Virus record (IMG/VR): IMGVR_UViG_3300042291_001523
Coordinates: 1-45,873 of that record
Direction: 5' to 3' (one strand)
From: a virus
Length of the DNA stretch: 45,873 nt
Part shown: positions 1 through 45,873 of the stretch, one piece after another
Layout: each line of letters opens with the position of its first letter
Position numbering within the stretch: the first letter of the stretch is position 1
Program-made: the position numbers and the translations under genes
Notes under the pieces: model-generated
Database searches by the model: none
What the model was told of the DNA's origin: nothing
The model's input: only the letters and a program-made list of their open reading frames with translations

Positions 1-1022
1 CCGCCTCGGTACCACAATATGCCCCAGAACAAGAGACAACAACACAAACGGATGAACCGGCGATAGTTGTTCCAGCAGATACCCAAGATGCAGCTGATGC
101 TGCAGTTGCGGATATTTTTGACGGCCCTATGTCTGATGCAGGACTTGCAAATGCAGTTGACGATTTGGTTGCAGATGCCGGAACACCAGAACAACTAACC
201 GCTGTTGTTAACTCACTTCTTGACCAAGAACTTTCAGATACTCAGTTTGCTACCGTAATTGAATCGGTGTTTGATGGACCTATGTCTAACGAGAACTTTG
301 CCGCTGCCGTAGATGCCGTATTTGAAGACCCAACTCAACTGTCCGACGCACAGTTTGAAGACGCGGTTGTGGCCGTATTTGACGGTCCATTGTCTAATGC
401 TCAGTTTGAAGACGCAGTAGAAGCCGTCTTTGAAGACACAAAGTCTCTTAGTGACGAGCAGTTTGACGCTGCAGTGCAGGCAGTGTTTGACGAGCCACTT
501 ACTACGGAACAATTCACCGAAGCTCTTACTGCCGTCTTTGACGAACCAATTACTGATGAGAAGTTTGACGCAATCATTGATGCTGTTTTAGACGAGCCAC
601 TTACTGGTGAGCAGTTTGAAGAACTGGTTAATGTCTTGGAATCAGAAACCGTTACCGAAGAACAGGTTGCGGCTGCAGTTGATTCAGTTATTGAAAACGG
701 AGTTACGGAAGACCAAGCAGTCGACCTTGCCACCAGCGAAAAGGTCTTGCAGAGCGTTGACGGAGACCAGGCAGCAGAAATCTTTGATGCGGTTGAAATA
801 ACTAACGTCACGCCCGAAGACGCAGAACAACTTGTCAATGCGGTCCAGGACGCACCTGTCGAAGTAAAAGAATCATTCGAAGCCGAAATCAATATATTCG
901 AGGGACCAGTTGACACCTATGTGCCTCTTGGTTCTTCGATTCCTGTTAGCGGTCGTCGTGTCATAATTGGTATTGGGACTGCTGTTTTGTTTTCTGTACC
1001 GCCAACAACTAGGAGAAAATAA
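1..1022 (+). CDS. Acidic 17-residue-repeat protein with C-terminal membrane segment (5' partial)
   Basis: The reading frame is open from base 3, so the start lies outside the window. The protein is a run of about ten units of roughly 17 residues, each with a core like LS-DEQF-AAV-AVFDEP; two units carry a two-residue insertion. Units are rich in Asp and Glu and poor in Lys. The last 35 residues contain a hydrophobic stretch (VIIGIGTAVLFSVP) ending in TTRRK, which looks like a membrane segment. It overlaps the next small membrane gene by TAATG and leads into the lysis genes. I do not recognise the family. A structural or envelope-associated role fits the position but is inference. Confidence 0.75.
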   Translation, partial: ASVPQYAPEQETTTQTDEPAIVVPADTQDAADAAVADIFDGPMSDAGLANAVDDLVADAGTPEQLTAVVNSLLDQELSDTQFATVIESVFDGPMSNENFAAAVDAVFEDPTQLSDAQFEDAVVAVFDGPLSNAQFEDAVEAVFEDTKSLSDEQFDAAVQAVFDEPLTTEQFTEALTAVFDEPITDEKFDAIIDAVLDEPLTGEQFEELVNVLESETVTEEQVAAAVDSVIENGVTEDQAVDLATSEKVLQSVDGDQAAEIFDAVEITNVTPEDAEQLVNAVQDAPVEVKESFEAEINIFEGPVDTYVPLGSSIPVSGRRVIIGIGTAVLFSVPPTTRRK

Positions 1023-1189
1023 TGTTTAAAAACTTTAAGGACGGCGTAAGCGACCTTGCTTGGACCATAGGTGGTACAGGTCTTGTCTTGATTACGTTAA
1101 GTGGAGACACTCAAAAGTGGGGACTATGGATATCTGGAATATCTTTGTTCGTTTATGGCATAGGTCTTGCATTAAAAAAAGAAGATTAA
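1022..1189 (+). CDS. Small two-helix membrane protein, 55 aa
   Basis: The ATG overlaps the upstream stop codon (TAATG), so translation is probably coupled. Two hydrophobic segments (about residues 12-26 and 36-50) are separated by a short polar GDTQKW loop, and the C-terminus is charged (KKED). Size, topology and position directly before an endolysin gene fit a holin or holin partner, but sequence alone does not show this. Confidence 0.6.
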   Translation: MFKNFKDGVSDLAWTIGGTGLVLITLSGDTQKWGLWISGISLFVYGIGLALKKED

Positions 1190-1229
1190 AGTGTAAAATT
1201 GTTGAGTTCGCAAATTATACGGAGGGCAC

Positions 1230-1760
1230 ATGCCAAGAAAGTATTCCTATTACCCAAGTTTTGATGGAAAAAAAGCCCAAGAGGGCACCCTAAAACTCGT
1301 TGAACTCTGTGGGAAAAGATGGAAAGCCACGAATTTGGGGATTTATTCCCCCAGATTGATGCGCAACTCTCACACTGTTGGCAAGAAGATTGGCGACCCA
1401 GGTATGGAGAAGTTCCTGAGCGTTCACGCAACTGGAGCCGCATGTGACGTTGGCTACACAGACCGCAAAGTTGGTCTTGAAATGTACAACTGGCTTCTCA
1501 AGTACACCAAAGAACTTGGTATTGAAGAAATCCACGACTACGCATTTGATGCCAATGCAAAAGATGGAAAGCCCGGCTATGGAAGAGGCTTCAGGTGCTC
1601 TCGCGGTGAGGGCGAGGCTGGGGTAAAAATTTATAACGAAAAAGATAACGCTGGAAGTTTCGGCGGTAAGTGGTTGCATTTAGAACTTTCACCAGAAATG
1701 GCAAAAGACGCAGCAAAGTTTGAAGCAGCGTGGCGCGCCCTTCCAAAGCCTGGTGCATGA
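1230..1760 (+). CDS. Endolysin-like peptidase, M15 (VanY/D-Ala-D-Ala carboxypeptidase) type
   Basis: The 176-residue protein carries the M15 zinc-peptidase signature S-x-H-x2-G-x-A-x-D at residues 64-73 (zinc ligands His66 and Asp73) and a third ligand motif W-L-H at 148-150. This family cleaves peptide cross-links in peptidoglycan. A GGAGGG ribosome site stands just before the ATG. There is no signal peptide, so export would need a holin, and candidate holins lie on both sides. The motifs make the family assignment fairly firm; the lysis role follows from the neighbours. Confidence 0.8.
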   Translation: MPRKYSYYPSFDGKKAQEGTLKLVELCGKRWKATNLGIYSPRLMRNSHTVGKKIGDPGMEKFLSVHATGAACDVGYTDRKVGLEMYNWLLKYTKELGIEEIHDYAFDANAKDGKPGYGRGFRCSRGEGEAGVKIYNEKDNAGSFGGKWLHLELSPEMAKDAAKFEAAWRALPKPGA

Positions 1761-1766
1761 TTTGCA

Positions 1767-1994
1767 ATGGAAGCAATTACAGTTGCTCTCATCACGGTAG
1801 TCGGTGCCGTACTAGTTGCCCTTGTTGAAAAAGGACGACGCGAAAACAAATCTGACCATGGAGTTGTTTCAGAAAAGCTTGACATTATTGGCAAAAGTCT
1901 TGGAAGGTCAATCGACCGTGTTGAAGAGACCGTTGTTCGTAACGAAGTAAAGCTTGACCAACATATTCGTGACCATGTAAAAGGGAACGTGTAA
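1767..1994 (+). CDS. DUF2746-like putative holin, 75 aa
   Basis: An N-terminal hydrophobic helix (residues 3-20) is followed by a polar stretch with SDHG and an amphipathic coiled-coil-like region (KLDIIGKSLGRSIDRVEETV). This matches the layout of DUF2746 proteins found next to lysins in mycobacteriophages, which are considered holin candidates. It starts seven bases after the endolysin stop and overlaps the next gene by TAATG. The family assignment is from memory of the pattern. Confidence 0.65.
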   Translation: MEAITVALITVVGAVLVALVEKGRRENKSDHGVVSEKLDIIGKSLGRSIDRVEETVVRNEVKLDQHIRDHVKGNV

Positions 1995-2113
1995 TGCGTA
2001 CTGTTTCTTTTTTTGCCGGACTACTGATTGTTGGCGCGGTGGCTTTGGCTTCTTTGCTCGCTGTCGTGTGGATTGAGGCTGTAAAAATCAGCAATAGAGA
2101 TAGTGAAATATAA
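1994..2113 (+). CDS. Single-pass membrane peptide, 39 aa
   Basis: The start overlaps the previous stop (TAATG) and the stop overlaps the next start in the same way. Residues 4-27 form one hydrophobic helix, followed by a short charged tail. The two tight overlaps argue that it is real despite its length. It may be an accessory lysis protein. Confidence 0.55.
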   Translation: MRTVSFFAGLLIVGAVALASLLAVVWIEAVKISNRDSEI

Positions 2114-2322
2114 TGGCTCCCAAAAAACCCGCCAAACCAGTAGCAGGACAAATCAAGCAAATAGTTCAGGACCCAGCCATATACGGCACTCAAGTTCTGT
2201 TTCTTGGTTCTAAAGGTTCCTCTTCTATCTGTGCCAAATGCGGCAAGTCAACAACTAGAGGAATGATTCGCATAAAAAACGAAAAAAATTATTGTTCAAA
2301 AGGATGTGCTTTTTCGTCATAA
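2113..2322 (+). CDS. Small zinc-binding protein, 69 aa
   Basis: A CAKC pair and a later CSKGC pair, about 20 residues apart, suggest a single treble-clef or zinc-ribbon site. The N-terminus is basic and Pro/Lys rich (APKKPAKP). It is translationally coupled to the preceding membrane peptide. Function unknown; RNA or DNA binding is possible. Confidence 0.6.
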   Translation: MAPKKPAKPVAGQIKQIVQDPAIYGTQVLFLGSKGSSSICAKCGKSTTRGMIRIKNEKNYCSKGCAFSS

Positions 2323-2373
2323 AAGCAATACCTAAAAACATGGGCCAGGGGATTGGCTCTAAATGGAGAGAAA

Positions 2374-2703
2374 ATGAAAAAAGAATTATTTCTAAATATC
2401 ATAATGCGCATTTTTGCTACCTTTGCTGCATCTGGTCTTGGAGTAATTGGTGCCGGAACAATTGCCGGAGTACCTGTCTGGAAATCAATATTTATGGCTG
2501 GCATCGCCGGCGTAGCTACCGTTGTCGAGGGACTCTCGCGTGCCTTCCTTGATGACGGCAAACTGACAGCAAAAGAAATAAATGCTGTCTTTTCTCGTTT
2601 CGACAAAAAAGGCTCGGCTGTCACCGAAGAAGAGATTGACAACCATGAGCAGAACGTTATTAAGAAAAGAACGGCTATCAAAGATACTTCTGCCTCAGTG
2701 TAA
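2374..2703 (+). CDS. r1t-type holin-like membrane protein, 109 aa
   Basis: The ATG at 2374 follows a GGAGAG ribosome site; an in-frame TTG at 2353 is less likely. Two hydrophobic helices (about residues 9-28 and 31-50) include a VWKSIFMAGIAG segment typical of r1t-like phage holins. A hydrophilic tail follows, with an EF-hand-like stretch (DDGKLTAKEINAVF, FDKKG). It closes the plus-strand lysis cluster, giving up to four candidate membrane lysis proteins around one endolysin. Confidence 0.65.
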   Translation: MKKELFLNIIMRIFATFAASGLGVIGAGTIAGVPVWKSIFMAGIAGVATVVEGLSRAFLDDGKLTAKEINAVFSRFDKKGSAVTEEEIDNHEQNVIKKRTAIKDTSASV

Positions 2704-2786
2704 GGAAGAATGGTAAATTGGGTTTAGGCCTTGCCGACCGTAAAGGGATGCGGTGATTTTTTCAAATTTATCCGAATTGACTTACC

Positions 2787-3131
2787 ATGAGTAGACACGA
2801 AGAGCTTCAACAGGTGTGGCACAACGATGGCCACAAGATTGAACTAAGAATCAACAAAGCTGAGCTAGAAGTTCTTTCCACGATTTGTCCCCACGAAGAC
2901 AGTTCTCCATGTAAAAACATGGCTGGTGATTGTGTGGTGACCTGGTTTATAGACCGTTTTGGGATGGAGTGCAATGGAGGCATATGTCCTCCTGCTGAGT
3001 TCATTGAAATATCATGGACAACTGTAGGGGATATCAACAATTTTGATTCCTGCCAAGTTTGGTTTATGCCATTGACTGATGACATCTTTAGCGCGTGGAT
3101 GATTTCTAACTCAATGGAAGAACTGGAATAG
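2787..3131 (+). CDS. Unknown 114-aa protein
   Basis: Soluble protein with six cysteines, including CPHEDSSPC and CNGGICPP, which could bind metal or form disulfides. The sequence CAAATTTATCCG stands just upstream (2763-2774). The 3' end overlaps the convergent gene at 3106 by 26 bases. I do not recognise the family. Confidence 0.6.
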   Translation: MSRHEELQQVWHNDGHKIELRINKAELEVLSTICPHEDSSPCKNMAGDCVVTWFIDRFGMECNGGICPPAEFIEISWTTVGDINNFDSCQVWFMPLTDDIFSAWMISNSMEELE

Positions 3132-3630
3132 GTTTATTCTTTTTTCTTTTTGTTGAGGCAATATTCTTGACTCTGTTTCTCTCTATGAATCTTGCATAGA
3201 TTTCATCAAGTACCTTCTCTTCAGCATCTAAGACTTTGTCGTCCATTGGGAGACCTAGGTTAGAAGAAGCAGAAAGTCGTTCCTGAGCAAGTATTGTGAA
3301 CTTCGCGCCTATCTCTTGCCTCATCTTGATTCTGTGCTCAGAGACGGCCTCCACCATGGCTCTCGTGCCATCTGGGGTAATTGTGTATAAACCGATTCTT
3401 TTAAAGTTTTCGTCTTTCAATGAACCAATTCGTTCGATTAATTTCTTAGTTAGAAGCTCGGTAATAGTTCTCCCAGAAAGTTCTATGTTTCTTTCATTGG
3501 GTCTAAAAAGGCCTGCCAGGCAGTCCGCCAAAGAGCGAGACGTAAATCCTTTAGCCCCTTTCATCTTCGCGTACGAGAGTGCTTTGTATTGCCTCGATGA
3601 ATAACTAAGTAGAACTTTTTCATGACTCAT
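3106..3630 (-). CDS. Winged-helix-like DNA-binding protein, 174 aa
   Basis: Residues 10-80 read like a winged helix: a helix with YKALSYAKMKGAKGFTSRSLADCL, then RTITELLTKKLIERIGS followed by a strand-like FKRIGLYTITPDG. The C-terminal half is helical and ends in a basic RKKNKPIP tail. It follows another winged-helix gene on the same strand. Likely a transcriptional regulator; the target is unknown. Confidence 0.6.
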   Translation of the reverse strand: MSHEKVLLSYSSRQYKALSYAKMKGAKGFTSRSLADCLAGLFRPNERNIELSGRTITELLTKKLIERIGSLKDENFKRIGLYTITPDGTRAMVEAVSEHRIKMRQEIGAKFTILAQERLSASSNLGLPMDDKVLDAEEKVLDEIYARFIERNRVKNIASTKRKKNKPIPVLPLS

Positions 3631-3645
3631 TAGCTGAGTATCGTA

Positions 3646-4083
3646 TTAGAAAACTTCTTCTTCTGCAACTTCAGGACGCGTGCTGTCTTTATTTATTTCC
3701 GTGATAGCAGACAATAAGTTACGTATATCAGGCTGGTTTGTTATTAATTTTTTATTACAACGATAGACATTTTGTCGATTGACTTTTGTCTTTGTAATTA
3801 GCCCTGCATTTATAAGGCTTTTAAGAGTTTTGTCAATCATGGTTTCACTTAAATCAAGATAAACCGAAATTGCCCTTATCGTCATCTCCTGGTCTTGCAT
3901 GATTGAAATCAATACTCTTCCCGAAGTAGACAAGAGACTGACCTCGTGTTCCTGGTGATAGCGGAGTATTTTCTTGGTGTCAAGAGCTTGCATCACTTTT
4001 TCAATAGCAACGTCGCTTTCTTCCCCTTTGGACAGCGCGTCTTCAAGCGCCTTTTTTATTTCATTGATTTTCTGAGACCTCAT
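3646..4083 (-). CDS. Winged-helix regulator (MarR/ArsR-like), 145 aa
   Basis: I use the internal ATG (MRSQKINEI) because the 20 residues upstream are Arg/Tyr-rich and look non-coding. Residues 55-100 have the helix-turn-helix-wing order of MarR/ArsR proteins (TSGRVLISIMQ, MTIRAISVYLDLSETMIDKTLKSLINAGLI, then a wing). The region between this gene and 4203 on the plus strand must hold divergent promoters. Confidence 0.6.
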   Translation of the reverse strand: MRSQKINEIKKALEDALSKGEESDVAIEKVMQALDTKKILRYHQEHEVSLLSTSGRVLISIMQDQEMTIRAISVYLDLSETMIDKTLKSLINAGLITKTKVNRQNVYRCNKKLITNQPDIRNLLSAITEINKDSTRPEVAEEEVF

Positions 4084-4202
4084 GAGATACCTGTACCTGC
4101 GTAGTCTGATGGTGTAGTGTGTGCGATAACGGTGTGACCGCAATTGAGAACACTACTTAAAAAAATGACCACGACAGTGACAATAGCAGATAAAGGGAAA
4201 CC

Positions 4203-4487
4203 ATGCTCAGTGATAGCCTCCAAAAATTAATGAAAAGCCCCACTGGTACAGGAAGGGACTGCAAGCTCGGAATGATTATTAATTCTTTAGATAAAGAAAC
4301 TTCCGAAGTATTGACAGAAGCCTTAAGCAGCAACGCTTCCACGATGGGTTTGGTACGAGCATTAAAAGAAGAGGGAATCTACCTGAGTAGGGAATACTTG
4401 GGGGAAAAGAGAACCCAGTGCTTTAAGGGTTCTGGAAGCAGCGCTTGTTGTTTAAATTCAGTTGACAAAAAAGAAAAGAAAAAATAA
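4203..4487 (+). CDS. Small HTH-like protein upstream of phosphoesterase, 94 aa
   Basis: A good ribosome site (AAAGGGAAACC) precedes the ATG. The middle contains helix-turn-helix-like sequence (STMGLVRALKEEGIYLSREYLGEKR) followed by Cys residues and a Lys-rich tail. Actinophages often have a similar small protein with an ALxxEGxxISxxS-type motif, sometimes considered a small terminase or regulator. The stop overlaps the next start (TAATG). Confidence 0.55.
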   Translation: MLSDSLQKLMKSPTGTGRDCKLGMIINSLDKETSEVLTEALSSNASTMGLVRALKEEGIYLSREYLGEKRTQCFKGSGSSACCLNSVDKKEKKK

Positions 4488-5689
4488 TGGCTGTCGATAA
4501 AGAAAATCTAAAATCAAACCTTAAAGGTCTTGCCAAAGAGCAGAACAGTAAAAAGACCCTAAATGACATTGCTGCAATGCTCGAAAGAAAGGGTATTGAC
4601 CCTAGTGAGGTTGGCTCTATTCAAAAGGTCTCCCTGTATCAGTCGGTCACAAAGAACCCAGATACAGGCGAAGCAATCGTCCATGACCTCCAGGCGATTC
4701 AATTTAGTCCTAGCTGGGACTCCGGACCGCAGTGGCCCCTTATGGAACAAGGGCCAAAAATACAACTACAAAAGCCAAGGACAAAATCGAACCCACCAAA
4801 ACAGTGGGAAGTGGCAGTTATCGTACCTGATATACAAATAGGTTTCTATCGCAAATCCCTTGATTCTGTTGAGCTGGAGCCAATTCATGACGAAGCAGCA
4901 ATAGCTGTTGCCTTGGGAGTCATTGAAGAGATGAACCCAGACCAGGTCATTATGGTTGGAGACAACTTGGACTTCGCCGAATTTGGTAAATATCTTACAG
5001 CTGCACCCTTCAAGCAGATGGTTCAGGCATCCATAGACAGGGCAACCATGCTTTGTGCTCAAATACGTGCGGCTGCACCAAGAGCAAAAATCACATGGAT
5101 TGCAGGAAACCATGAAGCCCGCATGGCTCGGTATATACAAACTAACGCAGAAGCGTCTTTCGGTATAACCAGAGGTAGAGCAAATGACGAACTCCGTGAG
5201 GGTTGGCCTGTCCTGTCTGTTCCGTTTTTGTGCAGAATGGACGAATTTGGTGTCGACTACCTTCCGGGATACCCAGAATCAGCTCACTACATCAACTCAA
5301 ACCTCATGATTGTTCACGGTGACAAGGTTGTTTCAAACAACTCAACCACCAAGAAGTATCTGGACAACGAACGAATTTCAGTGATATACGGACACATCCA
5401 CAGAAACGAGCTGGCTTATCGTACTTATCGCACAGACCAAGGACCACGCACCATCATGGCAGCCAGCCCTGGTTGTCTCTGCAGAGTAGATGGCGCTGTT
5501 CCTTCCACGAAATCTGGAATGGATGAATTCGGTAGACCACTACTCCAAGGAGCCGAGAACTGGCAACAAGGACTGGGCATTGTTACCTATCAGCCTTATG
5601 GTCAGGGTAACGAATGGTTCAACTACGAGCCAATGTGGATATACAACGGTCGAGGCATCTTTAGAGGCAAAGAGTACGTCGCAGAATGA
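4487..5689 (+). CDS. Calcineurin-like metallophosphoesterase, 400 aa
   Basis: The metallophosphoesterase motifs appear in order: D115-x-Q117, GDNLD at 158-162, GNHE at 207-210, HGD at 277-279 and GHIH at 302-305. These residues form a two-metal centre that cleaves phosphate esters. The first motif has Gln where most members have His (D-x-H), a variation seen in some families. About 100 N-terminal residues precede the catalytic domain and may bind a partner. The substrate cannot be inferred from sequence. Confidence 0.85.
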   Translation: MAVDKENLKSNLKGLAKEQNSKKTLNDIAAMLERKGIDPSEVGSIQKVSLYQSVTKNPDTGEAIVHDLQAIQFSPSWDSGPQWPLMEQGPKIQLQKPRTKSNPPKQWEVAVIVPDIQIGFYRKSLDSVELEPIHDEAAIAVALGVIEEMNPDQVIMVGDNLDFAEFGKYLTAAPFKQMVQASIDRATMLCAQIRAAAPRAKITWIAGNHEARMARYIQTNAEASFGITRGRANDELREGWPVLSVPFLCRMDEFGVDYLPGYPESAHYINSNLMIVHGDKVVSNNSTTKKYLDNERISVIYGHIHRNELAYRTYRTDQGPRTIMAASPGCLCRVDGAVPSTKSGMDEFGRPLLQGAENWQQGLGIVTYQPYGQGNEWFNYEPMWIYNGRGIFRGKEYVAE

Positions 5690-5928
5690 GCAACGAACAT
5701 TCAGGAGAATACGAGACATACACTCCAGAAGACCTATATAGGGACATGGAGGGCTTGCGTAAAGCGGGAATCATTGAAGTCACGGGTATCGCCGAAGACG
5801 GACAGTGGTTGTATAGCATGACCGAAGAAGGCAAAGGTCTGTACGAAGAGATGAAAAAGGGCGACCTTGAGGCACTCTTGAGAATCTTTGAAAGAATCGC
5901 CGAAATAGAAGACGAAGAGAACGACTAA
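5686..5928 (+). CDS. Small winged-helix-like acidic protein, 80 aa
   Basis: Starts within the phosphoesterase stop (ATGA overlap). The first 50 residues (DLYRDMEGLRKAGIIEVTGIAEDGQWLYSMTEEG) look like the recognition helix and wing of a winged-helix fold. The rest is a charged helix. Probably DNA-binding or a small adaptor; co-transcribed with the phosphoesterase and the proteasome-like gene. Confidence 0.55.
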   Translation: MSNEHSGEYETYTPEDLYRDMEGLRKAGIIEVTGIAEDGQWLYSMTEEGKGLYEEMKKGDLEALLRIFERIAEIEDEEND

Positions 5929-5932
5929 AAAA

Positions 5933-6565
5933 ATGACAACCGTAGTAGGAATACAAGGAGAAGGATACGCCGTTATTGCGGCAGACACACGTATTACCTC
6001 CTTTTCCGATGACGGACCGGCTTATCACATGACTAGCCTGGGTTCAGGGACTTCAAAGATAGCAACAAACGGCAAATACTTAATCGGTACAGCCGGAGAC
6101 CTAAGAGCAATTAATCTCTTAACTCACGCATTCGCTCCTCCTATAGTGCCGGCAGGTACAAAAGGCAAGAAGCTCGACCAGTTTATTACAGTTAAATTTA
6201 TACCAGCAATGAGAGCCTGCTTTGACCTTCATGGCTATTCTCCACCAGAGAACAAAGAGAACAAGGAACACATAGCAGAACAGGGTTCAACTCTCCTGCT
6301 AGTAGTCAATGCAACTATCTACGTTATAGACAGTGACTATTCCTGGCTCAATGACTCAACAGGACACTATGCGGTAGGCAGTGGTTCGGAATACGCCCTT
6401 GGAGCGATAAGCGCCCTAACTGGCGGAAAGAAACTATCCTCCACACAGGCAAAAAGCGTATGCCTGAAGGCTCTGGGAATCTCGGCAAGACTAGACCCCC
6501 ATACCGGTTCACCGTTTCATACATACGTCCAGACAACGGAACCTAAATCGCCGGCCTCAAAATGA
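5933..6565 (+). CDS. Proteasome beta-subunit/HslV-like Ntn hydrolase, 210 aa
   Basis: The protein begins Met-Thr-Thr, so removal of Met would expose the Thr1 nucleophile with no propeptide, as in HslV. Numbering from that Thr, Asp17 (AADTR) and a Lys in SKI at position 41 match the catalytic Asp17 and Lys33, with an insertion of about eight residues between them. The GTAGD turn, the GSGSEYALGA stretch (Ser129 region) and DPHTG (Asp166 region) are also present. The gene appears intact, so an active threonine protease is likely. It overlaps the next membrane gene by ATGA. No alpha subunit or ATPase for it is seen nearby. Confidence 0.8.
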   Translation: MTTVVGIQGEGYAVIAADTRITSFSDDGPAYHMTSLGSGTSKIATNGKYLIGTAGDLRAINLLTHAFAPPIVPAGTKGKKLDQFITVKFIPAMRACFDLHGYSPPENKENKEHIAEQGSTLLLVVNATIYVIDSDYSWLNDSTGHYAVGSGSEYALGAISALTGGKKLSSTQAKSVCLKALGISARLDPHTGSPFHTYVQTTEPKSPASK

Positions 6566-6792
6566 GCGAAACTACATGGACTTGGCTCCTGTTCCTGATG
6601 GAACTAGTCGGAGTATACGGAAGCTATACAGTAGGGAACAAGAAATGGCATGGGCATATGATTGTTGCCCTTCACTCATTCCCTTGGGCTATCTACTCAA
6701 TCATCTTCGACAAACCAGGCTTTCTGGCTATGTGGGTCCTATGGCAATGGGTTCACTGGCGCAACATGCTTAAATGGAAAAACAGAGACTAA
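6562..6792 (+). CDS. Small three-helix membrane protein, 76 aa
   Basis: Overlaps the proteasome-like gene by four bases (ATGA). Hydrophobic segments at about residues 8-22, 32-48 and 52-66 are Trp-rich (WVLWQWVHW). The layout recalls half of a PnuC-like transporter, but this is too weak for a functional call. Confidence 0.55.
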   Translation: MSETTWTWLLFLMELVGVYGSYTVGNKKWHGHMIVALHSFPWAIYSIIFDKPGFLAMWVLWQWVHWRNMLKWKNRD

Positions 6793-6969
6793 ATGGCCAT
6801 CGGTAGCGAACCCGAACTAGGCAAGAACTTCACTGTCTGGAAAGACATGTCTGAGCAAGACAGGGTTGACTGGTTCAAGTACATGAACGACAACTGGGGA
6901 AAATACCTTCAGGCCGGATACGCAACCCTCGTTCATGACAAAAACAACCGTTTCTACAAGAAACAATAA
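6793..6969 (+). CDS. Small unknown protein, 58 aa
   Basis: The ATG follows the previous stop codon without a gap. The protein is soluble and rich in aromatic and charged residues (FTVWKDMSEQDRVDWFKYMNDNW). It ends the plus-strand operon that began at 4203. A perfect palindrome AGATAAATTTATCT lies 25 bases downstream. Confidence 0.5.
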   Translation: MAIGSEPELGKNFTVWKDMSEQDRVDWFKYMNDNWGKYLQAGYATLVHDKNNRFYKKQ

Positions 6970-6993
6970 TCTTTCTTTACCAAGCTTTGCTTT

Positions 6994-7007
6994 AGATAAA
7001 TTTATCT
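6994..7007. repeat. Perfect palindrome AGATAAATTTATCT
   Basis: A 14-base perfect palindrome between convergent genes. Related copies are GGATAAATTTATCC at 44559-44572 and AGATAAATCTATCT at 37995-38008 (one mismatch). Single or partial copies lie near 2763, 12774 and 43819. Each arm contains AGATAA, the same core as the dispersed GAGTAGATAAC motif, so it may be a symmetric form of the same binding site. Confidence 0.5.
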
Positions 7008-7010
7008 GCC

Positions 7011-7265
7011 CTAAGAGTCCTTATTGACTATGGACCGTATGTCAGAGTAACAAGCATGCAGAGCCTCGGAAACTGTTTTCTTCGTCCCTGAACCAGAGAC
7101 TAATACGGTGTTCTTCTCGCGCGCCCATGCATTACACATCCAGCTTTGACCAATATGAAGCAACTCAAAGTCCATATTCATTAGCTCAAACCACTTTGTG
7201 TACTGGTCTATGTCGTGTGAGGTATTTAGGGATGGTTCTTGTGAGTGTCCGTATGTAACTGGCAT
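7011..7265 (-). CDS. Unknown 84-aa protein
   Basis: The ATG at 7265 is preferred over an in-frame TTG at 7283; neither has a strong ribosome site. The sequence is soluble, and its last 40 residues (NTVLVSGSGTKKTVSEALHACYSDI) look like a small folded domain. No family recognised. Confidence 0.45.
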   Translation of the reverse strand: MPVTYGHSQEPSLNTSHDIDQYTKWFELMNMDFELLHIGQSWMCNAWAREKNTVLVSGSGTKKTVSEALHACYSDIRSIVNKDS

Positions 7266-7413
7266 AAGGTAAGTATTGCACAACTGGCTTCACGAAGCTG
7301 AATATACAGACAAAACTAAACGTCGCAGAATTCCTTCCACGTTGTCAAATTCCGCATAAGGCTCAAACTCTCCCTAGAGAGAGAACACCTAGTAGTAGAG
7401 AACCCCCTACCGT

Positions 7414-7566
7414 TTACCCGTGCTTCTTCAGGTGAGCAGCAATTGCGTCTTTGATTACCTTTGAGTTGGATACTTCTTGTTTTCCTGCAAGCTTAGCAAT
7501 CCCATCCAGTGTCTCTTGATTAAGCCTGAAGGTTATGCGTGGGTATTCTGTTTCTGTTTTTGTCAT
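7414..7566 (-). CDS. Ribbon-helix-helix DNA-binding protein, 50 aa
   Basis: The sequence has the CopG/Arc pattern: a short beta-strand (PRITFRL), a helix (QETLDGIAKLAGK) and a second helix (NSKVIKDAIAAHLKKH). Such proteins dimerise and bind DNA with the strand. The start codon lies seven bases after a TATACT -10 box, so the mRNA is probably leaderless. Confidence 0.65.
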   Translation of the reverse strand: MTKTETEYPRITFRLNQETLDGIAKLAGKQEVSNSKVIKDAIAAHLKKHG

Positions 7567-7572
7567 ACCTGC

Positions 7573-7602
7573 AGTATAACCAGTTATTCAAAAGTCTGAC
7601 AA
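7573..7602 (-). promoter_or_regulatory. Promoter of the RHH gene, leaderless
   Basis: Reading on the minus strand, TTGTCA (-35) is followed after 18 bases by TATACT (-10). Transcription would start at or next to the ATG at 7566. Leaderless mRNAs are common in Actinobacteria. Confidence 0.55.
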
Positions 7603-7703
7603 CCTACAAAAAACACAAAAAATACTAGACAGGCACGCCTACACATATATGAGGCAGAATATATAAAGAAGCGAAATAAAGCAACATTTCCATAGGAGCA
7701 CTA

Positions 7704-8054
7704 GTGTCAAGTTCTGAAGAACAACCACAACAAAAATTACCCAATAAAAATACAGAACCTACATTGGGACTTGCTATACCTCGTAAAGATTGGTTTAGCC
7801 TTGCTAGTTGCAAAGGAAAAACAGAACTCATGTTCCCCAAACAACATAAGGACATTACATACATTGCACAAGCAAGAGCCATATGTAAAACGTGTCCGGT
7901 AAAAAATGAGTGTCTTGAGTATGCACTGGAGTTCCCGGCGGCAGATATGCATGGGGTATGGGCCGGACTAACTAGCAGACAGCTAGCCGCAGAGCAAAGA
8001 AGACGAAAGATAAAAGCCGTCCGACCAACGCTCGCACAAATGTGGGGAAACTGA
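7704..8054 (+). CDS. whiB: WhiB-family iron-sulfur transcription factor
   Basis: Four cysteines in WhiB spacing (C36, C61-x2-C64-x5-C70) would hold a 4Fe-4S cluster. The turn motif GVWAGLT follows at 84-90 and a basic tail (RRRKIK) after that. WhiB proteins bind the host sigma factor and occur only in Actinobacteria and their phages, which makes this the strongest host marker in the window. Start is GTG with an AGGAG ribosome site. A phage copy could divert host transcription or block superinfection, as proposed for WhiB of phage TM4. Confidence 0.9.
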   Translation: MSSSEEQPQQKLPNKNTEPTLGLAIPRKDWFSLASCKGKTELMFPKQHKDITYIAQARAICKTCPVKNECLEYALEFPAADMHGVWAGLTSRQLAAEQRRRKIKAVRPTLAQMWGN

Positions 8055-8055
8055 A

Positions 8056-8115
8056 ATGGTGACGTTTATAATCCTGGGAGCTGTATTTGCCTGGATACTC
8101 TGGTGGAGTTCATAA
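8056..8115 (+). CDS. Possible 19-aa membrane peptide
   Basis: An ATG one base after the WhiB stop opens a 19-codon frame encoding one hydrophobic helix (TFIILGAVFAWILWW). Its tight linkage to whiB suggests translation, but at this length chance cannot be excluded. Confidence 0.3.
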   Translation: MVTFIILGAVFAWILWWSS

Positions 8116-8228
8116 AGGGCAAAAAAAGGTCAAAATGTTTAGCCGCGCCCGGTTTTTTCATTTTTTAGAAAATTTTGTAATTACTAATTGCTAATTGTCA
8201 ATAGTTGCGAGCACAACTACTTTCGGTT

Positions 8229-8573
8229 TTACTGGATGCGAATATTACAAGTCTCACAAAAAGACATGTTATTTAATTGGGTAATTTTTTTATCGCACTG
8301 CTTTTTGCCACAGGGTTCGAACATATGTTCGCCCCGGATGTAGGACACGATTGTTTCTTCTATTGTTGGAATAGAGAATTGTGCGGAGCCGGCGCTGGGG
8401 ATTCCTTTTTCTGTACGGATGAAATCCCATACGGCATACAGCACAACGTCATTGACTGATAGTCCCTTCTTGCGGGCATAGTCAATTATCTCGTTTTTTT
8501 GTTTGCCCTTCATTCGTACGTTCAGAATGACGTACTTATCTACAAAGCGGGTCTTCTCTGCTTTGCGGCCCAC
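8229..8573 (-). CDS. RHH-like protein with C-terminal zinc motif, 114 aa
   Basis: Start is GTG, two bases after the upstream RHH stop. Residues 14-50 (VILNVRMKGKQKNEIIDYARKKG, then SVNDVVLYAVWDFI) fit a ribbon-helix-helix fold. The C-terminal third has CGKKQC and CETC pairs, likely one zinc site. The sequence CGAACATATGTTCG, a perfect SOS-type palindrome, lies inside the gene at 8318-8331. Confidence 0.6.
   Translation of the reverse strand: MGRKAEKTRFVDKYVILNVRMKGKQKNEIIDYARKKGLSVNDVVLYAVWDFIRTEKGIPSAGSAQFSIPTIEETIVSYIRGEHMFEPCGKKQCDKKITQLNNMSFCETCNIRIQ
8318..8331. promoter_or_regulatory. Intragenic SOS-box-like palindrome
   Basis: CGAACATATGTTCG matches GAAC-N4-GTTC, the core LexA site of Gram-positive and actinobacterial hosts. 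It is inside a coding region on the minus strand, so it may be coincidental. A similar site at 13279-13292 is in a promoter region. Confidence 0.35.
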
Positions 8574-8574
8574 T

Positions 8575-8745
8575 TCAGACTGCGCTGTCGCGCTCCACTA
8601 GAGCTTTGATGTAGTCGGTGAGGGTCAGGTCTACTGCCTGGGATTGGTGAATGAGTTTTTGTTTGAACTCTTTATTGACGCGCAGTGTGAGGGTTACTAC
8701 AGGTTTGGTTGGCTCGGATACAGGGCGGCCAGGGTTTCGCTTCAT
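8575..8745 (-). CDS. Ribbon-helix-helix protein, 56 aa
   Basis: A basic N-terminus (KRNPGRPVSEPTKP) is followed by a strand (VVTLTLRV), a helix (KEFKQKLIHQSQAV) and TLTDYIKALVER, which fits an Arc/CopG-type repressor. It is followed within two bases by another RHH-like gene, so the pair is probably co-transcribed and may autoregulate from the AT-rich region at 8746-8917. Confidence 0.6.
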   Translation of the reverse strand: MKRNPGRPVSEPTKPVVTLTLRVNKEFKQKLIHQSQAVDLTLTDYIKALVERDSAV

Positions 8746-8917
8746 ACAGCGAATTTACTGCAATACGAAAGTCCTCATTGTAAGTACGATAAAAATTATT
8801 ACTACCGCACGGAATACAAAACTAAAAGGGGAGTACGCAAGTTTGTATATTAAAGTTGTGGATATTAAAAAGGCAATTATTTTAAACAGATTCATTTAGG
8901 TTCTTTTTGTTGGGTCA

Positions 8918-9412
8918 CTATTGTTGGGTAATCTTTTTTGGAGGCGGGTCTGGAACGGCGTACTTGTCTTGTTCTAACTCAGCCACCACCTTCTCGTACG
9001 CCTGAGAGAAAACCGCACGGTCAGAGTTGGTGTGGAGGTTATATGCAGACTGACCCATTGCCTTAATGGTGCCGGCGAGAGCAGCTGACACTTCTATCGA
9101 TGGAGGCATACCGGAATTAACCTCCTGGGATAGGGTAATCCATTTACCCCAAGCAATAATAGGGTCATCAAAAGGGGGCACTTTAGTTGTGGTATCTATT
9201 GTTACCTTTCTTATTTCGCCTGGGCGCGGCATGAACTCTCTGGTTACCGCCATCTTGCGAAACGCCCTCTTGGCGTCTTGCAGGTCCAGGTCATGTAGTA
9301 GCTCGTACCAAGCATTGAGGGTGGTTGTTAAGTCTCCCTCTTTGTTTGGTAGCTCGGCTCTATAGGTGGCGTACACCTGGTCTACCAATTCGACAAGTTC
9401 TTCTTTGGTCAT
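8918..9412 (-). CDS. Replicative helicase loader-like protein, 164 aa
   Basis: The ATG at 9412 overlaps the upstream stop (ATGA) and follows AGAGGA. The first 75 residues show the pattern of G39P-type helicase loaders and actinophage replisome organisers: LVDQVYATYRAEL, then LNAWYELLHDLDLQDAKRAF and MPRPGEIRK. The C-terminal part is variable. With the next gene it forms a small replication-initiation module. Assignment is by pattern, not by catalytic residues. Confidence 0.55.
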   Translation of the reverse strand: MTKEELVELVDQVYATYRAELPNKEGDLTTTLNAWYELLHDLDLQDAKRAFRKMAVTREFMPRPGEIRKVTIDTTTKVPPFDDPIIAWGKWITLSQEVNSGMPPSIEVSAALAGTIKAMGQSAYNLHTNSDRAVFSQAYEKVVAELEQDKYAVPDPPPKKITQQ

Positions 9413-9792
9413 TCCTCTGCCCACTTAGATTTAGCTGACTTTGAGTTCGTTCCGTCATACAGGTCTAGGAACTTCTCTACATGAGCAGCGTCTCTAAAGA
9501 TAATGGCAACGTCGTTGTAGACGGTCTTTTCTTTATTCTTGCCCATATGGAAGTCTGAGAGCAAACACCCGTCTATGGCTTCCTTGCAGGTCTGGACGCT
9601 ATATACAGCGATGGCCCAACGTATATCCCGCTCGCGTTTGATATCGAGGGTGGCGCGATTACGGGCGGTCTTTGTTTTCCAGTACTCAAACACTTCTACC
9701 ACCAGGTTCATGTTTACCTTTTTACCCAGCTGGATTTTCGTTTGGTTGTGGGCGCTAGGCCCTCTACCCTTTTTGTCAGTACTCATATTCAT
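9409..9792 (-). CDS. Phage replication-initiation-like protein, 127 aa
   Basis: The segment with AIDGCLLSDFHMGKN, a Tyr-Asn-Asp and then IIFRDAAHVEKFLDLYD is typical of the C-terminal part of many phage replication initiators (IDG-C-SPFHMG ... RDxxHVEKF). Only this part and a short lead are present, so the usual N-terminal winged helix is missing or encoded elsewhere. The start is the first of two nearby ATGs (9792 or 9786). A family-C motif lies 15 bases upstream. Confidence 0.6.
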   Translation of the reverse strand: MNMSTDKKGRGPSAHNQTKIQLGKKVNMNLVVEVFEYWKTKTARNRATLDIKRERDIRWAIAVYSVQTCKEAIDGCLLSDFHMGKNKEKTVYNDVAIIFRDAAHVEKFLDLYDGTNSKSAKSKWAEE

Positions 9793-10330
9793 AATCTACT
9801 CGCTCTCTTCCGCCACCGTCAAATGCATTTTTGAAAATGAACAGTATTTACCTTAAACCGTATTCTTAGCTTGGTGTGAGTTGAAGCTTTCGGCAGTTTC
9901 GTGGATGGTATCTATTGCGATGTTACCCGTAGTGTCACTTTGGAGGGGGGTGTGGGGGGAACCTTTAGATAAAGTTCTTGCCGCGCGCACACTAAATACC
10001 ACCCCCTCAGGTGGTACATGAAAAAATCAAGTAGTTGATTGCTGGCCGGCAATCTATGAATTCATACTTTTACTCTATTGAGTTCCAGAACGGTAAAGCT
10101 ATCAGGCTCTTCCACCACCGTCAACCTCAACCAAGGATTTTCTTCCGCGCAAACCAAAAAACATTTTTACGAAAAAAACATTGCGAAGCTGAAACACAAA
10201 AAAGATTTGTGATAAAGTTACGGGGCTTCCGACGGGCTTACCCCTTTCACCCGGAAAGAAGCAGCCCCTGGGTTGAGACTATTGATTGGTTGGTAGGTGA
10301 CTTTTCGATAGCTCCCCGGGGGCACCTTCG
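9793..10330. other. Intergenic region with hairpin, AT-rich tract and two family-C motifs
   Basis: I see no convincing gene in these 538 bases. It holds CTTCCGCCACCGTCAA at 9807-9822 and CTTCCACCACCGTCAA at 10109-10124, a hairpin at 9997-10016, a G-run (9943-9959) and an A-rich tract (about 10150-10225). Lying next to two replication-type genes, it is a candidate origin, but I see no iterons that would prove it. Confidence 0.4.
9997..10016 (-). terminator. Hairpin terminator candidate
   Basis: TACCACC and GGTGGTA form a perfect 7-bp stem around a 6-base loop. On the minus strand it is followed by TTT, and it lies downstream of the 10331-11514 operon. Confidence 0.45.
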
Positions 10331-10705
10331 CTATTCGCCCCACCATGGTTGGCTGCGGTACTTGCTCGCGATGAACTTGCCGAACTCGTCCCTACGTGGG
10401 GGAGTGATGTTCTCTTTATGCTTGGGGATTCTCGAGATAATGTCTTTGGTCTCTTTATCGAGTCTGTCCCTGTGGTAATTCGTAGGATGTTCGCGCCGGC
10501 TTTTTAGCTGTTGACTATTAATGTATTCCTGAAATTCTGCAGCCAGCTCGTCCTGCAGCATTGTCTCAGTATTTTTTGGATTAATGAATTTGTTGTATTT
10601 GTAACGTTTAGTCCAGATGCCGGCGCGGTGCACCAGGGAGTGGATTGTAAGCAGAACTGTCGCGACGAACGTTATGGAGATGATTGTGGAAATTGCTGTT
10701 TTCAT
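10331..10705 (-). CDS. Membrane-anchored unknown protein, 124 aa
   Basis: An N-terminal hydrophobic helix (residues 4-24) is followed by a highly charged, helical cytoplasmic region rich in Lys, Arg and Glu. An AAAAGG ribosome site precedes the start. The gene overlaps the upstream membrane gene by ATGA. Confidence 0.6.
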   Translation of the reverse strand: MKTAISTIISITFVATVLLTIHSLVHRAGIWTKRYKYNKFINPKNTETMLQDELAAEFQEYINSQQLKSRREHPTNYHRDRLDKETKDIISRIPKHKENITPPRRDEFGKFIASKYRSQPWWGE

Positions 10706-10902
10706 TTAGGTAGCCTTTTTGTGTATTTTTTGATTTGCCATTTCCGGAAGTTGTACCCCGTACGCCATAACGAAACTCTTTCGACAACTAAGCCGCGCAA
10801 ATTATCATAAATAATTGCAATTGTTCCGTCGTTGACACGTGGTCTAACCCAGATAAAGAACCAGAGGACCAGGGATAGGTAAAGAAAAAAGAAAAAACTC
10901 AT
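10702..10902 (-). CDS. Small membrane protein, 66 aa
   Basis: One strongly hydrophobic Phe-rich N-terminal helix (SFFFFLYLSLVLWFFIWV) precedes a basic tail (RKWQIKKYTKRLPK). It overlaps both neighbours by ATGA, so it is part of a tightly packed operon. Function unknown. Confidence 0.55.
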   Translation of the reverse strand: MSFFFFLYLSLVLWFFIWVRPRVNDGTIAIIYDNLRGLVVERVSLWRTGYNFRKWQIKKYTKRLPK

Positions 10903-11057
10903 TCGCCGGCCTCGAGCCCGTCGAGGTAAGAATCGCGCATTCCATCCATATATTCCTGATAAAGGTAATTTATTTCCGCCGCATCGAGCAGATGGCTATC
11001 GCGCTGATTTTCAAGAAAAGCGTGATACTCGGCAGCGGCTTCTTCGCGACCCGTCAT
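10899..11057 (-). CDS. Small acidic protein, 52 aa
   Basis: Starts in a TAATG overlap with the upstream gene and ends in an ATGA overlap with the downstream gene. The sequence is acidic and helical with many Tyr and Met (YLYQEYMDGMRDSYLDGLEAGE). Recognised from its overlaps and protein-like composition. Confidence 0.5.
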   Translation of the reverse strand: MTGREEAAAEYHAFLENQRDSHLLDAAEINYLYQEYMDGMRDSYLDGLEAGE

Positions 11058-11320
11058 TACTTCCCAACTTCCAGCAGCTCTTCGTGCTCATTATTTAAAC
11101 TTTCATACATCCGGGAAGACGACAGCAGCGCCATCATTAAAGCTGCGCGCGCCTGGATATCGTCCAGTCCTTCCATAACTTCATTTAATTGAAGAATTCT
11201 TAATCTAATAGCATCTAAAGCGTCAGCTCTATCTTCAGGAGGTCTTGTTTCTCCTGAATCTTCAAAAAAAGCAGTAATTCGTATCTGCTTCATAATTTCT
11301 TCTTGTGTTTGGTCTTCCAT
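11057..11320 (-). CDS. Unknown acidic helical protein, 87 aa
   Basis: All-helical, Glu/Leu-rich protein (RADALDAIRLRILQLNEVMEGLDDIQARAALMMALL pattern) without recognisable domain. It is translationally coupled to the downstream 52-aa gene by TAATG. Confidence 0.55.
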   Translation of the reverse strand: MEDQTQEEIMKQIRITAFFEDSGETRPPEDRADALDAIRLRILQLNEVMEGLDDIQARAALMMALLSSSRMYESLNNEHEELLEVGK

Positions 11321-11346
11321 TGTTTAGTACCTCTCTGGAAAGTTAT

Positions 11347-11514
11347 CTACTCCGACCGGCGGAGTTTCTTTTTTTTAGCAATTTTATAACCAGCGCGGTC
11401 GAGTTCCTCGATTATGTGCTGCGGGATGCCTTCCCATATAGTGATTCCCCTGTGCACTAGTGCACGTGCAATAGCTGCGCGCTTGGGTCCCAGTTGATTA
11501 ATATCTTGGCTCAT
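11347..11514 (-). CDS. Small basic protein, 55 aa, stop codon inside a dispersed motif
   Basis: Reads MSQDINQLGPKRAAIARALV, then a tryptophan-containing helix and a Lys-rich end (KIAKKKKLRRSE). The TAG stop is part of the first clear copy of the GAGTAGATAAC motif (11341-11351). A family-C motif touches the start codon (11514-11526). Possibly nucleic-acid binding. Confidence 0.5.
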   Translation of the reverse strand: MSQDINQLGPKRAAIARALVHRGITIWEGIPQHIIEELDRAGYKIAKKKKLRRSE

Positions 11515-11533
11515 ACACCACCGTCAATACTTT

Positions 11534-12232
11534 CTAGTTTGTTTCAGTTAAATCTAACAGAAACCAGCCGCGCTCCCACAGCATGCCGATTGCTGAGTAA
11601 CCTATAATATCTAGGTACGTGTCGGCGACTGACTCGTTTTGCGCAGCGCCTCCTCTAGATAATTGAAGATTCTTGAGTCGTGCCATCTTGTCATGACACC
11701 TAACCAATATCCCTTGGCGTCCAAACCGAGCAATATTGTGGTGACCGTAGTCCCTTTGCTTCCGAATAAGGGTTTCGGTGATATCTTCGCGCAGCATCCA
11801 GCTTCCGAAGAAGCCCGCGGAAGACGATTTAAAATTGTCAATTTCTGGATGGTTCGCGGCCGGCGACGATTGGTTCAAATTTTCACTTTTTATGCCGCAC
11901 GCAGCGGCCAACGTGCCAAGAATTTTCCATTCTTCTACCCAGTACATGGGGTCCGAATCGAACCATTTCGAATTATTCAGCATTCCCTCGAACTGAAGGT
12001 CCAGAATATGGAGGCCCTCGAGGACAAAGTTCAAAAAATCGTCTTTTTCGACATCCGCACGGGAGCTCACTATCTGAGAAATCCCTGATTCTTCATATTC
12101 CTGGAAATGTTTCTCAACGTTATCTACTCTGTCAAAAATCTCACAAACCACAATCTGCGCAGCTTCTTGCCATGACCTTGGTTCGCCTGGTTCCATCTCA
12201 TCCACCACCGTCAACATATTGTTATCTCTCAT
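11534..12232 (-). CDS. MazG/DUF1599-like nucleotide-associated protein, 232 aa
   Basis: The C-terminal 90 residues match the pattern of phage DUF1599/MazG-like proteins: IRKQRDYGHHNIARFGRQG, then HDKMARLKNL, NESVADTYLDIIGYSAIG. These helical enzymes are thought to hydrolyse nucleoside triphosphates or support nucleotide modification. The N-terminal half is unassigned. The start overlaps the upstream stop by ATGA. Both a family A copy (RVDN codons, 12118) and a family C copy (12199) lie within the reading frame. Confidence 0.6.
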   Translation of the reverse strand: MRDNNMLTVVDEMEPGEPRSWQEAAQIVVCEIFDRVDNVEKHFQEYEESGISQIVSSRADVEKDDFLNFVLEGLHILDLQFEGMLNNSKWFDSDPMYWVEEWKILGTLAAACGIKSENLNQSSPAANHPEIDNFKSSSAGFFGSWMLREDITETLIRKQRDYGHHNIARFGRQGILVRCHDKMARLKNLQLSRGGAAQNESVADTYLDIIGYSAIGMLWERGWFLLDLTETN

Positions 12233-12687
12233 TCCCCCGCTAGCAATTCGTCCCAGCTCTCGGGCGGGTTCGTTTTGATTTCCAGTCTAACCAACTCAGC
12301 CAGATTCTCCAATTCCTCAATCCACCTGGCATCGGAAACTCCGCTGAGCCCCGGCTTTTCCTCTTCAGATTCGACCCGGGCTAGACACTCGGCGATGTAG
12401 TCACGGGAGAAAGCTGCGGTTATTGACTTTTCGTTGGAGCCGCGCATGAGTACTGGACCGCGATTTCCATCCAAGGCCTCGGCTGGGACGTGAATACCCG
12501 TCACAACATACTCATTATTATCGGTAAAGATAAAAACGACATTATTGCTGTCATCGTTGCTGCTTACCTGGTTAGCCACTTCTTCTGCAATTTCTTGCGA
12601 AATATCGGATTTCATCAGCATCTGGACCATATCGTCCTTTTTTGGCTTTTTGTTCTTGCCCGCCGCGGGCTCCCAGTATTGTTCCAT
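12229..12687 (-). CDS. Unknown acidic protein, 152 aa
   Basis: Soluble acidic protein. Residues 25-45 look like a small helical domain and the middle is beta-rich (NVVFIFTDNNEYVVTGIHV). It is the first gene of the pair with the MazG-like gene and overlaps it by four bases. No family recognised. Confidence 0.6.
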   Translation of the reverse strand: MEQYWEPAAGKNKKPKKDDMVQMLMKSDISQEIAEEVANQVSSNDDSNNVVFIFTDNNEYVVTGIHVPAEALDGNRGPVLMRGSNEKSITAAFSRDYIAECLARVESEEEKPGLSGVSDARWIEELENLAELVRLEIKTNPPESWDELLAGE

Positions 12688-12802
12688 TTTTTCTCTTTTC
12701 CGTTAAGCGACGTATCGATGGCCGCGTGTGCGATTTTTTCGTTTTTTTGACATATATCCAGTGGCACGTCGTGTATAAATTTATCTAAATACAACCAGGC
12801 GT

Positions 12803-13027
12803 CTACTCGATAAGAATTCCTTTAAAAACCATATAACCAGGCAGCGCTGATTCCCCGTCAGTTCGGACAATTCCAGAAACCCAAAAAGGTTTTGGATGTG
12901 GCTCGAGAGGGTCTTCTTCAATAACTGTTCTTACTGCAGCAATTGCGAGACCGCTGGCTTCCTCAGGTGTAGCAGCATGTACATCTACCCCAACCATTAC
13001 TTGGACCCGATAGTTATTCATGTTCAT
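12803..13027 (-). CDS. Unknown small beta-alpha protein, 74 aa
   Basis: I start at the ATG giving MNMNNYRVQV, because the longer upstream frame overlaps a better cysteine-rich gene. The sequence alternates strand and helix (YRVQVMVGVDVHAATPEEASGLAIAAVRTVI), and ends in a second strand region. This resembles small dodecin-like folds, but I cannot assign a family. Confidence 0.5.
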   Translation of the reverse strand: MNMNNYRVQVMVGVDVHAATPEEASGLAIAAVRTVIEEDPLEPHPKPFWVSGIVRTDGESALPGYMVFKGILIE

Positions 13028-13193
13028 ACTCGCACTTCTGTCCATCACAGCTGCCGAATTGTCGGCAAAACATTGAATAATTGATGCAGTCTGGGTCACG
13101 TGAGTCTTCAGCTTCTGATTGGCTGTTGCGCTCTTTACGTTTTCCACGAGACTTGCCTAGCTTGTAAGCAACTAAATTAGTGACTAATCCCAT
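13014..13193 (-). CDS. Small cysteine-rich protein, 59 aa
   Basis: Reads MGLVTNLVAYKLGKSRGKRK, a charged middle, then four Cys in CINYSMFCRQFGSCDGQKC, likely a metal site or disulfide knot. The end overlaps the start of the 12803-13027 gene by 14 bases. Found from the sequence between genes; a GGTGGCGGATAAGG stretch lies upstream. Confidence 0.5.
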   Translation of the reverse strand: MGLVTNLVAYKLGKSRGKRKERNSQSEAEDSRDPDCINYSMFCRQFGSCDGQKCEYEHE

Positions 13194-13278
13194 GGCGCAA
13201 CCTTATCCGCCACCGTTGCTTTTGTCAACCTATATATTAATCATTCCCGTAAATGAAAAATGTAATTCTTTCTGCATG

Positions 13279-13292
13279 CGAACATACGTTCG
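13279..13292 (+). promoter_or_regulatory. SOS box (LexA-type) upstream of HA-HTH gene
   Basis: CGAACATACGTTCG has the GAAC-N4-GTTC form of Bacillus and actinobacterial LexA sites. It ends 16 bases before the start codon at 13309, where it would overlap the promoter spacer. Confidence 0.6.
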
Positions 13293-13308
13293 TACTAGTG
13301 TGTCATCT

Positions 13309-13686
13309 ATGGACAACGGTACAAAATTCAGTATTTATAAGGCAGCTCTTGAGCTGTACATTTCCGAAAATGGAGATTCTAAAATTTCATCAAGTTATGT
13401 TGATAAAAATCAAGAAAAAGAAATCTCACTGGGAGCTTGGGTTGGTTACATCCGGCAGAGATATCGTAAAAATCAACTTTCTGCATCACGTGTTTCAGTT
13501 CTGGAGCAAATTCCGGGTTGGTCATGGGGTCCTTTTCAACCAGGACCTCCAACCGATACTGAAAGAAATGAATCAATTCGTCAAATGAGAATTGAGGGAT
13601 TATCCCTTAGGCAGATTGCTGATGAATTTGATTTGAGCCGCCAGAGGGTTCATCAGATAGTTAAAAAAATGGAATTATTTAATTAG
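13309..13686 (+). CDS. Helicase-associated domain plus HTH protein, 125 aa
   Basis: I use the ATG giving MDNGTKFSIY, since the upstream frame is Pro/Leu-rich and crosses the SOS box. Residues 8-70 have the layout of the helicase-associated (HA) domain: a Tyr-containing helix, SSYVDKN, then LGAWVGYIRQRYRK and LEQIPGWSWGP. Residues 88-122 are a sigma-70 region 4-like helix-turn-helix (MRIEGLSLRQIADEFDLSRQRVHQIV). The domain pair suggests a DNA-binding regulator, possibly induced by DNA damage. Confidence 0.65.
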   Translation: MDNGTKFSIYKAALELYISENGDSKISSSYVDKNQEKEISLGAWVGYIRQRYRKNQLSASRVSVLEQIPGWSWGPFQPGPPTDTERNESIRQMRIEGLSLRQIADEFDLSRQRVHQIVKKMELFN

Positions 13687-13731
13687 CCACGGGCTCTTCC
13701 ACCACCGTGAACAGGATTTAGGTATAAGAAA

Positions 13732-14055
13732 ATGAATGACGGATTTGATAAAGACGGAAAATATTCTTTTAAAGCTAAGAACAGTTTTCCGAGAGTTATG
13801 AGAGATACGCCAACAGCCCCGAGGGCTGCCGCTTCTGGCGGGGCTCATGCCAAGAAAGAAGGAAACGTGTTTGCTGGATTCATTCTGCTTGTTATCACAC
13901 ATGCTGCCTTGCTGTTCTTTGCTCTCGCTATCGCACACTCGGCAGGATTGACCAGCGTGAGCGTGGGCGTGTGGGATTCCTTTGGCTTGGCAGTGCTGTA
14001 TGTGGTGTGGCGTTCTTTTGACTCCAACATCTTTGGTGGCAATCGCAAGAAGTGA
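13732..14055 (+). CDS. Two-pass membrane protein, 107 aa
   Basis: A charged N-terminal region with an Ala/Gly-rich linker is followed by hydrophobic helices at about residues 46-70 and 76-93, and a basic tail (GGNRKK). It follows the HA-HTH gene and a family C motif (13696). Function unknown. Confidence 0.6.
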   Translation: MNDGFDKDGKYSFKAKNSFPRVMRDTPTAPRAAASGGAHAKKEGNVFAGFILLVITHAALLFFALAIAHSAGLTSVSVGVWDSFGLAVLYVVWRSFDSNIFGGNRKK

Positions 14056-14164
14056 CTGGCGTGGAAAGAGTTATCTACTCTTAGTAGTGCCATGCAGATA
14101 GCGAACGATACGAGCGTGTAAGGCTCTGTAAGCAACGCAAGAATGAGTAGCAGTATTTCCATGA

Positions 14165-14368
14165 CTACTTTCTATCAGCGAGTTCAGAGAGAACGGACAT
14201 GATGTTGTTTCCTTCATTGCATGTCAGGTTCTCGTAGTCCTCGTACGCTTTCTGTGGTGTGTATGTGTTTGCCACTATCTCGTCTCGTATCGCAGAGTAA
14301 TACTTCATTGCGTTTGTGATACTTGTGAACAAGTCATCTAGTAGTTGTGATTCAGTTGGCTCGGTCAT
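14165..14368 (-). CDS. Small acidic helical protein, 67 aa
   Basis: Start set at the ATG giving MTEPTESQLL; the longer frame upstream is Gly/Lys-rich. The protein is helical (LLDDLFTSITNAMKYYSAIRDEIV). Possibly followed by an overlapping frame at 14162 that is antisense to the membrane gene (see rejected items). Confidence 0.5.
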   Translation of the reverse strand: MTEPTESQLLDDLFTSITNAMKYYSAIRDEIVANTYTPQKAYEDYENLTCNEGNNIMSVLSELADRK

Positions 14369-14518
14369 AATAAAAATCCATTTTTTGTAGTAGTGAATGT
14401 TGTTTGGTTTCCCCCTGCCACCACCCCTCACGCAGAATCAAAGGAGTATGAAACTTCCACGCTCGGGGCAGTGGTGGTACATAGAGTAGATAACTCCATG
14501 CACCAGTTTCCTTTCAGA

Positions 14519-14547
14519 GGTGGTGGTGTCCTGTCGGAGCCACCACC
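14519..14547. terminator. Hairpin GGTGGTGG/CCACCACC
   Basis: A perfect 8-bp stem with a 13-base loop, just downstream of the VWA gene on the minus strand. It lies between two family A copies of opposite orientation (14481 and 14562). Confidence 0.45.
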
Positions 14548-14565
14548 CCTGTCGGGAAAACTTAT

Positions 14566-16098
14566 CTACTCCCCTTTCTCGGGGAGAGGTACGCCCATGT
14601 GCTTGTAGTAGGTCTGTTGGAACATGTAAGGATACACGCTGTGAGCCTTGCCATTCACTTTCAGGTTGCGTAACTGTTGTATCGCTTCCTCAATGTGTGG
14701 AACAACAATGAAGTTGTGTTGGCGAGCGTAGGTAATGCACTGCATTGAGAGCAGGTCAGAGAATCCGTCATGCGCTCCACAGACACCACCATCTGTCACC
14801 CATACAAGAGGTGTGTTCTTGTATTGGCGATTCTTTACGCCCCACTCAATCGCAGGAAAGTCCACGCCGTTACCGTGTCCGTAGTCAATGTATTCCACAT
14901 TCTCAACCATTTTGCCTTTGTCAGCAACGACCCACATGTTTGGCAAGTCTTTCCTTCCTCGGTCTGAATAGATAGCCACTGTTGCGCCTTGTGCGTTCTC
15001 AATGATTTCTGCAATCTGTTCAGTAGTGAACGACATAGAGCCACTTGCGTCAATGATTACCATTCCACCACTGCCACGAATGGTCTTGTCAAAGACACGC
15101 TTCGCAGGGTCAGTCATGTAACGGTGCAATCGGCGTGGTCTGCGCCCCATGTTCGTAGCAATGCGCTTCTTGCCCATTGAGCCGTAGTGGTGGCGTGGCA
15201 TTGGCTCACGACTAACAATCAGTTCAGCCCAACCGTGTGCGCCACCAGCAGGAGCAGGGGAGACTTTGGCGTGTGGGTTTCCGTCTCTGTCACCGTCTTT
15301 GGATTCCTCGTACTCGGCGTGATGTTCTTCGTCACCTTCGCCTTTGGACTTATCTACTCCCTTTGCTTCGCCTGCCTTACCCTTTGGTGGTGGTGGGAAC
15401 GAGGCAAGCCTGTCCACCCATTCTGCAAGACGCTCGGTGTGAGTGAATCCGTATGGAGCAATCCCTTCATAAGTGTCGGTGCTTGCGAGTGTGCGTTCTT
15501 TGTGCGCTTTACGCATTTCTTTCACTGCTCGCTTGCCGATAGCAACAAGTGATTCACCCCACTCACGATTATGCCTGCGTATTCCGTTCAGGAATGTCTT
15601 GTGACCAGCAGTGTTCGCAGTAGCGATACACATAGCAACTGCGCCTGCCCAATCGTTTGACTTCGCAAGGTGTTCGCCTGTTGCCAGTTCGCTTCCGTCA
15701 GACAGAAACTTCTTGACATCAAATCCACGAGTTTCGCATAAGTAGTTCACTCGTAGTTCCTCTACAACAATCATCGCTGTCTCGGAAGCAACACTGCGCT
15801 CTACCCATTGGGTCATCTGTTCAGGTGTGGGGGATACTTTTGCATGCATCATTTCATGCCCACGAACAACACGCTCCATGTCACCGTCCGTAGAAGGTGC
15901 GAACATGACACGGTTGGCTAGGTCTGTGCTTGGCTCTCCACGAACAGGCAGACAATCTCGGACTGTCCAGCGTTCATGTTCCATGTCTTTACGAGAGAGC
16001 ATGTTGGGTTCAGGACGGTGCGCCCCCCTTTCAGAGTTATCTACTCTACTGGGGAACGCCTTGCCTGTACCTGTATTGGTGGCAGGGGTGTAAGCCAT
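14566..16098 (-). CDS. Metallopeptidase-like plus von Willebrand A protein, 510 aa
   Basis: An N-terminal HEMMH motif at 81-85 (HExxH, zinc-metallopeptidase type), with acidic residues in VVEELRVNY near 111-119 as a possible third ligand. A charged linker (residues 235-280) leads to a VWA domain with the metal-binding motif D350-A-S-G-S354 and a later TDGG (about 436). The order recalls DUF2201-type metallopeptidase-VWA proteins. It directly follows the AAA+ gene, as in MoxR/VWA pairs that remodel target proteins. The TAG stop lies in a family A copy. Confidence 0.75.
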   Translation of the reverse strand: MAYTPATNTGTGKAFPSRVDNSERGAHRPEPNMLSRKDMEHERWTVRDCLPVRGEPSTDLANRVMFAPSTDGDMERVVRGHEMMHAKVSPTPEQMTQWVERSVASETAMIVVEELRVNYLCETRGFDVKKFLSDGSELATGEHLAKSNDWAGAVAMCIATANTAGHKTFLNGIRRHNREWGESLVAIGKRAVKEMRKAHKERTLASTDTYEGIAPYGFTHTERLAEWVDRLASFPPPPKGKAGEAKGVDKSKGEGDEEHHAEYEESKDGDRDGNPHAKVSPAPAGGAHGWAELIVSREPMPRHHYGSMGKKRIATNMGRRPRRLHRYMTDPAKRVFDKTIRGSGGMVIIDASGSMSFTTEQIAEIIENAQGATVAIYSDRGRKDLPNMWVVADKGKMVENVEYIDYGHGNGVDFPAIEWGVKNRQYKNTPLVWVTDGGVCGAHDGFSDLLSMQCITYARQHNFIVVPHIEEAIQQLRNLKVNGKAHSVYPYMFQQTYYKHMGVPLPEKGE

Positions 16099-16100
16099 TG

Positions 16101-16832
16101 CTATTTCACTCCGTCCACTGCAAGAGCGTCAAGAATCTGCTTGGCACGAGTACCGAAAGTGAGTTGGCATGCTCGTTCCATACCGACTGCCTTACGCAGT
16201 TTGTCAAGTGCCATGAAGGCTCGCAATGAGATACGAGCCTCACCACCGTCAGCCATACGAACGGCGTAACCACGCAAGTCAGGAGACAAGCGTAGAAGTG
16301 CGTTGGGGTGTGGCTCGTTGATACGAACACGAATCGGGAAACGGTCAGCGAGTGCTGTTGGCAGTTCGCTCATGTTCTCAATGTTCGTGGTCATCACGGC
16401 AGAAAAGCCTTCTAATGGGCGTACCAGTTCACCACTTTCAGGGTGTTGGAATGTGGCAGATTCAGGTGAATCCAACATGGCGAGAAGTGTTGCGAAAACA
16501 TCGCCACCAGCCTTATCTACTTCGTCCACGATGAGACGACCACCTTTTGTGCCGTTGCCTTTCCATGCTTTGAGAGCAGAGCCGTCAAGCCATTGGAAGC
16601 CACCGTTACTGCTTGGCATGAAGCCACCAGTTACGTCCATGTTTGTCATGTCCTCGGTGCAGACTAGGCGATGTGCGCCAGCCTCAATGTCTCCGAACGA
16701 AAGACCAGCGTAGGTCTTGCCTGTTCCAGCAGGTCCGAACAGAATGATTCTGTCTATTCCTGAGTCAAGTGCGTCCTTGACATCTTTCCAGCACTGTGGC
16801 AGTGCCTCTTGGGTGGTTGTTACTGTATCCAT
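16101..16832 (-). CDS. MoxR-type AAA+ ATPase, 243 aa
   Basis: The ATG at 16832 has an AAAGGAG ribosome site; the longer frame upstream overlaps the promoter. Walker A is GPAGTGKT at 33-40 and Walker B is RLIVDEVDKA around 99-108 (Asp103, Glu104). A sensor-1-like TTNIENMSELP and arginine-containing ALADRFPIRVRI follow. MoxR ATPases work with VWA partners as chaperones, and such a partner is the next gene (gap of two bases). Confidence 0.8.
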   Translation of the reverse strand: MDTVTTTQEALPQCWKDVKDALDSGIDRIILFGPAGTGKTYAGLSFGDIEAGAHRLVCTEDMTNMDVTGGFMPSSNGGFQWLDGSALKAWKGNGTKGGRLIVDEVDKAGGDVFATLLAMLDSPESATFQHPESGELVRPLEGFSAVMTTNIENMSELPTALADRFPIRVRINEPHPNALLRLSPDLRGYAVRMADGGEARISLRAFMALDKLRKAVGMERACQLTFGTRAKQILDALAVDGVK

Positions 16833-16872
16833 TGTATTGCTCCTTTGTAAGCGTTGTTGGTTGGACAAACAC

Positions 16873-16901
16873 ACCATACCACCTTCGGTACAGACTTTGA
16901 T
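16873..16901 (-). promoter_or_regulatory. Promoter of AAA+/VWA operon
   Basis: Minus strand: ATCAAA, 17-bp spacer beginning GTCTGTACC and ending GTGG, then TATGGT. Two family A copies lie just upstream. Confidence 0.6.
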
Positions 16902-17091
16902 AATCGCTTGACAAAGTTATCTACTCTGTATGGAGAGAAGTTATCTACTCTGTTTGCGCCCCTTCCACCACCGTCAATGTGTTGCGTAGTTCTGCGTCTC
17001 GCTCGCTCGCTCGGTGCGCTTGCGTTGCGCAGATTTATCTCTCACCCCCCCCGTTCACTGCGCCCTGTGCCTGCCCCCCCTGTGGGCGAAC

Positions 17092-17122
17092 AGCCCCGGG
17101 GGGAACCAAGCGCAGCGGGGCT
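17092..17122 (-). terminator. Two-hairpin GC-rich element
   Basis: AGCCCCG and CGGGGCT pair over a 17-base loop. A second short hairpin lies just beside it. The U-tract is weak on both strands, so termination is likely but not certain. Confidence 0.5.
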
Positions 17123-17154
17123 ATTGTCTAAAAAAGAAAAAGTTATCTACTCTC

Positions 17155-17643
17155 TTACTTCTTCCTCTGAACATCAGAGACTTGCCATAAACCTTTTTTG
17201 ATTTTTGTGAACATGTGAGATTCACTGACGTATTTCAGTGTCGTCTGATACGAGAATCCAGCAACCTCAACAAGTTGGTCGGTGGAAAACTGTTCGCCAG
17301 TGTGTTCGGTAGTCCATTTGTCAAACGCTCCCCATTTGTCTTTGCGTTTCTCGGGTCTACTCTCTTCGGTTTGGTCACTGCTAACAACAGTAGATAAATA
17401 GGTTTTTATGAACGATGACATCACATCTGTACCTAGTGAATAATGTTTCAGCATTGCTACTGGATTTCCGTTGCGTCCTTCTCTGTGCCACTTCTCCATT
17501 ATGTAAAGACCACGAACAGTCTCGCTCATTCGGTACTGCTCTGCACTCTGTTTCATTCGTGCTTTGTCTGTTTTGTATTTCTTGTAGAACGAATCATGCA
17601 TACGCTTGTTCTCTTCATTTACAAACTCAATCGTGAAGTTCAT
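17155..17643 (-). CDS. Winged-helix-like protein, 162 aa
   Basis: The N-terminal 60 residues are charged and helical. The C-terminal 60 (STDQLVEVAGFSYQTTLKYVSES, then IKKGLWQV) look like a winged helix. AAAGGAAT precedes the ATG. Likely the last gene of the operon starting at 18798. Function unknown. Confidence 0.55.
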   Translation of the reverse strand: MNFTIEFVNEENKRMHDSFYKKYKTDKARMKQSAEQYRMSETVRGLYIMEKWHREGRNGNPVAMLKHYSLGTDVMSSFIKTYLSTVVSSDQTEESRPEKRKDKWGAFDKWTTEHTGEQFSTDQLVEVAGFSYQTTLKYVSESHMFTKIKKGLWQVSDVQRKK

Positions 17644-17757
17644 TTTTATTCCTTTTTATTTGACCCCTAATGGAGTAGACAAGCCTGAAAGGGGGAAACT
17701 TATCTACTCCAAACTTAGTGGGTGATTTTGTTGTTTATTAGAGAGTATCGCTCATTC

Positions 17758-17952
17758 TCATAATAGAGAGAAAGCGTCTCCCTCTTCTTGTATCAAGCCG
17801 AGACTACTGCCGTTATCCCACAAGACATGAACAGTGCCGTAATCGTCCACATCTGTTACCACCCCTTCATCTCCTCGTTGTAGTTTCGTATAAGGGTCAG
17901 TGCATGCGTCAAGCCTGACACGCTTGCCGATTAGGTCTGTCTTTGTTCTCAT
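17758..17952 (-). CDS. DUF4314-family protein, 64 aa
   Basis: Matches the DUF4314 pattern well: GKRVRL, DPYTKLQRGDEGVV, DDYGTVHVLWDNGSSLGL. These small SH3-like beta proteins are common in actinophages and plasmids; their role is unknown. Overlaps the upstream gene by ATGA. Confidence 0.75.
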   Translation of the reverse strand: MRTKTDLIGKRVRLDACTDPYTKLQRGDEGVVTDVDDYGTVHVLWDNGSSLGLIQEEGDAFSLL

Positions 17953-18089
17953 GCTGGCACTTCCGTTTCTTTGTTCAGAAGTAGGCGAATGTCTAAGAGC
18001 ATGTCCATCATTTCATGTGACGATACATTGTCTCTGCCTGAACAGTTGGCTATTGCCTTGTCCACTAGGGCGATGATTTCCTCATTCAT
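17949..18089 (-). CDS. Small acidic protein, 46 aa
   Basis: Reads MNEEIIALVDKAIANCSGRD and continues as a helix. It overlaps the DUF4314 start by ATGA. The start codon directly follows a family A copy, whose leading GGAG can act as its ribosome site, while the TAG in the same copy ends the upstream gene. Confidence 0.55.
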   Translation of the reverse strand: MNEEIIALVDKAIANCSGRDNVSSHEMMDMLLDIRLLLNKETEVPA

Positions 18090-18096
18090 AAGTTAT

Positions 18097-18798
18097 CTAC
18101 TCTCCTTTCTTTCTCTTGGGTGCTTTTTTGAGTATGTCTGTGTATTTGAGGGTCTGTGTTGCGATGTTCATGTATTGAGCAGTAGCAACCATTACATCAA
18201 CTAAGCGTCCGTACTCGTCATTGTCGTCATACGGATAGGAAGTAAAGAACGGCTCGTCAAATGTCGGTACACCAGTGTCGTTGTAGCGATACATGTTGGC
18301 AACGCCCCATACGCCAGTCATGCCCCAATCAACGGCACTCATCATCAGTCCTTCACGGACATCGGTGAATGGATTTTCTTTGTATTCCTTCTCCAAGTCA
18401 CCCTTGTTCATTTTCTTGACTTCTGATTGGTCTGTCTCTTCTGACAGGTCTTTGCCGTAGCCCTCAACGACTACTGCTATGAACTCAAACTTGCGAATAG
18501 GAAGCGAGCGAACAACATCATCGTAAGCGTCATACATGTCCTCTTTGTGAATCAACGGAACCATTGCCACTTGATAGGGCTTAGATAGCGATAGTTCTTG
18601 TTGGTTGATGAGGCAGGCTTCGTGTTCCTCTTCGTTTTCCTCAACGCTCTCAAAAGCGACTAAGAATAATGGTGGGTTGTCTGACATCGGCTCCTCTTTG
18701 CACATTTCTGTTTTCGCATAGACGCTTCTATGAAGCAGGTCGGTCAGTATCTTGGTGATGTCATCATCAAGGTCTTTGTTGATTTTTTGTGATTTCAC
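18097..18798 (-). CDS. Unknown acidic protein, 233 aa
   Basis: GTG start with the standard GAAAGGGG ribosome site seven bases upstream. The protein is acidic (many EEE and DD runs) and soluble, ending APKRKKGE. The centre (FLVAFESVEENEEEHEA, VAMVPLIHKEDMYDAYDDVV) has no recognised motif. The stop codon lies in a family A copy. Confidence 0.6.
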   Translation of the reverse strand: MKSQKINKDLDDDITKILTDLLHRSVYAKTEMCKEEPMSDNPPLFLVAFESVEENEEEHEACLINQQELSLSKPYQVAMVPLIHKEDMYDAYDDVVRSLPIRKFEFIAVVVEGYGKDLSEETDQSEVKKMNKGDLEKEYKENPFTDVREGLMMSAVDWGMTGVWGVANMYRYNDTGVPTFDEPFFTSYPYDDNDEYGRLVDVMVATAQYMNIATQTLKYTDILKKAPKRKKGE

Positions 18799-18833
18799 TG
18801 TATGCCCCTTTCAGGCTTGTGGTGTTACTGGAA

Positions 18834-18862
18834 ACCATACCATGCTCGGTACAGACTTCCAA
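18834..18862 (-). promoter_or_regulatory. Family promoter for 18798 operon
   Basis: TTGGAA, 17-bp spacer starting GTCTGTACC, TATGGT. A family A copy (18864-18876) abuts the -35 box. Confidence 0.7.
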
Positions 18863-18917
18863 ATGTTATCTACTCTGACAGGCAAGGGTCGGTACAAGCC
18901 CTTACATGCCAGCATTG

Positions 18918-19145
18918 TTATTTATTTCCTATGAGATTGTTCATGGACACGCCAAGTGCGTCACCTACAAGAAGTAGGGTCTCAACGCTTGGTGCGTAGC
19001 GTCCGTTCTCAACACGATTTACAGTTTTCCTATCCACGCCTGCACGATTAGCGAGTTCTAACTGTGACCAGCCCTTCTTGGTTCTGTGTGTTCGTACTGA
19101 TTCTGAAATGTTTTCCATAGATTGTGTGTTTTTTGTAGTTCCCAT
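18918..19145 (-). CDS. XRE/Cro-C1-type HTH regulator, 75 aa
   Basis: Residues 14-70 form a classical helix-turn-helix: SVRTHRTKKGWSQLELANRAGV, DRKTVNRVENGR, then SVETLLLVGDALGVSM. The protein is only the DNA-binding domain. It lies downstream of the Api92-like gene and a family A copy (19163). It is one of two HTH proteins inside the motif-rich region, so a candidate to bind family A or B; nothing in the sequence proves this. Confidence 0.8.
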   Translation of the reverse strand: MGTTKNTQSMENISESVRTHRTKKGWSQLELANRAGVDRKTVNRVENGRYAPSVETLLLVGDALGVSMNNLIGNK

Positions 19146-19184
19146 TCGGGTTCTCTTTTCTTTTGTGTAGTTATCTACTCTTAT

Positions 19185-19907
19185 TTAGACTGATGAAATA
19201 AATGATTTAGGTATCGTTCCTTTCTTTTCGCACCGTTTCATGTATGCGAGATGTTTTGGGTATTCGGTCATGACAATCATAAGTTCGTCATCACAGAGTT
19301 CTACTAAATGATGTTCCCATTCGCTAAACGATTCGTACCAATCTTCTTCGTCCTCGGACAAGTTGGGGTTTTCAGGGTCGTTCGCTTTTTTGCATTTTTC
19401 ATCAAGTTCAGGGGTGAGCCTCTGGGGGTCACGCCCACCTTCCTCAATAACTTCTCCATTATGGAAAGCAGACCACGCCACAAAGGCACTGGACTCCTCT
19501 GTGGAAACAACTCCAAAGACAAGGCTCGGATACATGGCAGAAATCTTGGCAATAAGTGCGTCACATGGACTCCACGCAGACTCGTAACGCATAGAAAGCG
19601 TTTTTCCGTCAAGAGCAGGGTCATCTACATCTACGCTACATGCGCCCCATTTGCTACCCCATGTCTCAATAGCGTCTAAGTACCCATCAAATCCGTCACT
19701 CTCACTACTGAAAGCAGTAAAGACAGTTTCTACTCCGTCAGCGTTGGTCGTCTTGATTTCTTTTGACCCTCTTGGGTCAAGTGGTACGAGTTGATTCAGG
19801 TCGTACTCTTTATGTTCTGTGTTTTTTACTTCTATGTCTTTGATGAACTTGGCAAGGTTTCTTTTTGTTCCCTTGACGGTCATGTAGTTGTAACACCAGT
19901 TAGGCAT
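19185..19907 (-). CDS. Api92-like (DUF1281) protein, 240 aa
   Basis: Starts MPNWCYNYMTVKG, the hallmark N-terminus of this phage family, with a GAAAGAGG ribosome site that fixes the start at 19907. A ferredoxin-like domain follows, with WGSKWGACSVDVD and SAWSPCDALI. A C-terminal acidic helical extension of about 80 residues is longer than usual. Role unknown. Confidence 0.75.
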   Translation of the reverse strand: MPNWCYNYMTVKGTKRNLAKFIKDIEVKNTEHKEYDLNQLVPLDPRGSKEIKTTNADGVETVFTAFSSESDGFDGYLDAIETWGSKWGACSVDVDDPALDGKTLSMRYESAWSPCDALIAKISAMYPSLVFGVVSTEESSAFVAWSAFHNGEVIEEGGRDPQRLTPELDEKCKKANDPENPNLSEDEEDWYESFSEWEHHLVELCDDELMIVMTEYPKHLAYMKRCEKKGTIPKSFISSV

Positions 19908-19937
19908 CTGTTCCTCTTTCAGTAGGTTTGTTTCCAC

Positions 19938-19966
19938 AGCGTACCACCTGTGGAACAGACTTCACT
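19938..19966 (-). promoter_or_regulatory. Family promoter for Api92-like gene
   Basis: AGTGAA, 17-bp spacer beginning GTCTGT and ending GTGG, TACGCT. A family C motif (19974) and a family A copy (20001) lie upstream. Confidence 0.6.
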
Positions 19967-20098
19967 CAGCCCTCTTCCACCACCGTGAATAGGTTGGACA
20001 AAGTTATCTACTCTCTTTCCGTCTCGGCTTGGCTCGCCCTCGTCCCTCGGATTTATCTCTCACCCCCCCGTTCATCTCGCTCTGCTGTTTTCAGCAAG

Positions 20099-20129
20099 AG
20101 CCCCGGGGGGAAGCAAGCATGGCGGGGCT
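20099..20129 (-). terminator. Two-hairpin GC-rich element
   Basis: AGCCCCG pairs with CGGGGCT. A neighbouring short hairpin (CTGTTTTCAG type) precedes it. It sits between the 20154 gene and the next promoter. Confidence 0.5.
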
Positions 20130-20153
20130 GTTCTCGAAAAACAAGAAAGTTAT

Positions 20154-20471
20154 CTACTCTGATAGAGAAGCGTAGATAAGTGAGACGCTGACGAACGAGT
20201 GTCCGTCGTTGCTCCTACGTCTCACGAACGAGAGCATCTGCCACATGCTCGGTACATGCATGAACACTGAATCAAGAGACCACCCATACATGTCAAAGTC
20301 ACATGGCTCCATAGGTTCAGGGGCGAATGAGATAACCCTCACTGACGGCGTACGCTCCCACAACCAGCGAACACGACATTCAGAGCCGACCAGTATCAGG
20401 TCTCTGTGAAACAGTGCATGACGGACATAGGACATCAAGACAGAGAAATAGATACCGATAGTCGTCCACAT
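20154..20471 (-). CDS. Unknown protein starting and ending at family A motifs, 105 aa
   Basis: The ATG follows a family A copy (AACTCATG) and the TAG stop is inside another copy at 20147. The N-terminus is hydrophobic (TIGIYFSVLMSYV) and the rest mixed, with several Trp and Phe. No family recognised; being bounded by two motifs argues that it is a real unit. Confidence 0.5.
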   Translation of the reverse strand: MWTTIGIYFSVLMSYVRHALFHRDLILVGSECRVRWLWERTPSVRVISFAPEPMEPCDFDMYGWSLDSVFMHVPSMWQMLSFVRRRSNDGHSFVSVSLIYASLSE

Positions 20472-20474
20472 GAG

Positions 20475-20720
20475 TTATCTACTCTGACTCATGGCAGGTT
20501 TCCGTCTGTCCTCTACGGACATTGACGCAACCTTCATCACGAGAAGCGAAAGGGTTTCCAGTAACTTACGCTCGGACACATCGTGTTCCAAAGCGACCCA
20601 GTTTGCAATGTCCTCGTACTCGCCCCAAATGATTTGCAGCGCCTCTGTGGCAGTAGTGGCGAGAGTGTAATAGTTCTCCCAAATCAACTCTGCTAACTCT
20701 TCCTGAAAAATCACTTCCAC
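20475..20720 (-). CDS. Acidic helical protein, 81 aa
   Basis: GTG start (VEVIFQEELAELIWENYYTL), overlapping the upstream zinc gene by ten bases. All-helical and acidic. Its last codons (AGT AGA TAA) are the family A motif itself. Confidence 0.55.
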   Translation of the reverse strand: MEVIFQEELAELIWENYYTLATTATEALQIIWGEYEDIANWVALEHDVSERKLLETLSLLVMKVASMSVEDRRKPAMSQSR

Positions 20721-20842
20721 GGTCTCTCCTCAATACAATCCTCGCAAATCCAAGCACGATGATACTCGTGCCAAGTGTAGTTGGATTCAGGGTCGTCTCT
20801 ACCACAGTAGAGACATTCATCGGGTTCTGTTTCTGTTGCCAC
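20711..20842 (-). CDS. Small zinc-ribbon protein, 43 aa
   Basis: Two CxxC pairs (CLYC and CEDC) 26 residues apart would form one zinc site. The GTG start follows a family A copy (GATAAGTGG) whose GGGAG can serve as ribosome site. It is in the ParA operon. Confidence 0.55.
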   Translation of the reverse strand: MATETEPDECLYCGRDDPESNYTWHEYHRAWICEDCIEERPWK

Positions 20843-20857
20843 TTATCTACTCCCTTC

Positions 20858-21463
20858 TCACGGCAACCAGTAGGTGGGTGCGCCCTTTGAGATGTGTGTC
20901 TCAACGAACGATACTGCCCATTCCCACACCGTGTCACGATGACCGTAGAGACCAGCGTCAATGGCACGAGATGTGCGATTGTCAAAATCCACGATGGTGG
21001 TGGTGTCTTTCTTACTCAGAACCTGAGCAACATCTTTCTCTGTCAAAGCGTCCTGCTTATCCACGATTGCTACTACTGCGTCAGACGAGTGCTTGACATC
21101 TGTCATCTCTGCTCGTAATGAGAGGTACGAGTTGCGAACCACTGCTACACGGAATGGCACTTGGTCAAAGTAGGTGGACTTGCCACCGAGTAGACCTGCG
21201 TCAATAACCACGAAATCGTAGCCCGTGATGTCCTGATTGCTCACCTTGTCAAACGGTGTGCCAATAATGGTGATACCACCGTATGTCTGTTCCTTTGATG
21301 ACGGAACACTTAGTCCGAGAATCAACATGTCATCGTTGTTCACTGATGTGTCAATGAGCAACACTTTCTCAGGATTGGTCTTTCCCAATGCCAATGCGAT
21401 TGAGCAGGCTGTGGTGCTTGTGCCGACCCCACCCTTTCGTGCGCTTACTTCTATTACTTTCAT
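20858..21463 (-). CDS. ParA/MinD-like ATPase with altered P-loop, 201 aa
   Basis: N-terminus MKVIEVSARKGGVGTSTT gives a deviant Walker A: the ParA signature Lys10 is kept but the P-loop Lys is replaced by Thr15, as in some MinD/CpaE-like proteins. LLIDTS (Asp38) and FVVIDAG match the switch regions. Start has the GAAAGGGG ribosome site. Possible roles are plasmid-like partitioning or positioning; no clear ParB follows, only small genes. Confidence 0.7.
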   Translation of the reverse strand: MKVIEVSARKGGVGTSTTACSIALALGKTNPEKVLLIDTSVNNDDMLILGLSVPSSKEQTYGGITIIGTPFDKVSNQDITGYDFVVIDAGLLGGKSTYFDQVPFRVAVVRNSYLSLRAEMTDVKHSSDAVVAIVDKQDALTEKDVAQVLSKKDTTTIVDFDNRTSRAIDAGLYGHRDTVWEWAVSFVETHISKGAPTYWLP

Positions 21464-21503
21464 GAGATACCCCTTTCAGGTACGGCAGGTAGTTGCCAAC
21501 AAC

Positions 21504-21532
21504 AATGTACCACGATGAGTACAGACTTCCAA
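21504..21532 (-). promoter_or_regulatory. Family promoter for ParA operon
   Basis: TTGGAA, 17-bp spacer beginning GTCTGTAC and ending GTGG, TACATT. A family A copy starts three bases upstream of the -35 box. Confidence 0.75.
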
Positions 21533-21635
21533 AGAGTTATCTACTCTCATTCTTTCGCCCCACAGAGAGACTGCTCTGTTCCTTGACTTATCTCTCGCCA
21601 CCCCCGTTGTTTGCTTTCGCACCCTTCGAGTGAAA

Positions 21636-21666
21636 AGCCCCGCTTCGCTGTGTTCCTGCCGGGGCT
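21636..21666 (-). terminator. Two-hairpin GC-rich element with T-run
   Basis: AGCCCCG pairs with CGGGGCT; on the minus strand the stem is followed by TTTT. The adjacent small hairpin is CACCCTTCGAGTG. Flanked by inverted family B copies. Confidence 0.6.
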
Positions 21667-21853
21667 ATCTGCCAAGAGCGCGCGCATGGGGGAGTGAGAG
21701 ATAACTCGCAGATTTGTGAGAAACACGGCGAGATGAAAAGTTATCTACTCCGAGTGAAGGCTTGCGAGACGGTGGCAAGAGAGTAGATAAGTGAAAGTCC
21801 CCGTCAGGGGGGACTGACGGGGACTTCCGATTGGGGGGACTGTGGGCTGTGCG

Positions 21854-22324
21854 CTAGTTGCTCTTTTTTGCGCCTGTCATCACGAACTGCTGGATTGCGT
21901 CAGCGAGTGAACCACTTGCTTTTCCTTCGTCTGTGATTACATCATCAGGCTCATCAGCGAAACGCAAGACGCTGGCAACGCTCTGACGGTTGGCGATACA
22001 AGCAAGACGAACACGGCGACGCTCGGCGTGTTGTGACGGTGGCTGGTCAATGTTTCCATTGGCGTTGAGTGGCGCAGCCCAACCTGTCGTAACAACAAGT
22101 GTCCAAGCGTAGTTGCTTGCCACCAATGCGTTGTAGTCATTGTCAAGCAGGTCATACACATCAGCATGAGACTCAATGAACATGAGTTTCGGTGTGCCTT
22201 CGGCTGTGTAATCCACACCGTAAAGGTGTGCGCCTTCCATGACGAACGGTGTTGCGTCATCTCCCTTTGAGAGTAGAGAGTGAAACTCTGCCTCTATCTG
22301 CTCTGCTATTTCTACTGTGTCCAT
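21854..22324 (-). CDS. Unknown phage protein, 156 aa
   Basis: Start at the ATG giving MDTVEIAEQI after GAAAGGG. A middle region (AHLYGVDYTAEGTPKLMFIESHADVYDLL, ALVASNYAWTLVVTTGWAAP) looks like a mixed alpha/beta domain, and there is an RRRVRLACIANRQ stretch with an acidic C-terminal third. Similar short proteins occur in actinophages; no known function. Confidence 0.6.
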   Translation of the reverse strand: MDTVEIAEQIEAEFHSLLSKGDDATPFVMEGAHLYGVDYTAEGTPKLMFIESHADVYDLLDNDYNALVASNYAWTLVVTTGWAAPLNANGNIDQPPSQHAERRRVRLACIANRQSVASVLRFADEPDDVITDEGKASGSLADAIQQFVMTGAKKSN

Positions 22325-22361
22325 TGGATACCCTTTCGGTTGGTGTTGGTGGAACATGGTC

Positions 22362-22390
22362 AGCGTACCACACCTAGGACAGACTTGCGA
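22362..22390 (-). promoter_or_regulatory. Family promoter for 22324 gene
   Basis: TCGCAA, 17-bp spacer beginning GTCTGT, TACGCT. A family A copy directly follows upstream. Confidence 0.7.
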
Positions 22391-22554
22391 AAGTTATCTA
22401 CTCTGACTGCCTTGGGGTTATCTACTCTGTTCTTCCACCACCGTCATTGTGTTGTGGCATGGTGACGAACTCGCCGTTCGTGCCGTGACCCGTGACCGTT
22501 GCGCAGATTTATCTCTCACCCCCCCGTCGCCCCTGCTTTGCCCTTTCGGGCAAT

Positions 22555-22585
22555 AGCCCCGGGCGGACCCGAGCGTAGCGGGGCT
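22555..22585 (-). terminator. Two-hairpin GC-rich element
   Basis: AGCCCCG pairs with CGGGGCT; the adjacent small hairpin is GCCCTTTCGGGC. Confidence 0.5.
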
Positions 22586-22610
22586 GTTCCCCGAACTACG
22601 GCACGGCAGA

Positions 22611-22660
22611 AAGTTATCTACTCTGCTTGCTCTGTCGGGAGTGAACAGAGTAGATAACTT
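22611..22660. repeat. Perfect inverted pair of family A motifs
   Basis: AAGTTATCTACTCTG and its exact complement, 15-bp arms with a 20-base loop, just downstream of the 22670 gene. Confidence 0.7.
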
Positions 22661-22669
22661 CTCGCCTGA

Positions 22670-22987
22670 TTAGTCAGACAGGTGGTACTGCCCACCACGC
22701 CGTTCGTATTGAGCCGTAGCCTCGGTGATGGTCTCACGGTAATCGCCCTGCTCCATGTGCCAGCCCTCTGGACGGTCTACGGCGTTCCACACTGCGAAAG
22801 GGTGAAGCGTGTTATGTGGTAACAGACAGAGAACCACCCACACAGCGTAGGAGTCAATGTCAGACGGACGAGAGAGCCAGCAGGCAAGAATAGTGACAGG
22901 GTTACTGCCACTGCTAGGGGTGAACGAGTCACCCACTTTCAGTAGGCGCATTGGGTATGTCTCGGTAGGTGACTTATCTACTCCCAT
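22670..22987 (-). CDS. Unknown protein, 105 aa, family A motif at codons 2-5
   Basis: I take the ATG at 22987 (GGGGAAGGG ribosome site); the motif GGAGTAGATAAGT begins within the start codons (Met-Gly-Val-Asp-Lys). The protein has a beta-rich middle (SNPVTILACWLSRPSD, AVWVVLCLLPH) and a polar tail. It reads like a small beta-barrel (DUF4314/PVL-like size) but I cannot name it. Confidence 0.5.
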   Translation of the reverse strand: MGVDKSPTETYPMRLLKVGDSFTPSSGSNPVTILACWLSRPSDIDSYAVWVVLCLLPHNTLHPFAVWNAVDRPEGWHMEQGDYRETITEATAQYERRGGQYHLSD

Positions 22988-22991
22988 GTCG

Positions 22992-23438
22992 TTACCCTTC
23001 CCCATTGAGCCATGTGTTCATTTGCTCATCTGTCATTGGTGTAACAGTAGGCGCAAAATCCATCTCGGCAATCGTCTTAGCAAGCATTGCTTGGATTACT
23101 TCGCTATTCACGATTTCAGAAGCAAAATCGTAGAAGCGTCCTGATGTGTACGCTTTGGGTACATCGTGATTCTCTCCGTCATACTCGCCCTTCTCGTTGA
23201 GAGAGCCGATAACAACGCAATCGCCCACAAGTGGACGCTGGAACAACATAGACGCTACGGCGTTCACAGGAAGCCCGATAAGTAGACCTTCATCGTGGAC
23301 ATAGCCAACGATTTCCTCGCCTCGTACGCAGTCAAACCAACCACCCACGATTTCATGAATGAGTGTGTGACCGTCCTCGGTTGGAATGTCTGTTTGGTAA
23401 AGGTTGCCCTCTGCCGTGATTACTAATGCTGTTGCCAT
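22992..23438 (-). CDS. DUF3846-like protein, 148 aa
   Basis: Matches the DUF3846 pattern: ALVITAEGNLY, IHEIVGGWFDCV, then YVHDEGLLIGLPVNAVASMLF and VGDCVVIG. The ribosome site GAAAGAGG fixes the start at 23438. DUF3846 proteins are widespread in phages and plasmids without known function. The C-terminal 50 residues are an added acidic helix. Confidence 0.7.
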   Translation of the reverse strand: MATALVITAEGNLYQTDIPTEDGHTLIHEIVGGWFDCVRGEEIVGYVHDEGLLIGLPVNAVASMLFQRPLVGDCVVIGSLNEKGEYDGENHDVPKAYTSGRFYDFASEIVNSEVIQAMLAKTIAEMDFAPTVTPMTDEQMNTWLNGEG

Positions 23439-23472
23439 TGCTGTACCTCTTTCGTTTGCTGATGACATGTGT

Positions 23473-23501
23473 AGCGTACCAGCAGGGGTACAGACTTCCA
23501 C
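23473..23501 (-). promoter_or_regulatory. Family promoter for DUF3846 gene
   Basis: GTGGAA, 17-bp spacer beginning GTCTGTACC, TACGCT. Family A copy at 23509. Confidence 0.65.
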
Positions 23502-23611
23502 AACGTGGACTTATCTACTCTGTTACTTCGCCACGCCACTCAAAGACCCACCGATTATTTGACTTATCTCTCACACCCCCCGTGTTTGCGCTTTGCCCAC
23601 TTTGTGGGGAT

Positions 23612-23642
23612 AGCCCCGGTGATGACCGAGCATGGCGGGGCT
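23612..23642 (-). terminator. Two-hairpin GC-rich element
   Basis: AGCCCCG pairs with CGGGGCT; neighbouring hairpin CCCACTTTGTGGG. Confidence 0.5.
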
Positions 23643-23669
23643 TTTCCCCTCGCGCACGAAACGGGAACA

Positions 23670-23711
23670 AAGTTATCTACTCTCACTCGCCACAACGAGA
23701 GTAGATAACTT
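23670..23711. repeat. Perfect inverted pair of family A motifs
   Basis: 15-bp arms (AAGTTATCTACTCTC and complement) with a 12-base loop, downstream of the 23716 gene. Could act as terminator, as paired binding sites, or both. Confidence 0.75.
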
Positions 23712-23715
23712 CTGT

Positions 23716-23925
23716 TCAGTCGGAGTGTTCGTTCGTCTCCATGTCAATGGCGAAAGCATCTTCCATTTTGGCTTCTGCCAACTTGGCTTCCTGCCTACCG
23801 AATGTCTTAGCCATTTTGCCTGCTTCCACAAGGCTCTTGGCTTCCACAGTGGTGCTTTCGTGCCACTCTGCCAAACCAATCTTTTCTTGCTTTGACAGTA
23901 GAACCATGAGTTCATACTCTTTCAT
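23716..23925 (-). CDS. Small charged helical protein, 69 aa
   Basis: Start at ATG after GAAAGGGG (MKEYELMVLLSKQEKIGL). Ala/Lys/Glu-rich with a strand then two helices. Followed by the inverted motif pair. No family recognised. Confidence 0.55.
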   Translation of the reverse strand: MKEYELMVLLSKQEKIGLAEWHESTTVEAKSLVEAGKMAKTFGRQEAKLAEAKMEDAFAIDMETNEHSD

Positions 23926-23956
23926 TGTTGCGCCCCTTTCACTTGGCTTCGCTGAC

Positions 23957-23985
23957 AATGTACCACGCCTAGTACAGACTTCCGA
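23957..23985 (-). promoter_or_regulatory. Family promoter for 23925 gene
   Basis: TCGGAA, 17-bp spacer beginning GTCTGTAC, TACATT; family A copy at 23988. Confidence 0.7.
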
Positions 23986-24050
23986 GAGTTATCTACTCTC
24001 ATTCTGCCGAACCAATGGGGGCTTGCGCCCCCACTAGTCGTGTGAGTTGA

Positions 24051-24446
24051 TTAGGCAGTCTTAGCAGTCGGCTTGACTGCGCCCTTCGCTGGTCGTACAA
24101 GCACTCTCACAGATGAGGTGACTGATACAACGGCTTTGATTACCTTCGTAGGCACTTTGCCTTCCTTGACTGCTCTGTCCCACGCTGGCGTATCCACGCT
24201 TGGCTTAGTGACAGTACGGAACAATGGTGCGCTGATTAGGTCACGCAACTTCTCAATGTCAAACGAACGACGGTCAGACGGACTGAGTTTGATGTTGATT
24301 TCCTCGTAGTCCAGCGTCTCAACGCCGTGCTTTGCGTACACAGCGAGCAACAACTCTCGTGCTTCGTCATGAGCCAACTCTGCTTGCTCTTTCGCAGTCA
24401 GAGAGTTCAGAAACGCCTCTGTTGCCTTGTCTATTTCCTTGTTCAT
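24051..24446 (-). CDS. Unknown protein, 131 aa
   Basis: The ATG at 24446 follows GAAAGGG. The N-terminal half is helical and acidic (AELAHDEARELLLAVYAKHGVETLDYEEINIKL), then DRRSFDIEKLRDLI, and the tail is basic and Val/Lys-rich. Reminiscent of small DNA-binding accessory proteins but unassigned. Confidence 0.55.
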   Translation of the reverse strand: MNKEIDKATEAFLNSLTAKEQAELAHDEARELLLAVYAKHGVETLDYEEINIKLSPSDRRSFDIEKLRDLISAPLFRTVTKPSVDTPAWDRAVKEGKVPTKVIKAVVSVTSSVRVLVRPAKGAVKPTAKTA

Positions 24447-24505
24447 TGGATACCCTTTCACTGGTAGATGAACGCCACACGCCGTGTTGCTTGTGGCTTG
24501 CCACA

Positions 24506-24534
24506 AGCATACACCCCTTGACACAGACTTCCAA
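24506..24534 (-). promoter_or_regulatory. Family promoter for 24446 gene
   Basis: TTGGAA, 17-bp spacer beginning GTCTGTG, TATGCT. Confidence 0.65.
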
Positions 24535-24691
24535 CATTGCTTGACAGAAAGTTATCTACTCTCATTCCGAGGCTTCTTCCACCACCGTCAAATAGTTGTG
24601 ATGATGTCAGGGCTTGCTTCTCCGTGCGCCCCCACGAGCAGAACTTATCTCTCACCCCCCCGTCGCCCCTGCTTTGTCCCCTTCGGGGAAA

Positions 24692-24722
24692 AGCCCCGGG
24701 GGCAACCGAGCGTAGCGGGGCT
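24692..24722 (-). terminator. Two-hairpin GC-rich element with T-run
   Basis: AGCCCCG pairs with CGGGGCT and is followed by TTTT on the minus strand; adjacent hairpin CCCCTTCGGGG. Best terminator candidate of the series. Confidence 0.65.
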
Positions 24723-24755
24723 GTTCCCCCCAACAAGCAAAAAAAGAGAAGGGGA

Positions 24756-24798
24756 GTTATCTACTCTCAAATAGAAAGGGGTAACGAGAGTAGATAAC
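24756..24798. repeat. Inverted pair of family A motifs
   Basis: GTTATCTACTCTC and its complement, 13-bp arms, 17-base loop, downstream of the LysM gene. Confidence 0.7.
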
Positions 24799-24827
24799 CC
24801 CGAACAGGCTCGCCCTGCGTGGTGGTG

Positions 24828-25115
24828 CTAGGGGCGAGGCGAGGCTACTGGCAGGTGAATGGTCTGCCATGTGTCTAGTTGTGCGCCATAGATTGACACG
24901 AGCCTACTGATGACTTCCTGAATGTCACCAGCGCAATGACGGTGAGCAATGTCCCACAGAGTGTCGGCAGTCTTTATGTCCACGACATGAGTATCACAGG
25001 AGAATGTGGGCTGTTTCGTAACTTCATTCAGTCCCCACCAGCAAGCACCCAGCAAGGCGATTACTAATGGGATAGAGACTATGAAACGGCGTAGTGCGTA
25101 CTTATCTACTCTCAT
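24828..25115 (-). CDS. Membrane-anchored LysM protein, 95 aa
   Basis: A single membrane helix (residues 11-28) precedes a LysM-like domain (43-90: DTLWDIAHRHC, a helix, and WQTIHLP). LysM binds peptidoglycan glycan strands. The N-terminal helix plus one LysM is the layout of YneA-type cell-division inhibitors of Gram-positive bacteria, about the same length. The start overlaps the upstream stop by ATGA and itself begins a family A copy (Met-Arg-Val-Asp-Lys). Confidence 0.65.
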   Translation of the reverse strand: MRVDKYALRRFIVSIPLVIALLGACWWGLNEVTKQPTFSCDTHVVDIKTADTLWDIAHRHCAGDIQEVISRLVSIYGAQLDTWQTIHLPVASPRP

Positions 25116-25576
25116 GCCGTTACTGCCTTGATTGCGATTGTGTCCCAAGCGTGACGGCTTAGTGGTTCAGTCGTGAGCAAGTGTGTCGTTTCATCTCTGA
25201 CGATTGTGTGAACTTCCAAATAGTCGTGATGAATAATGTACAGATAATCGCACCATGCGAACTCTGTATCGTCATTTGTAAATAACGCACTAGGGTCGTC
25301 TAGTTCCACATCTGTGTGTGCGTATCCGTAGCCCTCTATTAGTGCTTTGTCCTCATAGAGATTAGGTACGCCACTTTTTGCCATTGGTTCTATTTGTGAC
25401 CATGAAGCCGTATCGGTGATAAGTGTCTTGATGACCTTATCTACTCCATCTCTTGCTACTAACTCGCCTAGTACATAGGTCATGCGCTCTGGGTAGTTGT
25501 CCCAATGCGTGTAGCGACCTTGCCACTTGTTCTCACTCTCCGAGAGTGATTGTGCCACGATACCTCGTGTTGCCAT
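25112..25576 (-). CDS. Conserved actinophage-type protein, 154 aa
   Basis: Begins MATRGIVAQSL and contains GRYTHWDNYPERM and CDYLYIIHHDYLEV, a pattern common to small phage proteins of this class that start with a beta domain and HWDGYP. Standard GAAAGGGG ribosome site. Overlaps the LysM gene. Function unknown. Confidence 0.65.
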   Translation of the reverse strand: MATRGIVAQSLSESENKWQGRYTHWDNYPERMTYVLGELVARDGVDKVIKTLITDTASWSQIEPMAKSGVPNLYEDKALIEGYGYAHTDVELDDPSALFTNDDTEFAWCDYLYIIHHDYLEVHTIVRDETTHLLTTEPLSRHAWDTIAIKAVTA

Positions 25577-25606
25577 TTGTGTCCCCTTTCATTTGTGAAC
25601 ACCCGA

Positions 25607-25635
25607 AGCGTACCACCCCTCGTACAGACTTCCAA
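25607..25635 (-). promoter_or_regulatory. Family promoter for 25576 operon
   Basis: TTGGAA, 17-bp spacer beginning GTCTGTAC, TACGCT; family A copy at 25639. Confidence 0.7.
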
Positions 25636-25768
25636 AAAAGTTATCTACTCTCATTAGTTCCCACCCGAAAACCCCCACAGGAGTAAAGTTATCTCTCACT
25701 CCCCCGTGTTTGTCTTTCACCCCGTTGGGGGGAAAGCCCCGCTGTGAGGGCTATCGGTAGGTGGATAA

Positions 25769-25942
25769 GTGACTATTTATTTGTGGGATTACGAGAAGCG
25801 ATTGGCTCGGATAGAGGAACTAACTCGCGAGGCGAACAGGCTCACTACTCTTGTGCGCGAAGCCAATGACGAAACGCGAGCCATTCTTGCTAGGTCTAAG
25901 TTTGGGCTCGTTTCAGACTTATCTACTCCCAATACAAAGTAG
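25769..25942 (+). CDS. Orphan plus-strand coiled-coil protein, 57 aa
   Basis: GTG start with AGGTGG close upstream. Reads MTIYLWDYEKRLARIEEL and continues as a charged coiled coil (EANRLTTLVREANDETRAIL). It is the only plus-strand gene among minus-strand neighbours here, and a family A copy (25917) lies in its last codons. Short coiled-coil proteins of this form (WDYEKRLARIEEL) occur in actinophages. Confidence 0.5.
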   Translation: MTIYLWDYEKRLARIEELTREANRLTTLVREANDETRAILARSKFGLVSDLSTPNTK

Positions 25943-26030
25943 ATAAAAACAACAGAAAACGGGCTAACTCACCATTTCGCAAGTCAGCCCGTTCTGTCAG
26001 GGTGAAGCCCTCTTACAGAGGGAAAGGGGA

Positions 26031-26474
26031 TTAGAGGTACTTCACCACGCTGTGATAGGTGCTTGTGGACACCACTTCATTGTCAGCCATTTCCAAAACG
26101 CGAATAGCGTTCTCCAATGCTTCTTTGTCTGCGCGATACTCCCACTCACGGTAAGTGTCAGGACATTTCGGCTGTTCGGTCAAAAGTGCCTTGGGAATGT
26201 TCAGGGTTAGTTCCACTACTGCTGTTTTGTCATCTTGTGGTGCGTTTCCCCAACGACTGCGCTCGGTCACACTTTCAGGCTTTGCCTTGCCGTTCTTTAC
26301 AGAAGCAATTACTGACTTCATAAAGTCTGCTTGCCATTTTTCTTGTGCTTTTTTGTAATCGGCTTCTGTTTTTTCATTTTTTGTGAAGCGTTCCTCACGG
26401 ACTGCTAACGCTTTTTGTAAGGCGTCAATAAGCACACTTACTTTCACCTTCACGCTGATGTTTTTGTTGGACAT
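26031..26474 (-). CDS. Unknown protein, 147 aa
   Basis: A conserved-looking N-terminus (ISVKVKVSVLIDALQKAL) leads to a helix-rich Lys/Glu middle, a basic patch with SRWGNAPQDDK, and a C-terminal helix. No family recognised. Ribosome site region is AGGAGAGAAAAATG. Confidence 0.6.
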   Translation of the reverse strand: MSNKNISVKVKVSVLIDALQKALAVREERFTKNEKTEADYKKAQEKWQADFMKSVIASVKNGKAKPESVTERSRWGNAPQDDKTAVVELTLNIPKALLTEQPKCPDTYREWEYRADKEALENAIRVLEMADNEVVSTSTYHSVVKYL

Positions 26475-26516
26475 TTTTCTCTCCTGCCAGCAGGGTTGGT
26501 ATTTGCTGACCTGCGA

Positions 26517-26545
26517 ACTGTACCAGCGTAGGTACAGACTTCCAA
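26517..26545 (-). promoter_or_regulatory. Family promoter for 26474 gene, family B at -35
   Basis: TTGGAA, 17-bp spacer beginning GTCTGTACC, TACAGT. Here the motif abutting the -35 is the B type (AGAGATAAC) rather than the A type. Confidence 0.7.
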
Positions 26546-26592
26546 AAGTTATCTCTTACCCCCCCCATTTATTCCTTTCGGTTTGTAGAGAT

Positions 26593-26624
26593 AGCCCCGG
26601 CCGTTCGCCGACAATGCCGGGGCT
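26593..26624. terminator. Two-hairpin GC-rich element between inverted family B copies
   Basis: AGCCCCG pairs with CGGGGCT. The inverted B copies at 26548 and 26660 enclose it, giving a 120-bp symmetric element. Confidence 0.5.
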
Positions 26625-26723
26625 TTCTACCCAAAGGCGAGCAGAGGGCGAATGGGGGAATGAGAGATAAGTCGGCTCAAAGTTTCTTTGACATTCCGAC
26701 ACGCAACACCCCTTGTAATAAGT

Positions 26724-27026
26724 ATGACTACCTACGGTTCACACACCCCCCTTCCATACACGACCAAACCACACCACGAGTGGACACAGCGTGACTTCTT
26801 TGATTACGAGGTGGACTCGTATTGCCGTTGCGCCACCCGAGTTCGCTATCGCTCTCGTGAGTGGCACGAGTTCACAGAACGCTTTCTGCCGTATTGCGAG
26901 AACTGGAACGGTTGCTGGGTCGCAGAGGAAGCGTGGAATGAGTTCACGCTCTATCTCGTTCTCCCCGAGGGCGAATACATACCCGAGGAATACCCCGAGG
27001 GCTGGCACTTCCGTAGAGGACACTAG
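26724..27026 (+). CDS. Unknown plus-strand protein, 100 aa
   Basis: Start at the ATG giving MTTYGSHTPL. Rich in Trp, Tyr, Glu and Arg, with CENWNGCW, and ends EEYPEGWHFRRGH. A TTGACA lies 29 bases upstream of the start but no good -10. Similar small Trp/Glu-rich proteins occur in phages. It faces the minus-strand gene at 27076. Confidence 0.5.
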   Translation: MTTYGSHTPLPYTTKPHHEWTQRDFFDYEVDSYCRCATRVRYRSREWHEFTERFLPYCENWNGCWVAEEAWNEFTLYLVLPEGEYIPEEYPEGWHFRRGH

Positions 27027-27031
27027 ACAGC

Positions 27032-27069
27032 GTTATCTACTCCCATTCACGCCAATGAGAGTAGATAAC
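27032..27069. repeat. Inverted pair of family A motifs between convergent genes
   Basis: 11-bp arms (GTTATCTACTC and complement) around a 16-base loop, between the plus-strand 26724 gene and the minus-strand 27076 gene. Confidence 0.65.
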
Positions 27070-27075
27070 TTTCGG

Positions 27076-27213
27076 CTATTCGCTTTCGCTCTTACACAAG
27101 CCCTCAATGGCTAGGTCGTAACATTCAGCGCAGTACGCACCTTTCAGGCGTGGACTCGTGTTGATTTCGTAGTAACTGAGTTCGCACTCGCACTTCTCGC
27201 ATACATCATTCAT
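27076..27213 (-). CDS. Small zinc-ribbon protein, 45 aa
   Basis: Cys pairs CEKC (with another Cys in CEC) and CAEC, about 26 residues apart, suggest one zinc site. The ATG directly follows a family A variant (AAGTAGATAAGTC). It is the last gene of the 27734 operon. Confidence 0.55.
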   Translation of the reverse strand: MNDVCEKCECELSYYEINTSPRLKGAYCAECYDLAIEGLCKSESE

Positions 27214-27216
27214 GAC

Positions 27217-27411
27217 TTATCTACTTTCTTTCTTTGCTTGTTCAGCGTTGTGCTTACGGTCACGCTCAATGCCATTCAGCACGGCGAGTATCTGCTTCTC
27301 GGATAGAACGCCTTTGCGCTCAAACTGTGATAACAGGCTCGCATAGAACTTGTTGCGAGTGTGATTTGCTCGCAAGTAGTCATACGCTCTGTCAAAGTCA
27401 GTCAGTCTCAT
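27217..27411 (-). CDS. Small basic helical protein, 64 aa
   Basis: Reads MRLTDFDRAYDYLRANHTRN, then LSEKQILAVLNGIERDRKH. The KFYASLLSQFERKGVLSEKQ pattern resembles small phage proteins that pair with the 38200-type family (compare FARSLAQQFKDKGTLSDKQ there). Ends on AGT AGA TAA, part of a family A motif, and overlaps the upstream gene by ATGA. Confidence 0.6.
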   Translation of the reverse strand: MRLTDFDRAYDYLRANHTRNKFYASLLSQFERKGVLSEKQILAVLNGIERDRKHNAEQAKKESR

Positions 27412-27734
27412 TGGTCAGCCTCGGTTTGGCTAATAATGCGAGCGTTAGGGTAACGCCAGTCAGGATTTGCGAGAGCCGATACGATTTGTCCGTTCTCAAC
27501 GACATAGACAACGAGTTTGCCACCAGTAGTGCGACCCTTCGTGGCAAGTGCTTCGTCAATCGCCTTCACAGCACCATTCAGCGTGTTCGCATAACGCTCA
27601 AAGTTTCCTAAGTCAAATCGGCAGAACGCCCATGTGAACATTCGGTCATTCTCACGAGTGATTTGTACCTCACGATAGATGTAGTGAGTAATCGCCCTTC
27701 CGTTACGAATGGCTAGTGGCTTGGTGGTGGTCAT
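27408..27734 (-). CDS. Unknown protein, 108 aa
   Basis: Starts MTTTKPLAIRNGRAI with an alpha/beta pattern (REVQITRENDRMFTWAFCRF, NGAVKAIDEAL). Standard CTGAAAGGGG ribosome site. First gene of a three-gene operon. No family recognised. Confidence 0.6.
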   Translation of the reverse strand: MTTTKPLAIRNGRAITHYIYREVQITRENDRMFTWAFCRFDLGNFERYANTLNGAVKAIDEALATKGRTTGGKLVVYVVENGQIVSALANPDWRYPNARIISQTEADQ

Positions 27735-27762
27735 GATTTCCCCTTTCAGTTGGAACGCCCTA

Positions 27763-27791
27763 ACTGTACCACTACTGGAACAGGCTTCCGA
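27763..27791 (-). promoter_or_regulatory. Family promoter for 27734 operon
   Basis: TCGGAA, 17-bp spacer beginning GCCTGT, TACAGT; family A copy at 27793. Confidence 0.65.
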
Positions 27792-28008
27792 GAGTTATCT
27801 ACTCTCATTGGGGCAAGCCTTCGCCCCATGCGCCAACCCCTTCGCAGTCGCAGTTATCTCTCACCACCCCCATTTCGCCAGCACTCGTTCCCAACGGGGC
27901 TCTGCCCCCTGCTTGCCCCCCTTTGGGGTGAAAGCCCCGGCTGGCACCGACTAACGCCCTCGCCCAGCGAGGTTGTTCTCGCATGGACAAGGGCAAGTCG
28001 GGGGTTAT

Positions 28009-28602
28009 CTAATCCTCGTAATCTGAGCGATACAGCTCGTCCTGCTCCTCTTGCGTCATGTATTCCATGCTGATGGAACGGTGACCACCTTCGCACTCCC
28101 AGCCAACTCGCACACCGTTGCGAATGACATCTGAAACCTTCGCACCACAGTCAACGATTGCGTAGCGACTGCCTGACTCGGCTGCTCGTTCGCTCAGGCT
28201 TTCCCACCAGTAGAACTCGCTTTCACGGTTCTCCTCGTCTGTGTATTCGGGATTAGGCACGAATGGGAAAGCTGCTTCCCAGTTGCGCTCTACGAGCCAA
28301 CCACAGCGATTCGCTTCCTCACGGTCACGAGCGTTCGCTTCCAGCGCTGATTCACGCTCACGGTCACCTTCCTCAACAATCCAGCCGTAGACATCGTTAC
28401 GAACCTCGTTACGAGCTTTGACTGCCTTGACTGCTTGCTTCGGTGTAAGCGCCTTGTCTCCTTCCCAGCCGAACTGCTCTACAAGCTCGTCATCTGAGTA
28501 GCACTCGGCTAGCTCGGACTCAAAGAATGTCTGTGGGTCTGTGTAAGCAGGTAGCGCTTTGATTGCCTCTACTACTGCTGTGTGGTTTGGGTGTGTGTTC
28601 AT
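28009..28602 (-). CDS. Unknown acidic protein, 197 aa
   Basis: Start at the ATG giving MNTHPNHTAV with GGAAAGGAAC upstream. Very acidic and Trp-rich (EFGWEGDK, FYWWESLSERAAESGSRYAI), with DCGAKVSDVIRNGVRVGWECEGGH near the end as a possible metal site. A CTAATCCTC variant of the family A motif overlaps its stop (GTTATCTAATCC), a decayed copy. Confidence 0.6.
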   Translation of the reverse strand: MNTHPNHTAVVEAIKALPAYTDPQTFFESELAECYSDDELVEQFGWEGDKALTPKQAVKAVKARNEVRNDVYGWIVEEGDRERESALEANARDREEANRCGWLVERNWEAAFPFVPNPEYTDEENRESEFYWWESLSERAAESGSRYAIVDCGAKVSDVIRNGVRVGWECEGGHRSISMEYMTQEEQDELYRSDYED

Positions 28603-28633
28603 CGGTTCGTTCCTTTCCTTTTTGTTCCGATTT

Positions 28634-28735
28634 TTATTTCTTGTTCTTTGGCTTTGATTTGCCACGCTTATTCCAATGACCTGCGCCACCTACGAATGAA
28701 GTAGGTGGTCTACGGTTTTTGTCGTGTGGTTTCAT
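28634..28735 (-). CDS. Very small basic protein, 33 aa
   Basis: An AAGGAGG ribosome site and the family promoter precede MKPHDKNRRPPTSFVGGAGH, with a Lys-rich tail. The strong translation signal argues for expression. It may bind nucleic acid. Confidence 0.5.
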   Translation of the reverse strand: MKPHDKNRRPPTSFVGGAGHWNKRGKSKPKNKK

Positions 28736-28768
28736 GTGTGCCTCCTTGTTTTTGGCTTTTTGATTTAG

Positions 28769-28797
28769 ATGATACCAATCGTGGTACAGACTGTGAT
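28769..28797 (-). promoter_or_regulatory. Family promoter (weak -35) for 28735 gene
   Basis: ATCACA, 17-bp spacer beginning GTCTGTACC, TATCAT. Confidence 0.5.
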
Positions 28798-28973
28798 TCT
28801 TGCTTCTAAAACCCTTTGCCAGTAACAAGTGGCGTTTAGCAACTCGTTAGTTGCGTTACAAACACAAACACGGCTTATCTACTCTCATTGCCTGCTTTTT
28901 TGCTCCCAGCTCCCAGCTCCCAGCGAGTTATCTCTTACCCCCCCGACTGTGACAAGTCCAGCGCAAAGAATGG

Positions 28974-29004
28974 AGCCCCGCTTCGCTTGGGAAACGCCGG
29001 GGCT
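28974..29004. terminator. Two-hairpin GC-rich element
   Basis: AGCCCCG pairs with CGGGGCT, inside an inverted family B pair. Confidence 0.5.
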
Positions 29005-29178
29005 TTCGCCCAAAGGCGTGACGGCGGACATGGGGGAATGAGAGATAAGTTTGATTGCGCGTTTATGGGTCTCGGCGTGGTGGCACATGAACAATGAGAG
29101 TAGATAACTTTCACGCGTGGTGGCGCGTTGTTCTACCCTGCCAGCGTTGCGCCAACAGAGTAGATAACTTTCACGCGC

Positions 29179-30342
29179 CTACGGAACTAGCAGGCGCGCC
29201 TTGCTTGGGCGTTTGTAGAACCCGAAACACTCATCACGGTCTGAACGCTCAACGCTCGCCGTGAACTCAATACGGTCTCCCACGCATGGGTCAAGCGCGC
29301 TAGGTTGCGAACCCCACACGGTAAATCCAGAGTCATCGCGAACTGTCATGACATAGCGCGTACCGAAATCGGTATCTTTCGTATCTACGGATACAACCAC
29401 GCCAACTACCGTGACGCGCCCCACAGGGCAGGGTACGCGAACCTCATTAGCGCGCTCGCGCTCGCGTTCAGCATTACGCTCGGCGTGTTCTAGGTGCTTG
29501 TCATACGCGCGCGCAAGCGATACCAGCAAGCCCATACGCTTGCTATCAGTCACGCCAGCAAGCACCACAGAGCGCAAGTTAGCGAGATAGCCACTCTCAT
29601 CAGTAGTTGCGCTAATCCACTCGATAGCCAACACGGCGCGCGCGTAATGCTCGATAGTGGTTTCGACTTTCTCATCGCGCCCTCTTGGGCGTAGAGCGTT
29701 ATCTACTCGCATACGCGTAGTAATGCCTTCGACACGATTACCGTCAGCGTCAGTAGAACTACGCCAGCCATGCGCCTCGATAATCGCAACAGACAGCGCA
29801 ACAATGCGTGTCAGGGACTCGCTCGAACCACCACCCGATGAACGCTCGCCACTCCACTCGCTCAAATCGGTATCAAAAATCTCCCACACAGCAGGCAAGT
29901 TATGACCAGTAAAATCACGCAGACATGACTTACCAACTCGATGACTCACGCCAGCCTCATCACGAATAACTATCGTGAACTTGCGCGCACGATTATGCCC
30001 ACAATGGTCACAGGTAGCAGGCGCGTGAAGCAGGTCAGTAGGCGCGTGTTCGCGCGCGTATGGCGCAACGCTCACGATGTTGCCAGTATCAAAATGCTCA
30101 ACGCTTGCTACTACTTGCCAGCCACCAGCCAACACAGGGCGTTCGCCATGAATGACATACGCGATAAACGGCTCAATGGATTCGCGCCCAAGTTCATCGG
30201 TGCGCTTCTCCATGAATCGGCGCGTCACTTCGACAGTAGGCGCAGATACGCCCATGCGCGCGCAACGCTTCGCTAGAACGCGCTCGCGCTCGACTAACTC
30301 AGCCTCGTAGTACGCAGGCACAATGATTTCATGAGTGGTCAT
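29179..30342 (-). CDS. Zinc-binding conserved phage/plasmid protein, 387 aa
   Basis: Start fixed by GAAAGGGG before ATG at 30342. Residues 115-150 have CDHCGHNRARKFTIVI, then VGKSCLRDFTGHN, a treble-clef-like zinc site found in a family of conserved proteins on actinobacterial plasmids and phages. The C-terminal 90 residues look like an OB-type beta domain (GRVTVVGVVVSVD, FTVWGSQPS). Codons here are richer in GCG and CGC than in neighbouring genes, which may mean separate origin. Confidence 0.65.
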   Translation of the reverse strand: MTTHEIIVPAYYEAELVERERVLAKRCARMGVSAPTVEVTRRFMEKRTDELGRESIEPFIAYVIHGERPVLAGGWQVVASVEHFDTGNIVSVAPYAREHAPTDLLHAPATCDHCGHNRARKFTIVIRDEAGVSHRVGKSCLRDFTGHNLPAVWEIFDTDLSEWSGERSSGGGSSESLTRIVALSVAIIEAHGWRSSTDADGNRVEGITTRMRVDNALRPRGRDEKVETTIEHYARAVLAIEWISATTDESGYLANLRSVVLAGVTDSKRMGLLVSLARAYDKHLEHAERNAERERERANEVRVPCPVGRVTVVGVVVSVDTKDTDFGTRYVMTVRDDSGFTVWGSQPSALDPCVGDRIEFTASVERSDRDECFGFYKRPSKARLLVP

Positions 30343-30370
30343 GATTTCCCCTTTCAGTTGGAACACCCCA

Positions 30371-30399
30371 ACAATACCAGCACAGGTACAGGCTCTCGA
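30371..30399 (-). promoter_or_regulatory. Family promoter for 30342 gene
   Basis: TCGAGA, 17-bp spacer beginning GCCTGTACC, TATTGT; family A copies at 30400 and 30436. Confidence 0.6.
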
Positions 30400-30530
30400 A
30401 AGTTATCTACTCTCTTTCAGAGTCTCGCTCTCGAAAGTTATCTACTCTGTTTCGCCTCGCCCCTCGCGCGCCCTCGACCAGCAGGCTTATCTCTCACACC
30501 CCCGTTTCGCCTGCCCCCCTTTGGGGTGAA

Positions 30531-30562
30531 AGCCCCGATGGGGAACCACGCGTAGCGGGGCT
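30531..30562. terminator. GC-rich hairpin followed by CGAGG hairpin
   Basis: AGCCCCG pairs with CGGGGCT. Immediately after it lies the repeated CTAACGCCCTCGC/GCGAGG hairpin (30565-30596), also seen near 27951, 32455, 33233 and 38737. Confidence 0.5.
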
Positions 30563-30630
30563 TACTAACGCCCTCGCCATGCGAGGTTGTTCTCGCAATG
30601 ACGACGGAGATTCCGGGGAGTTATCTACTC

Positions 30631-30969
30631 TCAGTATCGGCCGTCCAAAATCATTTTCTTGTATTTCTCAAACATCTCAAAAGCATCGTGACGGCTATCG
30701 CAATCTTCAAGTTGTGGCACTGTTGTCTTGTCTTTCCAGATAACAATCTTGTAACACTTGATGACACAGTACGTGTCTGTCGTGAGGCCTTCTGCCATGT
30801 ACTCGAAATAATCTGCATTTATTTCTAAGCGTGATTTTTCATTTTCCCATGCGTCCACTACGTCAGTACCGATGGCTGTTCCGATAGGTACTAATTCACG
30901 GTTGAGTTCGTTCGCCCAATCCAATGCGTCTTGCCACTCTCTAAAAGTTGTGTAATTTTTATTTTTCAT
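30631..30969 (-). CDS. Unknown protein, 112 aa
   Basis: Reads MKNKNYTTFREWQDALDWAN; acidic and aromatic, with possible metal-binding Cys in TYCVIKCYK. GAAAGGGG ribosome site. The stop TGA abuts a family A copy. No family recognised. Confidence 0.55.
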   Translation of the reverse strand: MKNKNYTTFREWQDALDWANELNRELVPIGTAIGTDVVDAWENEKSRLEINADYFEYMAEGLTTDTYCVIKCYKIVIWKDKTTVPQLEDCDSRHDAFEMFEKYKKMILDGRY

Positions 30970-30997
30970 TGGCTGCCCCTTTCACTTGGCTGCAATA

Positions 30998-31026
30998 AAC
31001 ATACCACACGAGGTACAGACTTGTGA
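30998..31026 (-). promoter_or_regulatory. Family promoter for 30969 gene
   Basis: TCACAA, 17-bp spacer beginning GTCTGTACC, TATGTT; family A copy at 31028. Confidence 0.65.
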
Positions 31027-31183
31027 AAGTTATCTACTCTCAATAGTTAGCGCGCTAAACTTTTCCCTCACCCCAACTTTCGCCTTTCGGCGAAAGCCCC
31101 GCTTATTCGCGCAGCAAGCGCGTAATGAGGCTATGATTCTCGCAGTCGGCGCGAAGCTGACGCGCAACATCAAGGAGACAACC

Positions 31184-31414
31184 GTGGGAATACCGAAGAA
31201 GAAGCCAGTCGACAAGAAACCGGCCAAGAAGAAGGCCGTGGCCAAGAAGAGAATTGCTCTTCCACGTAAGACAGTGAAGCCAGTAAAGGTCGCGTCTACG
31301 AGTACGTCTAGCACGGTGTCTATTACAACAGTAAGAGTTACTCCTGTTACCAAAGTGAGCAGCACATCTATTACCCCAGGCACAAAAGTCTCTTACAAGT
31401 CTGAAAAGAAGTAG
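31184..31414 (+). CDS. Lysine-rich histone-like protein, 76 aa
   Basis: GTG start with AAGGAG upstream. The N-terminal half is a Lys/Ala/Pro-rich tail (KKKPVDKKPAKKKAVAKKR), the second half Ser/Thr/Val repeats (STSSTVSITT, VTPVTKV). The basic tail resembles histone H1-like tails, so DNA binding is likely. It leads a plus-strand operon. Confidence 0.5.
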   Translation: MGIPKKKPVDKKPAKKKAVAKKRIALPRKTVKPVKVASTSTSSTVSITTVRVTPVTKVSSTSITPGTKVSYKSEKK

Positions 31415-31416
31415 CC

Positions 31417-31713
31417 GTGGTAGGTAAAGATGCGTGGGGATTCGACCCGGCCGGTATGATGGCCAGGTTGAGAGAAGGAGAAAAAATGACTTTTGATGAA
31501 TGGATAAAAATTGGTCTTGATTCCGGATGGTGTGGCCCACCGGTTTGTTACACCCACGATGGATTACCAATGTCCGAAGAAGAAGAAACTGAATTCGAAG
31601 AAGGAGACCCATGCGTACACGTGATTCGTATGTACGAGAGCGAAGAGCACAAGCAATCGGTAGAGGACGCGCACTCGCCGAGCCAATGGCGCAATCATTA
31701 CTCGAAGGATTAG
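31417..31713 (+). CDS. Conserved actinophage protein, 98 aa
   Basis: Contains GWCGPPVCYTHDGLP followed by an acidic EEEETEFEEGDPCVHVIRMYE stretch in two parts. This PPVCYTHDG...DPCxH pattern is common in actinophages and may hold a metal. GTG start. Its last 103 bases also encode the start of the next gene in another frame. Confidence 0.6.
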   Translation: MVGKDAWGFDPAGMMARLREGEKMTFDEWIKIGLDSGWCGPPVCYTHDGLPMSEEEETEFEEGDPCVHVIRMYESEEHKQSVEDAHSPSQWRNHYSKD

Positions 31714-31892
31714 ATACTCTCGCAGCGCTACTTAGACAGAGCGCAATGTTTCATTTATTGATGAGCTTGTTTGCCGGATACATGGGATTGATTACTCACT
31801 CGGATTTCTTGGCAACCATTGTTATCGCAACTGGCGCTTGCTGCTCTCTTAGAGCTTTGTATCTTGCTCGCATCCAGGGACTAATAGAGTAG
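31611..31892 (+). CDS. Small membrane protein overlapping upstream gene, 93 aa
   Basis: A GAAGGAGA ribosome site inside the upstream gene precedes the ATG. A basic N-terminal region is followed by two hydrophobic helices (about 46-62 and 66-85). The TAG stop lies in a family A copy (GAGTAG). Confidence 0.5.
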   Translation: MRTRDSYVRERRAQAIGRGRALAEPMAQSLLEGLDTLAALLRQSAMFHLLMSLFAGYMGLITHSDFLATIVIATGACCSLRALYLARIQGLIE

Positions 31893-31976
31893 ATAACCCC
31901 GAGATTTTAGTCGGGGCTCCCAACGCCCCCAGGTCGATTTCGCTTTGCGAGCATGTGGGGGAATGAGAGATAAGTT

Positions 31977-32005
31977 TTGGAAGTCTGTACTGTGCGTGGT
32001 ACATT
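31977..32005 (+). promoter_or_regulatory. Family promoter, plus strand, family B at -35
   Basis: TTGGAA, 17-bp spacer beginning GTCTGTAC and ending GTGG, TACATT. The B motif GAGAGATAAG abuts the -35. Confidence 0.75.
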
Positions 32006-32032
32006 GGTGCTGTACCAGTGAAAGGGGACATG

Positions 32033-32272
32033 ATGAAAACAAGACTTTTATCAGACATTGCCAGTGACATTCGAGCCGATTGGGCTAACCCATACTTTGG
32101 GGCCGTTCCATACTTGGATGCCATGAGCACATTGAGCAGTATCGACGATACTTATGGCATGGACGATGCGAAATACATCGTGGTGTATTTCTTGAGCAAT
32201 GCTACGACATGGCGTGGCCCAGTGGCACGAGACATCAAAAAGGAACTCAAGAAGTTGGCAGGCCTCAAGTGA
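32033..32272 (+). CDS. Conserved actinophage protein, 79 aa
   Basis: Reads MKTRLLSDIASDIRADW, then PYLDAM, YGMDDAKYIVVYFLSNATTWRG and a KKELKKL end. This short family (PYLxAM...YGxDxxxxIVxYFLSNAxxWRG) is very common in mycobacteriophages and other actinophages; function unknown. I prefer the second ATG (32033), five bases after GAAAGGGG. Confidence 0.75.
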   Translation: MKTRLLSDIASDIRADWANPYFGAVPYLDAMSTLSSIDDTYGMDDAKYIVVYFLSNATTWRGPVARDIKKELKKLAGLK

Positions 32273-32421
32273 AAGAAGCAACTACAAGTCGCATCAAAGA
32301 AGTGCTGGCAAGTCACGAGAATGTCATTTGCCTAGAATGTTTGCGATTGTTTGACTTGCTGAATGAGCAAGAAGCGAACGAATGGTTTTACGGCCACGAT
32401 TGCGAAACTGTTTCAGAGTAG
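32269..32421 (+). CDS. Small zinc protein, 50 aa
   Basis: GTG start overlapping the previous stop (GTGA). Reads MKEATTSRIKEVLASHENV, then CLEC and a HDC near the end, a likely zinc site. The TAG stop lies in a family A copy. Confidence 0.55.
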   Translation: MKEATTSRIKEVLASHENVICLECLRLFDLLNEQEANEWFYGHDCETVSE

Positions 32422-32548
32422 ATAACTTTCGCCCCCCCGACTCTCACCCTCATTGCGTGAACAACCTCACGCAGTGAGGGCGTTAGTCAGTGAAGCCGGG
32501 GCTTTTGTCCAAAAAGCAGAACTGCGCATGGGGGTGTGAGAGATAAGT

Positions 32549-32577
32549 TTGCAAGTCTGTCCCCTGGGTGGTACGAT
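32549..32577 (+). promoter_or_regulatory. Family promoter, plus strand, family B at -35
   Basis: TTGCAA, 17-bp spacer beginning GTCTGT, TACGAT; GAGAGATAAG immediately upstream. Confidence 0.75.
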
Positions 32578-32606
32578 AAAGGCAGACCAACTGAAAGGGG
32601 TTCACA

Positions 32607-32933
32607 ATGGAAACGACCGACAAACTTGAAATGCTCAAAGAGCAACTGGAAGAAATGACAGACCAGGTGAAAAAAATGGCAGAGGCTCTAAGAACACCAA
32701 CGCCATGCGATTGCTGTTTCACTCTCCAAGAAAACGCTGATAACTATCTTGACTTTGAGAACGCAGTTCTTGACATTTCCAACAAGTGCCAGGAAATTCA
32801 CATGACAGCGAACCTGTGTTACTGGGCTGTTCTTTCCGTTCCACACGAGATTGCTCTTGCGAAACTACAAGCAGAAAATCGTGAACACTTTTACACACAC
32901 CCTGACAGCAACGCTTTCATTTCCTGGGACTAA
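32607..32933 (+). CDS. Coiled-coil protein, 108 aa
   Basis: Start METTDKLEMLKEQLEEMTDQ gives a heptad coiled coil over about 30 residues, then PCDCCF and a second helical region. GAAAGGGG ribosome site. Unknown role. Confidence 0.6.
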   Translation: METTDKLEMLKEQLEEMTDQVKKMAEALRTPTPCDCCFTLQENADNYLDFENAVLDISNKCQEIHMTANLCYWAVLSVPHEIALAKLQAENREHFYTHPDSNAFISWD

Positions 32934-32950
32934 GAGAGAGTAGATAACTC

Positions 32951-33169
32951 ATGAACATAGAAAACAACTCATACACCAAGACGCACAACAAGTTTGTGTT
33001 GTGTCCTCGCTGTGAAGGTTTTATTCCGAACAACGAAACACCAGGCGCATACCCAGGTGCTATTTCTCGCATTGACAACAAGACCGAAATCTGTTCAGCC
33101 TGTGGTGTTTCAGAAGCGTTCCTTGATTACGAAGGCAGACTGACAGACTGGCGCAAGCCACAAGAGTAA
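32951..33169 (+). CDS. Conserved actinophage zinc-ribbon protein, 72 aa
   Basis: LCPRCEGFIPNNETPG, then SRIDNKTEICSACG: two CxxC pairs with the conserved IPNxxTPGAYPGAxSRxDNKTEICSxCG pattern found across actinophages. The ATG follows a family A copy (AACTCATG), which here could act as operator or leader. Confidence 0.75.
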   Translation: MNIENNSYTKTHNKFVLCPRCEGFIPNNETPGAYPGAISRIDNKTEICSACGVSEAFLDYEGRLTDWRKPQE

Positions 33170-33301
33170 ATCACTCACAACTTCATCATGAAGAGAGAGT
33201 AGATAACTTCACAAGGAGCCCCGGCTTCGCCGACTAACGCCCTCGCTTCGCTTCGGTTGTTCTCGCTCTGAAAACGAGAGAACGGAGAGAGTAGATAACT
33301 T

Positions 33302-33330
33302 TTGAAAGTCTGTACTCCCCGTGGTACATT
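33302..33330 (+). promoter_or_regulatory. Family promoter, plus strand, best consensus match
   Basis: TTGAAA, 17-bp spacer beginning GTCTGTAC and ending GTGG, TACATT. A family A copy ends at the -35 box. Confidence 0.8.
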
Positions 33331-33358
33331 GTTGGTGTCTCAACGAAAGGGGATTCAA

Positions 33359-33700
33359 ATGTCGTCCGACATCACATTCATCAACAAGGTGCAGGAAGCA
33401 CTGGAAGCAGGGGTCATCATTGCTGATGGTCACACGCTTTTCGCACCTGAGTTTTACGAGCCGTTCTTCACGGCAACAGAACTCGGACACCTCATCCGTA
33501 AGCACGAATCTCACGGCTCGTGGAAATCCACCATCTTTGACGAGAACGGTGAAGTCATTCCTGAACTGGAAGCCATTTACAATCTCGACTTTTTGTACTG
33601 GCTCGCCAGCAAACTCGGAGTCACGAAGCACACCACTGCGATGGGTCGTGGTTCACAGGCTGAACAACTGAAAGGCTTCATCCGAGAAGCAATCGCATAA
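33359..33700 (+). CDS. Unknown protein, 113 aa
   Basis: Start MSSDITFINKVQEALEAG with GAAAGGGG upstream. Contains an alpha/beta mix (HTLFAPEFYEPFFTATELGHLI) and a C-terminal helical end. Followed by two tandem hairpins. No family recognised. Confidence 0.6.
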   Translation: MSSDITFINKVQEALEAGVIIADGHTLFAPEFYEPFFTATELGHLIRKHESHGSWKSTIFDENGEVIPELEAIYNLDFLYWLASKLGVTKHTTAMGRGSQAEQLKGFIREAIA

Positions 33701-33704
33701 GTTT

Positions 33705-33737
33705 GGTTCTCTCGGTTTCCTTCCCTCCGAGAGAACC
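33705..33737 (+). terminator. Hairpin downstream of 33359 gene
   Basis: GGTTCTCTCGG and its exact complement CCGAGAGAACC form an 11-bp stem with an 11-base loop, four bases after the stop codon. Confidence 0.65.
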
Positions 33738-33747
33738 CTCACGGGAA

Positions 33748-33784
33748 ACGCCCCACAAGAGTTATCTACTCTCTTGTGGGGCGT
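33748..33784 (+). terminator. Perfect terminator hairpin with family A motif as loop
   Basis: ACGCCCCACAAGAG and its exact complement form a 14-bp stem whose nine-base loop TTATCTACT, with bases of the stem, makes a family A motif. A TTCTCTTTTT tract follows on the plus strand. A clear intrinsic terminator. Confidence 0.8.
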
Positions 33785-33951
33785 TCTCTTTTTCTCAATC
33801 AAATGTGCTCACAGAAGTTATCTACTCTATTGGCGTGACGCAGGTGCACAGGTTCGCTTCGCAGTGCGCTCAATCCAGCGAGTGTGTGAAATCGGAAACT
33901 TATCTCTCACTCCCCCATCCTCAACTTTCCCCCTTCGGGTGAAAGCCCCGC

Positions 33952-34089
33952 TTATGGGCAGCAAGCTCTTGGTGGTCTGCGATGTAAGCGGCTGAATTTT
34001 GGAACGTCAGCGATTGGAATAGCTTGCGGCTCTGGTTTTGGAGCTTCTGCTGGGAGTTGAGCTTCTGGTTCTTCGTTATTTTCTGTCAT
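33952..34089 (-). CDS. Small Pro/Glu-rich protein, 45 aa
   Basis: Reads MTENNEEPEAQLPAEAPKPE, continuing PQAIPIADVPKFSRLHRRPP. AGGAC precedes the ATG. Disordered in appearance, ending in a hairpin region. Likely co-transcribed with the 34147 gene. Confidence 0.45.
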   Translation of the reverse strand: MTENNEEPEAQLPAEAPKPEPQAIPIADVPKFSRLHRRPPRACCP

Positions 34090-34146
34090 GTCCTATTTTC
34101 TCACAATTTCTAAATTAGATGGGGCAGCAAGAGATAAGTCAGGTTT

Positions 34147-34347
34147 TTAAAAAAGAGGAACATCCATGGTTTGCGGCCGGTCGTTGCAATGTATGTGCTT
34201 GTATTCGTGGAGCTCTTCGACTACCCGATTAATGGCCTTGCCGCCCGATTTAAGCCAAACAATAGCCTTGCGCTCAACGGTGTTATCTCCAGGACGAAGC
34301 GATAGGCCGCAGACGTAGCAGACAAAAAGAGGAGGCAATCCGGTCAT
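34147..34347 (-). CDS. Small zinc-binding protein, 66 aa
   Basis: CYVCG and a HIHC near the C-terminus suggest a zinc site, with VERKAIVWLKSGGKA between. The start MTGLPPLFVC has AAAGG nine bases upstream; a longer in-frame start at 34425 would run through a family A copy. Similar C-terminal HxHC proteins occur in actinophages. Confidence 0.5.
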   Translation of the reverse strand: MTGLPPLFVCYVCGLSLRPGDNTVERKAIVWLKSGGKAINRVVEELHEYKHIHCNDRPQTMDVPLF

Positions 34348-34459
34348 GTTGATGGACCTTTCATAGAGTAGATAAGGCATCCTAGCGCGAGGCCTAACTA
34401 AAATCTCAATAGTTTTGCCATTCACGAAGAAAGGTGACTAGGATGTCGGCATAGGAATT

Positions 34460-34514
34460 AACAGGGCTCTCGCAACCTCTCTCCTTTCGGTACATCCCCA
34501 GCGTGAGCCCTGTT
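34460..34514. promoter_or_regulatory. Long hairpin before the SNF2 gene
   Basis: AACAGGGCTC and its exact complement GAGCCCTGTT are 35 bases apart, and the right arm lies 21 bases before the ATG at 34536. In RNA it would form a stem-loop near the start, or it could be a protein site in DNA. Confidence 0.45.
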
Positions 34515-34535
34515 GGTTTCTACTATGATGAACCC

Positions 34536-36452
34536 ATGAGGTTGTACTTAGATAAAAACGAGATAGTGCTCGACTTCCCATACGATGCACATCAGGTCTC
34601 GGAACTGAAACTAATAAAAGGTTCGCGCTGGGATAAGCAAACAAAGCTATGGAGAGTTCCGGTTACCTCTCTGGAAGCTGCTCGAGATTTCGCCATCAAA
34701 CACGACTTCACCGTGACTATTGATGTCCTCACATTTAACGCCCCCAAAATCAAAACTGGCAAAGCAAAAGTCTCACTCGAAGATGAAATGATTTCTATCC
34801 GTGTTCCGTACGAGCGCGTTGTTGTGAAAGCCGTGAAACAAATACCAGCAGTTTCGTGGAACGCCGATAAACACTGCTGGCAAGCACCCGTGTCGTCTGT
34901 TCTAAATACCATCGAATGGGCAGAGAAGTTTGATGTGGTAGTGGACCCTGCTGTTGCTGCACTATCGGACCAAGTAACGGCACGTATGAACGAGTTCGTT
35001 GAGGCCTCGCGCGCGACAGAAGCCCATGTTGACATCGCGGCATTACAAGGAGAACTGCTTCCCTATCAGCATGCCGGAGTCGTATACGCAGCCCGTGCTC
35101 GACGTACATTTATTGCCGATGACATGGGGTTAGGTAAAACTCTCCAATCAATAGCAACGCTCGAATACGTTATGGATTCGTATCCGGCCGTGGTCGTTTG
35201 TCCACCGAGCTTGGTTCTCAACTGGGTAACAGAATGGAACCGGTGGCTGCCTAATCGAAAGGTTGTACCGGTAACCAATCGCAAAGACTTCCCTGAACGT
35301 GGCTCGTATGACGTTGTTGTTGTTGGTTATAGCAACATTGCTCACTGGGAGAAGCGACTTACCGGACATCGTTCCTACATCTTCGACGAAAGTCATTACG
35401 CAAAAACACCAACAGCACAAAGAACAAAAGCAGCAGTAAAGATGGCTAAGTCTGCTCACAAAGACGGCCTCGTACTGTGTCTCACCGGAACGCCAGTGAC
35501 TAATCGTCCGAATGAATACGCTTCTCAGTTAGAAATACTGGGAAGGTTAAAAGACTTCGGTGGTCTTTGGGGTTTTTATCGACGCTATTGCGCTGCCTAC
35601 CAAGACAACTTCGGCCAATGGAACATCGCCGGCCATTCGCACCTCGACGAACTAAACGAGCGCCTTCGAGGTACGTGCTACATAAGAAGAACGAAAGACC
35701 AAGTGCTTTCAGAACTTCCTCCCGTAATGCATAGCAAGCTGCTGGTAGAGGGAAGCTCTGCTGCAATGAAAGAATACAAGAAAGCAGAAACAGACATCCT
35801 GTTGTACATCGCTGAACGAGCACGACAACTCGCTCTCGAACAAGGAAAGCCGTCTTACGGTGCTGCTATTCACGCAATGATTAAAGCAGAAGCTAACGAA
35901 CACCTAGTTCGACTATCGGTACTTCGTAAGCTCGCTGCCAAAGCGAAGATGGAAGTCGTAGAAGAGTGGATAAACACCCGTATAGAGAACGGAAAGAAAG
36001 TTGTCGTTGCTGCTCACCATAGAGACATTGTCGATGAGTTGGCTAGGAAGTTTGGTAACTTGCGCATTCAGGGTGGCATGAGCGTAGAGGAAGTCGAAGA
36101 GAACAAGCATCGTTTTCAGACGGAAGACATCGAAAGCGCACCCGTAATTGTTTTGTCAATACAAGCTGCAAAGACTGGACACACATTGACGGCAGCAGAA
36201 GAGTGCTTGTTTGTTGAGTTGCCGTGGACGCCGGCCGATGTTGACCAGACTTACAGTAGATTGCACAGAATTGGACAAAAAGGAAGCGTAACGGCTACGT
36301 ACATGCTTGCAGCCGGAACAATAGACGAAGAAATCTACGAGATTATTGACAAAAAACGTTCAGTAGTCAATGCTGCTGTTGATGGTGGGGAAGTAGATAA
36401 CTCTGACTTTTCTACCCAGATGATTCTTAGCTTGCTAGATAAGCTTTCTTAA
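34536..36452 (+). CDS. SNF2-family helicase/translocase, 638 aa
   Basis: Walker A DDMGLGKT at 195-202, DESH at 284-287, LTGTP motif III, and the C-terminal QTYSRLHRIGQ motif VI are all present. Two short N-terminal repeats (about 24-42 and 102-120; Trp-Asp/Asn ... Trp-x-x-Pro-Val) resemble HARP-type annealing motifs of SMARCAL1-like enzymes. These ATP-driven DNA translocases act in repair and fork remodelling. The ATG at 34536 follows TATGAT by six bases; a GTG at 34503 is an alternative. A family A copy is in codons for VDN near the end. The 3' end overlaps the next gene. Confidence 0.9.
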   Translation: MRLYLDKNEIVLDFPYDAHQVSELKLIKGSRWDKQTKLWRVPVTSLEAARDFAIKHDFTVTIDVLTFNAPKIKTGKAKVSLEDEMISIRVPYERVVVKAVKQIPAVSWNADKHCWQAPVSSVLNTIEWAEKFDVVVDPAVAALSDQVTARMNEFVEASRATEAHVDIAALQGELLPYQHAGVVYAARARRTFIADDMGLGKTLQSIATLEYVMDSYPAVVVCPPSLVLNWVTEWNRWLPNRKVVPVTNRKDFPERGSYDVVVVGYSNIAHWEKRLTGHRSYIFDESHYAKTPTAQRTKAAVKMAKSAHKDGLVLCLTGTPVTNRPNEYASQLEILGRLKDFGGLWGFYRRYCAAYQDNFGQWNIAGHSHLDELNERLRGTCYIRRTKDQVLSELPPVMHSKLLVEGSSAAMKEYKKAETDILLYIAERARQLALEQGKPSYGAAIHAMIKAEANEHLVRLSVLRKLAAKAKMEVVEEWINTRIENGKKVVVAAHHRDIVDELARKFGNLRIQGGMSVEEVEENKHRFQTEDIESAPVIVLSIQAAKTGHTLTAAEECLFVELPWTPADVDQTYSRLHRIGQKGSVTATYMLAAGTIDEEIYEIIDKKRSVVNAAVDGGEVDNSDFSTQMILSLLDKLS

Positions 36453-36895
36453 TCTTCTGCTGCTCGTGATTCGGAAGAATCGACGCCCGTAATAATTTCT
36501 TGCGCAATAAGCTTGGCGTACTTACGGCGTAAGCGCCAAATCTTTCTATTCATTTCGGTTAACCCACTACTCATGCGCGCCTTGATGATTGCGTCGTCGT
36601 CGAATACCCCGTAAGCATTAAACAACGCATCATGAAGTTCCGTGTCCTCGATTAGAATGTCCGAAATCCATCCGGCTTTCTTATCTATCGACATCATCAG
36701 TTCGCACATTCCTTCTGCACCGAACTCTTCCCAGAGGCGATTTACGACAATGTTGCAGTAATGGCTACGGTACAAGCGCTGAGCTTTCTGTGATTGAGAC
36801 ATGAACTCAGAGAGCCATACGGCAAGTTCGGCGCTCGATGGGCCTTCTTCATCCTCAAAGTCGAAGACTTCATCGTTATCGTCATTTTCATTCAC
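36449..36895 (-). CDS. Unknown acidic protein, 148 aa
   Basis: GTG start with GAAGGGAAC upstream. An acidic head (DDNDEVFDFEDEEG) is followed by an all-helical body (WLSEFMSQSQKAQRLYRSHY, IWRLRRKYAKLIAQEI). The end overlaps the SNF2 stop by four bases on the opposite strand. No family recognised. Confidence 0.6.
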   Translation of the reverse strand: MNENDDNDEVFDFEDEEGPSSAELAVWLSEFMSQSQKAQRLYRSHYCNIVVNRLWEEFGAEGMCELMMSIDKKAGWISDILIEDTELHDALFNAYGVFDDDAIIKARMSSGLTEMNRKIWRLRRKYAKLIAQEIITGVDSSESRAAED

Positions 36896-36939
36896 GATTG
36901 TTCCCTTCGGCTTTCTCTATCTAAATGATACAGCCGAGA

Positions 36940-37968
36940 TTAGGATACTCCTGACAATAGATAATCCTGAGCCTTTACTTTTGCTCGTGTCACCCATGAG
37001 TTGTTGCTCATAGACGCGAGTGCTCGCTCGGTAGGTGTTGCTTCGCGATAGTGGTCGAGATACTCGCCGATTGCGTTGACCAAAGACCAGCCGTTGTACC
37101 CGTAGTTCTTTGCGTTGTTATCGTTTGCGTAAATTGCGCGTACCAATGCTGTTACTTCTTTGTGGTTTGTTTCTTGACGCGCTGTTGCGTCTTTGCTTAT
37201 CGGGAATACTTGATTCAGTGTCTTGTCAAGTATTTGAGAAGAAGCAGGAACATTTATTGACAGCAACTTTTCTGCTGTAAGCGTGAACTCGCGAGCCCAT
37301 TCGGTCGAGATGTTGAGAACTTCGTTCGCTTGCTCCATTGCTCTATCTGCATTGCGTGTATGGCGCGCAGTAAAGACTCGCTTCGCTGATGAAACACCAG
37401 CAATAACTGTGTTTTTACATACGGCACGAATACTCGTGTTCGCAAAGGTAATCGCCGTTTTGCCGTCATGTCCATTGTGTACGAGTAGATAACGCTCAAT
37501 CGAGTCATTGATTCCTGCTGGGTCGATTATCAGCGCACCCATGTCAATAGACGCAAAGAATTCACAGCCATCTCTCAGCACCCCACAGGTATCCACAACG
37601 GCGTCCCCGTCCGAAGCTCCAACTATGTCGAGGGCGTAATTGAGGCATTCCCGATTTTGCTGAACTACATAGCGAGTACCCACTGTTGCTAGTCCATTAA
37701 ACGACCCGTCCGTATTCACCCGTACCGTTGCTCTGCTATCTGGAACGAGGATTGTAGTTCCGTCTGGTTGGCGAATCGGCTCGCCTTCATCGTCACATAC
37801 GGCTACCCGTGTCGTTACTACGTCGAAATCTGCCTGTGCTGCTGCGAGCATTGCCTCAGCCGTTTGTAGGCCTTTCATAGGCTGCCCAAGCTTGTGCCAT
37901 GGAATCTGTCGGTCTGCGTACGCCATGCGTGCCGTGCCGTCTTTGTTGATTTCTATCTGATGAGCCAT
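36940..37968 (-). CDS. DUF932-family phage/plasmid protein, 342 aa
   Basis: Begins with AYADRQIPWHKLGQPM and has VGTRYVVQQNRECLNYALDIV, then FANTSIRAVCKNTV and a C-terminal NNSWVTRAKV: the pattern of DUF932/TIGR03299 proteins, common on phages and plasmids, function unknown. Upstream lies AGATAAATCTATCT, the palindromic relative of family A. A family A copy within the gene (37480) is in the opposite orientation to most. Confidence 0.8.
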   Translation of the reverse strand: MAHQIEINKDGTARMAYADRQIPWHKLGQPMKGLQTAEAMLAAAQADFDVVTTRVAVCDDEGEPIRQPDGTTILVPDSRATVRVNTDGSFNGLATVGTRYVVQQNRECLNYALDIVGASDGDAVVDTCGVLRDGCEFFASIDMGALIIDPAGINDSIERYLLVHNGHDGKTAITFANTSIRAVCKNTVIAGVSSAKRVFTARHTRNADRAMEQANEVLNISTEWAREFTLTAEKLLSINVPASSQILDKTLNQVFPISKDATARQETNHKEVTALVRAIYANDNNAKNYGYNGWSLVNAIGEYLDHYREATPTERALASMSNNSWVTRAKVKAQDYLLSGVS

Positions 37969-37994
37969 AGCCGTCTCCGTCTCTGTTTTCTTAT

Positions 37995-38008
37995 AGATAA
38001 ATCTATCT
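37995..38008. repeat. Palindrome AGATAAATCTATCT upstream of DUF932 gene
   Basis: One mismatch from AGATAAATTTATCT. Lies 27 bases before the DUF932 start, a position suited to an operator. Confidence 0.45.
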
Positions 38009-38141
38009 GAAAGATACCCAGTTCCAGTGCAACAGTTATTAGCGGGGCTCCCCCCTTGGGGGCGTTGCTCGCGCGTGGGGGTGGTGAGAGATAAGTCTGC
38101 TGGTTTGAGTGAAGTGGCGTACTAGCAGAGTAGATAACTCT

Positions 38142-38170
38142 TCGCAAGTCTGTACCCCTGCTGGTACGAT
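38142..38170 (+). promoter_or_regulatory. Family promoter, plus strand
   Basis: TCGCAA, 17-bp spacer beginning GTCTGTACC and ending TGG, TACGAT; family A copy (38128) abuts the -35. Confidence 0.75.
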
Positions 38171-38199
38171 TTGGGTATTCCAACTGAAAGGGGAACCCA

Positions 38200-38667
38200 A
38201 TGAGAACCATTATGAACGAGCACACAGGCGAAATCCCTGCCGACCAAAGTTTGGAGGCGTGCCGAGCACGCTCCTACACAAAGCGCAACACGCAGTGCGC
38301 CTCGGCTGACCTGCCTGAAGAATGGGAAAGCATCCACGATGCAACGCTGGAGCAAAAGTGCAATCGCCTCGCCACGGTGAACACAGGCAAATACGAGTTC
38401 GCCCGTAGCCTCGCTCAGCAGTTCAAGGACAAGGGAACACTTTCCGACAAGCAAATCGTCTGGGTCAATCGCCTCTACCACGAACACGCCGAAATCAATC
38501 GCATCGTGCGTAATGTTCGTGGAGCACACGAATGGACAACGGTCGGTGCAATCACCCACAACCTAAACACAGTGCTCGGCACTTACGCCATTACCAACTT
38601 CCACAAGTGCGACAGATGTGGCGAATGGGGCGAGACCTACGAAAGCAACAACTACTCGGGCGACTGA
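38200..38667 (+). CDS. Unknown protein with zinc motif, 155 aa
   Basis: GAAAGGGG ribosome site fixes the start. The middle (KYEFARSLAQQFKDKGTLSDKQIVWVNRLYHE) resembles the 27217 protein and a helical phage family. CDRC near the C-terminus is half of a possible zinc site. Similar proteins occur in actinophages. Confidence 0.6.
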   Translation: MRTIMNEHTGEIPADQSLEACRARSYTKRNTQCASADLPEEWESIHDATLEQKCNRLATVNTGKYEFARSLAQQFKDKGTLSDKQIVWVNRLYHEHAEINRIVRNVRGAHEWTTVGAITHNLNTVLGTYAITNFHKCDRCGEWGETYESNNYSGD

Positions 38668-38880
38668 CCACCCCCCCCAAAAAAAAGACGGCACTCGGAG
38701 TAGATAACCCCCCAACCCCGACCCTGCGTCGTCAGGGCGAGAACAACCTCGCGAAGCGAGGGCGTTAGCCAGCAAAGCCGGGGCTTTCGCTCAAACCTGC
38801 TGACATCGGGAGCGAAACGGGGGGGGTGAGAGATAACTCGGATTACCAAAAACAACAAACACACAGAGAGTAGATAACTT

Positions 38881-38909
38881 TTGCAAGTCTGAACCAGCGA
38901 TGGTACATT
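38881..38909 (+). promoter_or_regulatory. Leaderless family promoter
   Basis: TTGCAA, 17-bp spacer beginning GTCTG, TACATT, then six bases to the ATG at 38916. Family A copy at 38864. Confidence 0.7.
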
Positions 38910-38915
38910 GTGTGC

Positions 38916-45727: not shown

Positions 45728-45873
45728 AAGTTTTTTAACAAGTCTTTCCATCGGAACAAGATGATGGTCGAGCAATGTTATTTTTTCATCTTCCATTCTC
45801 TTGTTTCTTAGAACAGAGTTAAGTGGACGATGAGCTGGTCTTTGGCTGCGGATGTCTTCAGTTTTTACGGGTT
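45719..45873 (-). CDS. RmlD-like sugar-nucleotide reductase, C-terminal part (5' end outside window)
   Basis: The minus strand is open from the window edge to a TGA at 45719. The C-terminus PVKTEDIRSQRPAHRPLNSV, then RNKRM and LVPMERLVKKLL, resembles the end of dTDP-4-dehydrorhamnose reductases (RPAxxxLxNxRM). This suggests glycan or nucleotide-sugar genes beyond the window. Its stop overlaps the convergent Rpf-like gene by nine bases. Confidence 0.5.
   Translation of the reverse strand, partial: PVKTEDIRSQRPAHRPLNSVLRNKRMEDEKITLLDHHLVPMERLVKKLLA

Follow-up and report, generated by a model that had tools for sequence, protein, structure and literature searches.

The short motif that recurs along one region of a 45,873-bp virus record (IMGVR_UViG_3300042291_001523, 48% G+C; “the window” hereafter, meaning the whole stretch of DNA that was analysed) would be, with a probability that we put at about 0.6 from the sequence evidence, the asymmetric ca. 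13-bp site of one diffusible and most probably phage-encoded protein, acting through operators at promoters and through stoperator-like roadblocks elsewhere. The sites, their strand, spacing and conservation, their confinement to one region and their concerted switching among relatives were all observed here.

The window is assigned to a family of phages of ca. 150–170 kb, with at least 121 relatives found in IMG/VR through the neighbouring AAA gene (16101-16832), on contigs of up to 170 kb. Genes and promoters were called from the sequence with purpose-written scripts, on contigs that may be incomplete. There was no match to the integrase domains PF00589 and PF00239 in the window or in the records of nine relatives (which may be fragments), and we read the phages of this family as apparently virulent, i.e., strictly lytic. 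No DNA similarity to isolated phages was found for the 30–34 kb stretch of the window, and the nearest terminases, at ca. 43%, were those of archaeal psiM phages and Gordonia phages. The search for a host by way of prophages gave one exact match in 257 Gb, on a Hydrocoleum contig, which is about what chance would provide. From the reading of its translation, one gene is WhiB-like (7704-8054), and a “freshwater-type” label for the window would derive from the type of relative in which whiB is known, and not from sample data. The window also contains a gene for a proteasome-subunit-like protein that is kept within the family (5933-6565), and a low-complexity tract in which GATGA and GGGGT are repeated and whose long ORF is probably spurious (42320-43402).

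Motif copies and promoters in the window

The main form of the motif (A, AGAGTAGATAAC) is present in 43 exact copies, all between 12.1 and 40.8 kb; when up to two mismatches are allowed there are 74 matches, against 2.9 ± 1.6 in shuffled sequences. The second form (B), GGGGGxGTGAGAGATAA, consists of a G tract plus (G)AGAGATAA and has a GAGATAA ending. In the relative G008 there are also sites preceded by a G tract but carrying the usual core GTAGATAA, and because of this A and B are probably one family. The total amounts to 89 sites (68 A-type and 21 B-type), all within 11342..40793. Fifteen of them abut promoters, 3 lie 13–21 bases away from one, 15 are at the start or stop of a gene, 10 are intragenic and 46 are elsewhere in intergenic DNA; about 70 of the 89 are thus away from any promoter. 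The copies that do not abut a promoter are found in gene junctions, beside terminator-like hairpins and near starts and stops; in some (e.g., 20475-, 18093- and 32939+, the sign giving the strand) there is overlap with a stop codon or a ribosome site. Most A sites (55 of 68) are not fully coding, and between co-directional genes 38 sites point along transcription and 8 against it.

Six pairs of A copies are inverted (minus, then plus), hairpin-capable and mostly located at gene 3' ends (21740-21791, 22613-22658, 23672-23709, 24756-24798, 25918-25947 and 27032-27069). There is also a recurring intergenic cassette in which a gene stop is followed by motif A, a GC hairpin, a G tract with motif B, a second motif A and the promoter (17035-, 20053-, 22509-, 24645-, 30487- and others). 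In G008 the genes are ordered and oriented differently, the ParA-like gene of the window (20858-21463) being inverted and moved, and genes look as if they were travelling with their cassettes.

The promoters next to the motif belong to one rigid class: AAGTCTGTAC, ca. six variable bases (N6) and the extended -10 TGGTACnnT. They are sequence predictions, obtained with a model that was seeded on five instances and then refined. Without the motif columns this model found 21 intergenic promoters in the window where about one would be expected (null sequence, 1), and almost every gene in the motif region has its own predicted promoter. The preliminary description of this DNA had taken the -35 box as the reference point for the motif. 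A TTGnnA does sit there, its 3' end overlapped by the AAGTCTGTAC box, but it is poorly kept (TTGGAA, TCGCAA, ATCAAA, GTGGAA); given that AAGTCTGTAC is nearly constant, spacing is better measured to this box. In the comparison with G001, an 86% identical relative, AAGTCTGTAC had 1 mismatch in 80 aligned positions and TGGTAC 0 in 48 over the promoters. G019 is the one examined lineage in which the class AAGTCTGTAC-N6-TGGTACnnT was not found; the others keep it. Some lineages have a dyad within the promoter, GTACC-N6-GGTAC, a tentative operator of the XRE-type protein described below; this palindrome is broken in G014 (GAACC) and in G008 and G012.

The promoter at 33288 illustrates the arrangement on the plus strand. 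An exact copy of AGAGTAGATAAC (33288..33299) is followed by TTGAAA (33302-33307), by the AAGTCTGTAC box, the conserved upstream element of the promoter model (33306..33315), and by the extended -10, TGG TACATT (33322..33330); the gene served (33359..33700) codes for 113 amino acids and has no assigned function. Expressed as d, the distance from the end of the motif core (...GATAA) to AAGTCTG, the spacing here is 7. The other ten A copies abutting promoters are, on the minus strand, 18865..18876 (gene 18097-18798), 21536..21547 (the ParA-like gene), 22393..22404, 23988..23999, 25640..25651 (d=9), 27794..27805, 30402..30413 and 31029..31040 and, on the plus strand, 38127..38138 (d=8) and 38867..38878. 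All eleven had been listed in the preliminary description and they are indeed exact AGAGTAGATAAC, on the promoter strand and directly upstream of this one promoter class. The list was nevertheless incomplete, as 15 sites abut promoters, four of them of the GAGATAA form (motif B): 26549..26558 (minus; promoter 26545-, d=7), 31965..31973 (plus; 31977+, d=7), 32538..32546 (plus; 32549+, d=6) and 40593..40601 (minus; 40589-, d=7).

Over the 21 promoters d was 7 in ten cases, 8 in two, 6 in one and 9 in one; three more had the motif at 13, 19 and 21 and one at 41, which leaves 18 promoters with a motif within 60 bases and three without. The spacing is clearly not random: 14 of 21 promoters fall at 6–9 bases, while 20,000 draws of random intergenic positions averaged 0.26 and never exceeded 4. 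Promoters without the motif carry the same core as those with it, and the share of promoters lacking a motif within 60 bases reaches 45% in other lineages.

Motif versions among the relatives

Most of the core-group lineages (among L035-L073, L084 and L090) have their own version of the motif in the same region, many of them with tens of copies; more distant lineages have other repeats or none that stands out. In nine genomes the consensus of each lineage is ca. 13 bp long and asymmetric, without dyad symmetry. The 13-mer of the window and of G001 is AGAGTAGATAACT; the other versions are GGAGTAGATAAGTC in G008, AGGTGTAGGTAAGTC in G012 and G013 (as a 13-mer, GGTGTAGGTAAGT in G012), AGGTAGATAAGTC in G014, TAATAGATAAGTC in G015, ACTAGATAAGT in G019, CTAATAGATAACT in G017, ACTAAAGGATAATGTAA in L055 and GAATAAAGATAGCGA in L073. 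The longer contigs have 43–119 sites each, most of these contigs having nearly all of them inside a single stretch of 40 kb; the strand bias along transcription, counted between co-directional genes, is roughly 3:1 to 9:1 (72:20 in G008).

The comparison of G012 with G008, which share about 80% identity in their common proteins, shows how the versions replace one another. Out of 47 alignable G012 sites (TGTAGGTAA), 40 are aligned with GTAGATAA in G008, against 7.6% for random non-coding positions in the alignment. Along the same lines, 30 of 38 alignable sites of G013 face a G008-type site (random non-coding, 2.7%). Dozens of sites have changed the same bases with their positions kept, a concerted switching that is difficult to account for unless a trans-acting reader shifted its specificity. 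On a shorter scale, between the window and G001, the core of the non-promoter copies had 4.4% mismatches, the adjacent flanks ca. 20% and random non-coding DNA 14%; the eight aligning promoter sites with d=7 gave 15% in the core, a figure from few sites, some of which may be lost or misaligned. The proposal that the copies at promoters form a class apart from those in terminators and gene junctions is thus not borne out: the same 12-mer is found in 32 copies elsewhere, the non-promoter copies are constrained and the aligned copies switch together.

The fixed spacing of the preliminary description holds inside the window phage and breaks down between relatives. Orthologous promoters keep the motif, with distances that vary among -2, 6, 7, 10–11 and 14. 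For the promoter of gene 21854-22324, d is 7 in the window, G001 and G008, 6 in G012 and G017, 14 in G014 and 10 in G015; for that of gene 18097-18798 it is 7 in the window, G008, G012 and G013, -2 in G014 and 6 in G017. In G014, 12 of 22 promoters have a motif that extends into the AAGTC box.

Candidate readers and mode of action

The XRE-type HTH protein of 75 amino acids (18918..19145, minus strand; Pfam HTH_3, E 4e-15) had been suggested as the reader. Lineages bearing these motifs have homologues of it. What speaks against it is the recognition helix, LAxRAGxDRKTVNRIENG, which hardly varies between lineages whose motifs differ strongly. The protein is therefore unlikely to set the lineage-specific recognition, and may read an element that is constant among lineages. 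One such element is a second repeat, TTGACGGTGGTGGAAGA, with 6–8 copies per larger genome and unchanged across lineages (in the window at 16974-, 19986-, 22444- and 24588-, and also at 10121-, 12211- and 13708-). One of its copies lies upstream of the apparent promoter of the XRE operon, by 24–26 bases in the window, G001, G008 and G014, by 34 in G012 and by 20 in G017. As it is lineage-constant, like the XRE helix, TTGACGGTGGTGGAAGA could be the site of this protein.

Two other proteins are candidates to read the motif. One is a hypervariable MarR-like winged-helix protein (3106..3630, minus strand), which diverges more than any other of the 66 shared families and is adjoined by a highly conserved winged-helix neighbour (3646-4083); a Pfam search with its 3106-3564 part gave nothing convincing. 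The other has a helical N-terminal region and a C-terminal winged helix (17155..17643, minus strand), is present in all the core-group lineages checked and matched nothing in Pfam or PHROGs. Covariation between proteins and motifs over the 66 families gave no clear winner, the best partial r being 0.38 and that of the winged-helix candidate 0.09, and no DNA-binding protein stood out among the identity outliers of G012 and G013 against G008. Among the candidates searched, the profiles of two matched no solved Rep, and for a third the fold search led to MarR-like winged helices. The HA+HTH protein (13309-13686) and the RHH-like proteins (8229-8745) are also DNA-binding candidates; we discarded them because phages whose motifs differ have almost the same versions of these proteins.

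We infer that the reader is a protein, encoded by the phage, that represses and blocks elongation. At promoters the bound protein would lie over the upstream portion of the promoter, preventing initiation, and in junctions or by terminators it would form a stoperator-like roadblock halting read-through. The direction of the effect, most likely repression, rests on geometry and analogy. The preliminary description had left the promoter copies as operator or activator sites. Their association with promoters and non-random spacing stand, and the operator half is the better of the two; an activator of fixed geometry does not agree with the variable orthologous spacing. Since spacing is narrow within a phage and varies between orthologous promoters, we think a steric operator more likely than an activator of fixed phase: by this argument from geometry, a protein touching the RNA polymerase would not be expected to tolerate variable spacing, while one that merely obstructs would. 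The likely use would be the shut-off of a block of early or middle genes, or the silencing of incoming related phages, rather than the holding of lysogeny, which is less likely because no integrase was detected. At the level of the family, we tentatively propose, as something that may well turn out otherwise, that a large, apparently strictly lytic group of actinophages has a genome-wide operator and stoperator code on its early block, with specificities diverging between near relatives like the immunity groups of temperate phages, that would allow each virus to silence early genes, its own or those of a competitor, in the absence of lysogeny.

There are other possible explanations. A phage activator sitting on the motif could recruit RNA polymerase to middle promoters, in a MotA-like or class II manner, and the tight spacing inside one phage, the poor -35 of promoters that could need help and the position upstream, where activators often bind, would all suit it. 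However, differences of up to 16 bases at orthologous promoters and the overlap with AAGTC in G014 change the face of the helix, most copies are not near a promoter, and promoters without a site share the same core, making this unlikely. Middle promoters of T4 dependent on MotA have a conserved upstream box ca. 12 bases from the -10, and the AAGTCTG-N12-TACnnT of the window promoters recalls this spacing; the likeness concerns the AAGTCTG box and not motif A, whose promoter spacing varies between relatives. The motif could instead work in the transcript, in processing, antitermination or control of translation, its place before promoters being then the 3' end of the upstream transcript. The strand bias, the overlaps with stop codons and ribosome sites and the hairpin-capable inverted pairs are in keeping with such an RNA element. 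Yet 8 of the 46 copies between co-directional genes are anti-sense, a motif upstream of a promoter is outside the transcript of that promoter, its distance to promoters is narrow and in G014 it forms part of the promoter box, and we consider this explanation very unlikely.

A reader provided by the host, e.g., a nucleoid or stress regulator, with the divergence of the motif tracking shifts of phage host, appears similarly improbable. The covariation scan pinned down no phage reader and hosts may differ between lineages, but dozens of sites have switched together among close relatives, a host factor would have to change at the pace of the phage lineages, and in the known parallel, the Cluster A repressors, the protein is phage-encoded. 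Partition or replication sites (parS/ParB or DnaA boxes), already disfavoured, are barely credible. They are brought to mind by the ParA-like gene and by TTATCTAC, faintly like a DnaA box. However, that gene is not general in the family and was not found in several motif-bearing lineages, the sites are strand-biased and scattered among promoters and junctions over ca. 40 kb instead of clustering at a par locus, and lineage versions such as TTACCTACACC and TTATCCTTTAGT are no DnaA boxes.

Comparison with known systems

The obvious reference is the system of operators and stoperators of the Cluster A (L5-like) actinobacteriophages, recognized by the repressor gp71/Rep, whose sites are asymmetric, 13–14 bp long and without dyad (PMC6550527, PMC5559632, PMC5712189). 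They are mostly intergenic and oriented along transcription, a few of them overlap promoters, and their consensus varies between phages with one part constant (PMC6550527, PMC5559632, PMC5712189); for L5-type phages the role of both kinds of site is proven (PMC6550527, PMC9283540, PMC5712189). The sites of the window family are similarly asymmetric, of ca. 13 bp, without dyad, mostly intergenic and transcription-oriented, with 15 at promoters in the window and a consensus that diverges among related phages. By analogy, the system of the window most likely works like that of Cluster A, without necessarily being a member of it. The consensus is unrelated, there are 43–119 copies instead of 20–30, mostly in one region of ca. 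40 kb and at most promoters there, and the phages are of ca. 150–170 kb, with no integrase found, a ParA-like gene that is not general in the family and no Rep homologue recognised among the tested candidates.

The closest parallel in lytic phages is provided by T1 and Stevie, which have asymmetric intergenic repeats of 22 bp in one orientation with respect to transcription, likened by their authors to stoperators, their role being unknown (PMC4319613). The window sites share the asymmetry, the intergenic position and the orientation; T1 and Stevie have 16–20 copies of an unrelated 22-bp sequence, and neither switching nor promoter spacing is described there (PMC4319613). Stoperator-like repeats have thus been worked out in temperate phages, while in lytic ones such as T1 their role is recorded as unknown (PMC4319613). 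Here, in a set of relatives without detected integrases, the sites are more numerous, placed at most early promoters and switched in concert between close relatives. They offer a natural series of how one regulator and dozens of sites shift specificity together, and make it testable whether the reader of one motif version silences only its own kind.

Follow-up and report, generated by a model that had tools for sequence, protein, structure and literature searches.

The closest described systems to the locus studied here are the operator/stoperator arrays of Cluster A phages (L5 and TipsytheTRex, with Rhodococcus Cluster CA and Gordonia A15). As described in the cited portions of the reports (PMC6550527, PMC9283540, PMC13313380, PMC5559632), Cluster A sites are asymmetric, 13–14 bp long, set in one orientation and located between genes or at gene ends; early promoters also carry sites, the words vary between phages, and repression was lost when stoperator sites were reversed. 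According to the cited part of its report (PMC10276819), the repressor of Streptomyces phage R4 acts on an early promoter as well as at many sites.

The window analysed here, meaning the whole stretch of DNA, is a 45,873-bp IMG/VR virus record. At 33747–33785 it contains a hairpin that, like intrinsic (rho-independent) terminators, has a GC-rich stem and, 3′ of it, a T tract; unlike ordinary ones, it carries in its loop an operator-type repeat that recurs across the genome. In Neisseria and Haemophilus, uptake sequences are short repeats that occur downstream of genes in inverted pairs and serve as terminator arms. The repeat of the window shares the inverted pairs after genes with them, but belongs to a phage genome and differs in its orientation bias, promoter placement and class switch. 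The locus is probably an ordinary strong terminator whose loop holds one copy of an operator-type site, such sites being the putative targets of a phage-encoded DNA-binding protein. The array, rather than the loop position, is the real finding.

Terminator Hairpin and Its Transcription Unit

The hairpin lies in a gap that is convergent because the next gene runs leftward. The features of this unit are:

33287–33330 (+): motif GAGAGTAGATAACTT abutting the promoter TTGAAA-17-TACATT of gene 33359–33700
33359–33700 (+): 113-aa gene, predicted in this analysis, with no assigned function, ended by the terminator
33705–33737 (+): perfect 11-bp first hairpin, lacking a T tract, immediately 3′ of the stop codon
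33747–33785 (+): perfect 15-bp hairpin with loop TTATCTACT, best read as the intrinsic terminator of the rightward unit
33762–33770 (+): motif copy making up the loop; AGTAGATAA on the minus strand, antisense to the preceding gene
33786–33796 (+): T-rich tail CTCTTTTTCTC
33818–33826 (+): second motif copy in the convergent gap
34147–34347 (−): convergent leftward 66-aa gene, conserved in relatives

The earlier note had described a perfect 14-bp stem at 33748–33784 followed by a T-rich tract. Both were confirmed, the stem being one pair longer (15 bp, 33747–33785) and the loop exactly TTATCTACT. RNA folding of the hairpin gave −31.6 kcal/mol (z = −7.9), and 0 of 200 shuffles folded equally well. 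With its stable GC-rich stem, its T tract and its position downstream of a gene, the hairpin is best read as the intrinsic terminator of the rightward gene 33359–33700, and the terminator reading proposed earlier is well supported. It would stop rightward transcription and so end a one-gene unit in the convergent gap. The same hairpin was present in five related contigs; its stem was identical in the relatives seen, and covariation was absent.

In the relative G002 (L098, about 13088–13288), the same promoter and hairpin flank another ORF, so that two close relatives hold different genes in one promoter/terminator frame, a gene-cassette swap. Elsewhere in the window, GC-rich AGCCCCG...CGGGGCT hairpins recur in intergenic gaps, e.g., at 26593–26624, and are perhaps the commoner terminators.

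Number, Orientation and Placement of Motif Copies

TTATCTACT occurred 68 times in the window, compared with 0.26 expected. The array comprises:

11343–40791 (either strand): 68 exact motif copies (TTATCTACT/AGTAGATAA)
23670–23711 (unstranded): inverted motif pair after a leftward gene, with 15-bp arms and a 12-nt loop
21741/21782, 22614/22649, 24757/24789, 25919/25938 and 27033/27060: five further inverted pairs

The sequence logo, GAGAGTAGATAACT, describes an asymmetric word of ~14 bp. Exact site counts across the large uncultured phages ranged from 43 to 98; in the 156-kb relative G006, 96 of the 98 copies fell within 91.7–131.3 kb, a single 40-kb region set apart from the longest, tail-type genes. 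As in operator/stoperator systems, an asymmetric word of ~13 bp thus recurs in tens of copies over a non-structural region. The array extends over the early-type part of the genome of a large tailed actinophage. Of five metagenome-bin contigs, four carried an Actinomycetota or Ilumatobacteraceae label and one a Gammaproteobacteria label, too few for naming a host. A DNA search against isolated phages gave no match, and no description of this word or of such an array was found in the collection of open-access papers searched.

Orientation was counted for copies inside genes or between co-directional genes (59 of the 68 in the window). In 49 of them the coding strand carried AGTAGATAA (49:10, p = 1.4e-7), and the corresponding ratios were 68:17 in G006 (68/85), 52:15 in G008 (52/67) and 32:6 in G002. 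The predominant orientation relative to transcription, which is also a property of operator/stoperator arrays, therefore holds in four genomes. Coding sequence makes up 74% of the span, yet only 14 of the 68 copies were in genes and 54 were outside. As with operators and stoperators, the sites are chiefly intergenic or at gene ends, with others at early promoters; further copies are located at start codons.

A recurrent promoter element was preceded by the motif in 18 of the 68 copies, and 11 of 15 promoter units recognized by eye had 8–10 nt from the motif end to the AGTCTG/AGCCTG element. This spacing, together with promoter elements that stay constant while the motif switches, favors an activator site, at which a phage factor just upstream of the −35 would recruit RNA polymerase to early/middle promoters on the model of MotA/class II-like activation. 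We nevertheless consider such a role unlikely: the spacing is more variable in the other motif class and within the window extends to 20 nt or beyond, most copies lie away from promoters, and those at start codons, within genes and after stop codons are left unexplained.

The orientation bias and the start-codon copies would also suit an RNA-level signal (processing, antitermination or translation control) in 5′ or 3′ untranslated regions, and inverted pairs could give RNA hairpins. However, the copies at promoters precede the inferred start, those in convergent gaps and inverted pairs present complementary RNA, and an Rfam scan returned no match; a signal of this kind appears very unlikely. 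An extremely low probability is assigned to a role of the copies as sites of recombination, partition or replication, such as cassette borders or parS-like sites, which would need neither orientation nor placement at promoters and start codons. The gene swapped in G002 between identical promoter and terminator and the ParA-like protein encoded within the array speak for such sites, but that protein was found in 5 of 7 genomes, with no hit in the motif-bearing G011 and G016.

Under the preferred operator/stoperator-type explanation, a phage-encoded sequence-specific DNA-binding protein would occupy the copies. By analogy with operator/stoperator systems, the protein bound at promoter copies would block initiation, and at the remaining copies it would hinder elongating RNA polymerase. 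The copy at 33762, oriented as for leftward genes, would block leftward read-through. All six inverted pairs lie in gaps 3′ of leftward genes, and their opposite-orientation copies count against this explanation, because a purely one-directional stop would not need them. Also against it, a search of 9 records for Phage_integrase (PF00589) gave a match in none, so that there is no direct sign of lysogeny.

Motif Copies in Hairpin Loops

The earlier note had taken the loop word for a regulatory motif with a protein partner, acting from the loop either by tuning termination or as RNA. The first part is supported by the 68 copies, their orientation bias, their proximity to promoters and the concerted switch described below. 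The loop as a mechanism was not supported, because motif copies were not enriched in hairpin loops. At a score of at least 8.3, copies lay inside hairpins in 4/68 cases in the window, 2/98 in G006 and 1/78 in G008, while 4.35%, 4.6% and 5.4% of random intergenic positions, respectively, lay inside a comparable hairpin (4,000 draws per genome). No preference of the motif for hairpin loops over random intergenic positions was found in these three genomes. Since the motif occurs in hairpins no more often than such positions do, the loop copy is best regarded as a member of a dense array that landed in a terminator.

Perfect hairpins (stem of at least 9, loop of 3–14) were surveyed in the motif region, which spans 13,984–39,368 in the window. 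The motif was in the loop of 1 of 8 in the window, 1 of 6 in G002, 0 of 9 in G006, 1 of 15 in G008, 1 of 5 in G011, 1 of 9 in G015 and 0 of 9 in G016. Apart from 33747–33785, just one of the eight window hairpins had a 15-bp stem, and it was a motif pair. A general rule placing the motif in loops was rejected, as the random-position control gave similar rates. Two other hairpins contain the motif:

14475–14505 (+): second motif-centred hairpin, without a T tract, kept in G006, G008 and G011
40133–40186 (+): imperfect hairpin between convergent genes, with the motif partly in the 5′ arm

In relatives, stem bases of the 14475–14505 hairpin have changed and the motif has switched in G008 and G011; the hairpin persists across four lineages with one double-compensated pair. 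Because of this persistence a role for some motif hairpins is possible. This conservation, the perfect 11-bp stem that encloses the lineage's own motif in G015, and the exact fit of the motif to the loop of a perfect stem kept in five related contigs are the points in favor of a loop copy that is functional as such, termination being tuned either by a regulator on the loop DNA or by a protein that binds the RNA loop. Such a function is nonetheless improbable. The rate of motif hairpins does not exceed that of random intergenic positions, the stem around 33762 is unchanged in the relatives seen and so gives no covariation support, and the 14475–14505 hairpin has no T tract. The motif at 33762 is, moreover, antisense to the gene ended there, and the 18 copies upstream of a promoter element would not be transcribed from it.

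The hairpin at 40133–40186, cited earlier as a similar case, proved to be a real hairpin between convergent genes, but an imperfect one with the motif in the 5′ arm plus loop. It was rejected as a twin of 33747–33785 because the motif is in the arm. Its arms are maintained across relatives while the motif switches class; a fold alignment of five sequences, two of them partial, contained 0 double-compensated pairs.

Concerted Switch of the Word between Syntenic Relatives

The lineages carry different words, namely GAGTAGATAAGTC in G006, GTGTAGGTAAGTC in G008, G010 and G011, AGGTAGATAAGTC in G015 and CTAATAGATAACT in G016, and other contigs carry still further ones. G006 and G008 have a mean aligned identity of 69.4%. 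From G006 to G008, 81 of the 98 TTATCTACT sites could be aligned; 46 had switched to TTACCTACA (39 exactly, 7 containing it in a gapped alignment), 3 were unswitched and 32 matched neither word, the 32 counting against the operator/stoperator-type explanation. In the reverse direction, 65 of 78 sites aligned (41 exact, 4 gapped, 20 other). Of 309 control 9-base windows taken 40–55 nt from the sites, 40 were identical and 1 carried the two-position change of the switch. For the sites of the window itself, 44 of 68 aligned with G008 (24 exact, 5 gapped, 1 unswitched, 14 other) and 43 of 68 with G006, where 34 were identical.

Single-change intermediates numbered 0–4 per genome. Within the SNF2 helicase gene, the switch of the in-gene copy coincided with the amino-acid changes E619S and D621G. 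As between related operator/stoperator phages, the word thus differs in a graded manner while the sites are kept. Judged from the alignments, a concerted switch of this kind is difficult to account for unless a trans-acting reader changed its specificity, and it therefore implies a putative co-evolving trans-acting factor.

One TTATCTACT copy, at 34365 in G006 near a divergent late-type gene pair, stays TTATCTACT in the C-class genome G008. A second repeat, TTGACGGTGGTGGAAGAG, is unchanged across phages with differing main motifs; exact ACGGTGGTGGAA copies occur six times in the window and are also present in G002, G006, G008, G011, G015 and G016.

Candidate Readers of the Word

The following proteins of the window were considered:

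3106–3630 (−): protein B, candidate specificity protein, a hypervariable 174-aa winged helix with a MarR-like fold
3646–4083 (−): protein A, a conserved winged helix (TrmB/MarR-like), directly upstream of B
18918–19145 (−): 75-aa XRE-type HTH protein
13309–13686 (+): HA-domain + HTH protein

Protein B beside the conserved A is the best candidate for the binder of the motif, though not a proven one. In a scan of 80 loci encoding A for an ORF of at least 90 aa behind it, such an ORF started 12–15 nt behind A at 50 loci; none was found by simple search at 24, and 6 were doubtful. B is far less conserved than A (33% vs. 73% identity between the window and G006, 58% vs. 88% between G006 and G008). 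Its hypervariability alone is no demonstration of binding. B is about as divergent within the C class (60%, G008–G011) as between the T and C classes (58%, G006–G008), which counts against it as the reader. Some phages with A and B had no obvious motif in the stretch examined, a further point against the preferred explanation.

The AlphaFold model of B has a helix-helix-helix-strand-strand core with a mean pLDDT of 71.4; in 10-residue blocks, values were 81–92 over residues 11–100, except for 64 at residues 41–50. Foldseek matched the model to MarR-family regulators (best E 2.5e-4, TM mostly 0.3–0.5), and a profile of B gave no significant match against PDB chain sequences. It is conceivable, though doubtful, that a heterodimer reads the word, with A on the nearly constant GATAA half and B on the changing half. 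If true, this would account for MarR-like proteins reading a site that is asymmetric; B would then act as an evolving immunity-type specificity determinant making 70–100 operators switch together, and terminators such as 33747–33785 would be among the targets of A and B.

The XRE, HA-HTH and RHH proteins are poor candidates because their contact residues do not vary. The recognition helix of the XRE protein is identical between the T and C classes, the DNA-contacting segments of the HA-HTH protein are constant across motif classes, and the RHH/Arc-like proteins at 7414, 8229 and 8575 showed no change tracking motif class. The G006 protein at 10404–11090 had the top T/C residue split and was rejected because it lacks a family match and lies among tail-size genes. 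The HA-HTH protein, which is as constant as the second repeat TTGACGGTGGTGGAAGAG, may be the reader of that repeat.

Other Features of the Window

Several further features were noted:

5933–6565 (+): 210-aa protein with an N-terminal proteasome-subunit match
14566–16832 (−): AAA_5 ATPase, 26% identical to cyanophage CobS, adjoining a 510-aa phrog_33218 protein, with which it possibly forms a CobS/CobT-like pair
20858–21463 (−): ParA-like protein inside the array, divergent between relatives, its gene differing in place and orientation in G006/G008
about 42320–43613: low-complexity stretch with long repetitive ORFs and no motif copies
44762–45727 (+): protein with transglycosylase-like (resuscitation-promoting-factor type) and lysozyme-like domains

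Comparison with Repressor-Stoperator Systems and Implications

The array resembles Cluster A operator/stoperator arrays in having many asymmetric sites between genes or at gene ends, in one orientation and also at early promoters, with a consensus that is similar but not identical between related phages, as far as the cited portions of the Cluster A reports describe these features. It differs in the number of sites, as the 43–98 exact copies are 2–4 times more than the about 20–26 given there, and in its inverted pairs at gene ends and its unrelated word. The phages here are of the 150-kb class with no integrase match, and their candidate regulator has no detected kinship and no sequence match to solved repressors among PDB chain sequences. 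Membership of the Cluster A family is not claimed, because the repressor is only a candidate, 9 of 9 records lack a Phage_integrase match, and the sites are more numerous. The R4 repressor-stoperator system likewise combines an early-promoter site with many sites; in the cited part of the R4 report, the sites are fewer and the phages carry serine integrases.

Stoperator control has so far been described for few actinophage groups, with about 20–26 sites. The present in silico data point to a similar logic in large uncultured phages, with 43–98 exact sites and several lineage-specific words. Their syntenic genomes would form a natural series for following how a regulator and the dozens of sites it binds alter their specificity jointly, which is a difficult question in regulatory evolution. 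The closely matching T- and C-class site maps with different words make this question of co-change directly testable.
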